Assembly: GCA_950295325.1 (NCBI GenBank)
Contig: OX485804.1
Coordinates: 1,798,001 to 1,862,000 of the forward strand
Reading direction: 5' to 3'
Source of the DNA: Polytrichum commune
Taxonomy: Eukaryota > Streptophyta > Polytrichopsida > Polytrichales > Polytrichaceae
DNA: 64,000 bases
Of the stretch, positions 1 through 64,000 are shown in pieces. The notes beneath the pieces were generated by a model, which saw only the letters and a list, made by a program, of their open reading frames with translations, searched no databases and was not told the origin of the DNA. The position numbers and the translations under genes were made by a program. The first letter of the stretch is position 1; every line of letters starts with the position of its first letter.

Positions 1-21
1 AGAGGGAGTGACCCCCCCGAG

Positions 22-1387
22 AGGTAGATGCAATTAAAAAAACATCCTTTTTATTATGTTTTCAAAGTATGATGGAAGGTGTAATAAAAGGGAGCTGTGA
101 TTTTAACAAAAATACTTGCAGTAACATTTGGCCTTAAAAAATTGATGATTTTTTTTTCAAAACACCATTTCTCTGTTATGATCACCGATTTTTATAGTGA
201 AATTTTTTTTGCCTCTCTTGTTGCAAAAGCTGTATGACCATAATAGTGGATAATGCAAGCCTTGAACTACAAAGTTGTTCCTTAGTCACCTAGAAGTTGT
301 GATTGGCCATTGACTAATATTGACTATTAGATATTTGAGTACTTACTAATATCTATATTTTTAATATTAAATAATTTACAGTGAACTTCGCCTCACTAAA
401 ATGAACGAAAAATAATGGAAGTGGGTCATGTGCTCAGGTTTTGGGAATATCTATCATTTATCCAAAATTAGTAATAAAAGGAAGTGGGTCCCATGGCACA
501 TGTGTCCAAATAACTGCCATATAATATTCTTATCTCATAGAAAATGTGAAATACGCATGGTCATTGCAATGTGATCCAAACACAAGTTATTTGATTGGAG
601 GTGTCAAATATGGTTACTATATTGATTATAATTGAGGTTGTTTACCACAAAATATAAAGGCTCATTTTCTTTAAATAAATTTGGAAAAATATTTAGGTTG
701 CATATATATTTATTATTTAAAAAAAAAGTTTGTAGACTCTTTATAGGTTTTTGGAATTGTGAGTTTTTGGGGAATTTATTAAAATAGTTTAACTTGCCTA
801 AGATGCTCATTTTTGTAGGTCGCATATGGTTTTTTAAATTAATTAATTAATTAAAATGGTAGATTCTTTAGCCTTTATTAGATCTATATATAATTTTTGA
901 AAATTTTCCAAATTATCTGAAAGTTTGTCTTAGGCTTTTAGTTCTCATTACTATCTTAGGCTTTCCGATTCATCATGATCACATGGCCAAACGACAAGGA
1001 GCTTACAAAATGACCATGTATGTGCATGAGTGAGCAAATATTTCTATATATAGGATGATGGGTTCAAACACACACTTGTAATTGATTCAATAGTCCTTTG
1101 GTGTAAAAGTGACCATTTGGCAAATGGCTATTTTGACACAAAGGACCATTGTGTCAAATGCAAGTGTGTGGTAGTACCCACAATTCTAGTAGTGTGTGGA
1201 CACCTTGAATCCTGTTTCATGCAACATTGTGAGCAAGTACTACAAAAATATTTGCTTGAAGATATTTAATACTCTACCAAAATTCAAGAAGTGATATAAA
1301 TCCACAAAAATATTTTAATAAAATATTTTCAGACAACTCCTTGTTCATGCTTATGGCAAAGTTATGTCAAAATCAACCATGCACTTT
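22..1387. other. AT-rich intergenic DNA, no gene seen
   Basis: Both strands are rich in stop codons. The open frame at 604-825 on the minus strand is short, has N/F/K-rich composition expected of AT-rich DNA, and matches nothing I know. No paired terminal repeats were found here. Confidence 0.5.
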
Positions 1388-1605
1388 AGTAAACTAAGTA
1401 TAATATTAAGTGTCACTTACTATTGAGAATTACACATTCCTATATCTTTATACTGTTAATGTAAATTTTAACCAAGTAAAGATGTTGATGTTCTATACTG
1501 TCCAAAAAACCAATTCGCCCTTTTTTGGTAAAAGATGGGATGAGTTAACAACTATAGCATTTGCATAATTCCAAATAGTAAGTGACACTAAATCTCATAT
1601 TTAAT
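1388..1605. mobile_element. MITE, family A copy 1
   Basis: The core 1409-1589 is bounded by AGTGTCACTTACTAT on the left and its inverted counterpart (AATAGTAAGTGACACT) on the right. A second copy with the same internal sequence lies at 35,158-35,379, where the outer ends begin ACTACACTAAATAT. The element is about 200 bp with no coding capacity, so it is non-autonomous. A target-site duplication could not be fixed because the outermost bases have diverged. The superfamily is not assigned. Confidence 0.7.
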
Positions 1606-1756
1606 GTGCTTTTTTTTTCAAGGTGAGGTGATGTTTTTGGAAATTGTAAATATGCAGGCACCATCATGTCAATACTGCCTCATCCCTTAATTAATAAAAC
1701 TATAGAGTTCTTGCATCCATATTCTGTGCTCCTTGCAATCCATGAGGAATTTGTGC

Positions 1757-2098
1757 CTCGGGGGGGGGGGGGGGGCAGTGTGTTAAAAAGTTAAGGATAT
1801 AGGTGCGAACAACCACTATTTTATAGGGGGGTATTACTTTCAATTCTCTTCTTTTTTTCACATGCTATCATTATGCAAATTTCTACTTTGGGTTAATAGA
1901 AAAATGGCTTGCATTACTTATAATTCCAAATTACCTATTATTCCATACCCTATAGTACTTTAAAGATGTCCAATGTCATTTTTGATACCCTATATTACTC
2001 TAAAGTCCAATTATAAAATTTTGCCCCCATGTTTTTAAAATACCCTATCATTTGTTCGCACGTATATTGCTACTCCAACCAATGACTACCCCCCCGAG
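1757..2098. mobile_element. G-tract hAT-like MITE, copy 1, with 8-bp TSD
   Basis: This 342-bp element starts CTCGGGGG (16 consecutive G) and ends CCCCCCCGAG. It is flanked by an exact 8-bp direct repeat, ATTTGTGC, at 1749-1756 and 2099-2106. Inside the ends, GTGCGAACAA occurs in opposite orientation at both sides, at the same 23-base distance from the YAGT that follows the G-tract. A second copy of about 95 percent identity is at 50,784-51,123 with a different 8-bp duplication, which proves mobility. An 8-bp duplication is typical of hAT (and P) elements. No transposase is encoded. Confidence 0.88.
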
Positions 2099-2364
2099 AT
2101 TTGTGCATGGAATTCCCAAATTGTTAAGAATTGTGTGTCATCCAGTAAGAAACACATAGTTTTTGCATTTTCATGTATGAGTACTGAGAAATCGGGTTCA
2201 ACTCAAAGTGGTGTCCCTACTTGAGAAAATAAGATTCAGTATGTAATATGTTCGCCATAGCTAGTTTTAGCTGAGCTTCAGCCATGAAGCTTGGTTGAGG
2301 GTGATAATTGTTGCAATACACGGCGAATGTGATGTTTACAAAATATCTTCTTGAGATGAGTTAG

Positions 2365-3830
2365 GTGCTTGGCGACTGGTACTTTTTCTCAAATTTTGTT
2401 GAATTAATTGTAGGTCAGGATTGCTACAGACACTCAGAAACACTTACACTCCTTTCTTCGTCGATTCTTGCACTGACATTGAAAGGTGATGTGAGCATTT
2501 ATGATGTTTTGTTCAACAAGGGTTCCGCACCCGCTTCCTTCGATTCCATTTCTATTGCTTCAACCAACAATAGCATTCAACTGGCAAGAGCTGCAGTGAA
2601 CATGGCGCTTCTATTGCTTAAGTCAATCTTCCGTGAATCGATAATTTATACATGATTCCTCAGTCACAATGTGTAAACCCTAAATTGCAGCTCGCAACCA
2701 CAGACAGAAAGATTCCTCACAGTTTCCTGCCAAAGATACATGTGGACGCCTTACTCGCAGTCGAAATTCAGATTCCATCATACTCTACCAAATGCACTGA
2801 TCACCAGATATCGTTTCACCTTTGCAGGACTCCTCGAGGTAAAGATGTGACATGCCCTCACCAACTTGCCTGCACAAGGAGAATTTCTGGTGCTGTATGA
2901 GTTGGCCGATTGTACTGTACCTTTGGTGGGGCTTTTTCTTCGGAAGTGACACCAATGGATTTGTTTGCTGGTATGATGATTGTCATAGTGTGCACATGAT
3001 CCATACCTACAGTAACTACAATCTAAGCGATTCTGCCATCGAATGGCCTCCGGCCGACACCTGTTCTCACATTTTCCAGCCGAAATTGGATATACCCCAA
3101 GCTGATGATGCGAAATCCAAATCCTAATTCAGCTGAACCATCCCACTTTCATTAATACAGTCTCAAGTCATGACTCATGGGATGGCATGAATAAGCACCA
3201 CATTTGAGAAGGACAGGCACCTAATTCTCAAGTAATCACATAAATGCTTACCAAGGTAAAGTGGATCTGGATTTCAATTTTTCTATCGAAGCATTGCACC
3301 ACGGTGTAGTTACTGAATGAGAACCGTTGAGTTCTCATATGAGAACAGAAGGTGCTGCGAACTTGAGATAAAGAGCAAGAAGATTCGGATGGTAATAATT
3401 CCTTCACAAACCAGTCGAATCTTTGGGAGCAATAATTCACCAGAAAACAACAAGATGAGATGTTAGGCAGAACTTGCTTTGTTCTCCTTTGACGAAGCTA
3501 AGTTGCAATCCCACTCCAACTGGCAAAACCCAAAGCCTTAACCCTGAACTTGCCGAGCGCTCAAGAATTGAGTCATTCTTCATTCAGGTAACAACCAACT
3601 GTAAATTCAGGTTACAAATTTTTTCCACCTGAGATTGAGAAGCTGATAATGAGAATTCCAAACTTAAAGATTGGTTGCAGCTAAAACATCCCATTCGATC
3701 ATTATTGAATCTCAAGCCATGAATGCAAAGCTCCATGCTTGGTGAAGACAGGTCGCCTAGTGCCGCGGGGAACGCCTAACCTCCAAGCAATGACTTGAAT
3801 GCTAGCCGCGGCGAAGTGGATATGGATTTC
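2365..3830 (+). pseudogene. Duplicated gene-like segment, copy 1
   Basis: The part from about 2545 to 3830 recurs at 16,267-17,525 in the same order and orientation. Open plus-strand stretches are 2365-2655 (peptide with DCYRHSETLTLLSSSILALT) and 2852-3127 (SDTNGFVCWYDDCHSVHMIH). Copy 2 keeps much of the second peptide but has in-frame stops. The minus strand of 3060-2870 is also open in both copies (TIIIPANKSIGVTSEEKA here). Substitutions between the copies show no codon-position bias in the stretch I compared, so I cannot decide the coding strand. It may be a decayed gene or a transcribed non-coding duplication. The family is not recognised. Confidence 0.35.
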
Positions 3831-3859
3831 AAACTGTTTTGGTTTAATCATAATCCATT

Positions 3860-4235
3860 AGTTTGAATTTTCTATTTCCAACTTGATTGATTGATTCATT
3901 CTTCTAGTTGGAACTATCTAATTCCAATAGATTCATTCACCCATTCTCCTAGGTGAAATTGTTTAATTCAAATTATATTCATTTATTCATTGAGAGTTAC
4001 CTAGCTATATTGAATAACATCCATCCGTTGGGAATTGTCTAACTCTGATTCATATCTTCTAGTTGGAGATGTCCAACTCTTAGTTGGAATTGTCTAACTC
4101 TAATGCAAAGATCTTCAATTGGAAGCTGTCTAACTCCCGTGCATAATTCCTTTGTGAATTGTCTAGTGCTTGTGCACCATTCTTTCTTGGGTTGTCTGAC
4201 CCATTTCTTTCTTTGTAGTTGTTTGACTCCAAACA
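3860..4235. repeat. Degenerate tandem repeat
   Basis: Variants of a motif like TTGGAATTGTCTAACTC recur about every 35-45 bases: AGTTGGAACTATCTAATTCC, TTGGGAATTGTCTAACTC, AGTTGGAATTGTCTAACTC, AATTGGAAGCTGTCTAACTC, GAATTGTCTAGTGC and GGGTTGTCTGACCC. The short open frames across it (4039-4239 minus, 4103-4303 plus) are products of the repeat, not genes. Confidence 0.6.
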
Positions 4236-4303
4236 CCATCTACTCACATGCTATGTACATCAAAGTATGGATAGTCTTTATTTCTTGTTTAATCAAACAA
4301 TAA

Positions 4304-7300
4304 ATATTTTAATCTAAGCATATCACAATGGGAGCCAACCATGGTGTACAATGTACATTTACCTATGTGTCTCATCACTTTTGTAATAAGGTAGAGAAGA
4401 ATCTAGGCAATCAAACAAGGGAGGAGGGGGGGGGAGGTTTGACTTGGTTTGAGAGTGTACATAAATCTTGATTTGACAACCTTGTCTTGTTTGTTCGTTG
4501 TCACTCCAAAATAACAAGTTCATTGCTCAATTCTCATATTTCTCACTTATATTTGTGGACATCATCAAATTCCAATGTATATGTGGATTTCAAGCTATGA
4601 TTCTAGGGCCCGTGTGAGAACAAGTCCTTGAAGGCTCAAAATCATTTTGCAATGAATGTTAGTTTATAATATAGGTATTTGTAACTTTGTAGGATCCGTT
4701 AAAATCACATCATCAAATACCTAATATGTGTTCATTTCAGGGATTTCATGTCCATGTCCATCATTACCTGTGACAACAACGTGATGCCAAACCCAAAAAT
4801 GTAAACCTGATGGTTTACCTAGGGGTAAAATCACACGGTCAACCCCTTGGTCAACGGTTTGCTCAATTGCAAAGAAAAATAACTAAAAAGTCCAAAATTT
4901 TTGGACTAATAGACCTTCTTGACTACATGATCCAAGGGTCCAAATTTTTTTGAAATTTTTTCTCTTTGGTTTAGTAGTTGACTACTCTAGCTTGACTAAT
5001 GCAGTCGACCAAGAGCAATTGACTACTAGGAAATAATAAAAAAATTAAGTCAAAAACATTATAATTTTTTTGGATGGTAAGATCTTGCATCTTACCAGAT
5101 CTAGCGGTCCATGTATTTTTTTTTGAATTTCCTCTGTATACAAAAAACTATTTTTAGAAATTGATTGCTAGTAGTTAACCAAAAAAATTAATTTTAAAAC
5201 AAGATTTGTTGTAGTAACAAAAAAACTATGTCAACAAGCGTCACGTCTTGATGTGATGCAACGTGATGGCATCACGTAATTTGGAATGTGACATGACACC
5301 CAATGGCCGTGTCACGTCCATTTGCACACCCTTGGTTTTTTAGACTGACCCCCCATTGCATGGTGATAGTAACTTGCAGGCAAAACGACTCTTCATTTAT
5401 TCATCCTTCCTTATTCATTTATCTATCTATCCACATGACTATGGTGAGCCTCATGCTTCCTCACCCTAGGTAATGGAATAATAAGACCATGGACTAGGAA
5501 TAAACATACATTGTGATTCTCAAAAAAACAGAAGACCTAAATTTTATTTTCACACCATAGTCCTCATGGAACATGGCATCTCTTTATTTAAGAAGACGCT
5601 GGAGAGATCATGAACCTCAACAATGTTACATATCTATACACACCTTAGATTATATAATATCATGAGGATCGATCCAACATTGCCATCCTAACACCCAGGC
5701 TCCGTGAATTTTCATTCATAATATTGTAACAAGGTAATTCCAAATGTTAAAATGCATTCAATGAAACCTTTGAAAAGTCTAACATTGTGGCACAAGAATG
5801 GATCATAATTCCACAAACAAAATGTTGAACCTGCAATGGTATAATTACAATAAGTAATTTAGTAGCCTAAAGTCAGCCTTTTAGGACCAAGACCTCATCA
5901 GTTATCTTGACCTTGTTTTTGGTGGCAGATTACCGAAGGTATGAGTTGGATTGGGAAAGGTATGGATGACCAATCAACTTCTCAAATTGAAACACTTCCA
6001 CAGTTCAAACTTCAACTCAAAATGAGAAGGTAATCGATGATTCTATATAGAAGCTACTATTGACCAGGATTGTGCATGTTAAATATATGCACTTCATACT
6101 GTGATCAGATCCACAGTTTTCTAAGTCCAATGTTTTCTTGCCAATCTGAATATTTTGGTGTCTCTTTGATATCCAGCTCATGAACCATTATTACCTCATT
6201 TACTAACTCGACACAATCAATCCATTGTGTTCAATCTAGCTCGTATTTTTCTTTCAATTATTTTTAGTCCAAGCAGGTTGACGTGAATGGTTTTTGCTCA
6301 GGAAATTTGAAGCAATTCCTGAAGTTGTTGAATCTGAGCTGTATTTCCAAGAGATTTAAATGGATGTGATTAAGAAGAACATCCTGGGTGCAGAATTGAG
6401 GATGGACAATTTCAGAATGAAACTAATTCAAATACTTATTCGTGATAATTTGCAGATGTTATAGAGAACCAGTTGCCTCTTCTAAGGACTAGATTTCATT
6501 GCAATCCTAGCTTGTTGAGTACCTAAATAGGTAATAGAGGTAAGTTCAATATAGGAACATAAATGTCAAAATCTTTACACTTCCTTAGCACCATCTGGCA
6601 TGGTGTTATAGAAATGTGTGCCTTAAATATTCAATCACTCAACACTACACTAAATATTGCATTTAGTGTCATCATTTATGTTTGTCTTGCTTAATATCAA
6701 TTGTAAAACCACTTGTGTAGTGTCGCTAACACTAAATGTAAACCTAACCTTATTTGTCATTCCTTGTAAATTTTCTGGGGTATTAATTATAGATGCACAA
6801 TGTTGCAATCACTCACTTACTAAGTGATTTTCATCCAAATAATCATCCATGACTATATTTAGTACAAAATGTTAAGAAGCAAAATATACCAAAAGTGGAT
6901 GAAAAGAAAGTAAGTTAGGATGACAATGTTTCTAAACTCATTCATAAAAATCTTCATTAGAAAGAACTGAAATTTAGCATGTCTAGACAAACCACTGGTC
7001 CAAAAATATAAGAATGCACTCGTGGGGACAAAAACATCAAATGACAACAACAAAGCAACAACATAACAACCATAACTTTGAATGTTTGTATTTCATGTTT
7101 GCCAATCACCATGTTTGTGTAATTTCACAATGTAGTGTATATCATATTGACGGTTAGAATTGTCCAAAATTCATACCTAAATCCAAACATACTTATATCC
7201 TAGTTCTAAGGAACTCCAAATTCCCAATTTAATTTAGCCCAAACTAATTTTCTCAATTGGATTTCATTGCTTTCTTTAGGGTGGTGCTCAATGCCTACAC

Positions 7301-8640
7301 AACCCTAAGAATTTTCTTTTGTCGATTGTGTAGTCCCATACGAAGGGGCACTTTACCCCTTCATGAGCTTCAGAGCCCATGGCCATTGAAATCTTAAATC
7401 TTTTGTTGTTGGAAAAGGCTTAGACCATCTCACTTCACTTACTGCGTCTAGAAGGTTTGGAAAGATGAAAAACCTACTTGGTATCCTACATGGGAAAAAT
7501 AATGGATGATGTAACAATTCCATGGTCTGTAGATTTTGCATGAAGCCCACTTCAAAGAAATGGGTTTAATACAAAACCGGGAGATCTTGAAAGTTCAGAA
7601 TTTCAGAATTTTTTTATTTGATTAATAACTTATTGTGTGGAATGTTCCTCACAAATCATAGGAACTTGACAATGGAATATCATTCAACTGAAAGTCGGTT
7701 GCGTATGTTTAAGATTGTACAATTATTCAAAGGCTCATGATTACACAAAATTTAGTTTCAAGTTTTCAAGGTATGTTGGGGGTAATATGCTCTTTAGATG
7801 AGTTCAAAAGCGTCACAATTTCATTGTGACAACCCTAAGGGTGAGTCATTGGGGTATATAGCCAAAGGAGCTTTAGAATCAAAACAAGGTTTTATTGGTT
7901 AACAATGAAAAAAATTACATTTGGGTCCGAATGGAAAGTATGAAACTGAAAAGTGGCATTAATATCCCACCACAATTTTGACTCAAGAAAATGTCTCATT
8001 CAATTAAGAAACCACATTCCAAGATCAATCTTGAGCCCAAAAATAAGGTTAATTATGAAGGGGTGTTTTGAACCCCAAGCTTCTTTGACATCGACCCCAA
8101 TGTTCACAGACCACCCTAACTTAGTTTCCTACTCAAACAACTATTTTACTCAATGTCAAATTCAATCACCGAATGTGTGAGCTCACACTAATCAACATCC
8201 ACCCGCACTAATTACCTTGCAATTGTTGGGTGGCAACTAGTCTACTTAGAAATTGTGATATGACACTTGGTGGTACATGACAAATCATGTAGACCACTGC
8301 AATCAAACATGATACGCCAATTTAAATGCCACATCAAATTAGATGTTTACCACAGTTGGTTAAGAAATTGACATAGCCAGTGTGATGCTTTCGACCACAT
8401 CCAGCCTTATCGTAGACATGCTACTGACCGTGCAGCACCACTTACCGTGCATGTCACGATACTCCACCATGCCACTTACCGTATACTTTTAATCTCGGCC
8501 GTCAAATTATATCACATGCAATCTCAATTGTCCGATGTCTCTCAAACTCAATCATGACCGCGCCAATGACCTAAAACATCACTGTCAACTCACACTCATC
8601 ATGGAGTTTCCTTCAATCAAATCACATAGCAAGGTGTAGA
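4304..8640. other. AT-rich intergenic DNA with MITE remnants
   Basis: No convincing gene was found. At 6648 the sequence ACTACACTAAATATTGCATT followed by TAGTGTCA resembles the outer end of MITE family A, so an old solo end or short derivative is likely. Short frames at 6859, 7353 and 7953 lack splice context and recognisable motifs. Confidence 0.4.
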
Positions 8641-8649
8641 TGTAGCAAT

Positions 8650-8835
8650 TTGATGAAGATGAAAAGAGCAGACCTTGCCAGGGCCAAAAAAGAAGCAAAA
8701 ATTCAACAACAACTTGAGAAGAAAATGGCTACACAAGTCAAAAGGACAATATCAAAACCTCATCAATTTCCTATGCCTACAAAGAAGAGGGCAACATTTG
8801 TAGCTCCTTTAGTGAAACCTAACATGCACGGTTAG
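8650..8835 (+). CDS. Small lysine-rich ORF, doubtful
   Basis: A 61-codon frame with a highly basic, helical-looking composition (KKEAKIQQQLEKKMATQVKR) ending PNMHG. The composition is more protein-like than neighbouring random frames, and it could be an exon or a small nuclear-targeted peptide. No promoter, homolog or splice partner was seen. The family is not recognised and a chance ORF is quite possible. Confidence 0.2.
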   Translation: MMKMKRADLARAKKEAKIQQQLEKKMATQVKRTISKPHQFPMPTKKRATFVAPLVKPNMHG

Positions 8836-9059
8836 TGAATGGCACATTGATCACACATTGATGCATATAGTTGTGAACTTGATTGTAGAAAGGTTACAAC
8901 TTTTCAAATACAATTGTCATTTCATTTTACCACAATACTCTCATCTCATTTACTAATTACAAATTTTAAATTTTTTTAAAAAAAAGGTTTAACCCACCTT
9001 GTGGAAAACCATTTGAAACCCAAATATGCACGGTCAGTAGCATGTCTACGATATAACTT

Positions 9060-10223
9060 CCCTAAAAGCTTATTTTTCTCTTTCTCCTCAGAAAATCTTT
9101 AGGAATCGACCGACTGAAGGCAACACATCCGACAAACCGATCAGGATTATCACGAGCTCTCCGCAAGAATCCTATCAAAGTGGCTACCGACATCGCCAAG
9201 CCGTAGCCTGGCTGACAAATTCTCGCCTAGCGTAGGGGCTGGCAGGGCAGGGCTCACATGACCAAAAGTTGACACTCACGGTCAAGCGAATCCTCACACA
9301 GGGCAACGATGGGGCCCTGGTTGTCTGGTTTCATTGCTGATGTTCCGTTTCGACATGATCTCAGACACGGTCGAGGCACATTATTCAAGCCTGGCCCATG
9401 CATTTCAACCCCCATTGGATGCGGTCATTCTCCACCTGTCTGTGGCCCGGGTCCACATTTTGGGCTACTAAATCTCCCTCCTGGCTAGTCTGTGGCATCA
9501 TTCTCAAGTGCACTGGATCCCTTCTTCTGTTTTTTCAGCCTCCTCCTCTCTCTCTTCTTCCGTGGCAGGAGATTCTTGAGTGCTGATCTTGCTTTCCGCA
9601 GCTTTTGGTTACCCCTCTCAGACTCTCTCCTGCACGGGGTACCTTGAGTTCGAACGCTCACTCTTTCAAGAATACTCGGCAGAATTTGCGCATTTTGGAG
9701 CCGAGGTTGTAGTTGGAGAAGGCTCGCGTGTGCACACTCTCCGGTGGTCGTCTGAGTTCACCATTCTTGTGGGACGTGAGTTACGAATTTCTATTTATTT
9801 TAAAATTTCTCTAACAAGCTGTGAGGCTTATTTTGGAAGGGGATAATTTGTTTGAGTCTTTGTTTGGTGTTGTTGCTTCTGTGAGCAGTAAGATGTGTTT
9901 GTCTGGTCTTAGGAGCCGTTTTATCATCTGCCATGCCATTCTTCCTCTCAATGTGTTCAGTGGTGATATTTTTTCTTTTCTCCTAACTCTTGTGTGGATA
10001 CTACACCACATGCACAAAACTTAAGCAAATGACGTGCAGTCACTTAGTCTTGATCAGGTCTTGATCAGTGGCCATATTGTGGTTGATGGTCCTTCTTTAA
10101 ATGCTGAACCCTAGAGTACACTGTCTTCCTTGGTAAGCTTGGATAATCACCCCAACAATTACACATGATTGTTTACATACCCTTCATCATGAGTTGCTAA
10201 AACCTGGGAGTGACTGTATGCAG
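9060..10223. promoter_or_regulatory. GC-richer leader or promoter-like region
   Basis: Base composition rises clearly above the surrounding AT-rich DNA from about 9,080 to 9,780, with CT-rich runs at 9,520-9,560. It lies upstream of the three-exon gene starting at 10,251, and TGTATGCAG at 10,215-10,223 could be a 3' splice site for an upstream leader exon. The frames at 9398-9846 may be untranslated leader. No clear TATA box was identified, so this is a contextual call only. Confidence 0.3.
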
Positions 10224-10250
10224 GCACATTTAATCATCTCTGAAACAATC

Positions 10251-11206
10251 ATGGCATTGTCCAGAAACAATGCAGGCCATGACAGTGATGGAGCTGCCAG
10301 AGTTGTGGATGGCGGCAATGAAGCTGATGATGTTGAAATTTTTGATTGGTTGCAAGCACAAATGGCTCCCAGCTCGAACTTCATGGACCCTCAGGAGAGC
10401 CAGGGGAGCAACGACCTTACTCCAGAAGCAAGTAATATTAATAATCCTGAATCTCAAGGGAGCAACAACATCACAATCACTTCTCATCATCACATGGTAC
10501 AGTTGCACACAATAGTCAAGTTTTGGTTTCCTTTTCAATTCTCAAAAGTCGTGATTCAACTACTCCCTCAGTGATAGCATCTGTCGCCAAGAGAATCCAT
10601 GTGTTTGTGATTGACTAGACTCAAAGTCCCTCTTGTTTCTTGCCGCCTGTAAGAGTGTTTCAGTGAGTCATCCCTGTATAATGGCAGGGTTCAATAGTTT
10701 TCATGACAGAAGCTCAATCAGTGCATGCATCCATCACCTCTTTGTCAGGGCTGATGGTTTCTGATGGTTTAACAATATTTTCCTACTTCATACTTGAATC
10801 TTGCAGGTCAACAACACTAATTATACCAGTGCTATTAGCCAGGGGCAACATGTCAATGGTAGCACTACCCATGTAACTTTGAATGGAGGTATGTAACATG
10901 GAATTGTGCTGAACTTCATCAACTTGATTCCATGCACACAATCGAGTTACCGTTTCTCATCATACTAGAGCAATGTGCATGGATATAGAGGGAGATAACC
11001 ATTAAGAATTGGGTATTAATACATGTTCTGATTTTTGCTAGCTAGTAGATCTATTAACTATTATATTGTTGTGATGGTGTACAGATCCCCCCCTGGTCAG
11101 CCCATTCAACCAATTTTCATGTGATTGTGATGACGACGACGATGATGATTGGATCACAGAAGTCATTGAGTCTGGGATTCTCGACATTTGTGAGAGGGGG
11201 CGTTGA
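10251..11206 (+). CDS. Three-exon gene, acidic protein of about 149 residues
   Basis: Exons 10251-10496, 10807-10888 and 11085-11206 are joined by GT-AG introns (donors GTACAG and GTATGT, acceptors TTGCAG and GTACAG). The phases fit exactly: exon 1 is 82 codons in phase 0, exon 2 is 27 codons plus one base, and exon 3 completes the split codon and runs 39 codons to TGA. The protein starts MALSRNNAGHDSDGAA, contains FDWLQAQMAP and repeated S/P-Q-E-S-QGSN segments, and ends with an acidic run (CDCDDDDDDDDW) and ITEVIESGILDICERGR. The family is not recognised; such a tail could suit a nuclear or chromatin-associated protein, but that is a guess. A decayed paralog starts at 13,258. Confidence 0.6.
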
Positions 11207-11444
11207 AGGATATGTTGGTCCTTGAGGAGAACCCGGTGCCACACCTGCCCTGCCCCAGCACCATGATGAGACAGAAAGATTATTATCAAGCGCCTCTGTT
11301 GTTCTGGTGACTTGTAACAGTAGATTGTATAGTATAGTATAATAATGCAGAATTTACTTCAATCCCTGATACAGCTTTCCCCTAGTAAAGTAAGTTGATT
11401 GTGCTACATGTGTAATGTCAACAAGCCTAGCAAGAGGGGCTGGC

Positions 11445-11685
11445 GAGAGGGAAGTTTTGCATTAAGCATGCCTCTCATTCATCCAACATAAAAGCTTTGA
11501 AATAGTATGTAGTCCATAGAAAACCTTTTTTGATCTATTTGACATTGGAATTGCTTTCCAAGATCTCAAAGTAGTTTAGTTGAAGTCACTTGAGATGAAA
11601 CAACCATAAACATATATGGGGTCAATTTTTTATTTTTCTAATGTCAGATAGAATGGACGTACGGATGTAGGAGATAGTTCCCTTT
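11445..11685. mobile_element. MITE, family B copy 1
   Basis: It begins GAGAGGGAAGTT and contains CTCTCATTCATCCAACATAA, TTTGAAATAGTATG and AGTCACTTGAGATGA, then ends ATAGTTCCCTTT. The same order (inverted) occurs at 39,421-39,655 and 41,679-41,922. Ends are inverted GGGAA-type repeats. It is about 240 bp and non-coding. No target duplication could be defined. Confidence 0.6.
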
Positions 11686-11829
11686 GGGTGGATTGACTCT
11701 GTAGTTTTTGATGTGGCGTAGTGCATTGTCCTAGTGAAAGAACTTTATTATCCAATGTATTCAATAGTAAAGGTGAAATATTTCTTGATCAATGATAGCC
11801 GTAATTTTGTTTGTGGTTGGCAAGAGGTA

Positions 11830-12189
11830 CACTAAATAGTCCTATTATTGTGGACCACAATAATTTTCTAGAGCCCAAGTTAATTCTTATGATAAGAATT
11901 AATGTGCGTCACATTAATTTCAACCCACCCTAATTTTCTAGTAAAAACTTAGCATAAATTTTTTCTAGAAAATTATTGTGGGTGATTTTTTATTCTTTTT
12001 GTGTTACTTTTAATGTATGGTGATTGTTTCATTTCATGTAAGATATTGATCGAAAGTCTCAAGGAAATCTGAAGAGAAAACCCCATGTTTTGGACCCATG
12101 TTAATTCTACCCCAATCGGGGAATCAATGTGGCCAATGCTAATTATTTCCACACTATTTTTCCACCCACAGTAATAGGACTATTTAGTG
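11830..12189. mobile_element. TIR element of 360 bp with TA target duplication
   Basis: The left end reads CACTAAATAGTCCTATTA then TTGTGG; the right end is its inverted match (CCACAGTAATAGGACTATT then TAGTG). Both sides are flanked by TA. The inside is AT-rich, contains further inverted pieces (AATTTTCTAGA and TCTAGAAAATT) and has no coding capacity. A TA target site with short TIRs points to a Tc1/mariner-type (Stowaway-like) MITE, though the terminal bases are not the standard Stowaway ones. Confidence 0.75.
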
Positions 12190-12441
12190 TAGCTTCAAAG
12201 TCAATGCTAAAATGTTGAAGCAGAAGTTTCAAAGCTGGAGAAATGATATGTGGTTCTACAGTGGGGGCACATTACCAACCATACTGCCGAACACAACCAT
12301 TTTGTCATTTTATAGATTGGAGTTGTTAATGATGTAACAAGTGTGTCAAATACCAGAGTTTAAACTTTGCTGTGGAGCTTACAAACATTCAGCCCATTAA
12401 AGAAACTGCCGCCTCTGCAAAGGTGTTGACATAGTTGACCA

Positions 12442-12808
12442 TCATTTCCTTGAGGAAAAAAATGAACTTCTCCACAATTCAGCAACGTCCTCCATATTGA
12501 AAACTGTAAACATCAGCCGGAGGCAAAAAGCGGCAGGTGCGAGGTGCGTGGAGATGAGTGAATTGACCTTGCTGCACTCATCATGAATCATGACACCACT
12601 TCTCTCATACTTACTTGCGTCCAGCAAATCTCTCTTGCTCTCTGTTGTAATTTACTTTCCTCTCTGTTACCTCACTGATTGGGTGTCGGCTTCGATCGTA
12701 CTCTCTGGACCACTCTGCAACTCCACACGAGAACTCCATAAAGCCATATCCGTCCTCAAGATCGAATCCAGTATCCCGGTGCTCGTTCTGAGTGGTTGCT
12801 GTGGCCAT
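12442..12808 (-). CDS. Two-exon minus-strand gene, unknown function
   Basis: Exon 1 starts at ATG 12808 and reads MATATTQNEHRDTGFDLEDG then YGFMEFSCGVAEWSREYD. Two splice models exist. In one, exon 1 runs to 12615 with the strong donor AA|GTAAGT and joins an acceptor TGAGTGCAG before 12571 in consistent phase, giving about 107 residues, but the intron is only 43 bases, short for plants. In the other, exon 1 ends after HPISE at GTAACAG and joins the same acceptor, with a tail containing PPADVYSFQYGGRC. Composition is clearly protein-like. The family is not recognised. The gene diverges from the acidic-protein paralog at 13,258. Confidence 0.45.
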
Positions 12809-13236
12809 GGCCCATGACCATGGTGATCAGGCCTTGAGGTTACGGATGCGAACTGTTTTGGTGCAAACACCGGGCTTTTTGTTCATGTGAGCGTTTCTGA
12901 AAGCAGTTCTCCTCACATGGATTGTTCACACAGGAATGCTGCCTTCACATATTGGCGCTTATACCTATTCATCATCATGAGTTGCTAACACCCGGGAGTG
13001 GTTGCCTGCAGAGTGGTTGCTGTGGCCATGGCCCATGACCATGGTGATCAGGCCTCGAGGTTACGGATGCGAACTGTTTTGGTGCAAACACCGGGTTTTC
13101 TGTTCATGTGAGCGTTTCTGAATGCAGATCTCTTCGCAGGGGATTGTTCACACAGGATTTCTGTCTTCACATGTGGGCGCTTATACCTATTCATCATGAT
13201 GAGTTGCTAACACCTGGGAGTGGTTGCATGCAGGCG
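12795..13236. repeat. Tandem duplication of about 220 bp
   Basis: The block from GTGGCCATGGCCCATGACCA through GTTGCTAACACCCGGGAGTG is repeated directly from about 13,015 with a few substitutions (CCTTGAGG to CCTCGAGG, CTTTTTGTTC to TTTTCTGTTC). It lies between the divergent gene at 12,808 and the paralog at 13,258, so it duplicates what is probably a shared promoter and leader. The GAGTTGCTAA segment is also present before the intact gene at 10,190. Confidence 0.8.
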
Positions 13237-13257
13237 CACTTAGTCAACTACGAAACA

Positions 13258-13445
13258 ATGGCTACATCAAGGAACAAGGCAGGCCACAAGGGCGATGCAG
13301 CTGCCAGAGGCGTGGATGGTGACACTGGATGCGTGCATGGTGACACCAGAGGAGACGACATTGGATTTGTCGAATAGCTGCAAGCACAATTGGCTCCCTT
13401 GAACTTACTGGATGCTAAAGGCCAAGGGAGCAATATTGCATCTTG
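13258..13445 (+). pseudogene. Paralog of the 10,251 gene, inactivated
   Basis: It begins MATSRNKAGHKGDAAARGVD and lines up with MALSRNNAGHDSDGAARVVD of the intact gene, with matching upstream sequence (GGGAGTGGTTGCATGCAGGCG). Where the intact copy has FDWLQAQMAP, this copy has a TAG stop in place of the tryptophan codon, followed by LQAQLAP and GQGSN in the same frame, then TGA. It also carries an insertion after VDGDTG. The homology before and after the stop argues for a pseudogene rather than a shorter gene. Confidence 0.65.
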
Positions 13446-13639
13446 ATTAGAAGTACCGATATTGTGACACCCTTGGTCAGGATCCTTGGTTAGAAGAGCA
13501 ACAATATCGTTACCTATGATAAGATGCAATATTGCTTCCCTGGCTTTCAGCCCCCATTAAGTTCAAGGGAGCCTATTCAGCTTCCAGCCATTCGGAAAAT
13601 TCAACTTCAACGTTCACAACATTAAGATTTTCAATGTTG

Positions 13640-14450
13640 TAATGCAGTTACCCAATGTTATAGGAGTCAGTGCCGGCGGCATCTATGGAATGTACTGCGG
13701 CAGTCTCCAATGCCTCTGAGATTGAACATGACACCGTGTCCTCCTTGAGGACGGACATGTCCTTCTACAACGATGGTCTGGGTCGCTGATCTCTCTCGCG
13801 AATGGCTAAAATACCGGGCGCTTAGTGCTCTTGGGTTATCCACCACAAGCTTGTGGTAAGGTTTGGACTATACAACATCACCTCTTGGATATTTGTACAT
13901 AAATACGTGTGGATGTGTCGCTTCTTCAAGCTCAAGCATCAAGTAGATATTAGATACCATACAACAACAATAGTGTTTTCAAGAATTTTACTCAGAATAC
14001 CTGATGCTGTTATCTTTGCAAGCCAGATGTGGATTATAGAATGGTACCATCGTGCCTTCTGAATAACAAGCATGTTACTTCTGGCTATTGAAGTTAGTAG
14101 GTCCACACTGTAATTTTTTATTTACTTCCTGTTAACAGAAAAAGATACTTGGCGTGACGGTGGCTGCTATCACGTATTGAAGAGGAAGCTGGTGAAGAAT
14201 CTAAGCATAAGCTGGAGGCAAAGACGCAGAAAGGAGCATCAAGTAGAGGAAGAGGTTAAGATTAGATGAAGAGCTGAAGCAGATCAATGAGGCGGTACGG
14301 AAACTAAGGAGAATCGTGCAAGTCCTTTCGGGAGTTGAATATGAGAGTATGTGAGGATGATTGAAGTGTATTAGCATGGTACAACATGGATCTGTGCTTG
14401 ACCAAGTTGCAAAAATGGCCTTCAAGTCTCACACGATTCTATATGTATTG
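13640..14450 (+). pseudogene. Decayed gene segment, copy 1 (pairs with 31,825)
   Basis: This segment matches 31,825-32,640 in order and orientation. Shared parts include the peptide region ASEIE...TDMSF (with an extra in-frame TGA here), a splice-donor-like GGTAAG near 13,855, the stretch before CTTCTTCAAGCTC, and a region near 14,210-14,345 that encodes a charged helical peptide (DEELKQINEAVRKLRRIVQV) in one frame and its upstream part in another. A similar DEELKQIN peptide occurs in the second copy, also with stops. Probably a once-coding exon cluster with a short coiled coil. The family is not recognised. Confidence 0.4.
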
Positions 14451-14858
14451 ATCATTGTGACATTAAATTCTATGAAAATGGTGAGTGCTTTGATTATGTG
14501 ATATGCAATTGGAAGTATCTGCATTGTCAAAGAATCCAGTTGCGACAACTGGAATCACAAGAGTAGAATTAGGTAGTGCTTTAGAATAGAGCTTTAAAGT
14601 GCAAATCTGTGATTTGGTCCTTGACTTTTGTGATACGAACTCAAGTGCACCCACGGTCAAAGTTAATTTGAGATAATTTTGCGAGGAATCCTACTCTTAA
14701 AATATTGCAGAACTTGTCACTTTGCTCAGAGCCTCACCAACAGAAACAAATCTGTGCTATTAGCGTCACTCCATATATAAGGTCTCTCAGTACGAATTGG
14801 TGTTGGTCTAGCCTAAGATTCTCTAGGGCTTTGCAGATGGAAGCAGTAATGATCTAAC

Positions 14859-15041
14859 TTAATTTTTAGAAGGAGCTGCAGTATCGCTGGAATTCACTGG
14901 AGGGATTTGGTTCTTGTCAGTATCTTCAAATAAACCATTCCAAGCTACTAAATGATACCACTCATCAATAGGTCCTGCATAGGTAGACTCAGGTGCATTC
15001 CAGACACCCTTCCTGACTTGCTCAACCCTCCAAGTTTGCAT
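14859..15041 (-). CDS. Probable coding exon, unknown family
   Basis: The frame reads MQTWRVEQVRKGVWNAPEST, then YAGPIDEWYHLVAWNGLFED, and ends AAPSKN and TAA. Tryptophan, charged and aromatic content is protein-like. The frame extends upstream of the methionine (FGKSKAFHN) to a TGA at about 15,085, so an upstream exon may join it. No partner exon with a matching phase was found. The function is not recognised. Confidence 0.35.
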   Translation of the reverse strand: MQTWRVEQVRKGVWNAPESTYAGPIDEWYHLVAWNGLFEDTDKNQIPPVNSSDTAAPSKN

Positions 15042-15099
15042 GTTATGGAATGCTTTCGATTTTCCAAAGTTTCACAAGGAATAATAACTCAAAGCAGGG

Positions 15100-16266
15100 A
15101 CGCAGTCATCTCCGCTAGTTGTGATCTTGTACATGCCTCCTTGGGACTCTAGGTGAAAATATACCATGCCTCCGTTGCATTAAATATCTGCTAGTTGTTC
15201 CATTTGGCCTTGTAGGTTTTACGTTGTCTGAAGCAAAGATACCGTGCCTCCAGTGCATGCTGTGAAGAATGGCGTGAAATGTACTTAGCAGAGAATTCAA
15301 GAATTCAAGAAACCCATGCATGACTAGTGATTTCATAGGAAGATCAATGCCATGGAAGTCTCCAACCCTTGAGATTGTGAGGTAGAGTTTAAAATGAAGA
15401 ATCTGCTCAATGACTCAAAAAATGTAGGCGTACAGGATGGCCTATGATGATGGTTCGAGTAGGTGGTGAGTTGTTAACTTTCATCTATCTGTGTTCATTG
15501 AATTATTCTGATTGAAGCAATATGTCACATATTGCTTGAACCCATGCCAATTGGTTTTTTACTATCTTTAGGTAAGCTAGTCACTGAACCGAAATGGAAC
15601 TGTCTTGTTTACAATCATACTCATGTTAATGGCGAGTCGTTGTATTTAGTTTGTGTCATTAATTGTACACACATGAATTTCGGACAATTTACCCATCTTT
15701 CCCCTTGTGATAAACTGCTCAGAGTTCCATGTGACTTACTAAAACAATTGGTATTGGGAATATTGTTGCTATAAACGTATCATTCAAGAAAGAGATCTTT
15801 ACAATTACCAAAGCTATTATGTAACACACTCTTGTATCGGCTGGGGGTTCAATTTGATATAACGCACTCAGTGTAATTATGTAACGCATTCATTGGGATT
15901 CAATTTAACTATCTTCAGCAGGTGACTGGTGGAGACCAGTGTTGCATTGCTCAGTTTGAACCAGTCTTCAAATTGTTGTCGGAAACAGATTGAATATTTC
16001 AAAAAATGGTAATCATCGCATACTTATAACAAAGTGTTTGAAGTTACCGAAAAAATAGAAGTTTACACTCTTGAACTCCCCTTCTCACCTTATTTTAAAC
16101 TCTTGCCAAAGAGGTGAAGTCTAGGTTAAACCTGAAGAGGCGACGCGAAAAACTCCATCAAAACTTCAGAGATACATGAAATAGGATAGAATTTGGATTC
16201 ATTGCGTGCATATTTGCATGTAATTTAATGCAGAGATCAGTCTAAACAACCTCCTTACAAACGGAG
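15100..16266. other. No convincing gene
   Basis: Short frames only (15,532-15,774 plus is hydrophobic and unsupported). CATGCCTCCGTTGCAT and CGTGCCTCCAGTGCAT at 15,163-15,260 form a small local direct repeat. Confidence 0.3.
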
Positions 16267-17525
16267 AATTTCCGGCGCTATATGGATTCTAATGCTATTG
16301 GTTCAACCCACAATAGCATCCAACCGGCAAGAGCTGCACTGTAGGCGGAATATGGAATGTTGAACAGAATTAAGCAATTGAAGCGCAAAGAAGTCTCACA
16401 GCTTCCTGCGAAAGATACATTCGGACGCCTTACTCGCGGTCGAAATTCAGATTCTTACCATATTTTTCCAACTGCACCGAACATCAGATATTGTTTCAAC
16501 ATTGCAGGCCACGGAGAGGTAAAGACGTCGACGAGACATGTCTCTCACTAACTTGCCTGCACGGAAGAATTGCTGGCGCTGTATGAGTTGGCCAATTGTA
16601 CTGTACCTTCGGTTGGGCTTTTTCTTCGGTAGTGACACCGATGGCATTGTTTGCAGGTATGATGATTGTCACAATGTGCACATGATCCATGTCTAAAGTG
16701 ACTGTCATCCAAGCGATTCAGCCATTGAATGAGCTCCGGCCGACACCTGTTCTCACACTTTCCAAGCGAAATTGGATATATCGCAAGAGATGATAAGGAA
16801 TCCAAAATCCTATAGAGGTTGAGTCAGCAGAAACATCCCACGTTTCATTAATTCAGTCTCAAGTCATGACTCATGGCATGGCACGTTTGAGCGAGACAGG
16901 CTCGTAATTTTCATTTAATGGCCTAATTGCTACCCGAGGTAATGTGGATCTGGAAATTGAGCTTTTTTATCGAGGCATTGAACCGTGTGGTTACTGAATG
17001 AGAACCGTTGAGTTCTCATGTAAGAACAGACGGTGGTGCAACTTTGCGAGAAAGAGCAAGAAGATTCGGATGACAATAATTCAATCACAAACCCAGTCGA
17101 ATCTTTCGGGCCAATAATTCACCAGAAACAACACGATGGAATGTGAAGCAGAACTTGTCATATTCTCCTTATACAAACCTAGTCACAATCACACTCCAAC
17201 TGGAAAAACCTTAAACTTCGAACTTGCCGAGTGCTCAAGGAATGAGTCATTCTTCATTCAGTTTTCAACCAACTGTAATATCAGGCTATAGATTTGTCAC
17301 CTGAGGTTGAAATGCTGATACTGAGAATTCCAAACCCAAAGATTGGCTGTAGCTGAAACATCCCATTCGATCAATTACTGAATCCCAAGACATGAATGCT
17401 GGCATGGCACGAAGCTCCACGTTTGGTGAAGCCAGGCCCGCTTTAATGCCGTTGGGAGCGCCCAATTTCCAGCAATGACTGGAATGCTAGCTGCGGTTAA
17501 AGTGGATATGGGATTCAACTGCTAT
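16267..17525 (+). pseudogene. Duplicated gene-like segment, copy 2
   Basis: Matches 2,545-3,830 throughout, including AAGATACATTCGGACGCCTT versus AAGATACATGTGGACGCCTT, GTATGAGTTGGCC, TGATGATTGTCA and GAGCTCCGGCCGACACCTG. Relative to copy 1 it has stops in the plus-strand peptide (after HMIHV and after SAIE) and several indels, so the plus frame is broken here. On the minus strand, MTVTLDMDHVHIVTIIIPAN remains open. The coding strand is unresolved. Confidence 0.35.
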
Positions 17526-17542
17526 GAAGGCATTGCACCATG

Positions 17543-17695
17543 CACTACTAGAATCCAGTAGATTTAATGTCATATTTGTTTGTCAACTTTGTGACATTCT
17601 TAGTTTCCACTAAGAGAAAGTGTCATATTTGTGACATTGTTGTGCTCAGTATGTTGACATGAACGTAGTTAAAACACATTATTGATGGAGTTCTT
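17543..17695. repeat. 150-bp dispersed repeat, copy 1 of 3
   Basis: Begins GCACTACTAGAATCCAGTAG and contains TTGTCAACTTTGTGACATTC, CACTAAGAGAAAGTGTCATA and GTGCTCAGTATGTTGACAT. Copies are at 33,514-33,660 and 34,978-35,110. The start is close to a perfect hairpin in the second copy (CCACTGGAATCCAGTGG). It may be a small TIR or foldback element; no target duplication was resolved. Confidence 0.6.
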
Positions 17696-17699
17696 CACT

Positions 17700-20469
17700 C
17701 AGAAATGCGGACTTATGAAGGTCCTGCAAACTTGCAAGATTTTGAGGACCTACTGTTTCTCTGGATTTTGTGGTTGGCCCAAGGCAACAATTCCTCATAA
17801 AACAACCGCATGAGATGTATAGTTACGTTCCCGTATACATAAGGTACATATACCGAATACCACCACCACCTTTGTATCCCTGTCATACACTAGTTTGAGT
17901 TTGTGCCATCCCGGCATGTTCCACCCGTGCGTATGCATTAATCCTCTAATCTATCGGTCAACCGTTCTAGAATGTGGAACGGTGACAACAATGGATCCAT
18001 ACTATCCCAACCTGTAACACTTGTGCGTAAATTTAATATTTCGTGAAGATATAGTTGAAAATCGCTTCCATATATCTATATTAACCCCTCCCCCCCCCCC
18101 CCACCATGGTAAGACCCCCTAACCACAAGCCCTTGCATATTGGACACATACTGACGCCCTTTGCCATTTTCAACTGTCCATGTACGCTTCCTTGCCCTTG
18201 CCACAAGGTCCTTCCATATTAAGGTAAATGTGCCTAATTTGGTCACCAATATTTATTGCACACCTAATATTTTTGATTGGTATGTGGTTAGGTGTGGCTC
18301 CAAGAACATATACCGAAAAGTTAGATGTTTAAAAGAGATTGGAGTAAGTGCTCAAAATATGATGGCCATTCTAGGCTCATTAGTCAAAATATTAATTGTA
18401 GGGGTCCTATCTGACCATTTAATGAGCATGAGTATCATCGCTTTGATGACATTGAATAAGATAATTTTGTATGAGCTCCGTAAATAATGAGGCAAATGGC
18501 TACGGCCTCAATTTGGATTCACTAACCATCTTGTACCCATTGTGTGTTTCATATCGTGGGAGAAGTTGGCTAGTTAGAAATAAGTAGCCATTCAAGACCC
18601 ACCTACCTTACCGCTTCCCAACCCCATGCCACTCATTCAATTCACCAGCCCCGTGCCACTTGCTCAATAGGTTCCCCATCCTTGACCCCCTCCCAAGGCT
18701 GGCATAGTGTGAAGTGTGAAGAATAGTGGGCCCAAGGGGTGCATTGGATTTCCAAACTTGTAGCACACAAGTGTGCCACATGATGGGTATTAATTATCAC
18801 TATAATTTACAAAAAATACATACTAGTTATGGTGTAGCATTAGGATTATTTTTCTTCATAATGTATATATATTATGAGTATATTATGCTCTATGGATGAT
18901 GACACCTATACGCAAACGTACAACAAGGGCATACATAATAAATAAGAGATTATTGGATGTTGGGTCTAGGGCTTAATGCAAAGATTATCTTGGAATATTT
19001 GCTTGTTTTACCCAATTTATGAATGGCTCATCCAATGTCATTGTTTGTCACCAACATGCCAACACCCTAGGGGAAGACCTTAGCAAATCATCAAAGCCAT
19101 TAAAAAACAAGAGTTGGTATATTCTTGGAAGAGCACATAAGATGTGCCGGAAGATAGCAGAAAGGTGAGTTGATATAGAGATCCATTGATTGATCTCATG
19201 GGGCTTTGACATTCATATGGAAATTGTAGGGTTATGCAACTTGGCTTAATGTGGACTTATGATTTGAGCAAACACATCAAGGTAGACTTGAAAATGGTAA
19301 TTTAAGCATTGGCTACGATTATATTCATGAACTTAGATACCAATTTGTATAAGTTACATCTCACATTGGATGAAAGAGTCTTTCATGATACATATTGCCA
19401 TGATAGATGATCAATTGAAACATGGCAATTACAAAGAAAAAGAACTAGTTCTAGCTTGCTTATTGAAGCCACCACTTCACAAAGATGGAAAACCCACCCC
19501 TCATTGTCTTTGCAATGGGCTAGAGAAGACGAATCCATCATAATAACAAAGTCTAGAAACATCTCAAAATCCCAAGTCACACCATCAAACATCTCCAAAC
19601 ACAACTCTACACCACCGTATTACACTCCCTCTTTGCCCTTATCCTTAATAAACAAATATTCGACCAACACCCAATAAACACCTCTACTCGACCTCCCAAC
19701 CAAACCAATACCCTCCTCCCCCCCTCCTCGAACATGATATCCCTAGACAATTTACAAAATCTCAAGAAAGGTGTAACTTGACCTTTTTGCCCAAGTTGAC
19801 TGATGGTCCCTTGGGTCGCCCTTTTAACATGGTATTCATAAAACATCACATGGCACACAATAATGTCATATACAAAAATGTCATATGTGGTCTTCTCAAA
19901 TGCAAGGGATGCCAACTATAATTGGTCTCTAGAAGCAATTTTTGCCAGCTACACAAGTTTTTCCAAAGTTCAAGTGCATCCATAAGACTAGAAACTAAGT
20001 CGGCCTTGAAAAGAACCTGTCATATGTAAATGTGACATTTTCATGAATACTATGAATTTTTTTGTTCTTTGGTGACATAGAACATGGCATCTCCAAAAGG
20101 GGAAGTAGCCTTTAGCCAGAGAGGCTCTTCATTTACACTTGTTTCCATAGGAAGTTGGCAATTCTATTTATTATTATGCAAAAAACATCACAAACAGTGT
20201 TCCCTCCCACAACATGTAAGGAGCCGCCCTTCTCCAAACCAATAGAAGAAATGAGCATGAAACTAGACCTTGAAACCCTCAAATGAACAAAATTTGGGTT
20301 CCACTTTTCTTGGATGACAAGGGATTGTAAAGAAATGAAATCATCCATGTTCAAGTAGACCATAAATTTGATCCTATAAAAATTGAGTTTATTGGCCCCT
20401 TTCTTGGTATCTAGTATTTATTTTTATTTTCAAAATTATTGTATGCCCACATAACAACAGGTATAAGGT
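17700..20469. other. Intergenic DNA, no gene supported
   Basis: A poly-C tract lies at 18,088-18,102. The ORF at 18,161-18,487 shares a short stretch (WYVVRCGS) with one at 39,766-40,005 (WWVVRCGS); both lie near poly-C tracts, suggesting a shared repeat rather than a gene. Further short frames are unsupported. Confidence 0.4.
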
Positions 20470-20473
20470 ACAT

Positions 20474-20870
20474 AACACTATATTCGTTAATCGGAGACTT
20501 TGGAAAGTCTCAAAATCAAATTCACCCATAGTTTGGGATGCCAATATTGTGAGCATACATTATAATGGGAACATTGGGAAAATGATAGTTCATAAGTTTG
20601 TACGCAAAGAATATTCACATTACTAAATATAGTAATTTTAAATATCGTGATCAAAACATGAACTTCACATGGAAAATAACAATCAAATCTCCCAAAAAAT
20701 GGTTTTATGTCATTATAGAGTCTAGGATGCGCATCCCATATGGAAAGGTCTTATTGAATTAGATGGCATATCCCAAACTTATTTAAAATAAGTTTGAATG
20801 CAGCCGCAATACAACCAAGTCTATACAATGCCCCTATTTTCACACTAATTCCAACCTATGTTATGTCCAC
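20474..20870. repeat. Left terminal region shared with the 62,034 element
   Basis: It aligns with 62,034-62,440: ends, then the CATAGTTTGGGATGCCAATA block, GTGGAAAATAACAA, ATGTCATTATAGAGT, TGCGCATCCCATA and CCTATGTTATGT. In the other element this region lies just 3' of the DUF7869 stop codon, so here it is the terminal untranslated part of a deleted transposase gene. The frame at 20,845-21,147 (minus) does not resemble the C-terminus of the DUF7869 protein. Confidence 0.75.
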
Positions 20871-21399
20871 CGAAAGATGTATCCACAAACACACCCACCA
20901 CGATTGTCCCGTCAATATTGTCAGCCGATCGGGAAGAGAGTTCACATTCATTATCTAAAGACGATGCATATGTCGACAACACAAAGGCACTATCTACTAC
21001 ATCCACTACCATCACACCTAAAAAACAACCATGAATGGACAACCGCATAACCGATGCTATGCAAATAAGAGTGGACACACTATATGTGAGTATATATGAC
21101 CTACAATACATACATTTTCCAACTAAAGAGACAATAATGACTAGCAAACCAAAGACACGCTCGCATTGTGGACATTAAAAAGTAGGTGTTGGGATACCAT
21201 TGGAGAACCTCATAAATAAACACGAACATGTGTTCCAAAACAATCCATGGTCAGGTGTAAATAATCCTTATTTTTCCATTCCAATAAACATGGGCATCAC
21301 ATGGTGTTATTTATTATCTTTAGAAGGCGTTGAAATGATTTGTTAAGTAACCATGGACATGGTTCTACATCAATACAAGACATGATTTTCACATATGTT

Positions 21400-22480
21400 C
21401 ACAAACGCGCGGTCGTAAAGCACATTCCATTTCATGATCAAATTGTGCATGGGACAAACAACACATGATGTTAAAGGTCACACGATACATATATTCACAT
21501 TGGTGTCAAAGAACATTATACATGCATATGAAAAAAACTGAATGATATGGATTTAAAAATATTAGTCGCATACACAGTCGATACGATGTATGTCGTCGAT
21601 TATAGGCCCAAAATACAACAATACGACTTGGGATATACGAATGGGCGTTCGTATACCTCCCTATACATATTCCAGGAGGGTATCTTTATGAACGGCCGCG
21701 TGTATGTCACATGTTGTATTTTTTATGGCAAATAAAATTTAGACTGTAATAATTGTGGTATTTTACGGATGTACTTTCGCAAAACGTATGCCATCATACG
21801 GGTATTTGGGGCAATTGGATTGGTATACTCCATACGAATGGCCGTTCGTAAAGCTTTGGTAGGTATCTTTATGAATGCCCATTCGTATATCATCGTGACA
21901 GACTTGTATCATATATCATCATCATATTTGGGTCGATGCATAGATGTGTCTATGTATGGATGTTGTTTGGATACATAGACCATATTCACAGGTGGTATTT
22001 ACAAACGACCGTTCATAAGGCTTTGGGTCATATCTTTACGAACGTGCGTTCGTATATCACCATGACATATTGTTTGGGTCTATGCATAGATGTATGTCCA
22101 TCTATGGATGTTCCTAGACACATAGACCATACTCATAGGTGGTATTTACGAACGCACGTTCGTATATCACTATGATATATTGTTTGGGTCTATGCATAGA
22201 TGTATGTCTATCTATGGATATTTCTAGATACATAGACCATACTCACATGTGATATTTACGAATGCACGTTCGTAAACTCTTAGCCATCACATGTGATTGA
22301 ATCATTAATACAAATGCGTTCATTTGTGATTTACGAACGCGCGTTTGTAAACTCTCAATCACCATATATGTTTCAACCAATACTACAAATGCGTTGATTT
22401 GTGATTTACGAACGTGCGTTTGTAAACTCTCAACCATCATCTATGTTTGAACCAATACTACAAATGCATTGATTTGTGAT
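21400..22480. repeat. Diverged palindromes with a longer repeat
   Basis: About ten diverged copies of the TTTACGAACG...CGTTCGTAAA palindrome occur here, some ending CGTATATCA. From 21,925 to 22,260 they are embedded in a longer direct repeat containing GGGTCTATGCATAGATGTAT and ACATAGACCATACTCA. From 22,255 to 22,440 a second type alternates with CAAATGCGTTGATTTGTG. These appear to be older relatives of the dense arrays. Confidence 0.7.
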
Positions 22481-22495
22481 TTGTGATTTATATTT

Positions 22496-24060
22496 GTACC
22501 ATAGGTTGGTTGAAGGCTTGAAGCTTTGAAACATTGGATCTGGATTCGGTTTGCGAAAACCACCTTTGACCAAAAACGTTAGCTAGTCATAAGGACCCGA
22601 AAACTCCACTATAGGTTGTAGAAGGTTACAAATGCCAGCTCTAAGCTTATATTATGGAAACAACATCTAAAAGTTGGCCATTCAGACAAAAAACGCGAGC
22701 TCGTAGGTAGTGTCCAAGACATATTTTTTAGCCTTAAACGGAAGTTTAAGGCGATCATACGTCAAAGGAGTTTTCTAGAGATGCACTAGGTTAGGAGGTG
22801 TTTTTGCAAGGCTTGGAAATGACTAGCAACAAAAGAGTTAATGTAGCAAGGAAGGACTGCAAACACCCATTAACAATGAGCTTTCATATATACGTACTAT
22901 GCAGCATTTCGTTGCTACGCAGAAGTTTACGAAAATGTGGGCCGATGTTTACGAACGCCCGTTCGTAAATGTGCATCGAGGTTTACGAACGCCCGTTCGT
23001 AAATGTGGGCTGAGGTTTACGAACGCCCGTTCGTAAATGTGGGCTGAGGTTTACGAACGCACGTTCGTAACTGTGCAACACTTGGTTGCTGCGCAGAAGC
23101 TTACGAAAATGTGGGCCGATGTTTACGAACGCCCGTTCGTAAATGTGCATCGAGGTTTACGAACGCCCGTTCGTAAATGTGCATCGAGGTTTACGAACGC
23201 CCGTTCGTAAATGTGCATCGAGGTTTACGAACGCCCGTTCGTAAATGTGCATCGAGGTTTACGAACGCCCGTTCGTAAATGTGCATCGAGGTTTACGAAC
23301 GCCCGTTCGTAAATGTGCATCGAGGTTTACGAACGCCCGTTCGTAAATGTGGGCTGAGGTTTACGAACGCACGTTCGTAACTGTGCAACACTTGGTTGCT
23401 GCGCAGAAGCTTACGAAAATGTGGGCCGATGTTTACGAACGCCCGTTCGTAAATGTGGGCCAAGGTTTACGAACGCCCGTTCGTAAATGTGGGCCAAGGT
23501 TTACGAACGCCCGTTCGTAAATGTGCGCCGATGTTTACAAACGCACGTTCGTAACTGTGCAGCATTTGGTTGCTGCAAAGAAGTGTACGAAAATGTGGGC
23601 CGAGGTTTACGAACGCCCGTTCGTAAATGTGCGTTGACGTTTACGAACGCACGTTCGTAACTATGCAGCACTTGGTTGCTGCGCAAAAGTGTACGAAAAT
23701 GTGGGCCGAGGTTTACGAACGCCCGTTCGTAAATGTGCGCTGACGTTTACGAACGCACGTTCGTAACTATGCAGCACTTGGTTGCTGCGCAAAAGTGTAC
23801 GAAAATGTGGGCCGAGGTTTACGAACGCCCGTTCGTAAATGTGCGCTGACGTTTACGAACGCACGTTCGTAAATGTGCGCTGACGTTTACGAACGCACGT
23901 TCGTAACTATGCAGCACATGGTTGCTGCGCATAAGTGTACGAAAATGTGGGCCGAGGTTTGCGAACGCCCGTTCGTAAATGTGGCCGAGGTTTACAAACG
24001 CCCGTTCGTAAATGTGGTGGAGATTTACGAACGCCCGTTTGTAAACCTCCGGAATACGCA
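22496..24060. repeat. Left arm of the 6-kb inverted repeat
   Basis: The outer 400 bp (GTACCATAGGTTGGTTGAAG to about 22,900) are repeated in inverse orientation at 28,140-28,580. Matching landmarks are GGATCTGGATTCGG, GACCAAAAACGTTAGCTAGT, TCCACTATAGGTTGTAGAAG, GAGCTCGTAGGTAG and CCATTAACAATGAGCTTTCA. The inner part is the dense palindrome array. Arms of about 1.5 kb separated by 3 kb could form a large foldback structure. Confidence 0.8.
22922..24045. repeat. Left palindrome array, about 26 units
   Basis: Each unit is TTTACGAACG, two spacer bases (CC or CA on this strand), then CGTTCGTAAA. From 23,155 to 23,345 units repeat every 34 bp with linker TGTGCATCGAGG. Elsewhere linkers are TGTGGGCTGAGG, TGTGGGCCAAGG and TGTGCGCTGACG. 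Higher-order blocks begin with CACTTGGTTGCTGCGCAGAA then a half palindrome (TTACGAAAATGTGGGCCG); units with spacer CA usually end GTAAC before this block. Many short frames coding for ...YERPFVNV... are by-products of this repeat and are not genes. Confidence 0.9.
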
Positions 24061-27060
24061 GCGGTATATGCGGTGGATATACGTTGTACGTACATGAAGT
24101 GTGTAGTGTGGACGCATAGAAATGTGATATGCGCGCACTCCTTCAAGTCTCTAGAGCAGTCTCTAGAGCATGCCGCAAAAAAAAACTATGGTGTGGGGGG
24201 GAAGACCTTTAAGTACTGCTCTAGGGCGATTCAAAATCCCTTGGATGCTCTTTAAAAAGCGGATTCCCGCCGCCTAGCTTAACCTAACAATATGTCATTC
24301 TATCCATGCGAAACATGTATGACGCTATGTATGGAACATGTATGGCATGCATGCAACATATTGAAAATATTAATGTCGCTCGCACACCTTACGTGTTACC
24401 AAGGCCTCAGGATAAAAACATAAATACTATAATAGTCAAATGTTATTGAAATATGATGATGCTTAACATTAAATAAATGATTTGCGACCAAGTTATGAAA
24501 TCCAAGTTTTTGGGCAATTGATACCTATATGTTACCAAGGTCTAAGTGATATATATATATATATACATATACACATACATACAATGAGGTAGGAGTGGGT
24601 CAAAATTAGTTGTGGAGGCCCCTAAAATTGTATATATTATATGATTCACATCAAAACATGTCCAGAATATGCTCACTAAGTGTGTGGACACCAATAAAAA
24701 GTCTGATTAATTTGGAATGGCTTGTAAGGTAGAGGAAGGATATGATATGAAACCATACCTAAATATAATGTAGGTCTTAATTTAAGTGCAAACCTAGATG
24801 TGAAAAGATTGAATTAATCCGGAACGTGTGGCAAGATTGAAATTAATTTGGAATGGTACATAAGGTAGAGTAAGCATATGAATTCAAAACATACCTAGGT
24901 CGAGTCACACTAATTGCATGTTTTTGCATCCTACGAGAAGTAGGTGCATAACTAAAAGTATTCATTTAAAGTTGAGTCTTAAGACATGCATGTTAGAATA
25001 AGATTAAGTATGGACTGTGTGATCAAAATGCACTCAACATTATTAAGGTGAAAGAGGAAGAATTCCAAACTTCACTTTTGACATAAACCAAAGTTGTATC
25101 TTAAATCCAATTTTGAATCTTGAAATGACAATCGGCATGATTCTCAATAGTTGTTATTAACCGGATGAAGCAATATCCAATCCAACCAACATTGGTAGAC
25201 CAGTTGGACATGCCCACATACCACAACATGGCCACATATTTTGAATATTGGTAAGATTAATAGATTTAGGGATGTAGGGTTTAGGGTTTGGGGTTAGGGT
25301 TTGTGAAAGTTGTGCATGTCCGATAGTTAATACAATAGATTACACACACAAACGATATTGACTACTCAATAGCCCATATTGCACTCACTTAATTATGTAG
25401 AATGCACATTTTATACTTGCCAAACATCTGATCACATGGCTCAAATACACTTAGTTCAAGTTGAAGTTAAAGTTCAATGCACTATACAAATGTTAGTTCA
25501 AGTTGACACATAATTATATGAATTGATGACATGTTCGAAATTGAATTTCCCTCCACCTCTACTAAAATTAAGTTCACCCCCTCCCCCCTCCCCCCTCCCC
25601 CCTCCCCCCAATCTCAAATTGTGTATTTTATGAAGCTAATAATGATTATAGGAACTAATGAACAATTTGAAAGATATTTCATTCTTGAAAACAAAATATT
25701 TCAAAACACCATATGAGCATCCTTGGGGTTGGATTCTTCATCAAATTTCTACTAAATGATGTGCATTGTTCACTACAAATTTATACTCCCTATGTACCTA
25801 ATGTTTACAAAAGAACCAAATGTATAGGGACTAATAGAATGGGGAGAAAAAATTCATTTGTTTTTATACTAAGCTATTCAAATCAATATGATAAACACCT
25901 ATACTACATATACATAATACAAGACATGAATTAAGCATGCCTTCATTACTTACAAATTTTACTTTTATTTTCATGCAAGAGAGTCATCGAACGTTTTTCC
26001 ATCCTAACAAGTATGGACAAGGTAGTCATATTATGACTTCCTCCATAATATGACGACAATTCATGTATCGTAACTTGGATGAAACTAACACATTTCAATG
26101 GTAACAAATTCCCTCCCCACCCCTATCCCATCCCATCCCAACCCATCCCAACCCATCCCAACCCATCCCATCCCATCCCAACCCATCCCATCCCATCCCA
26201 TCCCCTCCCCACACCCCATCCCACCACATCCCAACCCTTCTCACGTGGAGGAGGCCACGTAGCAACGATAGGGAAACCCTAGCGGCGTTGGCTACCTCCC
26301 CGCACCCCTTCTTCTCCTTTCATTGTCATTTGGAGCATAGAAAGGAGAAGCAGAACGCTGAGCACATGCGGAGCGGAGCTCTTGTCATTTCTTTACTCAT
26401 ATCTTTTCTTTGTTTTGTTGGCGCGCGTGTTTGAGAGTCGCAGATTTCTTTTGAGAGTTGCAAGTTTGCTAGTAGAGAGCTTGAGAGCTACAAACTTGAA
26501 AGTTGCATACACATAAGAGTTGTTGCAAGGGTTTGTATGTAACGTGCGAGGGCTTAAGAGTGTGAGGGAGGAATGACTAATGTGAGGGTGCAGTAGATTG
26601 AATTTACAATTCTGAGGTTTTCGAAGTTTTTCACTAAATGAGGAAGCACAAGTTTTGGATGTATACCAATTCAACGTGCATAGTGTAATCCTCCTGAACT
26701 CACTTCCTTCACATTTTGAAATTTTTTTCATTGTTGAATTCCATGTGTTTTTTTCCATGTATGTTGAGCTTTGGCATGTTTTGTTTGCAAGTTTCCCCAT
26801 GTTTTTCGATTTAGTGTTCTCTCACAACCTGAAACTCGATTATGTTTTCATTCGGTTGTTTCAATTTTTATCGTTCTCAAGTTTTATCTTCACTTGCAGT
26901 ATGTAAAGGCACCAATTCAAGGTTGATAGGTATCAATCACAAACCAAAAGTGGCAAGATGGAATGGACAAATCACTGATACATATCAACCACTCCATTAT
27001 AGACCAATGCATATTTGTATTTGTTTATATATGAATATAAGAAACATATGTACATGCGTA
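24060..27060. other. Central 3 kb between the arms, no gene
   Basis: AT-rich DNA with simple repeats: TA repeats at 24,548-24,565, a telomere-like GGTTTAGGG tract near 25,280, CCCCCCT repeats at 25,577-25,610 and CCCATC/CCCAAC pentamer-type repeats at 26,100-26,240. From 26,240 to 26,560 a GC-richer stretch with GGAAACCCTAG and repeated GAGAGTTGCAAG resembles plant gene leader sequence; a similar style occurs at 61,250-62,000. The minus-strand frame 26,393-26,800 has no recognisable domain. Confidence 0.45.
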
Positions 27061-27065
27061 AATAC

Positions 27066-28120
27066 CGGAGCATGTTTACGAACGGGCGTTCGTAAACTTC
27101 AGCGCAACAACCAAGTGCTGCACAGTTACGAACGTGCGTTCGTAAACGTCGGCTTACGTTTACGAACGGGCGTTCGTAAATCTCGGCCCACATTTACGAA
27201 CGTGCGTTCGTAAACCTCGGCCCACATTTTCGTAAAATTCTGCGCAGCAACCAAGTGCTGCATAGTTAGTAAATGTGCGCCGACTTTTACGAACGTGCGT
27301 TCGTAAACGTCGGCCCACATTTACGAACGTGCGTTCGTAAACCTCGGCCCACATTTTCGTAAAATTCTGCGCAGCAACCAAGTGCTGCATAGTTAGTAAA
27401 TGTGCGCCGACTTTTACGAACGTGCGTTCGTAAACGTCGGCTCACGTTTACGAACGGGCGTTCGTAAATCTCGGCCCACATTTACGAACGTGCGTTCGTA
27501 AACCTCGGCCCACATTTTCGTAAAGTTCTGCAAAGCAACCAAGTGCTGCATAGTTAGTAAATGTGCGCCGACTTTTACGAACGTGCGTTCGTAAACGTCG
27601 GCTCACGTTTACGAACGGGCGTTCGTAAATCTCGGCCCACATTTACGAACGTGCGTTCGTAAACCTCGGCCCACATTTTCGTAAAATTCTGCGCAGCAAC
27701 CAAGTGCTGCATAGTTAGTAAATGTGCGCCGACTTTTACGAACGTGCGTTCGTAAACGTCGGCTTACGTTTACGAACGGGCGTTCGTAAATCTCGGCCCA
27801 CATTTACGAACGTGCGTTCGTAAACCTCGGCCTACATTTTCGTAAAATTCTGCGCAGCAACCAATTGCTGCATAGTTAGTAAATGTGCGCCGACTTTTAC
27901 GAACGGGCGTTCGTAAACCTCGGCCCACATTTTCGTAAACTTCTGATCATCAACCAAGTGTTGCACTGTTACGAACGTGCGTTCGTAAACCTCGACGAGT
28001 ATTTACAAATGCACGTTTGTAAACCTTGGCCAACAACAAAGGTTGCATATTTACGAACATGCAATTGTGAACTTCGGCGTAATAACCAAGGGCTGCATGT
28101 TTACGAATGCACGCTCATAA
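27066..28120. repeat. Right palindrome array with 161-bp higher-order repeat
   Basis: About 18-20 palindromes with spacer GG or TG on this strand, the inverse of the left array. Between 27,126 and 27,803 the sequence repeats exactly every 161 bp: three palindromes, then the half-unit TTTTCGTAAAATTCTG, the hairpin GCAGCAACCAAGTGCTGC, ATAGTTAGTAAATG. Units differ from each other by only a few bases, so the array has been homogenised recently. From 27,960 on, units become degenerate. Confidence 0.9.
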
Positions 28121-28139
28121 ACCTTGGCTACATACAATG

Positions 28140-28580
28140 AAAATGTGCACCACCCCCCTGCTACAATAATCAATAGCGAATAGGAGTATGTGTATATGAA
28201 AGCCCATTGTTAATGGGTGTTTGCAGTCCTTCCTTGCTACATTAATTCTTTTGTTGCTAGTCATTTCCAAGCCTTGCAAAAACACCTCCCAACCTAGTGC
28301 ATCTCTAGAAAATTCCTTTGACGTATGATCGCCTTAAACTTATGTTTAAGGCTAAAAAATATGTCTTGGATGCTACCTACGAGCTCACGTTTTTGGTCTG
28401 AATGGCCAACTTTTAGATGTTGTTTCCATAATATAAGCTTAGAGCTGGCATCTCTAACCTTCTACAACCTATAGTGGAGTTTTCGGGTCCTTATGACTAG
28501 CTGACGTTTTTGGTCAAAGGTGGTTTTCGCAAACCGAATCCAGATCCAACGTTTCTAAGCTTCAACCAACATATGGTACA
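28140..28580. repeat. Outer part of the right inverted arm
   Basis: It is the inverse of 22,496-22,900: GCCCATTGTTAATGGGTGTT, GCAAAAACACCTCCCAACCT, CTACGAGCTCACGTTTTTGG, TCCACTATAG read inversely, GGTTTTCGCAAACCGAATCC, ending CCAACATATGGTAC. Identity with the left arm is high, with a few substitutions and a 9-base difference near the outer end. Confidence 0.8.
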
Positions 28581-29455
28581 TTTTCAATAACACCTTCAAC
28601 ACCTTTGTTTTGCCAACACTAAGGACTATGTTATCTTAGAAGGAGAGCAGTAATAGGAGAATGCCAACAATGAATCTACTCTTCAAATCCCTCTTTCAAC
28701 ACTTTGTTGCTTGTTTTCCAAGACTGTTGTCTGTCTGGACTGCCTCACATTTCTAGGTCTAAACTTACAAGCATACACACCTTCTCTAAGAGTCTAAGCT
28801 ATCTTCACATATGTGTACTAAGAGAGCCAAAAGGTTCTAGGACAATCTTTATATACCTCAAAACAACTACCTACTAGGTGGGTCAACTTGGTAGGTTACC
28901 ACCCTGTCAAAACACTGCAACTAGCTGTCCTCACGCGTTTTTGCCCTTTGTCCAATACATGACCAACTGGCATACAAAGGTCATAAAAAATGATCAACTA
29001 GTCACAGAAATGCAATGCTATTTAATAACTTTGGACCAACAAGTCATTATCTGACCAACTAAATTATTAACACCAAATAATTACTACTACTGAATAAATT
29101 GCTCAGTAGTAAAACAGTAAAAAACCAATTAGTGGACGTTTTAACAACTAATTGCATTAGGGACAAATTTGACGTCAACTAGTAAACTAACATTCTTTTG
29201 CCCTTTCGACAATTCGCGACCAACTAGTTAGTTTTTGATGGGTTGGTTTACTATGAACATTTTATGTTCTTAAAACACGGTGCTAACTTCTACCTTAACT
29301 TCTATCTTATCTATGTTTGTGCAAATAAATGAAACCACTATACATATTTGCAAACACACATTCGTAAAAATACGTAATGTTGATTTACACATTACACATT
29401 ACACTGATTTACGAACGGTTGTTCGTAAATATGCTACCAAAATCTACTTTAACAA

Positions 29456-29862
29456 TTGAATGTGGATATACTTTATATTGTGCATAAAGTATGGTCTTGG
29501 AGAACACGGTGCCCATTTTCAAGTTCCTCATCTGTGATCTCCCAAGCCCTTGCCTCGTTCTCGGCCAAGAAGTATGTGATGAGCTAATTGACGAGAATGG
29601 TGTGCCAATGCCCAAGTTTGGTGGTCGAGGCGGAGGGCAACATTTCCTCAAGGTCTTGAGGTCCAGGTTGTGGCTAGAAGCCCCCCTATTGGAGGGAGTC
29701 CCCCACGGGAGCTGGCCAACTCTGGAGAACACCCTCCTCATCGACGACAACACCGCCAAGAGCCTTCTTTGTCCCCTCCTATTCTTTCACCGTTGCTCTC
29801 ATTTTCTTGCATCTGCATGTTATGCACTTTACGAGCGCCCATCCCAAACCGCCCCTCCTTAA
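29456..29862 (+). pseudogene. Captured FCP1-like (HAD) phosphatase fragment
   Basis: The frame from 29,491 contains LGQEVCDELIDENG, GGRGGGQHFLKVL, then LENTLLIDDNTAKSLL at residues 78-93. The last part is like motif IV of plant FCP1/NIF-type HAD phosphatases (xNTLLIDDSxxKxxxNP). In another frame just upstream, VHKVWSWRTR resembles the VWSSRT motif that precedes this region in the family, so a frameshift separates them. The catalytic DxDGT motif is absent. The fragment starts directly after a palindrome (29,410) inside the transposon and is GC-richer than its surroundings, as expected for transduplicated host exon sequence. It is probably not a functional enzyme. Confidence 0.55.
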
Positions 29863-29869
29863 TTTACCC

Positions 29870-30290
29870 ACTCCACTCTGTCTATGATATTGTTTCACAG
29901 GTCGTTCCACGCTCGTTTGGTGGCCGACCCTCCTTGACTTCTTCATTGGAGACGCCCACAACTCAAGGTTGCATCTTCCGAGTCCGATCGTTGTTTGGCC
30001 CTCCGGAGAAGTGCAAGACATCCTCTCTTGCAGATGCCTTTGTATTCCACTACAATACCACTTCGTATAATTCGGGAGCGCGTTTGGACATATTGAAGAA
30101 CGACACATATTCGAGGCCAGTCAACAAACTTGGCTATAGTTGCGGGCCGGAGATTTTCAAAGCTATAGAGGCCATTGGAGCATTACAGAGAGTAGCCACC
30201 GTAAAAGATAAGGACATGGCCACGAGAAAAAATATAGTGGGACGTACTAGTGGGACGTACTAGTGGGACTATAAACGCCTACGGACTCCC
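29870..30290 (+). other. GC-richer segment after the FCP1 fragment
   Basis: The open frame that ends at 30,263 includes SLADAFVFHYNTTSYNSGAR and GYSCGPEIFKAIEAIGALQR. The first part of that frame is only a shadow of the FCP1 frame. A TTTCACAG before 29,900 could be a 3' splice site. It may be a second captured exon; no family is recognised. Confidence 0.25.
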
Positions 30291-30640
30291 TAAATGTGTG
30301 TAGGGGTAGAGCATAGTGCTTGGTTATCCATTCTATTTGAAGGTCTTCAAGACATTAATGGTATTTCCATTATGTTTGTATTTCAAACCCGTTGAATAGA
30401 TTCAATTTCCAATCATTCTCCACATCTTCCTGTCCATTAGCAACAATTTGTCATTTTATACACATATGTTTTCATGTATGATTCATTTTTTTGTTCACTT
30501 TGATGCATTTATGTTGATGATTATATCCAATGTTATACATATGGTATTTTAATGTTGTTAACATTGGCTCAAATTTGAAAACCACGTCCTTGAATAGTCT
30601 CAAAATCATCAAAAAGTCTCCGATTACCGAATATAGTGTT

Positions 30641-31775
30641 ACATGTCTATGTCCTTTATTCACTCCATTAAAAAAACTAAAAAAAAACTAAAACAAAAAC
30701 ATATGGGACCCTAGGAGTGCACCTCTATAAAAACAAATTGGCATACATGTGCAAGAACCACATATTTGTTTAGGGGATACTTATATTATTCATTGATTTT
30801 TTAGGGACCCTAAATATTATCCTACTTATCACCATATAGGTAATTATAGATTCTCAAATTGTGCAAAATTAAATTGCACCTTACTTATTCATAAGAATTA
30901 GGGGTTTAAATTTTTCCCTCATGATATTGGAGTGGACTTCCTTGTTTGTTGATGTTTTTCACATAACGGAACCAAGAAAAAAGACAAAACCTTTAAGCAA
31001 TCTGAAGATGGTGTGACCGTGCAGTTGGGGGAGCTGTCAAAATGACAATGGAAAGGGAAAACTAGCTCAAGGTGCTTGGGTGTAGGCATGGTAAAGTGGA
31101 CCAAAACAATGCTCTAGTATACTAAGACTTTTTTTGGGGGGGGGGAGGGGGAGGGGGTTGAGTCAAAGCCCTAAAGTAGTGGCAAAGTATTGTTTAGATT
31201 GGATTTTTTTTGATGATGAACTCTATTGTTGTGTTAATACTCAAAGATAGAATATCAAGTTGAGATCTTCAAAACTTATCATGAAAAGTGATGCTCAAAA
31301 ACACATGATTGAAGTTGGTTGTGGACAGACTTCATGACCTTAAATACTTTGAAGTTGGAAGGTTTTTCAAATTCCTTGAATTCATTATCTACTTGAAAGC
31401 ATCATCACAAAACCTTATAGAAAACCACCAATTTAATGTAACTTTATCATATTTAAAACTAATTTTAGGCAATTACTTGTTCAATATTGCCTACTTGCAC
31501 CGTCTTCTAAAATATGTAGACTTTTCTTGGAATTTTTTTTGTCATCATAAATTTCTTGGCTTTGTAGATTGACATTTTTTAAAAATGTTTACGAATTATT
31601 TCTTCACAAAATTCAAAATTAATGTATACTTTTGAATTACTTTCATTTGAACCTAGACAGGGATCATGAGTTGTCCACTTTACTGTGCTTGCACCCGCTT
31701 CTACCAAAAAAATCTCCTCATCCATTTTGCTTGTTTCCTCCACGACAAACCAAAGTTCATCGACCAAATCTTATT
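30641..31775. repeat. 1.1-kb dispersed repeat, copy 1
   Basis: It starts immediately outside the right end of the big transposon (ACATGTCTATGTCCTTTATT) and matches 51,818-52,870 along its length, with a G-tract expansion at 31,136-31,158. Minus-strand peptides are shared by both copies: VHFTM..PKH.EL.FPFHCHFDSSPN and VKWTTHDP.LGS.ESNSK. Plus-strand frames are also partly shared, so open frames here may just reflect similarity. It is probably a decayed element of unknown type. Confidence 0.65.
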
Positions 31776-31824
31776 CAAGTCTCAATTGATTACTCACCCC
31801 AGTCTCAATAAGAATGACTGACCT

Positions 31825-32640
31825 CAATGGCCCTTGAAGTAAGAACCGTCGGTGCCGGTGGATTTGGGTCCTCGATGTCTGTGGATTGTACCCCAGGACT
31901 CCAGGAGTGTTCCATGCCTCTGAGATTGAAGATGGCACCGGATCCTCTTTGGGTACCGACATGTCCTTCAACAACAATGGCTTTGGGCGCCGACCTCTCT
32001 CCTGGATGGCTACAATGCCGGACGCTTAGTTCGGCGACTGCTCTTGGGATGTCCACAAGAGCTTCAGGTAAGCTTCGGACTGTACAAAATCACTTGCTCG
32101 ATATAAGTTCAGAAATACATGTTAATGTTTAGCTTCTTCAAGCTCTCGCATCACGTATTTTTCAGACACCATACAGCACCAATAGTGGTTTTCAGGATAC
32201 TACTGAAAATACCTGATGCTGTATCCTTTGCTAGCCAGAGTCCAGACATGGATTACAGAAATAGAAGCATCATGCCTTCTGAGTAACGAGCATAATACTC
32301 TGACTATGAGTTACTGAGTCCACATTGCAGTTTTCATTTCGAACAGAATAAAAATACTTTGCACTATGGTTGCTGTTATCGCAGATTGAATACGGAGCTG
32401 AAGAATCTAAGCTAAGCTGGACGCGAAGACGCAGAAGGGAGCAACGAGTGGAGGAAGAGGCTTGATTAGACGAAGAGCTGAAGCAGATCAATCAGACGCT
32501 ATAAGTGATAACGAACTCTTGCAAGACCTTTCGGGAGTTGAATATGAGAGTATTCGAGCATGTTGATAGCATAGTGTGAATGGTACAACATGGCTCTGTG
32601 ACTCACCAATTTGCAATATGGGCTTAATGACTGACTCGAT
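31825..32640 (+). pseudogene. Decayed gene segment, copy 2 (pairs with 13,640)
   Basis: Contains SEIEDGTGSSLGTDMSFNNN then GFGRRPLSWMATMPDA and TAG in one frame, and a donor-like CAGGTAAGC at 32,066. The homologous place at 13,640 has an extra TGA earlier. Near 32,455-32,505 the frame RVEEEA, stop, LDEELKQINQTL is interrupted by TGA. A 9-base in-frame difference relative to the other copy lies just after the shared TAG. A third frame (31,827-32,132) is open but lacks support. Confidence 0.4.
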
Positions 32641-33152
32641 TCTAAATGTATTGATCATATGCGAATTCTATTCTGTGAAGATGGTGAGCGATTTGATCAT
32701 TCGATTTCCAATTGGTACATAGAATTAGAAGAATAATTGAGTGGTGTGCGGTATGTGGTAAGAATACCCTGACCTCAAACTTTGGGAACGAATGCTAAGA
32801 AGAGATTATGTCCTCATGAATAGAAGTCACTACACCCAATTGTAGCAGCAGGTAGGCTCAAAGGCTTTTGTTGGCAGGCACCCATGTCCTGATGAACATA
32901 ACTTCGACTGTTTGTAGCATCAACTGGCTTCATATTTGGACCAAGTGATCAGAATGTTCGGTCAACAAGTAATGAAACAGCAAACAGTACACGCGCCATG
33001 GAGGTTGTATGTGCAAGAGTAGTGCAGTTGAGGACATGTTCAGTGGTTTTCGATCATTTCTTACACAATACACTACAGGACCTGATTGATCATGTAACAC
33101 CATATCTGTTCCAAAAAATCCCTAGCTAGAACTACATTAGCTAGGTCCTACT

Positions 33153-33419
33153 CAAAAAGGATCATCCTTGTGATCTGGCTGTGCCTCGGGACCGGGTAGT
33201 GATGCATCTGGGAACCAGAATGAATGAGTAGCTCTCATCCTCACCATCTTCATCGTGAACAGTAATAGGGCTCCTCACACGCATACATCGTTATTTCGTT
33301 CTGTGACTTTCGAAGGCAGAAGCAAACTCAACCAATATAGAAAGTTCCTCCCCAGGAAGTGGCCCCTCAAATTTCACCCTATAAGACTCCTCGACTCCAT
33401 CGATGACTTCGAAAACCAT
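33153..33419 (-). pseudogene. Acidic reading frame with one internal stop
   Basis: From ATG at 33,419 the frame reads MVFEVIDGVEESYRVKFEGP, LPGEELSILVEFASAFESHR, TK, then TAA, and continues in the same frame CMRVRSPITVHDEDGEDESY, SFWFPDASLPGPEA to TGA at 33,153. Both halves look strongly protein-like, so the TAA is most simply a nonsense mutation; a hidden intron is the alternative. TTTAGTTCAG just upstream could be a 3' splice site, implying earlier exons. The family is not recognised. Confidence 0.45.
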
Positions 33420-33513
33420 ATCTGAACTAAACGACGTCTATGTGTGTTTAGATTCGCATGCGTGCTGATGACGAAGATGATGGATACCTCACACCAGTGG
33501 GATGTTCTTCAGA

Positions 33514-33660
33514 CACCACTGGAATCCAGTGGATTTTATGGCCTAGTCGCTTGTCAACTTTGTCACATTCTTAGTTTCCACTGAGAGAAAATGTCATATT
33601 TGTGACATAATTGTGCTCAATAAGTTTACATTAACAAAATCAAAACGCATTACTGAGATT
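33514..33660. repeat. 150-bp dispersed repeat, copy 2 of 3
   Basis: Starts with the perfect hairpin CCACTGGAATCCAGTGG, then TTGTCAACTTTGTCACATTC, CACTGAGAGAAAATGTCATA and GTGCTCAATAAGTTTACATT. Confidence 0.6.
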
Positions 33661-33690
33661 ATCTACACCAGAGCACAAGTCTGATGATGA

Positions 33691-33888
33691 TTACTCATAG
33701 TTAGCAGTGCAGGCCTCTGCCTCCTGGAATTTGCAGCCGTTGTGTGTGTCAACCTCCACACCCGCCGCACCCTTCTCTAATCGCAGCTCCTCCACAGGTT
33801 TGGCCACAGCTGCATCACTCTCCAACCTCTGCAGGTAGACAGGGATGATTCCCAAAACCAGTTTTTCATCAGCACTATAGATTCGCAA
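33691..33888 (-). CDS. Probable coding exon, unknown family
   Basis: The frame reads LRIYSADEKLVLGIIPVYLQ, RLESDAAVAKPVEELRLEKG, AAGVEVDTHNG and stops at TAA. It has no ATG at its beginning, so it would need an upstream exon; possible splice acceptors lie at about 33,900. It may belong to the same minus-strand gene as 34,196-34,397 and 33,153-33,419, but the phases I tried do not all fit. Confidence 0.35.
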   Translation of the reverse strand: MRIYSADEKLVLGIIPVYLQRLESDAAVAKPVEELRLEKGAAGVEVDTHNGCKFQEAEACTANYE

Positions 33889-34151
33889 CAGTGCTGATCA
33901 TCTACAGTCTCAAATATTTCGGAGGGTTAGGCAACTGACACCAAAGCTTTGAACCTACAATTACAACAAACACATAGATGTACATACACCAACGTCCAAG
34001 GATTATGGGCCATAATGCATTCAAGCAATACTTAGAATTATTATCTATTAAGCATTCTCTTCACCACCACGGTCACTAATACACACAGTAACTCAATAGC
34101 AGTAGGACCACCGAGTGAAACAATGGTTGAGTCATGGTGAGGTTCTAGTTC

Positions 34152-34397
34152 TCATCTAATTTGCACAGGAATTTGATCAAGGGTGAAGAACTTAATTACC
34201 CTGGTCGGCTGCATTTCAGGGACATCATCCGAATGAATGACAGGGGTGGTCGCTAGGTTGTTGTTGTTGTTACCATTTGCAATTTCCATCTCGCCTGCAA
34301 ACCTCTTCAAAAGTGCGCCTTTGAGTCCATTTCCTTTCATGGTGCAGCTGGTTGCACGAAGGAACCTAGTTGGGAGCACTTGACGTGGACCTTGCAA
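34152..34397 (-). CDS. Probable coding exon, unknown family
   Basis: The frame contains FLRATSCTMKGNGLKGALLK, RFAGEMEIANGNNNNN and TPVIHSDDVPEMQPTR, where a donor GTAATT follows at about 34,196; the remaining residues to the stop would then be intron. It has an asparagine run and mixed charge, so it is protein-like. The function is not recognised. Confidence 0.35.
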   Translation of the reverse strand: MQGPRQVLPTRFLRATSCTMKGNGLKGALLKRFAGEMEIANGNNNNNLATTPVIHSDDVPEMQPTRVIKFFTLDQIPVQIR

Positions 34398-34697
34398 TGG
34401 GTCGAGGACGACACTACAACAAACGGAGTCCTAAAATCTCACCACAAGCACGAGTCTAGAACTGTTAGTGAAAGACCTAGTAAGTCTGCTGAGACTCAAA
34501 TAATGCCTCAAAGTGAGGTGCAGGAAGCAAGCGTGAAAACTCAGCTGAGTGCTCAAAACGATAAGGAAGCATCGTCGCCGCTACCAGAAGGACTGCTGCT
34601 TAGTTCTCCACAGGGTTATAAATTTCAGTTTCAATGGCCGCCGCTGTACTCACTAAAGAAGGCTCAAACTCTACAGACAGACAGAAAGTCTAGCTAG
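34380..34697 (+). CDS. Plus-strand ORF of 105 codons, unknown
   Basis: It reads MTWTLQWVEDDTTTNGVLKS, then a hydrophilic S/E/Q-rich stretch (ERPSKSAETQIMPQSEVQEA) and FQFQWPPLYSLKKA before the stop. Low-complexity but plausible for a disordered protein or terminal exon. It overlaps the start of the minus-strand frame, so at most one of the two is likely to be full-length. No promoter or splice partner was found. Confidence 0.3.
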   Translation: MTWTLQWVEDDTTTNGVLKSHHKHESRTVSERPSKSAETQIMPQSEVQEASVKTQLSAQNDKEASSPLPEGLLLSSPQGYKFQFQWPPLYSLKKAQTLQTDRKSS

Positions 34698-34977
34698 CTA
34701 CACAATGTCACATTAAAACAGTTGCCAACTGTAGCCTACACCCAAACCTGGACAAACCTGGAGAACTCAGTCATGACACTCTTGAAACTCCCTTGAAATT
34801 CTGAAATGGAAGCATGAATGTTAGCTAGTATCATTTTCCCCTACACTGTCAGTAGTTGTCATCACAACCATGAGGTCCCGGTCACTCAAGGATGTTGAAT
34901 TTGTAACCTGGGTTCGCCACAGTGTACAACAGTACTTGCAGATTGATGTAATTTAAGATAGAGGTGGAGTGGTCTTG

Positions 34978-35110
34978 AAGACGAATTTAATTTCATATTC
35001 GTTTGTCAAATTTGTGACATTCTTAGTTCCCACAAAGAGAAAGTATCATATATGTGATATTATTGTGCTCAATAAGTTGACATTAACACAATCAAAACGC
35101 ATTAGTGGGT
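34978..35110. repeat. 150-bp dispersed repeat, copy 3 of 3
   Basis: Contains TTGTCAAATTTGTGACATTC, CACAAAGAGAAAGTATCATA and GTGCTCAATAAGTTGACATT, ending near ACGCATTAGTGGG. It lies 47 bp before the MITE at 35,158. Confidence 0.6.
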
Positions 35111-35157
35111 TGTGTCTTTGTTGTTCGGGTATGGACCTTAATTACAACCAAAGTAGG

Positions 35158-35379
35158 ACTACACTAAATATCGGATCTAGTGTCACTTACTATCCAAAGT
35201 TACACATTCCTATATATTTTTATTCTTAATGTAATTTTTACCAAGTAAAGATGGTATTGTTCTATAATGTCCAAACAACGAATTTGATCTTTGTTGGCAA
35301 AAAACAAGATGTACAATGAAGAATTATGAAATTGCATAATTCCAAATAGGAAGTGACACTAAAAATCATATCTAGTAGT
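35158..35379. mobile_element. MITE, family A copy 2
   Basis: The left end is ACTACACTAAATATCGGATC then TAGTGTCACTTACTAT; the right end read inversely is ACTACTAGATATGA then TTTTTAGTGTCACTTCCTAT. The inside matches 1388-1605 (CACATTCCTATATA, ACCAAGTAAAGATG, TTCTATA.TGTCCAAA). It is non-coding. Confidence 0.7.
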
Positions 35380-35759
35380 ATGTGTACAATATAATTTATT
35401 GAGTTCATTCTTTTGAATGTTGCTACTATTGAATTTATAGGAGAGACACCTATTCCCCATCAAGACCCCATGGGCAATCTATAGGGTACCGGAATTTTGA
35501 TTAGGTTGGCATTGAATTTCGATCAAGCATGCATTGGACTGAATTTTGATTAGGCCACAATCAATGGTGCCATGACACATGTCATGGTTTTGAGTGCTAA
35601 AGTGAGGACGAATGAAGAGGTAAAATGAGCGGTGATTGCAAACTTTAGACATTGGAAGCATGTGTGGGCCAAGTTTCGGCTTCAAACATTCACGTAATTT
35701 CAATTTATGAAATAAAAAATATGAAAACAATTGCAGCCCTCTTGCTAGTATCTATCTTC

Positions 35760-35978
35760 CTCAACAAGAAACATTTACACGGCCTAACACTTCTCCAGAT
35801 CTAGCGCAGAATCTCTTAAGTGATCAGTTGAGAGCCTCTAGTCTAGTTCAAGTCACTATTAACATACAAAGTCCCATCTCCCCACATGCTGACAGACTAG
35901 AGAATTGCAAATCTACCATACTCACAAAAGAATCTCGATTTTCTCAGCACATGGGGGTGTCGGGACTTATATCCTAGT
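35760..35978 (+). other. Open frame without ATG, doubtful exon
   Basis: The frame reads LPQQETFTRPNTSPDLAQNL then LSDQLRASSLVQVTINIQSP to TAG at 35,978. TTGCTAG before it may be a 3' splice site. It is S/T/Q-rich and unsupported by any motif, and it lies opposite to the minus-strand exons just downstream. Confidence 0.2.
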
Positions 35979-36037
35979 AGTGACTTGAACATGAAATCTG
36001 ATGCAAGAAAGAATTGAAAACTACATGTGCAAATTAC

Positions 36038-36702
36038 CTGGTAGCTTTAGGGCTCATCTTCAGTGGAGGAATTTCCAAATTAGTAGAATATAGTGCCACA
36101 TTTGCTTTCTCAGAGAAGTAATCATGGAAGTAATCATGGTTGTTTGTCATGTTCTGATCAGGAGACCTGGAGCAAAAACAAGTTTCAGCTTCAGATGATG
36201 TTCGAAAGATATGTACCTTAGTAATTTTCTTTTTTCACATCAAGGGAGGAATTATTAGCTTCTGAACAATTTCGTTTCTTCTGCAGTAGACCAATGAATT
36301 AGGAAACTTGGATAATCAAGTCATGTTCAACATATGATGATTAGGAATCCATACCCGACACAAAATAGTCAAAGTCCAATCACAGACCAGAAAATGCGTT
36401 CTAGATGACATATCAACTTTAACAGAAAAATTTGCAAATCTACCCCCTGATAGATTTGCAAACATTTCAGGTGAAGATGATGTGTATTCTAAGGACGCAC
36501 TTTCTGGTCGTGAATCAATGAATGTATTACGGTGATACATAACTCAAGCTTCAGAACTCTAAGAAAGCAATGACACAGGCTGAGAACTTGACAGATCATA
36601 AATTATGCATCCAGTGCCAAAGTGAGCCCTTAACAGGGCAGAATCCTGAACTACTTACCAGGAAGCCATGAGGGATTTAGGCACCCTACTATGTCCTCCC
36701 TG
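36038..36702 (-). CDS. Cluster of minus-strand exons, unknown gene
   Basis: Four exon candidates with GT-AG borders: 36659-36702 (QGGHSRVPKSLMASW, acceptor TTTGTGCAG, donor GTAAGT); 36355-36540 (MYHRNTFIDSRPESASLEYT...LTILCR, donor GTATGG); 36217-36280 (KKRNCSEANNSSLDVKKENY, acceptor CTACTGCAG); 36038-36166 (SPDQNMTNNHDYFHDYFSEK...PPLKMSPKATR, acceptor TTTTTGCTCCAG, donor GTAATT). The step from the second to the third is phase-consistent; the others need an indel or another splice choice, and the third ends in TAA. It is therefore a gene with an unresolved model or a recent pseudogene. No family is recognised. Confidence 0.4.
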
Positions 36703-37559
36703 CTGCACAAATTTCCAAATTTTCTTAGATTATGCCACTCTTCAAGATCTAGCAAGTAAAGGATCTCGATTGAATAGAGAAATCATCTGAAATGTAATCA
36801 ACACACATTGCTCATGAAAAGACAGTTTAGAACATGCCATTGGTTTACTCATGGAAATTGCTAGACATTGAATGTTGATCTACCTGTGTTCTATGATCTA
36901 TGAATGTTCCAGGAGCACCTCATGCAATGTAGCTAGCCAGTCTCTCGTGAAGCAAGATCATTGGGACTCTGAGAAGTGGATGAACTTAACTTGTCGAATT
37001 CAACCTACAAGCTGCAGAAGCTCAATAAGTTTTAATGTTATATTCATACTACTCCAAATTTCCAAAATCTCTTGAATTTTGTCACTCTTGAAGGATCATA
37101 ATCGAATGAAGAAAACATCAACTTAGTTAACACACCTTGCTCATAAAAAGACATTCTAGAACATGACGTGCCTTGTCTTCTCATACAAATTGCTACACAT
37201 TCCAATGTTGATCTACCTATGTTTTACCAATGTTCTACCAATGTTCTACCAATGGCCCAGGATAACCAACACTTTCGCACAAGGCCATTGAAATGGCCAA
37301 CCTTTTGTGAATCAAGAGAGTTGTGACTTGAAAAATAGATTAACATATGCTTTCTAGTTCAACACAAAGGATGCAAAAGTTGATTTTATTTACATTAATT
37401 ACATATATCATGCTCCAGCCACACCCATTATTGACCCTCAAGATGAGTGAGCCAAACCATAATGTTGTCAATATTTGTAAACACTTGTAGTATTATAATC
37501 TAGTCTTTACCACCAATACCTGTCAAATACTTTGCAATAATGCTCATGAAGTTTTTGCA

Positions 37560-38017
37560 AATCTATAATATACGTAGATTTGTAGCAGCTTAATGAGCAT
37601 ACTGCAAAGCGTGGGACACGTCTTGGTCAAGACTGATGCAACAAAGACATTCAATTATGGGTGCGTCCGAAGATGGGAGACTAGAAGTCTTGCAACAATC
37701 TAAAGAAGCAAAAATATAGTCTCCAAATTCTTTGCAGCTAGCACCAAGGCATGAATTAATCACAAGCCACATGTTCCGTAATTTCCTAGTAAATTATAAG
37801 TTCATAAACCAGAGAGGCCAAACCAGAGGGGCCAAGAGGCCACCCCATCACTAAACACCACACAACCAGAGATACAAAGAGTCTTCAATGAAGGCTCCAG
37901 CTTGTTTATGAGACCAGAGCCACTCCATTGACAGCCATGGCCACAAGATCCCAAAAGACAAAACTTCCCAACTCTCATACCACCTAACACAACTGTAACA
38001 CAATAATTGCAACACTT
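37560..38017 (-). other. Minus-strand open stretches, possible exons
   Basis: GTGTTACAG at about 38,018-38,026 may be a 3' splice site leading to a frame with LEPSLKTLCISGCVVFSDGV, which has the spacing of one leucine-rich repeat. A second open stretch at 37,590-37,772 reads CKEFGDYIFASLDCCKTSSL. The joins to exons at 38,138-38,594 in phase 0 give an early stop, so the connection is uncertain. Confidence 0.25.
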
Positions 38018-38137
38018 GAGTTACATGATAACAACAAAGTAGATAGCACAAATCACAAATAACTAATGCAAGTAAGTGACCTCAATCTTCATGATACTCA
38101 TACATGTCACCACCTCACCCAAAGAGAAGATACTCAC

Positions 38138-38594
38138 CAATACTCCATGATTTGTGCAGCTTTTGGATGGAAACAATAGTGTGCTTGCAACTAAGTCTTG
38201 AACACAAGACTCAAACAATCTCACATCAGAGATACCGTTGATAAAAACACCAAAATTGTCCTCAATCGCCACAATCAGATATGTCAACATTTCATCCCAA
38301 AGAGAAGATCAAATACTAACCAAAACTGCAATCAAGACAAGTTGAACAGTGAGAAGACTTGAACACGTTGTTATCAACAAAGATAACACAAATTAGAATT
38401 CAAACTGTAACTGTACTCAATTTGCATAACTCTCGCGGACTTCAACATGACTTCACCCAAAGAGAAGATAAGATACTGACCAACCCTCCATGATCTGTGG
38501 GGTTATCTTCTGCAGGCTCATGAAGGTGATCATGGTGTGGGGGACTTCGCCATTTAGTGTCCAAGGCCTCTTCGAAGCCCCAAGGGGCTGGCAT
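38138..38594 (-). CDS. Two-exon gene start with homologous introns
   Basis: Exon 1 (38481-38594, 38 codons) reads MPAPWGFEEALDTKWRSPPH then HDHLHEPAEDNPTDHGGL and ends at donor GTCAGT. Exon 2 (38138-38260, 41 codons) reads DNFGVFINGISDVRLFESCV...NHGVL and ends at donor GTGAGT. Both junctions are phase 0. The two introns begin alike (TATCTT..TCTTCTCTTTGGGTGA) and the exon ends are alike (ACA.ATCATGGAG..TTG), so exon 2 with its intron looks like a tandem duplicate. The family is not recognised; CDS continuation downstream is uncertain. Confidence 0.4.
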
Positions 38595-38639
38595 CCTAAG
38601 AGAGCTCTCCAAAAGACTACATTGTGAACAAGCCTCTAA

Positions 38640-39420
38640 ATATCCTACTTAAAGCCACTCTAAGTCCTACAAGAGCAGCTCCACGCTGCTAACTAAGCTC
38701 TCCAAAAAACTTCATTGGGAAGTCTCCAAGTGTCTCAATTAATACTCTAAGGCTGCTCCATATCTGCATAGTGAATGAAAACCCAAACCCCAAGTCCCAC
38801 ATATTTATATGCTCGAAGTACAGGCTGGGCTAGTGGGATCGGGTAGGAGGACTCGTGAGACAGAGTACGAATTACCAAACTTGATGCTAAAGTACGGACT
38901 CAGTGGATTCAAGGCTTTGCTGATATTGGATGGTTGAAGTTGAAGTTAGTACCAGTTTGCAGGACATGGCATGCAGTGCCCGGGAAGTTTTTGGGCACAG
39001 TCGGTCAAGATCCCACTGATTCTAAATCCAGCTGGTCACATGCATGTTGACATCTTCCGGTTTTGCTTTATTCATTTAAGGTATATTCCATAGATTCCTC
39101 TAAAATGATTGGTAATTTTCCTGAAGGCTGCAACTTCAACCGGTTATTTTCTCAAACTCAACCGGTTCATTTGTAACTAATCGCCGGTTCTTTCCAGACA
39201 TAGAGGGCATCACTAACCAAGTTACATGATGATCTCTTTTCAAAGAAAGATAAGAACTTATAATTTACAATTGTTTGGTAAGACGTTCATAGAGTACAGC
39301 CTGAGTGATCCTCATAGACGGGGAATTCCAAATTTTCAAAAGGAGGATTATGCTTATGTTACACACGATCCCACATATTACAACCAAGAAGGTGTGTAAT
39401 GTTTCGGACCCGATTGAATA
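38640..39420. other. No gene seen
   Basis: Upstream flank of the minus-strand gene at 38,594. AACCGGTT-like motifs occur at 39,134-39,190. Nothing else could be assigned. Confidence 0.3.
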
Positions 39421-39655
39421 GAGGAAGTTATGGTATACGAGCGTACCTCTCATCCATCCAACGTCAAAAGTTGACTCCCTACAAGTTTGTTGTTGATTCA
39501 TCCTAAATCACCTCAAGTACACTACTTTGGAGTTCTTTAACCTAATTTTGGTGTCCAATCTACGAACAGAAATAACCTTCATGTTGCATACTATTTCAAG
39601 GCTTTTACATTGAGTGAAAAAGAGGTACTATGCTTGTATGCAATAAATCCCTCTT
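39421..39655. mobile_element. MITE, family B copy 2
   Basis: The left end is GAGGAAGTTATGGTATACGA then GCGTACCTCTCATCC; the right end read inversely is AAGAGGGATTTATTGCATAC then AAGCATAGTACCTCTTTTTC. The inside includes CATCCAACGTCAAAAG, AAATCACCTCAAGT and GCATACTATTTCAAGGC, all shared with the other copies. Confidence 0.7.
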
Positions 39656-41678
39656 TCTGACACTAACAAGTACCTGCTAGTGTGAATCTAGCTCACTTGC
39701 CAAAAGTTGGCATAGTGATAATCAACTTAGTTCGGCCGATTTTCCACTAAGGTAAGCAACTTGATTTGGTCACTTATCTACATCAACCACTTATATTTCA
39801 ATGGTGGGTGGTTAGGTGTGGATCTATGAACGGACATCTAAAAAATATGTGTTCAAATAAATATAACATGTATTTAAGCAAATCTAAACATATTGTCAAT
39901 CTCTTGACTTTTTGGTTGTTAGTAAAGATGAGGTGGCAAGCAATTAGGTCACCCATATCAGTGAGGATCCCCCCTCCCCTCCCCCCCCCCCCCCCAAAAC
40001 ACTAACGAAACTTTGAATTTCAACCCTCAAACAAAGGTAGGAAGGAAATAGGGCTACCTCTAGTGCACTCAATTTTAGCAGAATGGGATAACCAAGAGAC
40101 ATCACATACTTGAGTGGTAGAGGTTCTCAAACGGAAAGTGCGTAATCTAATGATTTTTGCCTTCTACCTTTGAATTTCATTGTTTGATTGATTGGTGGGA
40201 TCAATTTGTTTTGGGTCATGCAAACTAGATTGTTCCGCATTGCAATGTATGTGCACAAGAAGATGTTTTCGGTGAGATTCGATTTCCTTAAACTGACGGT
40301 TGGTTTGGGCTTGGATATTGAGGATATTGATTCTTCTCCTATCTAATAAACAAGCATACGCAGCTAATGAATGATGGGGTATCTTGGAGAGATGCAAGGG
40401 AGAATGGTGCATTATCATTGCAAGTGTATGTTGAAGCATTGACAAAACCCGAGGTTGTGATTCTTAATGCCTTTGCATTCGCATGTGTACATTTATTCCT
40501 TTTCAGTCATGAAATTCTTAAATGTTTATTCGTCTTCAATCTAACAACTTCTTATTTCTAGTTGTTTGTCTATTGCCCAAGTGCTTATGTCCACGCATGA
40601 ACATGTAGTAGTCATCTCCTCATTGCATTCACGGGAGACTTTGCCATTTACGACGTTGGGATCGCTTTGTTGTGTGATGATGGTCCACCTACACTCCCTT
40701 ATGGAAGTAGAATGAAGTCTCATCCCCTTGGTGATGATAATGTACTAGTTCACAAGGTGGCTAAATGCTATCGCATTAGTAATTAAGTGTGTCATATTAT
40801 GCAAGGCATTCTTGTAGTAGTGTACCACTTGGAATTTGTCTTTGAGTGCCTTAAGGCCTAACTGTTTGGTTTTGTGCTTGCAGATTGTTAGATTTCATCG
40901 AGTCTCCCCCTAGGTTGGTGGGACTTCCTACACATGCAAAGAGTGTAGCTTCAACATATTAATTGAGTATCATGGTTTGATGGGCAATGCTATCATGTGA
41001 GCAATGAGCAGTAAGCGGTGAGGAGTGCGTGGTGACATGTGAGCAGTGACAAGGAAAAACATCATGGAAATACATGCATGTGTATCCTATAACTATGGAT
41101 TTATGAGAGAATTTGGGAAGTTCAAACAAAATATTATTGGAGAATTATTGAAACAATGCTATTGATTTTGAATTAAAAGAATGAAAGGCACACTTTGGAG
41201 AATGTGAGAATTGTGATTATGTTTTAAATAGTGATGTAGAGAGTGTAGAATCACATATGAATTGAAGTTTAACAATTATGATTGTTGAGGATAACCAAAT
41301 AAAATATGCCTAGAAATGTATTCAAGATGTTTATTTGGAATCTTGCGTTGAAGCTCCAATTAATTATGTCATTTACCCTGTTAAGTGGTAAACAACATTA
41401 TGCGCAATTCGGATTCTATGTAAACTCATCCATGCGAAGGTGAAAACATAGTGATTTATTTTACAACATGTAAATGGGATATTTTTAGATGTTTTGACTT
41501 TGGAAATAGAGTCCAAAACCCCGACTTAGACTAGTGGAGTCGAATTGGAATGAATCGGCCCTCAATTTTGTAGAGGGATTTTTTAATGCTAAAGCTCCTT
41601 CATCCTCTAATAGATGAGTTTACACAAATGCCACAAAATTAATCCCAAGCCCTTATAATTGAAATGGTAAGTGGGGGA

Positions 41679-41922
41679 GAGAGGGAATCCATACAAACAT
41701 ACTTCTCATCCATAATCCAACATAAGCACTTGACCCCCTATAGGGTTGTTGCCGATTCCTCTCAAATGACTTCAAGGTAGACTGATTGGGGTCTTTAAAA
41801 CTAACTCTAGTGTCAACTTAGTATACTTTAAAACGTAAGTTACATCCGAACTGCATACTACTTCAAACCTTTTCATGTTGGATGATGGAGAGGTACACTC
41901 GTATACCAGAATTCCCTCTCTC
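41679..41922. mobile_element. MITE, family B copy 3
   Basis: It runs from GAGAGGGAATCCATACAAAC to GTATACCAGAATTCCCTCTC. Internal blocks CTCATCCATAATCCAACATA, AAATGACTTCAAGGTAG and GCATACTACTTCAAACC match the other copies. It abuts the coding exon ending at 41,938, so the gene's downstream side has been altered by the insertion or uses it as intron sequence. Confidence 0.7.
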
Positions 41923-41937
41923 TCTCTCTGTGCATAC

Positions 41938-42228
41938 ATGGATTGCATCATTCTCAACCTTCTGTCCATGCTCTGCAAGAATCCAATCACCCATTTCATG
42001 AGCCTCTGAAGGAATACAGCCAGGACTAATATGGTACAGTGCAGTGTAGTGTGCATAACGTGACCGTATATTTCCTCCGCCACTTGAATCTATGCAGAGC
42101 CGCTCAGGGTTATCGTCATCACATGAACTCTGAATCTCTCTGCACGAATGGAAATCAAAATCAGCGTCACCCTCACACGGCCTCAGCGGGCCTCTCAAAT
42201 TGCATGCAGGGAGCTGCCCACCACCACC
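41938..42228 (-). CDS. Probable coding exon, unknown family
   Basis: The frame after a possible acceptor CCTGCAG reads GGGGQLPACNLRGPLRPCEG, DADFDFHSCREIQSSCDDDN, PERLCIDSSGGGNIRSRYAH, YTALYHISPGCIPSEAHEMG and DWILAEHGQKVENDAIH, where the donor GTATGC follows. About 97 codons with five to six cysteines and an acidic middle. The open frame then runs on into the MITE, which is probably not translated. Composition is strongly protein-like. I do not recognise the domain. GC content is above that of the flanks. Confidence 0.5.
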
Positions 42229-42269
42229 CTGCAGGCTCGTCAACTTCGAACTTCATAGCCATCATGTGA

Positions 42270-45200
42270 GGACCAGCGCATGAATCACGGCTTTGGTCTC
42301 CAATCAGCACATGAGGACTGCCCAGCTTAGCTTTTGACGTCACTAGTACAATTCATCTCAACTCAGAACAACTGAATCCTTGCATCCAGCACATGAATTA
42401 CGGCTCCTTGGTCTCAAATCAGAACATGAGAGCCAACTACACTACATATCCTATTTAGTGGCATTTGGTGTTTTATGCCACTGTGGTAACTTGTTTTCTA
42501 AGGACACATCTTATTGATAAAGTTTGCAAGTTACACTGTCATCCCAGCTTACTTTTAGTTCAGCCAAATGTCAGTTACTGTAACAAAGTTTGGTGCATTC
42601 TGCATCCACACATGTTTCTATTATCATGGACGATTGAATTTTGGATACAAAATCACTTTATAGTCAGTGATAGTAATTGCAATGTTGTAATCTATAATGC
42701 TCAAATTTTCTTACAAGGAATGACAAACAATGTCTAGGTTCACATGGAGTGTTCATGTGACACTACACGGGTGGTTTACAATTAATGTTGAGCAAGACCA
42801 TTAATATATCACTAGTGACACTATAATACAATATTTAATTTGGTAATTCTTAAGCTTAGTGCAATTCTTCTCAACATAACACATATTGCGAAACCCCGCA
42901 TGTCATGCAGCCTGACATAAGCTAGAAAAATCCAAAACGGTGAATGACCACTACTGGTGCACTAGACTAGGGGTAGAATGGTTCTTGTGTGAACCCAAAA
43001 TGACCAATTATAAAAGTGTTGGCCCGAACAAAGATGCAATGATAAATGGGATGTAGTGATTGACCGGATAGGTGTTGTTCCCCACCCCTTGCGATCACTT
43101 TTGGGTGCCAGTGAGTTAACCATGTTGTGTGCATTCATATGGAATAGTAAGATATTTTGATGCTAAAATTAGGACGACTCTACTATACAAGTGGGGGGTT
43201 TGACTTACTTGTCTTGTTGGGAAACTCAAAATAAATATTTACATGAAATAAAATCATGAACCAGCTTGCATTCCTCATATTTCCTCTACTCCATCTTTGG
43301 AAAATATTGCACAAATTTCAGGCTACTTTTGCTGGCTGATTCGGCTTATTTTCACTGTTTCCTGTATTACATCTACCTTACGATATTTTGGAGGCCGGAG
43401 TACGTGATCTAATCCAGTGCAGTACAGTACATCATAGCACATGGCACGGTGGAGAATGCTCATCAAATGTTGTATCAATCAATCTCTTAACTTTAGCAAG
43501 CACTTGACAATTTCAACAGCCAGGTGTCAAAAGCACATAGACTTTCCAACTGGTGCCAAAGGTCATTGAGTCAGCTCTACTCTAAGTTTCTGACAAGTTT
43601 CCCACCCAATAGAGTTACATGTAAAGCCCCTCATAAGAAAGACAAAACCATGGGTTTAATCCTTCTTTGAGAAGACTTTAATGTTAGGAGCTCATAGCTC
43701 GTCTAGCGTTGGAGCATTTTTATGAAAGTTGGGTGGAAATTTTTGGGACTCCTTTCATTTTATGTCTCAAATTTTGTGATAATTTTGTGATTTAAAATAA
43801 GGTGTGCACATAAGACCCGTTGTGTTTAATTCCTAATCAGCCTATGCAAGGTTAACTTGGCCCACCCATCCTCGTAGGACAAGTTAGAAAGCCGGTTTTT
43901 TATAGCCCAACACAATTCCTCCCTTATAATGGAACTGCTCTATAAATGTTTGACATTTGTCACCTTTATGGTTGAAGGGCATCATATCCTACAGGTGTTT
44001 TTTTGTTGATCCCTAAATGCAAATGATTCCCAATTAAAAAAAAATTACATGACTATCAACTGCAATGTATCTTAAATATTGTGTTGGACATGTGTTGGTG
44101 GGTGTAAATCCATGCAGAAGGAGTGCAATTGTGCCACGATTGAATCAAATTACAAAGCTTCCCAAAAGATTACAAGATAATGATGTCAATATCTGTGAGC
44201 TTATTTGAGTAGGTATATTGCTCCTCTATTGAATGAGGGTAATATCTTGTCATTTGGAGAGGATTTGAGTGGAGGTTCAATCAAAAAACCAACCCCCAAT
44301 TTAATTTCTCAATGGTTGCCCCCTCACCACTATTGAAATCCCTATTATAATCTCCTACATAACAACATTTAAAATATGGACTGTGAGTAGTCACCTCTAA
44401 CCTGCAAACATCTAAGGTGGATGAGGCTAATGTGGACATTTTTAGCTTTATGGAATCATCCAACCCATGAATTCCACCATTAGAAGCTTGAGTAGGTTAG
44501 CAATTACGAATCGAGACCAAAGAATTTGAAATTGTTGAAATCGGAGTTGAGGAAGGTGTTGATCTAGGCTAAGAATCTAAGATTTCTCGACTTCCCAATG
44601 CGGTGTTATAGGGGGAAACTCTTTTATCATTCAATGTTGTGTAAGTGGACAACATCAATAATAGATTGTACATGGGTTATATGCCAATGAAAACCAAATT
44701 GAATGCCAATATTGGTTGTGTTATGTCTCTAAAGTGGTCACATGTAAGATAAAGTGTTGCCCAATTGTTTTTCCAATATAGAATACCCACAATACAAGTT
44801 GGTCAGCACCTCACAACCACATGCCGCCTCCTAATTTGTCCAAGTTGGCATCTCCTAATTTACCCACCTCAGGCACAAAAATCAAGCATGTCATACTTAG
44901 GGGTATAACCCTCAATCATGGAGGATGGTGGATGTATAATTGAGGTACCTATTCCCAATCAATGCCCCATCTATAGGGTACCGGAACCCGGGAGTCATCG
45001 ACAAGGAGCACAAAGTCCTAAACCTAGTCATCTTTGACGGCCGTATTAGCTTATAGGTGCGGTGCATGCAATGAATTAGGAGTTGCAAAAAAGAAGTGGG
45101 GTCATTATATATATACTTACTCACTCTAAACTTTGTAATATCATACTTGTGACAATCAAAGTGCATGTAATATTAAGAGGTTCTATAATGTTAACATGGA

Positions 45201-46550
45201 TGCGTGACAAAAGAAAATTAGTGTGGCATGTGAGAAATATGGAATAACACAACCTCAACAATGGACTGCTCTTCATACTTTTGATAACAAGGGATTTTTT
45301 ATTTTACTTTTTTTGTGCAGGAGCAATGCCCTAACTTGGTTAGAATATGGAGTCAAGTCTATGTAACATTACAAAATGAAAGTCTTCTCTTTTTATTTTT
45401 GCTTTTGGATGCTTTCCATAAGGCTTTTGTACTTTCAAATGAAGATGACATGTTGGTTGATTCCTTTGATAATTGTCCTAAAGATGGGCCACCGATCTTG
45501 ACACCTTTGGGCGGTGCTCAAATAAAATCAGATTAAAGCGGCCTGAGTGGCTATGCCAACGGTGATGACAATGTCAAGCTAACGACAACAAGTGACGGTG
45601 AATGGATCACGAGAAACTCTAGCGGGATCTAACTTAATGTATCCGCGATTGCTAACGGACAACCATGGGCATGTTGAAGAAAATCAAAAGGTTTGTAAGC
45701 TATGTGTCTTATGTGGTCATTCTAATGCTCAATCGGACGCCTATATTTGTCAAATGGTGTATGGCAAGGTGTGTAGTCATGAAGAATATCAAAATAACAT
45801 GTGTTATGATAAGATTGGATTATGTAAGGTAAGCGGGTTTTAAATTGTGGATACTTTTAGTTATGCAACCATTTCTTAATATAGAATATGCAATTAGTGC
45901 AAAATGACTAAGCTAACTCAAATCATGCATGTAGTCATTTCCTCCTAAGCTTTTGGAATTCATACGAATATCTTATCCATAATTTGTCAAACTGAAGATT
46001 GTATTTCTTATGGAATGATCATATAGGTCCCCCTCCCAATTATATTGAACAATGAGCCTAGAATGTTGAACGAATGTTGAGCACATAGTCTCGTCTTAGG
46101 TGCATACTTGACCACAAAACACTCAAGATAAATAAGCGTTTGTTATTAAAAAAAACTAGTAAACGAATTAGGGTTGCTTACCTCACTCAAAACATAGACA
46201 TTATGTTAGGTTTAGTAGTGTGCACAATTGGGAGTGCACATGTGAACATTTCACTAGAGTAAGTCTAGAAATCCTCACTTTGGGCTTTAATAAATTTAAC
46301 CCTTTTATTTCAATTCTAAACTGTAAAACAACATTCTTTGTGATTTGGGAGTGCCCACAACAGCCATATACTTCAATTCCGATTTCTTCTCCACCTTTAA
46401 ATATTTATAGGTGTCAATAATCTTGGTGGGAACTTGTAGTCAAGACCTCAAAGCCACATACCAAGTTAGAGAGAGTTTTGGGTTACACCACCAAAAATTT
46501 TAAGACGGTTCATTGTCCCAATTTAATAAATGAATAACAACAACATGAAG
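42270..46550. other. Mostly intergenic DNA
   Basis: No clear gene. A repeat of the short block CCTATTCCC(A/C)ATCAA...CTATAGGGTACCGGAA occurs at 44,950-44,990 and at 35,450-35,490. Weak coding hints are at 45,315-45,536 and 45,592-45,826, listed separately. Confidence 0.4.
45592..45826 (+). other. Cysteine-rich open frame, possible exon
   Basis: Reads SNLMYPRLLTDNHGHVEENQ, then KVCKLCVLCGHSNAQSDAYI and CQMVYGKVCSHEEYQNNMCY, ending at a donor-like AAGGTAAGC. The cysteine spacing (CxxCxxC) suggests a metal-binding or TE-derived segment. The preceding frame at 45,315-45,536 is in another phase, so a joined model fails without an indel. Confidence 0.25.
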
Positions 46551-46559
46551 TCACCCTAA

Positions 46560-46850
46560 ACATAGGCTATGGTATATTAGCAAGAAATATATTATTATTT
46601 CAATCACAAAGTTAATGGTTCGCTAACACAAGCAAACTGGATAGAGCTCTTGAAACCTACTTCACCAATAAAATCAAAGGAACATATTCTATTTTTAGTA
46701 TATATAAGCAAACCTTAACCCTTCTACCTACAAAACCACAATGTAATAAATGTATATTGATTCCAACACTAGAATTTGTCCCAAACAAAAAAAAAAAAAA
46801 AAACCCTTATATTGATTGGATTTTATATATATGTATATTCATTCAAACCC
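46560..46850 (-). pseudogene. DUF7869 transposon remnant, terminal part
   Basis: Similar to 53,110-53,375 of the fuller element (AGAGC.CT..AAAC.. CTTCACC, AATGTAATAAATG, AATTTGTCCCAAAC, ATATTCATTCAAACCC). It is separated from its continuation at 49,625 by the 2,774-bp insertion. The expected AACACTATATTCG end is not visible, so the remnant is truncated. Confidence 0.55.
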
Positions 46851-49624
46851 CCCGGGTATGCAACTTGTAGTTAGTTTTTGCTCTCACTTAAATAACCCAA
46901 AACACCAGGGTACAGACTCTCAAGGAAGGCTTAACTAGTGTCTATTACAGGCATTTGTCACTTCATAGTTCCTTAATTAGACCAAAGGGTTGCTATCTTC
47001 ACTCTAAAACATGACTGGTATGTCTTTCACTCTCTTTCTCTCTCTTGGTTTCCTCTCACTGTGTCTCATTCAGTAGGGTATGTGTGTTAGTCTCAGTAGT
47101 AACCATCTTGCCATGAGATTTGAGTAGAACAATAGTCTTTCGAGAACAATAGTCTTTGAGTAACACAATTGTTTTTGATAACCATTGGCCAATGCATCTT
47201 CAATTCAAGGCAATTCCTTTATTACTTGGTCAATGTTAATTCCAATACAAAACAATTGTTTATTCCTTATCTCCAGATTTAATCATTACTCACAACTTAT
47301 GCAATTAACCATAATCAATCAAGCTATAGTCTTGGTCGCCCTGCACAACCTGCAACAACAACAACCAAGGTAACACACCAGATAATAATTGATAATATTT
47401 ATTTGCACTTCGTACTCAAAGACCTAATCTCTTGACTAATTATCGACTCACACTTCAATTGGAATGAGATTAACTTATGCCTAGGTTTCCTTTATACTCC
47501 AAAGTTAATCCTATTCTAAGTTCATTGAATCTCTCTTATATCTCTCATTTTTCTTCCTAATCAATTGATCAAAAGTGATTTCTCATCACTTCAATTGATT
47601 AAGATTCTCTCCTTAAACTCACTTTTCAAATGATAACTCTAACAGCCTAATATATCAAATTCAACTATGATCTCTTTTCGGCCGCACTATCGTCACCTCA
47701 CTCTTTTCTGCCTCTCTTCTGGTTAACAATAATCATTTCACCTCATGGGCGGCCCTTTGGCCTTACACTTCACCTCAATGTTTAACTTAAGTCTCAACAA
47801 TAGCCCATAGTGACACTATATGTTGATTAACTCTCGGCTCTGACACTTGGCCTTCTGCCCTCTCACAGGGTCCCTCGCTCATAAGTTCCACTCCAGGCTG
47901 ACGCTCAAATTTCCAACTTCTTCTACCACTTGGCCATGGTTCAACTATGTTCTTTCAATTCCTCTGTCCATAGTTTTATGCCTCTTCTCTCCCTCTCGTC
48001 ATTCCTCTCTTGAATTCTATCTTTTCTTCCAGATCTATTTCTCAATTCGACCACAGGTTTCTCTCACAATCGATCGATTTACCCTCTCAGTTTACGAGAC
48101 CAATAGGTGCAACTATATTCCACTTCCCTCCATATGCTCATTGTTACACCAATTTTGATTTACTCGCTGATAATTCTCGCTCTCACTGCGTCTCATTTTC
48201 TCTCAATTCAATCTCACCTTCTTCGGCCAAGAATATAACATAAGCTCGGATTATAAAGGACTCCCCTGCCCATAGTTTGACTCAATTCTTATTTACGTTA
48301 CTCTCATATCTCTATCTCTATATTCCTCGCAACAGCGACTGTTCACTCAATCTTAGCTTCCTTCTTCAACAATGCTCACACTCTTGACTCACAGTTCCTC
48401 TTTACTCAGCCATATTCAATTACTCACACTCAGACGATAGTTACACAATATTCCATCTCTTGCAGTAATCGTCTTCACTTCATTATCATTCCACAATTCC
48501 ATGTACGTCTCTCAATCTCATACTCTCTGTTGTTTCTCAAATTGCTCAACTCCTTTCCCACTTTACTTCCTCCGCAACAGTTCTCATTTCTCATTTCTAT
48601 TCCGATTATAGGTCACTCAGTTATGCTTGTCAATCCATACTCAGATAAATGTAATTGTTTCCACATACTATAGTTTCCAACCTCTCATTCATGTATTCCA
48701 CTCACAACAATAGTTCGACATTGATTCAGCCATCAACAATAATCAAAAAGTAAAATAAACATAAGCAGAGTCTGGCAATCCTGCATTCACTGCTGTAATT
48801 GCTCAGTTTCCTCCTAATATAGTTTCACTATTATCCTCGCACAATCATTGTCGAGGGAGACAAGTCAATTTGTTCTACACTGCGCTCAACAATGATCTAA
48901 GAAATGTCTGCCTTCTTCTCCCGCGCCAGCCCTCTTACGGGAGCGGGGAGACGATGGTAGTTACTGTAACTACCTTTTCTGCCTATAGTTCAATTATTTT
49001 CATCGATCGGGATGAACTTCATCCTACTTCTTCTCTCTAGCCTATGGTTGAACTATTTTGCCAAAAAATGTGGCTTACACAACTCCCGTATTATATGGTC
49101 CTGATTATAATCACTTATGATGCGTTTTAGTCCAATATTGAGTGACACAATTTGTTTTAATATAGGAAGTTTAACCCTTGTAGCCCTTCTAACAAGGAAT
49201 CCAAAAATGTAATTATATATAGGAAATGAATATATTTTGAAGCATATAATTGCATTAAAAACCTAATTATATGATTTTTTTTAATACAGGTACCATAGGT
49301 CAAACTACCCAACTTTTTGGACTTTTTAATAAAATTTTAACATTGTGAATGAATTATAATTTTAATGGGAGGCAACTATTCGTGGCCTATAATTTTAATG
49401 AGAGGCTTAATAAATATGCAACCCAACTTTTTTTTCATCTCATTTTATTTAATTTGGTCTTTACCCAACTTTTTTTTCATCTCATTTTATTTATATTTGG
49501 TCTTCACCCAACTTTTTGATCATTTTAATTTGATATAATTTGATATAATTTTTACAAAAGCCGTCCTCTAAGCCGTTTTAAGTATGATGCCCCCTGCGTA
49601 TAATATGGGAGTTGCATACCCGGG
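46851..49624. mobile_element. 2.77-kb TIR element with 8-bp TSD
   Basis: Ends are CCCGGGTATGCAACT and the exact inverse AGTTGCATACCCGGG, flanked by TCAAACCC at 46,843-46,850 and 49,625-49,632. The insertion splits a DUF7869 remnant whose uninterrupted form is seen at 53,360-53,390. No transposase frame is present. From 47,000 to 49,050 the plus strand is strikingly pyrimidine-rich (repeated CTC, TTC and CAACAATAG motifs), which gives unsupported frames such as 47,847-48,158. An 8-bp duplication fits hAT or P-type elements, though the ends are not typical hAT ends. Confidence 0.85.
49425..49520. repeat. 47-bp tandem repeat inside the 2.77-kb element
   Basis: CCCAACTTTTTTTTCATCTC, ATTTTATTTA and TTTGGTCTT(T/C)A recur about 2.5 times near the right end of the element. 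Confidence 0.7.
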
Positions 49625-50280
49625 TCAAACCCAAACACAATAGCATTCCCAAGTACCCAAATGCTAGCCCCATTGTATTGAACCCATAATGAACATAGAC
49701 TTACTAGTAGTTTATTATAATACAAAAATATGCTAATATAATATTAGATCGAGCACAAAAATGTTGGATATTATAAATGGTTGTTCACAACCAAACAACT
49801 TAACTTCTACCAAGCTCTCATAATTTGGCTTGATTCCTCCATGAGGTGAGCAAGGTTGTCTTTTGCCAATGTTCTAAACTTTTGATGGATGGACAATAAT
49901 TATCCACTATAATTTTTCCATCGTTTCCATGCTTTGAACATGGAATTTGTGTCTATCCAAGTTGGACCATGCTCAAAATCCACCCTCCGACAAAAATGGT
50001 GATTTGTATCCCAATTTGTGTAATGACACATCACATCTTCATTTTGTGTTGTTGGTCGGTATTACTCCACTTGAATCTGTTGGAAATGAAGACGAGAAGT
50101 GCAAAATTTGCTTGAGACAAAGCTCTAACCACCCAAAATGGTTTAGCATATGTCTCATCTCCAAGACGCAACACGAGCATATAACCTTCGTGACAATCCA
50201 TTACAACACGGAGAGATAGTTGGGGACGATTACTAGCGGGCCCAACGTAATGGTTGAACATTAGCATATTAGACATTGTA
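49625..50280 (-). pseudogene. DUF7869 gene remnant, C-terminal part
   Basis: The peptide HYVGPASNRPQLSLRVVMDC then HEGYMLVLRLGDETYAKPFW aligns with HYVGPASSRPPPSFRIAVDC and HEGYMLILRPGDETYAKPVW of the 53,509 gene. The region 49,810-50,260 matches 53,503-53,960. Frameshifts and stops break the frame on both sides, and the homology stops at about 50,270, so only the last third of the gene remains. The catalytic-like HTHDDID region is missing. Confidence 0.8.
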
Positions 50281-50783
50281 CATAAGTAGGTTTAATTTAG
50301 GTCGCACTATTCAATAATGGTTATGTAGCAGTCATTTGCTACTTAATTTCTTTGACCAAAACTTGCATTTTCAATTTCCCGTAATATGAATATCTCCTTT
50401 CTCCAATTTTGCCTCATGTTTGGGATGTCCTACAAAAATAATCTTAATTTGAGTTCCTAATGGAGTTGTGCTTTCATTTCTGTATGTTTTAATGTAGATC
50501 ACCACTCTTAATGTGCACATGTTTCAATTTCACACACCATTCCCTAATATTTATGTGATTTTTCCTATGTAAGCAATTCTCATGTATGACCTCAAAAGTG
50601 GAATCTTCAAAAGATTAGTGGGGCTGCAAATGAAATCATCTTTTCTCAAGTTATTTTCTTGCAAAAATAGTATCGCATTCCTCATAAAGAGCTATAGTAA
50701 ATTTTCAAACTCCAATTACATTAAGTACCAATGCAAGGATCTACCTTTTGATTTCAAGGGATATAAAGTTACTAAGTAGCAAA

Positions 50784-51123
50784 CTCAGGGGGGGCAGTGT
50801 GTTAAAAAGTTAAGGATATAGGTGCGGACAACCACTATTTTATAGGGGGGTATTACTTTCAATTCTCTTCTTTTTTTCACATGCTATCATTATGTAAATT
50901 TCTACTTTGGGTTAATAGAAAAATGGCTTGCATTACTTATATTTCCAAATTATCTATTATTCCATACCCTATAGTACTTTAAAGATGTCCAGTGCCATTT
51001 TTGATACCCTATATTACTCTTAAGTCCATTTATAATTTTTAGCTCCCATGTTTTTAAAATACCCTATCATTTGTTCGCACGTATATTGCTACTCCAACCA
51101 ATGACTACCCCCCCCCCCCCGAG
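50784..51123. mobile_element. G-tract hAT-like MITE, copy 2, with 8-bp TSD
   Basis: A 340-bp copy of the element at 1757. It starts CTCAGGGGGGG and ends with a run of C then GAG; GTAGCAAA flanks both sides (50,776-50,783 and 51,124-51,131). The G and C tracts differ in length between the two copies, at both ends. Confidence 0.88.
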
Positions 51124-51131
51124 GTAGCAAA

Positions 51132-51817
51132 GGTTAAAGTTTCTAAGCAATTGAAAATTTAGGAAGGGCTGCCAACCCTTTTGACCCCTGGGTCCCTTTC
51201 TACCGATTTCATAGCCTTTTGAAATTGTTAGATTATAATCTCCACTGCCAATTGCCCTTCCAATTTGTCCACCTTGTTGCTTAATTAGATTCAAATGCAT
51301 CTTATATAGTGAAAGTAAATACCTAATAAACACAAATATAGTTGACTATTTGTCTACAATATTATGTTGCCATTATTAAAAAAAAAAAAATCAATTGTTG
51401 ATTTTAGCATTTGAAGCTCTATTGCAAAGGTAGCTTGAGGGTCAATACTTAATGTCATGTCACCCATGACCAATCACACCAATGGGTTTCAAATACTAGC
51501 AGTCATAGACTCCAAAAAGATTTTACCAAAATAAAATAAAATGGGGAGTCCAAGCTATTGAAAAGTAGTACTTATGTAAATGGAACAGACAATGGAACGC
51601 CATCACTAAATACATAGAAGAGTCTCAACTCCTTCACCTTGACAATATAGCCCTTGATCACAATCTACTCCTAGAGAACAACTTCATCAGGGATACAAAC
51701 ATGAACACTACCCTACCCTCAGTCAACTTGTGCATCAACTTCTCACAATGCAAAGACTATCGATTCATTCGACCTCCGATCAACGCCCACAACCTAATTC
51801 TATAGACATGTAAAAAG
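51132..51817. other. No gene seen
   Basis: The minus-strand ORF at 51,067-51,333 runs into the MITE and is not supported. A poly-A tract lies at 51,380-51,391. Confidence 0.3.
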
Positions 51818-52870
51818 TACATGTCTATGTCCTTTATTCAGTCCATTCTAAAAAAAAAAATTAAAAATCCATAAGGGTCCCTAGGATGGCACCTCTATAG
51901 CAAAATTGGCATACATGTGCAAGACCCAAGTATTTGTTGAGGGGATACTTATCTTAGTCATTGATGTTTTTGGGACCCTAAAAAGTATCCTACTTATCAA
52001 AATTTTCCTCCACCATATAGGTAATCACGGATTCCCAAATTGTGCAAATTTAAATTGCACCATATCTATTTATAAGAAGTAGGGGTTTAGTTTTTTTTTC
52101 CTCATGATATTGTAGTGGACTTCCTTGTTTGTTGATGTTTGTCACATAATGGAACCAAGAAAAACGACCAAAGATCTAAGCAATCTAAAGATGGTGTGAC
52201 AGTACGGTTGGGGGAGCTATCAAAATGACAATGGAAAGGGAAAAGTAGCTCAATGTGCTTGGGTGCATGCATGGTAAAGTGGACCAAAATAGTGCTCCAG
52301 TATACTAAAAACATTTCTTCTTCTTTTTTAATATTTTTAGGGGGTGGGCGGTTGAAAGCCCTAAAGTAGTAGCAAAGTGTTGTTTAAATTGGATATTTTT
52401 TCATGATGACCTCTATGACCTTAAATATTTTGAAGTTGGAAGTTTTTTTCATATTTCTTGAATTCATTATCTACTTGAGGGCATCATCACAAAACTTGGT
52501 AGAAAACCACCAATTTGATGTAACTTTATCATATTTTAAACAAATCTTAGGCAATTACTTGTACTGTCTTCTAAAGTATATAGACTTTTCTTGGAATTGT
52601 TTTTGTCATCATAAACTGCTTGACTTTTTAGATCAACATGTTTTTGGAATGTCTATGAATTATTTCTTCACAAAATTCAAAGTTAGTGCATGCTTTCGAA
52701 TTACTTTCACTTGAACCTAAGTAGGGATCATGAGTTGTCCACTTTACCATGCTTGCACCCACTTCTACCAAACCAACCTCCTTTTTCATTTTGCTTGTTT
52801 CGTCCACAACAAACCAAAGTTCATCCACAATGAACCAAATCTTATCCACATTCATTGAAGTCTCATTCAT
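51818..52870. repeat. 1.1-kb dispersed repeat, copy 2
   Basis: Matches 30,641-31,775. On the minus strand it contains FPFHCHFDSSPNRTVTPSLD and VKWTTHDPYLGSSESNSKAC. Unlike copy 1 it has GTACATGTCTATG intact at its start, with no transposon next to it. Confidence 0.65.
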
Positions 52871-53508
52871 GTTTCCAACAAATCACCACTATTTTTTGTA
52901 ACATAAGTTAACTTACCCTCCAAAAAGATCTCAACCTGATACATTTAAATACCTAACACAACAATTGAAGACAACAAACACTATATTCGTTAAATTGAGA
53001 CTTTCTCTAGTCTCAAATTAATATATGGATCAAACAACATTCCGTGTTCCGAAACTATATTGAGAATGATCTCAAATATATTATATGTTCTAATATCCCA
53101 AATCTATTATGTGTGGACATAAGCACATGTGGTAGAGCACTCAACACCAACTTCATCTACAAAAACACTTTGGGTAGAGCACTCCAAACTAGTTTCACCC
53201 AAGAAACATATAAAATGATTTCTATTATTAGCATGGTCAATAAAATATAGACATTGCAACATACAAAGTGCATGCAATAAATGCATTTTTCTTCAATGGA
53301 AAATTTAGTCCCAAACTTAATAAAAAAAATGAACTTCACAACTGTATTGAAATATAGTAAATGGATATTCATCCAACCCCAAACAATATAGCATTCGCAA
53401 GTTCTACCCAAACTTTGCCCCAAGTTTGAGGAGCACACATATGAGTAATATATATTCGTCGAATTACATATTACACTATAATCATGCTAACACAATCCTA
53501 CCAACTTC

Positions 53509-56500
53509 TCATTCAACGTGGGTTGCTTCTTCTGCGATCTGAGCAAGGTTGTCTTTTGCAAAAGTTATGTACTTTTGAGGGATGGACACTGATCCACTAT
53601 GATTTTTCCGTGGTTTCCATGCTATGAATATGGAATCTGTATCTACCCAAGATGGACCGTGCTCAGAATCCACCTTCCACCAAAAGTTAGGGTTTGTATC
53701 CCAGCCTGTATAATGCCGAACAACATCTTCATTCCATGCTGTCGGTCGGTAGTACTCTACTTGTATTTGTCGAAAATGAGGGCTGGAAGTTACAAAATTT
53801 GGTTTGGACAAAGCTCTTGCCACCCACACTGGCTTTGCATATGTCTCATCTCCAGGACGCAAAATGAGCATATAACCTTCATGACAATCCACTGCAATGC
53901 GGAAAGATGGTGGCGGACGACTACTAGCAGGCCCCACGTAATGGTCGTCCACATCAAACTCCTCTCGAACCTCTCCATTTCCCAAAAGACTAGCCTCCGA
54001 AGCTTGTACATTGACACGTGTTTGTGGCCAAAACCCATGCCTTAAAGTAAGGGGTGTATCTTGATGAAGGTTTGCCAAAGCGCCACGAACACGTGTCCAA
54101 TATTGTATCCAACTTCCGTAACGAAGCCAACATGATCCACCAACATCCGCTACCCTCAAACTCTCCCAATATTGTATGAAGCCTGATATGCCTTTACAAA
54201 TGTCCTCCAAATTCTTCATGGGTATTGGTTTGCAAGGCTTAGGCTCTCCGTCAGGCAACATCGTCCTTCCTTCTCCATCAACACGCCATACAAGGAGACC
54301 CTCCGGCGGGCTCCAGTCTTGTGATGTGCACAACAACTTGTATTGCATGGCGGGGACACCATCGTCACGCACGTAGAACCAAAATTGTTGTGCCTTCGTA
54401 TGCCCGATCAATCGGTGAGCTCCGCTTCGAATATACGGTTCTATAAATGCCTTGAAGTCTGGAACCTCCTCGATCATATGGGGGATGACGGGAATGTTCT
54501 CCAAATCCATGTACGACTTCATCAACAATGGGATTGTTGGAAAATCCTCCTCGCGCAACTTCATGCTCCACCGCCCAAAGGACGCATCAATATCATCGTG
54601 CGTATGGCCTACCAATAGAAAGGACACAAAAACCTCCTTGAAAATGCCTTTCGCAACCAACAACGACCAATATGCAAAAACATATCTACTTTTATTGTCC
54701 TTCGCACAATTGTCCAATTGGACACGCAGAGTTGGGGGCAACTTCTTGGCAATCACATCTTCACTTGGTGGCTCCGGCAATGAGTGCACGCATACATCTC
54801 TTCCATCCAAGACCGCTTCATATAGAGGTGTTGATCCCGAGTTTTCAAATAACAATCTTGATGAATAGGACGGCGGTTTCTCCAAATCACGTAAAAGCTT
54901 TGCAAATGACCCTATCGTGTGGTTTGAATCCGCCGGATACAAATCAAGAGCATAATGAGCATATTTGACATCACCATGCCCATGTGCAATCATTCCTGCA
55001 AAGGCAACCCAATGGTTTAATATTCAACTATAACACCAAAAAATTCACATGGTGTACATGTATGGCCCCAAGTACAAACCTAAACGCACAAATTTGTGTT
55101 TAGGTAATGCAATGCAATTGTTATCAAAATCACCTGTAACCGAAACAGGAAGCTTAAAAAGGCCGTCCGTGGCTTTGATTCGATTTGCAAAACATGGTGA
55201 GGCTGTTTTGGCATGGTCCATCTTGTCATGGATGATTGTAAGGACTTCCAAAGGCCTGGAGATGGACAAAGCTCTATTTGTGTAGTAATCATTACGGTGT
55301 GCCTCTTGCATGTTCACATGCTTGAAATAGTTCATTTGATGTGCGGCATAGGACTCTGTCCCCATCGTGTGTGCATCTCGAAGGCGTTTCAACTTCTCGC
55401 ATTTGGAACAACGGGCAAATTTGTCGCCTCGTCTTTTTGTGATGTATTCGCTAAAGTGAGATTTTTTGATAGCACTCAGTTTCGACAACGAAATTGGGTC
55501 CAACCCGGCCTTCTCGCCAACTGCGTTTACGTCCAACAATATGTCTTTCCATTTCGTGCCTGTAGGAAGAACCTTCTCCACAACCTTTTCACCGGTTGCG
55601 AGTGTGCGTGTTTTGTGCGGCATTGCATCGGCAAGGGGGACAATGATGGTTGCCAAAGTGGCTGTTGCTTGTCTCGTTGCTTCTCTTGGTTTCTTTAAGC
55701 CCATGTTCCTATGGTGACGGGCACGGCGGCCTTCATTGGCATACGCGGCTTGTCTATAAAATTCCGCTTTCGACACACCATGAATGGTGTACCATGCCGT
55801 ACAACACACGTCTATGCTCTCAAGGGTGATGACCTTGCGACCCGCTCCGTTCACATGTATCGCCCTATGGACATCAAGTTTTTGGTGGATCTTAGACGGA
55901 AATCTCCAAGCCACATTTCTTCACGGATGGCCTTCAATTTATCTCTTGGGAACAATTGGCAACAACGATGTACACAACAATCCTTCGTAGCAACTTCTCT
56001 AATAGACTCCTCACAGAGCAACCTTTGACGTTTACACTTATTTGCAGATGGAGTAGGACGTGTCAATGTTTCGTACTTCCGAAGGCCTTTGCGTGGCCGA
56101 ATGTTTGTTTGGAGCTCCTGTTGGATTTGGACATGTCGTCGCTCATGGTCGCGCAAGCTAACCCCCTCAATTGTCACATTCCTCAACGGCCACCTTCGCA
56201 ACGAGAACCTATGAGTTGGATTGACTTCCGAATGTACGAGTGATTCCAATATAACAACTCCAACGTCCTCGGTGCCAAGGGGGTGTTCATCAATGCAATC
56301 TTGTGGATGTGTGTTACGACAAATACCCTCCGCCACAGCAACTCCACTGTCATTAACAAGTACCACATCCAAATTCACCCATGAAGCTCGTGAAAGCCCC
56401 GCACATTCCACAATGGGGCAAAAAGGGTCAGATGGCGAAGGACTCCCCAAATGACCTTCATCTGCACTGTCATCAAAACTATCCTCCCCGACAATGTCTA

Positions 56501-56576
56501 GCTCATCCCCAGACAGAGATTGGGTGCTGCCCATGTCTTCAGAGAAGGAATCCCCTCTTCCACCAACTCCCTCCAT
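53509..56576 (-). CDS. DUF7869 protein, probable transposase, one frameshift
   Basis: Two exons, 55134-56576 and 53509-54995, with a 138-bp intron (donor GTGATT, acceptor TTTGCAG) joining SVT-G to MIAHGHGDVKYAHY. ATG 56,576 (MEGVGGRGDSF) is preferred because GTGTGTAG just before it looks like a 3' splice site. Order: acidic N-terminus, a Cys segment CCVHRCCQLFPRDKLKAIRE, SIDVCCTAWYTIHGVSKAEF, a Cys pair FARCSKCEKLKRL, then the DUF7869 core with LDNCAKDNKSRYVFAYWSLL and VGHTHDDIDASFGRWSMKL. Acidic residues in these two motifs resemble metal-binding residues of DDE/D transposases (inference). Homology passes from one frame to another near 55,860-55,914, so a one-base indel has broken the gene. 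Confidence 0.8.
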
Positions 56577-56775
56577 TACGCCTACACACATGCACATGAA
56601 ACCTCAACAAACATGGACACAATGTAAGGGTCCAAAAGAATCAAATATTGGAAAATGCAAAACATCACGATGAATGGGGACACTGAGGATCAAGACATTT
56701 GCAACACAAATGCAATGTGAGCTCCCAATACTGTGCGCCAGTCCACAAAATGTTCCACAAAATATTTTGGGTGGG

Positions 56776-57437
56776 AGTTTGGGTCGGCCGACCTAAACCC
56801 TGTGGCACCAGGGATTGAGGGCCATCCCCACCTTGCCCGTGGGATAGGGTCGGGTTCCGGTCGACCGACTCAAACCTTGTACAATGATGGGTTGAGGGCC
56901 ATTTAGAATTCCATCACACTGTGGGGAAAACTTTGGGTCGACCGACCCAATTCTTGTCATGGTCAACTACAACCGCCGAAACTGGGGAAGGGGTTTGGGT
57001 CGACCGACCCAAACTTTCAAAGGGTAAACCCACCCACACTCAGAAGGGGTTTGGGTCGGTCGACCCAAACTTTCACAGGGTAAGTCCACCCACACCGGGA
57101 AAGGGTTTGGGTCGGTCGACCCAAACTTTCACAGTGTAAATCCACCCACACTGGGATGAGGTTTGGGTCGCTCGACCCAAACATTACATATGATGGGATA
57201 AGGTTCCTACTCTGTCCGTCCAAACTTTCTGAGTACCTTGGGTAAGGGCCATTAACAATTCGTTCACGATGTGCGAAAAAGTTTGGGTCGACCGACCCAA
57301 ACCTTCTAAAAGGTTTTACGATAAACGCCCACAGTGGGGTAGGGGTTTGGGTCGACCGACCCAAACCTCACAAGGGTCAGAGTAGACCCCCCCCCCCCAA
57401 CACTAGTGAAGGGGTTTGGGTCGACCGACCCAAACCT
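56776..57437. repeat. Palindrome array of the DUF7869 element
   Basis: About ten copies of TTTGGGTCG, two spacer bases (AC, GT or CT), CGACCCAAA, many perfect, at about 56,932, 56,995, 57,050, 57,107, 57,163, 57,282, 57,346 and 57,415. Spacing is 55-69 bases. Two early copies near 56,776 and 56,850 are diverged. Linkers share AAGGGT, CCCACCCACAC and GGGGAAGGG. The array lies between the TATA box (57,705) and the ATG (56,576), hence in the transcribed leader or first intron. Confidence 0.88.
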
Positions 57438-57703
57438 CACAAGGGTCAGACTGGAACCCGCCAACACTAGTGTCGACCGACGTATAATACAGCGTATAAT
57501 GCGGCATATAATGCAGCGGATATTGAGAGGTGTGTGGAATTTCAGCTCATTGCAAAGTTCACTGCGGACTTGCATGCTGTGGATAGGTCCTCATGAACAG
57601 CAGCGTGAACGAACCTCGAAGTACAGCTCCGACTAAGAGTTCTCTCTACGAATTCAGGAGTGGGAGAAGAGCAAAAAAAAACCAACTTTTGGGGGGTGCG
57701 CCC

Positions 57704-57712
57704 CTTTATACT
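57704..57712 (-). promoter_or_regulatory. TATA box of the DUF7869 gene
   Basis: On the minus strand the sequence is TAGTATAAAGGGGCGC, a good TATA box 1.1 kb upstream of the ATG. The DNA downstream (57,480-57,690) is GC-richer and free of repeats, fitting a 5' leader. No other TATA-like motif in a suitable place was seen. Confidence 0.5.
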
Positions 57713-58114
57713 ATCCACCTCCACTTGCCCGACTTCCTCATTGGATGCCTTTCCCGCCTTGTTATTTCAAACCTCCTGACAGAATTCCCCGTTTTCTGTT
57801 TATTGTAGAAAATGCGCATTTTTCAATGCCCCTCTCATACCCCAGCCGTCATATGATTTAGTCTATGATATTTAATCTTTTTTTGGTTTTGTGTGTATAT
57901 GACATACGACATTGGGAGGAAGGGTGGCGGCCACATTAATTTTTTCAAGTGTCACAACGGTATATTTTAACCAATATGCATACCCAACCACAACTCCATT
58001 CAATGCTTTCAAGTGCAAACCTATTTCGGTGGGGTTGGGGCCATTTGGAGGCTGCAATTATGAGAGAGTTTCCAAGGCTTGAGGCCATTGTCATGATGAA
58101 TAAAATTATTTATT

Positions 58115-58625
58115 TGTCTCCCCTAAACCCTAAACCCTAGAACATTGCTCTATTATCTCGCATGGAAGTGTGGCAATGATAAACGTATGTAACACTATAT
58201 TCGTTAAATTCAGACTTTCTCTAGTCTCAAATTAATATATGGATCAAACAAAAACTTCTACAATGTCACCCTAATGCATCATATACATATTAAATGATGA
58301 TATTGATCTACTTTAATTCAAACATTACGGTATGGCATTAACCAATATGTAGACAAAAGAAGTCTAAACATTGTGTAACGCCTTATGGTAAGAGTCACTA
58401 AATACAATAGTTAAAGTGGTTATGAAGATCCTCGCAAGGGGAATTATTAATTTTGAAATCAAATTATGTCATGACAAAGTTCATTTATTGTTCCAAATCT
58501 GAATTTGCAACAATGCAAGTGACAAGAGCTTTTATATATAATATGTTGTCATCCCTAAACCCTAAACCCTACAATATTGTCCTCTTCTCTCGCATGCAAG
58601 TGTGGCAATGACGAATGTATGTGGA
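58115..58625. repeat. Duplicated telomere-like block around a solo end
   Basis: CCCTAAACCCTAAACCCTA followed by CTCGCATG.AAGTGTGGCAAT occurs at about 58,120-58,185 and again at 58,550-58,615. Between them, 58,191 starts another AACACTATATTCGTTAAATT end with the same first 60 bases as 52,977, but no gene follows. This is a solo or strongly deleted copy of the DUF7869 transposon end. Confidence 0.6.
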
Positions 58626-59954
58626 CGTCGATAAGGGGATACTAACTACCAATGTGGCTTTTTAGTTCAATATTTCCATGCTAATTGAATCCATCCTCAA
58701 GTTCACTTCAAGCTTACTAATGTGTGTGAACAAAACATCCAAAGTTGAACCCTAAACCCTTATAACATCCACAACATGAAATTATACGTATTGACTAAAC
58801 CATACACCAATTAGTATATCATGTTTAGACGTTCCAAATAACATATTCACATGATCAAGATTGTGGTCACTATAACCTTCCTATTAGACTCTTCTTAATA
58901 TATAAACAACATTTCTTATATCTTTCTCCATTATCTAATATACGTGGAGGGAACAATGAACAACAACACAATTGCTTGCATGGCTTCATTTGATGTTGTG
59001 CTTAACCGATTTACGTTTATATCACATTCCATATATTAAATACATCACGAACCATAGTTTATTGGCGACTATGTGATTCATCAAAGGGAGCAAAACATCC
59101 AAAGTTAGACCCCTAAGTCCTAATAACATCCACAAAATGAAATGCTATTTGAATAAACACAAGACCAATTAGTATATCACGTTTAAACGTCCCAAATAAC
59201 AACTTAACATACTCAACATCATCTTTACTATAACCTTCCTATAAGACTCTTCTCACCAGTAAGTCAATGTTGTACGTTAATATTAGATAGATTAATATGT
59301 TATAACCATGACTCCTAAACCCTAAACCCTAAACCCCAAATCTTGTAGTTGTTCAGTGCTACCTCCATATACAAACAACATCAAGTTTGTCTTGCGCCAT
59401 TATCTACACTACTTGAAAATCATGACCAAATCAACAAAAAATCAACAGAACTTTGTCGATCCGGGCACTGCAATGACCGATTTCACTGATTTTTGAATTT
59501 TTGTAAAAATCAACAGTTTACTGCCTACATTTTTGTTGATTAGAATAGTACAATGACCAAATCAACAAAATTTTAGTAAATGTGAAATCTTTTTTGAATC
59601 TTTTTGGGAATATTCTAGGATCTATTGGAATATTGTAAAATCTTTTTAATTTTTTGCAATTTATGGACTTGTAAGTGTATGGGTATGGAAATAATTACGA
59701 ATTCAAAGGTGTTTAAATATTATAAATATTATATTAGTTGATAGTTAATATTATATATGTATTAATATTAATATATTAATATGTATAATATGTATATAAT
59801 ATATGTAACATATAATATATATATGTATATATATGTATGTATGTATGTATATATATGTATGTATATATGTATATATATAATATATGTAACATATCTGTAT
59901 ATAATATATGTAACATGTATGTATATAATATATAATATATAAATATGTATACAT

Positions 59955-60165
59955 TTACAGTAAATATATACAGTATATATTTACTGTAATTATATACAGT
60001 ATATATTTACTGTAATTATATACAGTATATATTTACTGTAATTATATACAGTATATATTTACTGTAATTATATACAGTATATATTTACTGTAATTATATA
60101 CAGTATATATTTACTGTAATTATATACTGTAATTATATACTGTATATATTTACTGTAAATATATA
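59955..60165. repeat. 26-bp tandem repeat, self-complementary
   Basis: TACAGTATATATTTACTGTA followed by ATTATA repeats about seven times at a strict 26-bp period. Each unit is nearly its own reverse complement, so the tract can form hairpins. It lies inside the CACTA-type element and is preceded by TA/TATG simple sequence (59,740-59,950). Confidence 0.85.
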
Positions 60166-60242
60166 CATCAAGTAGGTAGTAAAGAGAAATTAGTGGCCTT
60201 ATTCTAGAAAGGTTTAAAACACTCCATTTATATCATGTGTGA

Positions 60243-60450
60243 TGTGATGACCTAGTGGTTAAGGCACATGTGTGGGTATCACTAGGTGCAAGGTTCGATT
60301 CCCGTGGCTGACACCTTCGGCCTTGGCCTTGCCACCTATGTGAGTGGTAGGTAGTCTATACTTGTAGGTGAGGTATATGTTGAGGTTTATTTGGGAGGGG
60401 TTAGGAATTGCAGATCTGACATTTATTCATTTTTTAATTTTTAATGTTAT
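60243..60450 (+). mobile_element. tRNA-derived SINE
   Basis: The head contains an A-box-like TGACCTAGTGGTTAAGGC and a perfect B-box GGTTCGATTCC about 35 bases later, the internal promoter of RNA polymerase III, then GTGGCTGACACC. A tRNA-unrelated body (GTGAGTGGTAGGTAGTC, GGGAGGGGTTAGGAATTG) follows, ending in a T/A-rich tail with TATATA repeats. It cannot be a functional tRNA because the acceptor stem does not close. Exact ends and target duplication were not resolved. Confidence 0.75.
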
Positions 60451-60779
60451 ATATATATATATATATAATAAGTTTTTTTAAAAAAATATTTTTGTGACCA
60501 TATCAACAGAAAAAATCAACAAAATTGTGTTACATCATGTTCAGGTCAACGCGTCCTAAGTAACAACCGCGACCAACGCCTTTCTGTTGATCCGGACGCA
60601 AAATTTTCTACTAGTGCTAATATACTTGGAGCGAACCTTCAATAACAACATGATTGCTTGAAGGGCTTCATATGATGTTGTGGTTCTCCGATTTGCTTTT
60701 ATATCACATTCCAAGTACATATATCACGATCCATGGTTTATTGGCGACTATGTGATTCATCAAAGTGAATATCTAGGGG

Positions 60780-61200
60780 ATACTCTATAAAACTTGAGCA
60801 TGTTAGCATTTTGAAATAAAGATCATGCAATTCCAAACCCTCACAATATGCACTTGGGGAAGGTATTCATTTAGGCTCCACATTCAAATATCCTCAATTT
60901 CCGAATTTCATGTTGGGGGGTGGGGATTGTCTTTTTTATTCATTGCATATTGTGTGAGTTGTTGGCATCAATGGTAAAGTCTATTGTATTTGGCACGTAA
61001 TTGTATTTTTTTTATAACGTGCTCAAACAAACGAGAAACCAATGACTTCAACTTGTTTGGAAAATTTAGTTAATGGTGTCATGCAAGTAGGAATTAAGTA
61101 TTAGTGTTAGCATAAAGTTGCGTTGTAAAGATGTATTAGTTGTATAAATGGTTTAGTTTTTTAGAATACCTCATTTGATGTATACCTTAGGCTACTCCAA
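60780..61200. other. No gene seen
   Basis: AT-rich flank with TTAGGGTTTACTCC-like sequence near its end. Nothing else could be assigned. Confidence 0.3.
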
Positions 61201-61239
61201 AGTCTATTCAAAATTGTACTACCCGCTAAGGGTTTACTC

Positions 61240-61640
61240 CTTAGAGGGATGGGAGTTAGGGTTCCCCGTAACCCTATTCCCGTTGCTGCCCTAATCACGT
61301 TGGCACCCTATTCGCGCGGTTGGGGGCCAATTCCCGAGGGTAACAAAACCCCAGCCGCCAAGCATTCTCCTCCTTTCTCTCTCTCTCTCCCGCCAACCTT
61401 TCGCTCCGCGCCTCTTGTGGAAGCGCCGCCTCTCCTGAAGCGCCGTGGCGATTCAGGGTGGCGCTTTTCTTTACATTCCTTCTCCACCCTTTTTTCTTCT
61501 CCTTCCCTCCCTTCTCTTGCTGTAGCGGGAGATTGCACTAGTGTTGCAATATATAGCATTGTTGAAGTGTTTTCCAGATTGTTGAAGGGTTTTCCAACAT
61601 TCTGTGTGAGCTTTAGGCAGTGCTTGCGAGAGTTCGAAGT
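61240..61640 (+). promoter_or_regulatory. GC-rich leader or promoter-like stretch
   Basis: A sharp GC rise with CT-rich tracts (TTTCTCTCTCTCTCTCCCGC) and sequence typical of plant 5' leaders. The 139-codon frame from 61,249 is P/S/L-rich, begins in a repeat-like segment (TTAGGGTTCCCCGTAACCCT) and runs into a minisatellite, so it is not a convincing gene. The downstream style (GAGAGATTCAG repeats to 62,000) resembles 26,400-26,560, suggesting a shared captured leader or LTR-like sequence. Confidence 0.3.
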
Positions 61641-61643
61641 GCG

Positions 61644-61812
61644 GATGAGTGCATGTGAGTGCTTGTGAGTGCATGTGAGTGCTTGTGAGTACATGTGAGT
61701 GCTTGTGAGTACATGTGAGTGCTTGTGAGTGCATGTGAGTGCTTGTGAGTGCATGTGAGGGCTTGTGAGTGCATGTGAGTGCTTATGAGTGCATGTGAGT
61801 GCTTGTGAGTGG
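61644..61812. repeat. 20-bp minisatellite
   Basis: GAGTGCATGTGAGTGCTTGT repeats about eight times with A/C and T/G variants. Antisense frames rich in HSQALTCTHKHSHVLT are artefacts of this repeat. Confidence 0.9.
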
Positions 61813-62033
61813 TTGTCAGATTAGGAAGTTCTATAAGAGATACAAAAGTGATACAAAAGTGCTTTCAGAGATTTAGTTATTGTTTTGAGAGATTCAGTTG
61901 TTGTTTTAACAGACTCAGTTGTTGTTTGAGAGTTACAATTGTTGTTTGAGTGATTCTGAAGAGACTCAGGAGTTGTGTGAGAGATTGTGGGTTTATTGAG
62001 AGATTCAAGAAAGGTTTAAAATCTTTGGTAGTT

Positions 62034-64000
62034 AACACTATATTCGTTAATCGGAGACTTTTGAAAGTCTCAAAATAAAATATGCCCATAGTTTGGGATG
62101 CCAATATTGTGGGCATATGGAATGTTGGGAACATCAAGAACATGACAATTTAAAAATTCGCACGTAAAGAATATTCCTAATACTAAAAATAGAAAATTGC
62201 AATTATAATGAAAACGTGAACTCCATGTGGAAAATAACAAGCGAATATAAAAAACAAATGGTTTATGTCATTATAGAGTTTGGGGTGCGCATCCCATAAG
62301 TAAGGTTCTTATGGTTTTGGATGGCACATCCCAAACGTATACCACAATGGAGTGTGACAAGTCTACTAAGTCTATTAAAAACCAAGACTACTAAGTACTA
62401 ATGTTTTTTCCCGCCGTTAACTTTCACCTATGTTATGTTTACCCATCTCCATCTTCCGCTTCATATCCATTCTCGGCGTCATTTTCCGCAGCTGCAATAC
62501 GTGCCAAGTTGTCTTTGGCAAAATCTATATGTTTTTGGGGGATGGTCATTGCTTCTGTGTTGGAACCTTTGCGCGGCTTCCAAGCACAAAGTATAGTATC
62601 CGTGTTTATCCAAACCGGTGTGTACGCTGAGTCCACTGTCCACTTAAAATTCTTTTTGGTGTCCCAACCTAAATAAGTGCGGAGCACGTTGTGGTCTTTA
62701 GTGCTTGGACGACAATATTCCACCTCAATTTGACGAAAGTTGGGGTTAGTTCGAACAAAATTGGGTGAAGACAATGCTTTTACCAACCAAATTGGCTTGG
62801 GATGCTCCTCATCCCCAGCTCGTACGAGGACCAAATACCCTTCATGGCAATCAACACCTACACGAAACGACGGTGCCGGTCGATTGCGGGCAGGGCCAAC
62901 GTAATGCTCGTCCATTGCGAACTCTTCACGAACGTCTCCATTGCTGAAAAACATAGTATCGGACTCGACAACCGTCAAACGACTTTGTGGCCAAAATCCT
63001 TGTGTCAAAGTCGTACGGGTGTCGCCACCAAGTGTTATCAAGGCTGAGCGAATGCGATCCCAATACGCGATCAACGGTTCATGGGTATCTCTAACACGTC
63101 TTGTGATGTCCTCCTCGCACAACTCTTTCCAATATTCAATGAATCCGGATATGCCTTTGATGATTTCCGGCCCATTCCTCATGGGTTCGGGTTTGCAAGG
63201 CTTTGGTTCCCCATCCGGGACCAAACATTTCCCATCATTGTCTTGACGCCATACGAGTATACCATCATCCGGGCCCCAATTAGGAGATGTGCACAAAAGC
63301 TTGAATTGCATGGCCGGGAGACCATCGTCCCTCATATAAAATCGGAATTGTTGTGCTTTGGTATGCCCCACCAAACGGTCCCCTCCCTTCAACATGTATG
63401 GCTTGATGAAGGCCTTGAAATTTGGTACTTCCTCAATCAAGTGCGGAATTACTGGCATATGGTCCAAATCCATATACGATTTCATAAGAAGAGGTATGGT
63501 TGGAAAATCTTCTTCATGCAACTTCATGCTCCACCGTCCGAATGATGCATCAATGTCGTCGTGTGTATGTCCCACCATCAAGAAAGACACAAACACCTCC
63601 TTGAAGATTCCTTTCGCCACGAGCAATGACCAAAAACAAAATACGTATCGACATTTGTTGTCCTTCGCACAATTATCAAGTTGAACGTGGAGAGTTGGAG
63701 GCAATGGTTTTGCACAAATGGGCTCTCCGGGTGGTTCTGGCAATGACGACATACAAACCTCCTTCCCCAAAAGCACTGCCTCATAAAGGGATGTGGTTCC
63801 ACAACCATCAAAAAGTGCACGGGAAGAATGTACCGGTGGCTTCTCAAGATCGCGCAACAGTTTTGCAAATGAACCCACCGTGTGGTTAGCATCCCCAGGG
63901 TAAAAATCCAAACCATAATGGGCATACTTTACGTCCCCATGGCCGTGGGCAATCATACCTGGAAAAAACAAACGATGCGTGACCAAAATAATCAAATAAC
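62034..64000 (-). mobile_element. DUF7869 transposon, cut by window end
   Basis: The left end is AACACTATATTCGTTAATCG then GAGACTTTTGAAAGTCTC. The first 400 bp match the left end of the 10.2-kb element at 20,474. The transposase-like gene follows at 62,439 on the minus strand; its upstream part, promoter and any palindrome array lie outside the window. Confidence 0.75.
62439..63958 (-). CDS. DUF7869 protein, C-terminal exon, intact
   Basis: The exon starts after TTTTTTCCAG with (G)MIAHGHGDVKYAHYGL, the same junction as the copy at 53,509, and is open for 505 codons from that methionine. Motifs: LDNCAKDNKCRYVFCFWSLL at about residues 91-110 and VGHTHDDIDASFGRWSMKL at about 128-146; further on GHTKAQQFRFYMRDDG, HYVGPARNRPAPSFRVGVDC and YLGWDTKKNF. 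It differs throughout from the 53,509 protein yet keeps every motif and has no stops, so it has evolved under protein constraint. The acidic tail ENDAENGYEAEDGDG is longer. The likely role is transposase (inference). Upstream exons are outside the window. Confidence 0.88.

Follow-up and report, generated by a model that had tools for sequence, protein, structure and literature searches.

A 10,167-bp element in the window, which is the whole 64-kb stretch of Polytrichum commune DNA analysed here, probably belongs to a Sola-like superfamily of DNA transposons with a DUF7869 transposase, and in the same reading its 22-bp palindromes are putative dimeric sites for an element-encoded protein acting in regulation or anti-silencing. 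Judging from sequence, the protein most likely to recognise the palindromes is a ParB-methyltransferase encoded by relatives of the element. The element and its parts were placed as follows.

20470..20473 (+): ACAT, the 4-bp target duplication on the left side, repeated on the right at 30641-30644
20474..30640 (strand.): apparently non-autonomous TIR element of family A, defined by its ends, target site duplication (TSD) and collinear copies
20474..20501 (+): left terminal inverted repeat (TIR), AACACTATATTCGTTAATCGGAGACTTT
20875..21021 (-): fragment similar to the A-type transposase in its first coding piece (51% over 49 aa, E 9.7e-7)
21398..22426 (strand.): diverged palindromes outside the arrays, some of them within tandem repeats of 110 bp and 75 bp
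22518..22898 (+): left inverted arm, 381 bp, a feature of the non-autonomous subfamily
22948..24045 (strand.): left palindrome array, 26 sites TTTACGAACG-NN-CGTTCGTAAA
24046..27074 (strand.): central region, homologous to the inter-array region of L027 and L028
27075..28121 (strand.): right palindrome array, 17 perfect 20-mer cores and three with 3 to 5 mismatches
28185..28565 (-): right inverted arm, 381 bp
29347..29430 (strand.): two palindromes near the right end, with 4 mismatches and 1 mismatch
29488..29775 (+): NIF/FCP1-like phosphatase gene remnant (40% over 96 aa, E 8e-16)
30613..30640 (-): right TIR, one mismatch to the left TIR

The 28-bp ends described in the original prediction as matched with one mismatch were confirmed at 20474-20501 and 30613-30640, where the right TIR is an inverted match to the left with G for T at position 14, and the ACAT duplication noted there was present on both sides of the element. 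This left-T/right-G difference was common to 15/15 two-ended family A copies. A transposon family whose members share these ends and have 4-bp TSDs had also been anticipated, and an exact 4-bp TSD was found in 13 of the 15 two-ended copies including the window element, while two were without a match. One of two family B elements had a matching TSD and the other had none. The DUF7869 transposase, putatively of the Sola kind, has three motifs with Asp, which are HDKMDH-, Q-x-DN- and HTHDDID-like; the second and third were nearly invariant in an alignment of 19 rows. A PDB sequence search with the transposase piece gave no match. The Sola superfamily is characterised in the available part of its description by a 4-bp target duplication, a DDD-type transposase and TIRs of 11 bp to 1124 bp (PMC10741241), and the 4-bp target duplication and 28-bp TIRs found here match those features.

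The window element looks non-autonomous because its ends, palindromes and centre match those of coding relatives, yet only fragments of the transposase and NIF phosphatase are left. The centre was 67-82% identical in longer pieces to the inter-array region of L027 and L028, and an open relative of the phosphatase remnant (PF03031) was located in L010. The two opposite arms of about 1.5 kb that had been described correspond to the 381-bp arms, which are 96% complementary, together with the arrays that sit inside the inverted arms. The 381-bp arms had no match in the compared parts of four relatives. When 16 family A copies were compared, 15 had the arms both left and right. A nested inner element bounded by these arms was considered and rejected, as the outer arm borders were by eye without a clear TSD. 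Given this, and their presence on both sides in those copies, the 381-bp arms were taken as a subfamily feature.

Palindrome counts agreed with the roughly 26 and 18-20 expected in the arms, with 26 on the left and 17 perfect cores plus three diverged sites on the right. All 55 sites with at most 3 mismatches in the window were inside the element (0.00 expected from 100 dinucleotide shuffles), consistent with the claim that further diverged palindromes occur only there, and no A-type site with at most 2 mismatches was detected in the rest of the 64-kb window. Genome-wide, confinement of the palindromes to such elements held only in part. Sites outside such elements made up the smaller part of those listed. 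Of the 86 listed A sites, however, 18 were away from any listed end or methyltransferase copy, as were 3 of 50 listed A' and 23 of 100 listed B sites. The view of the array as a peculiarity of an inverted repeat was not sustained, as the same palindrome was found in coding relatives upstream of two divergent genes (both genes in three coding elements) and in predicted introns (42/42 sites at ten loci). The palindrome arrays are typical of the superfamily, and the inverted look of the window element results from two arrays flanking a central region.

Coding relatives combined a DUF7869 transposase with divergent exons that were ParB-like and DNA-methyltransferase-like by fold matches, and the transposase and ParB/methyltransferase exons were on opposite strands in b1, b2 and L028. 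From their splice-like borders, the ParB-like and methyltransferase-like exons presumably form one gene. Fold matches were moderate (best Foldseek E 6e-3 and 1.7e-2), and by such matches the element protein has a ParB-CTPase fold. Pfam identified no family in these exons, with only a sub-threshold DUF4357, and none in the 501-aa exon. Motif IV of active amino-DNA-methyltransferases reads [D/N/S]PP[Y/F/W]. The presumed motif IV of the moss proteins was D-x-R with no DPPY-like motif (D and R in 23/23 sequences, x = F in 20/23), while the FGGSK-like motif had its glycine and lysine in 23/23. Box II GxxR of ParB was not kept, as 20 of 21 sequences had Ser in place of the Arg and one had Asn. The replaced Box II Arg and the D-x-R in place of a DPPY-like motif make enzymatic activity of the protein doubtful.

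The palindrome sequence tracked the protein clade, with three versions (A, A' and B) in one genome, a match that rests on three clades. A genome search that allowed any letter at the variable position identified 4,102 sites, including 4,056 with two like half-sites and 43 hybrids. The window itself includes parts of both A-type and B-type elements.

52977..53004 (+): TIR on the transposase side of a family B element
53773..56597 (-): coding pieces of the transposase of family B, 78-92% to b2, with DUF7869 in the open piece 53773-55017 (3.5e-42) and an upstream piece matching in two frames
56777..57435 (strand.): B palindrome array GTTTGGGTCG-NN-CGACCCAAAC, 8 sites with at most 2 mismatches, upstream of the B transposase
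58191..58218 (+): second B-like TIR
62034..62061 (+): A-type TIR belonging to an element that continues past the window
62736..63998 (-): coding piece of an A-type transposase with DUF7869 (4e-40), 92-94% to L028 pieces

We propose that the two divergent genes of coding members would supply a transposase and a ParB-CTPase-like, amino-DNA-methyltransferase-like protein, for which the 22-bp palindromes are most likely the dimeric binding sites. With sites in introns as well as upstream of each gene, such a protein could recognise its own family and, once bound, may regulate it or keep it transcribable as VANC does for VANDAL elements. Protein and site would have changed together, and each family would for this reason have its own palindrome. 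The non-autonomous element may have retained the ends and sites, amplified the sites, and borrowed both transposase and binding protein in trans. Protein binding and the blocking of silencing, two roles already suggested in the original prediction, were kept as candidates. A CpG-decay test of the left and right regions gave no clear sign that palindrome CpGs are protected, with transitions of 3.1% in palindromes versus 3.7% outside on the left, and 2.5% versus 4.8% on the right, where there were only 8 palindromic CpG sites. An extended form of the proposal, in which a eukaryotic ParB-parS-like system has a nucleotide-gated clamp that loads at the palindromes, spreads, and protects the transposon against silencing or targets a base mark to it, with non-autonomous elements as amplified parasitic loading platforms, is unlikely in our estimation.

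Comparable systems include the Mutator-like VANDAL elements, bacterial ParB with its palindromic parS, and En/Spm, whose TnpA binds subterminal 12-bp sites. The moss elements resemble En/Spm in having short motifs arrayed at promoter and end regions and a putative element-encoded binder, and differ in transposase superfamily, TSD and motif. For VANDAL elements, the available part of PMC5735166 describes an element-encoded protein, VANC, that co-evolves with a short motif found in tandem repeats within introns and upstream regions and differing between related elements, the VANC21 motif being the 9-bp site YAGTATTAY. Tandem motifs in introns and upstream regions, family-specific sequence and a putative self-encoded binder are shared with the moss elements, whereas the 22-bp palindrome, the ParB-methyltransferase protein and the 4-bp TSD are particular to the latter, in which anti-silencing is a proposal. 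The pairing of a ParB-like domain with short palindromic sites recalls bacterial ParB-parS (ParB-CTPase fold survey, PMC12704722, as available in part), although the Box II Arg is replaced in the moss proteins, for which nucleotide binding, clamp closure and spreading are hypothetical.

The gene layout is already known from Ectocarpus, where Sola1-1_Ec32 is described as a giant DNA transposon with a ParB-like and N4C/N6A methyltransferase gene opposite the transposase strand (PMC12477816, available part), and the moss elements likewise have a ParB-like and amino-methyltransferase gene opposite the transposase. The same portion of that source mentions no binding sites or palindrome arrays, which are present here, and the moss elements differ further in the NIF phosphatase, a PH-like N-terminal domain, the degenerate methyltransferase motif IV and the non-autonomous array elements. 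Algal ParB-methyltransferase proteins were suggested there to be possible self-binding, self-modifying accessory proteins, and no palindromic target was found in the accessible portions of the literature on such transposon proteins. Within these sources, what is new is a candidate target site that occurs within a single genome in three versions, each matched to a protein, and is open to simple binding assays. That the palindrome differs between families together with an unusual, bacterial-looking protein suggests self-marking, in which a family tags its DNA for the protein it encodes. If so, plants would possess two or more unrelated systems, among them VANC and the one in moss, in which arrays mark a transposon for a protein of its own, and the numerous non-autonomous copies would show how such self-marks are parasitised.

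As with the subterminal sites of elements such as CACTA, the moss palindromes might instead be bound by the transposase or by alternative products of its gene, for synapsis or autoregulation. Among the listed copies the end class accompanies palindrome type just as the ParB-methyltransferase does, the A and B transposases also differ from each other in sequence, and one array is upstream of the transposase; since each element type also comes with its own transposase and TIR class, the clade match cannot tell which protein binds. Such a binder is nevertheless rather improbable, as the sites are mostly 2-8 kb from the ends, the listed TIRs lack the palindrome, and sites recur in the two examined predicted introns of the other gene at 10/10 loci. 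Promoter-like positions would also suit a host transcription or chromatin factor hijacked by the elements, but three palindromes for three clades in one genome would need three host factors, and this reading is very improbable.

The third role originally suggested, hairpins that drive small-RNA production, was similarly disfavoured and, also when widened to cruciforms or long inverted transcripts, has only a slight chance of being correct, as 4,056 of the 4,102 sites were limited to two symmetric letters at the variable position and three had another letter. The inverted arms of about 1.5 kb are present and the symmetric A/A' change preserves self-complementarity; 75 two-sided changes (59 compensated, 16 not) were counted in 16 family A copies compared with 29.1 expected by independence. 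However, 55 of the 59 compensated changes fell into three recurrent types that copies probably share by descent, the two B elements had 0 compensated and 7 uncompensated changes, and in coding elements the sites within introns and upstream regions are outside such an inverted repeat. Neutral growth of functionless tandem repeats, least probable of all, would account for tandem arrays whose copy number differs between element copies, but not for dispersed single sites in different introns with the same clade-specific sequence, nor for half-sites that vary less than the spacers and the palindrome centre.

The transposon predicted at 20474-30640 was borne out, with 28-bp ends that differ at one position and an ACAT duplication. 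Its inverted arms were recovered as a 381-bp pair with 96% complementarity, and the palindromes numbered twenty-six in the left array and seventeen perfect plus three diverged in the right. As had been claimed, the window palindromes were confined to the element (55 of 55 sites at up to 3 mismatches; 0.00 expected, 100 shuffles). Coding remnants within it were fragments of the transposase (49 aa) and of the NIF phosphatase (96 aa, at 29488-29775).

The genome (407.8 Mb, 64 contigs) was searched with the first 127 bp of the element, giving 808 candidates of which forty were scored and eighteen places taken from those forty. Other copies with the same ends and 4-bp target duplications (TSDs) do exist: an exact duplication, variable in sequence, was present in thirteen of fifteen two-ended family A copies including the window element, a count that omits L015, L027 and L028 (right end absent from the fetched sequence) and L018, which is broken up by a family B element. 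Both ends were present in L016 and L023, where an exact 4-bp duplication was not found. Family A copies were collinear, with longer aligned blocks mostly >90% identical when L027 and L028, diverged from the others (about 73-83%), are left out. The 381-bp arm occurred on both sides in fifteen of sixteen copies compared, L014 being without the left arm. Genome-wide, the terminal inverted repeat (TIR) pattern (up to 2 mismatches) had 1,381 + 1,364 occurrences and its reversed control had 0; among the first 100 ends listed, all on contig C1, the classes were ATCGG (family A), ATTGG (A'), AAATT (B) and minor variants.

Coding relatives included two family B elements, b1 (L009 to L034, 16,146 bp, TSD TGGT at both sides) and b2, which sits within a family A copy and for which no TSD match was found at two candidate right ends. 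Open frames running leftward in both were the ParB-like and methyltransferase-like exons, one frame of 501 to 523 aa and a NIF/FCP1 phosphatase (PF03031, 9.7e-14 in a domain scan on b1). A transposase with DUF7869 (6.3e-43, domain scan on b2) runs rightward. The phosphatase-like gene, open in both (e.g. L010:6093-6941, minus strand), is transposon cargo. L028 combined an A-type left end and A palindromes with ParB/methyltransferase pieces and DUF7869 transposase pieces (2e-13). The window element's centre shares homology (67-82%) with the inter-array region of L027 and L028, so its two inverted arrays are the counterparts of the two that flank the centre in those copies, and the window element has lost the genes themselves. 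Transposase relatives comprised 302 proteins, and the sole organism-named one among 120 listed was from the moss Physcomitrium patens (52% identity over 99% of the query). The plastid PsaB had its best matches in three PDB sequences, all Physcomitrium structures (1671.8 bits, against 1634.3 for the next), and the plant is accordingly moss-like.

In coding relatives the arrays were located ahead of genes. The b1 array at 7410-7935 precedes the ParB frame, whose minus-strand start is near 7383; that at 11695-12348 precedes the transposase frame at 12532, and placement in b2 was similar within about 1.1 kb. In L028, six or so sites were upstream of the ParB frame by at most 0.6 kb, and the transposase-side sites were 1.5-3.3 kb away from the first piece of transposase found. 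Site assignments, counted by eye in listings covering parts of contig C1, placed 63 of 86 distinct A sites inside a listed end and no more than about 21 kb from it, and five beside a methyltransferase copy; eighteen were near neither, so that most listed sites were element-associated and strict confinement was unsupported. Seventeen of the eighteen formed one cluster with two-array-plus-introns spacing. Similarly, 47 of 50 listed A' sites were near an ATTGG-type end and 77 of 100 listed B sites near a listed end or methyltransferase copy. B palindromes without a listed end nearby (C1:475338-478028 and C1:2154319-2159887), partly at about 32-bp spacing, are perhaps another non-autonomous family.

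The palindrome sequence was clade-specific. Family A carries TTTACGAACG-NN-CGTTCGTAAA and family B GTTTGGGTCG-NN-CGACCCAAAC, while A' (TTTACGGACG-NN-CGTCCGTAAA) differs from A by a symmetric change in both half-sites; no A site (≤4 mismatches) was found in b1 or b2. At ten methyltransferase loci, picked from 95 by reading-frame class and searched at ≤4 mismatches, all 42 sites were in predicted introns flanking the exon and none overlapped it. The version was A at six loci, A' at three, where single sites resembling hybrids were present, and B at one. In a 23-row protein tree, for which the program gave a long-branch warning on P0087 and P0088, the six A loci grouped at 99/99, the three A' loci at 100/99 and eight B rows at 100/100. 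Read by eye, the tails of metagenomic frames P0084 and P0086 spell an A site and that of P0085 (join support 93/89) an A' site, matching their tree placement.

Perfect sites numbered 2,909 (A), 1,147 (A') and 9,231 (B) genome-wide. With the variable position open on both sides, 4,102 sites comprised 2,909 + 1,147 like pairs, 43 hybrids (17 + 26) and three others, where simple arithmetic with independently drawn halves predicts about 1,670 hybrids; reversed-pattern controls were 0 in all five genome searches (A, A', B, open-position and hybrid). Such a shortage of hybrids is what would remain if each family had a dimer preferring a single half-site, and shared descent of the arrays contributes too.

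Across 669 array sites, conservation was 83-99.6% at specified palindrome positions, 72% and 49% at the two centre bases and 30-85% in the spacers; sites were picked by palindrome (≤5 mismatches), which favours palindrome conservation, and the free centre and spacers served as internal comparison. CpG transitions were 3.1% in palindromes vs 3.7% outside in the left region and 2.5% (8 sites) vs 4.8% in the right, with no clear sign in either of palindromes being protected from CpG decay. Outside palindromes, CHG transitions reached 4.5% and 3.2%, other C/G sites 1.0% and 1.8%, and the pattern is consistent with methylation of family A copies.

Judged from sequence, the palindromes are most likely targets of an element-encoded dimeric protein. 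The transposase may also be that binder, because both it and the end class co-occur in these elements with the ParB-methyltransferase protein, the putative product of the ParB-like and methyltransferase-like exons. ParB proteins act at palindromic sites. Because of this, because its own introns and upstream region hold sites and because self-binding was proposed for such proteins in the available text of the Ectocarpus study (PMC12477816), we favour the ParB-methyltransferase protein as candidate binder. VANC motifs, as described in the accessible part of PMC5735166, are arranged in tandem, within introns as well as upstream, and differ between related elements; the palindromes here are likewise intronic, upstream and version-specific, and by analogy the pair may act in autoregulation or anti-silencing. 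Non-autonomous elements, the most site-rich copy being L024 (61 sites, ≤5 mismatches), would recruit the binding protein in trans.

The 4-bp TSD and TIR, and probably the DDD-like transposase, set these elements beside Sola by features described in the available portion of a review, which reports Sola from Physcomitrella and terms it uncommon in flowering plants (PMC10741241). ParB-methyltransferase genes in such elements were already known (PMC12477816, available text), and clade-matched palindromes were not found in the accessible portions of the literature searched on ParB-methyltransferase proteins of transposons. Other features of the window were:
52977-57435, beginning of a family B element that has a TIR, pieces of a DUF7869 transposase and, upstream of them, a palindrome array of its own
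58191, second B-like TIR
59947-60166 and 61646-61816, tandem repeats (26-bp and 10/20-bp units) outside the described elements
62034-63998, beginning of an A-type element at the right edge, including a DUF7869 transposase piece open over 408 aa

Elsewhere in the assembly, contig C8 (146,561 bases) is probably the plastid genome, with two adjacent full frames for PsaA/PsaB.
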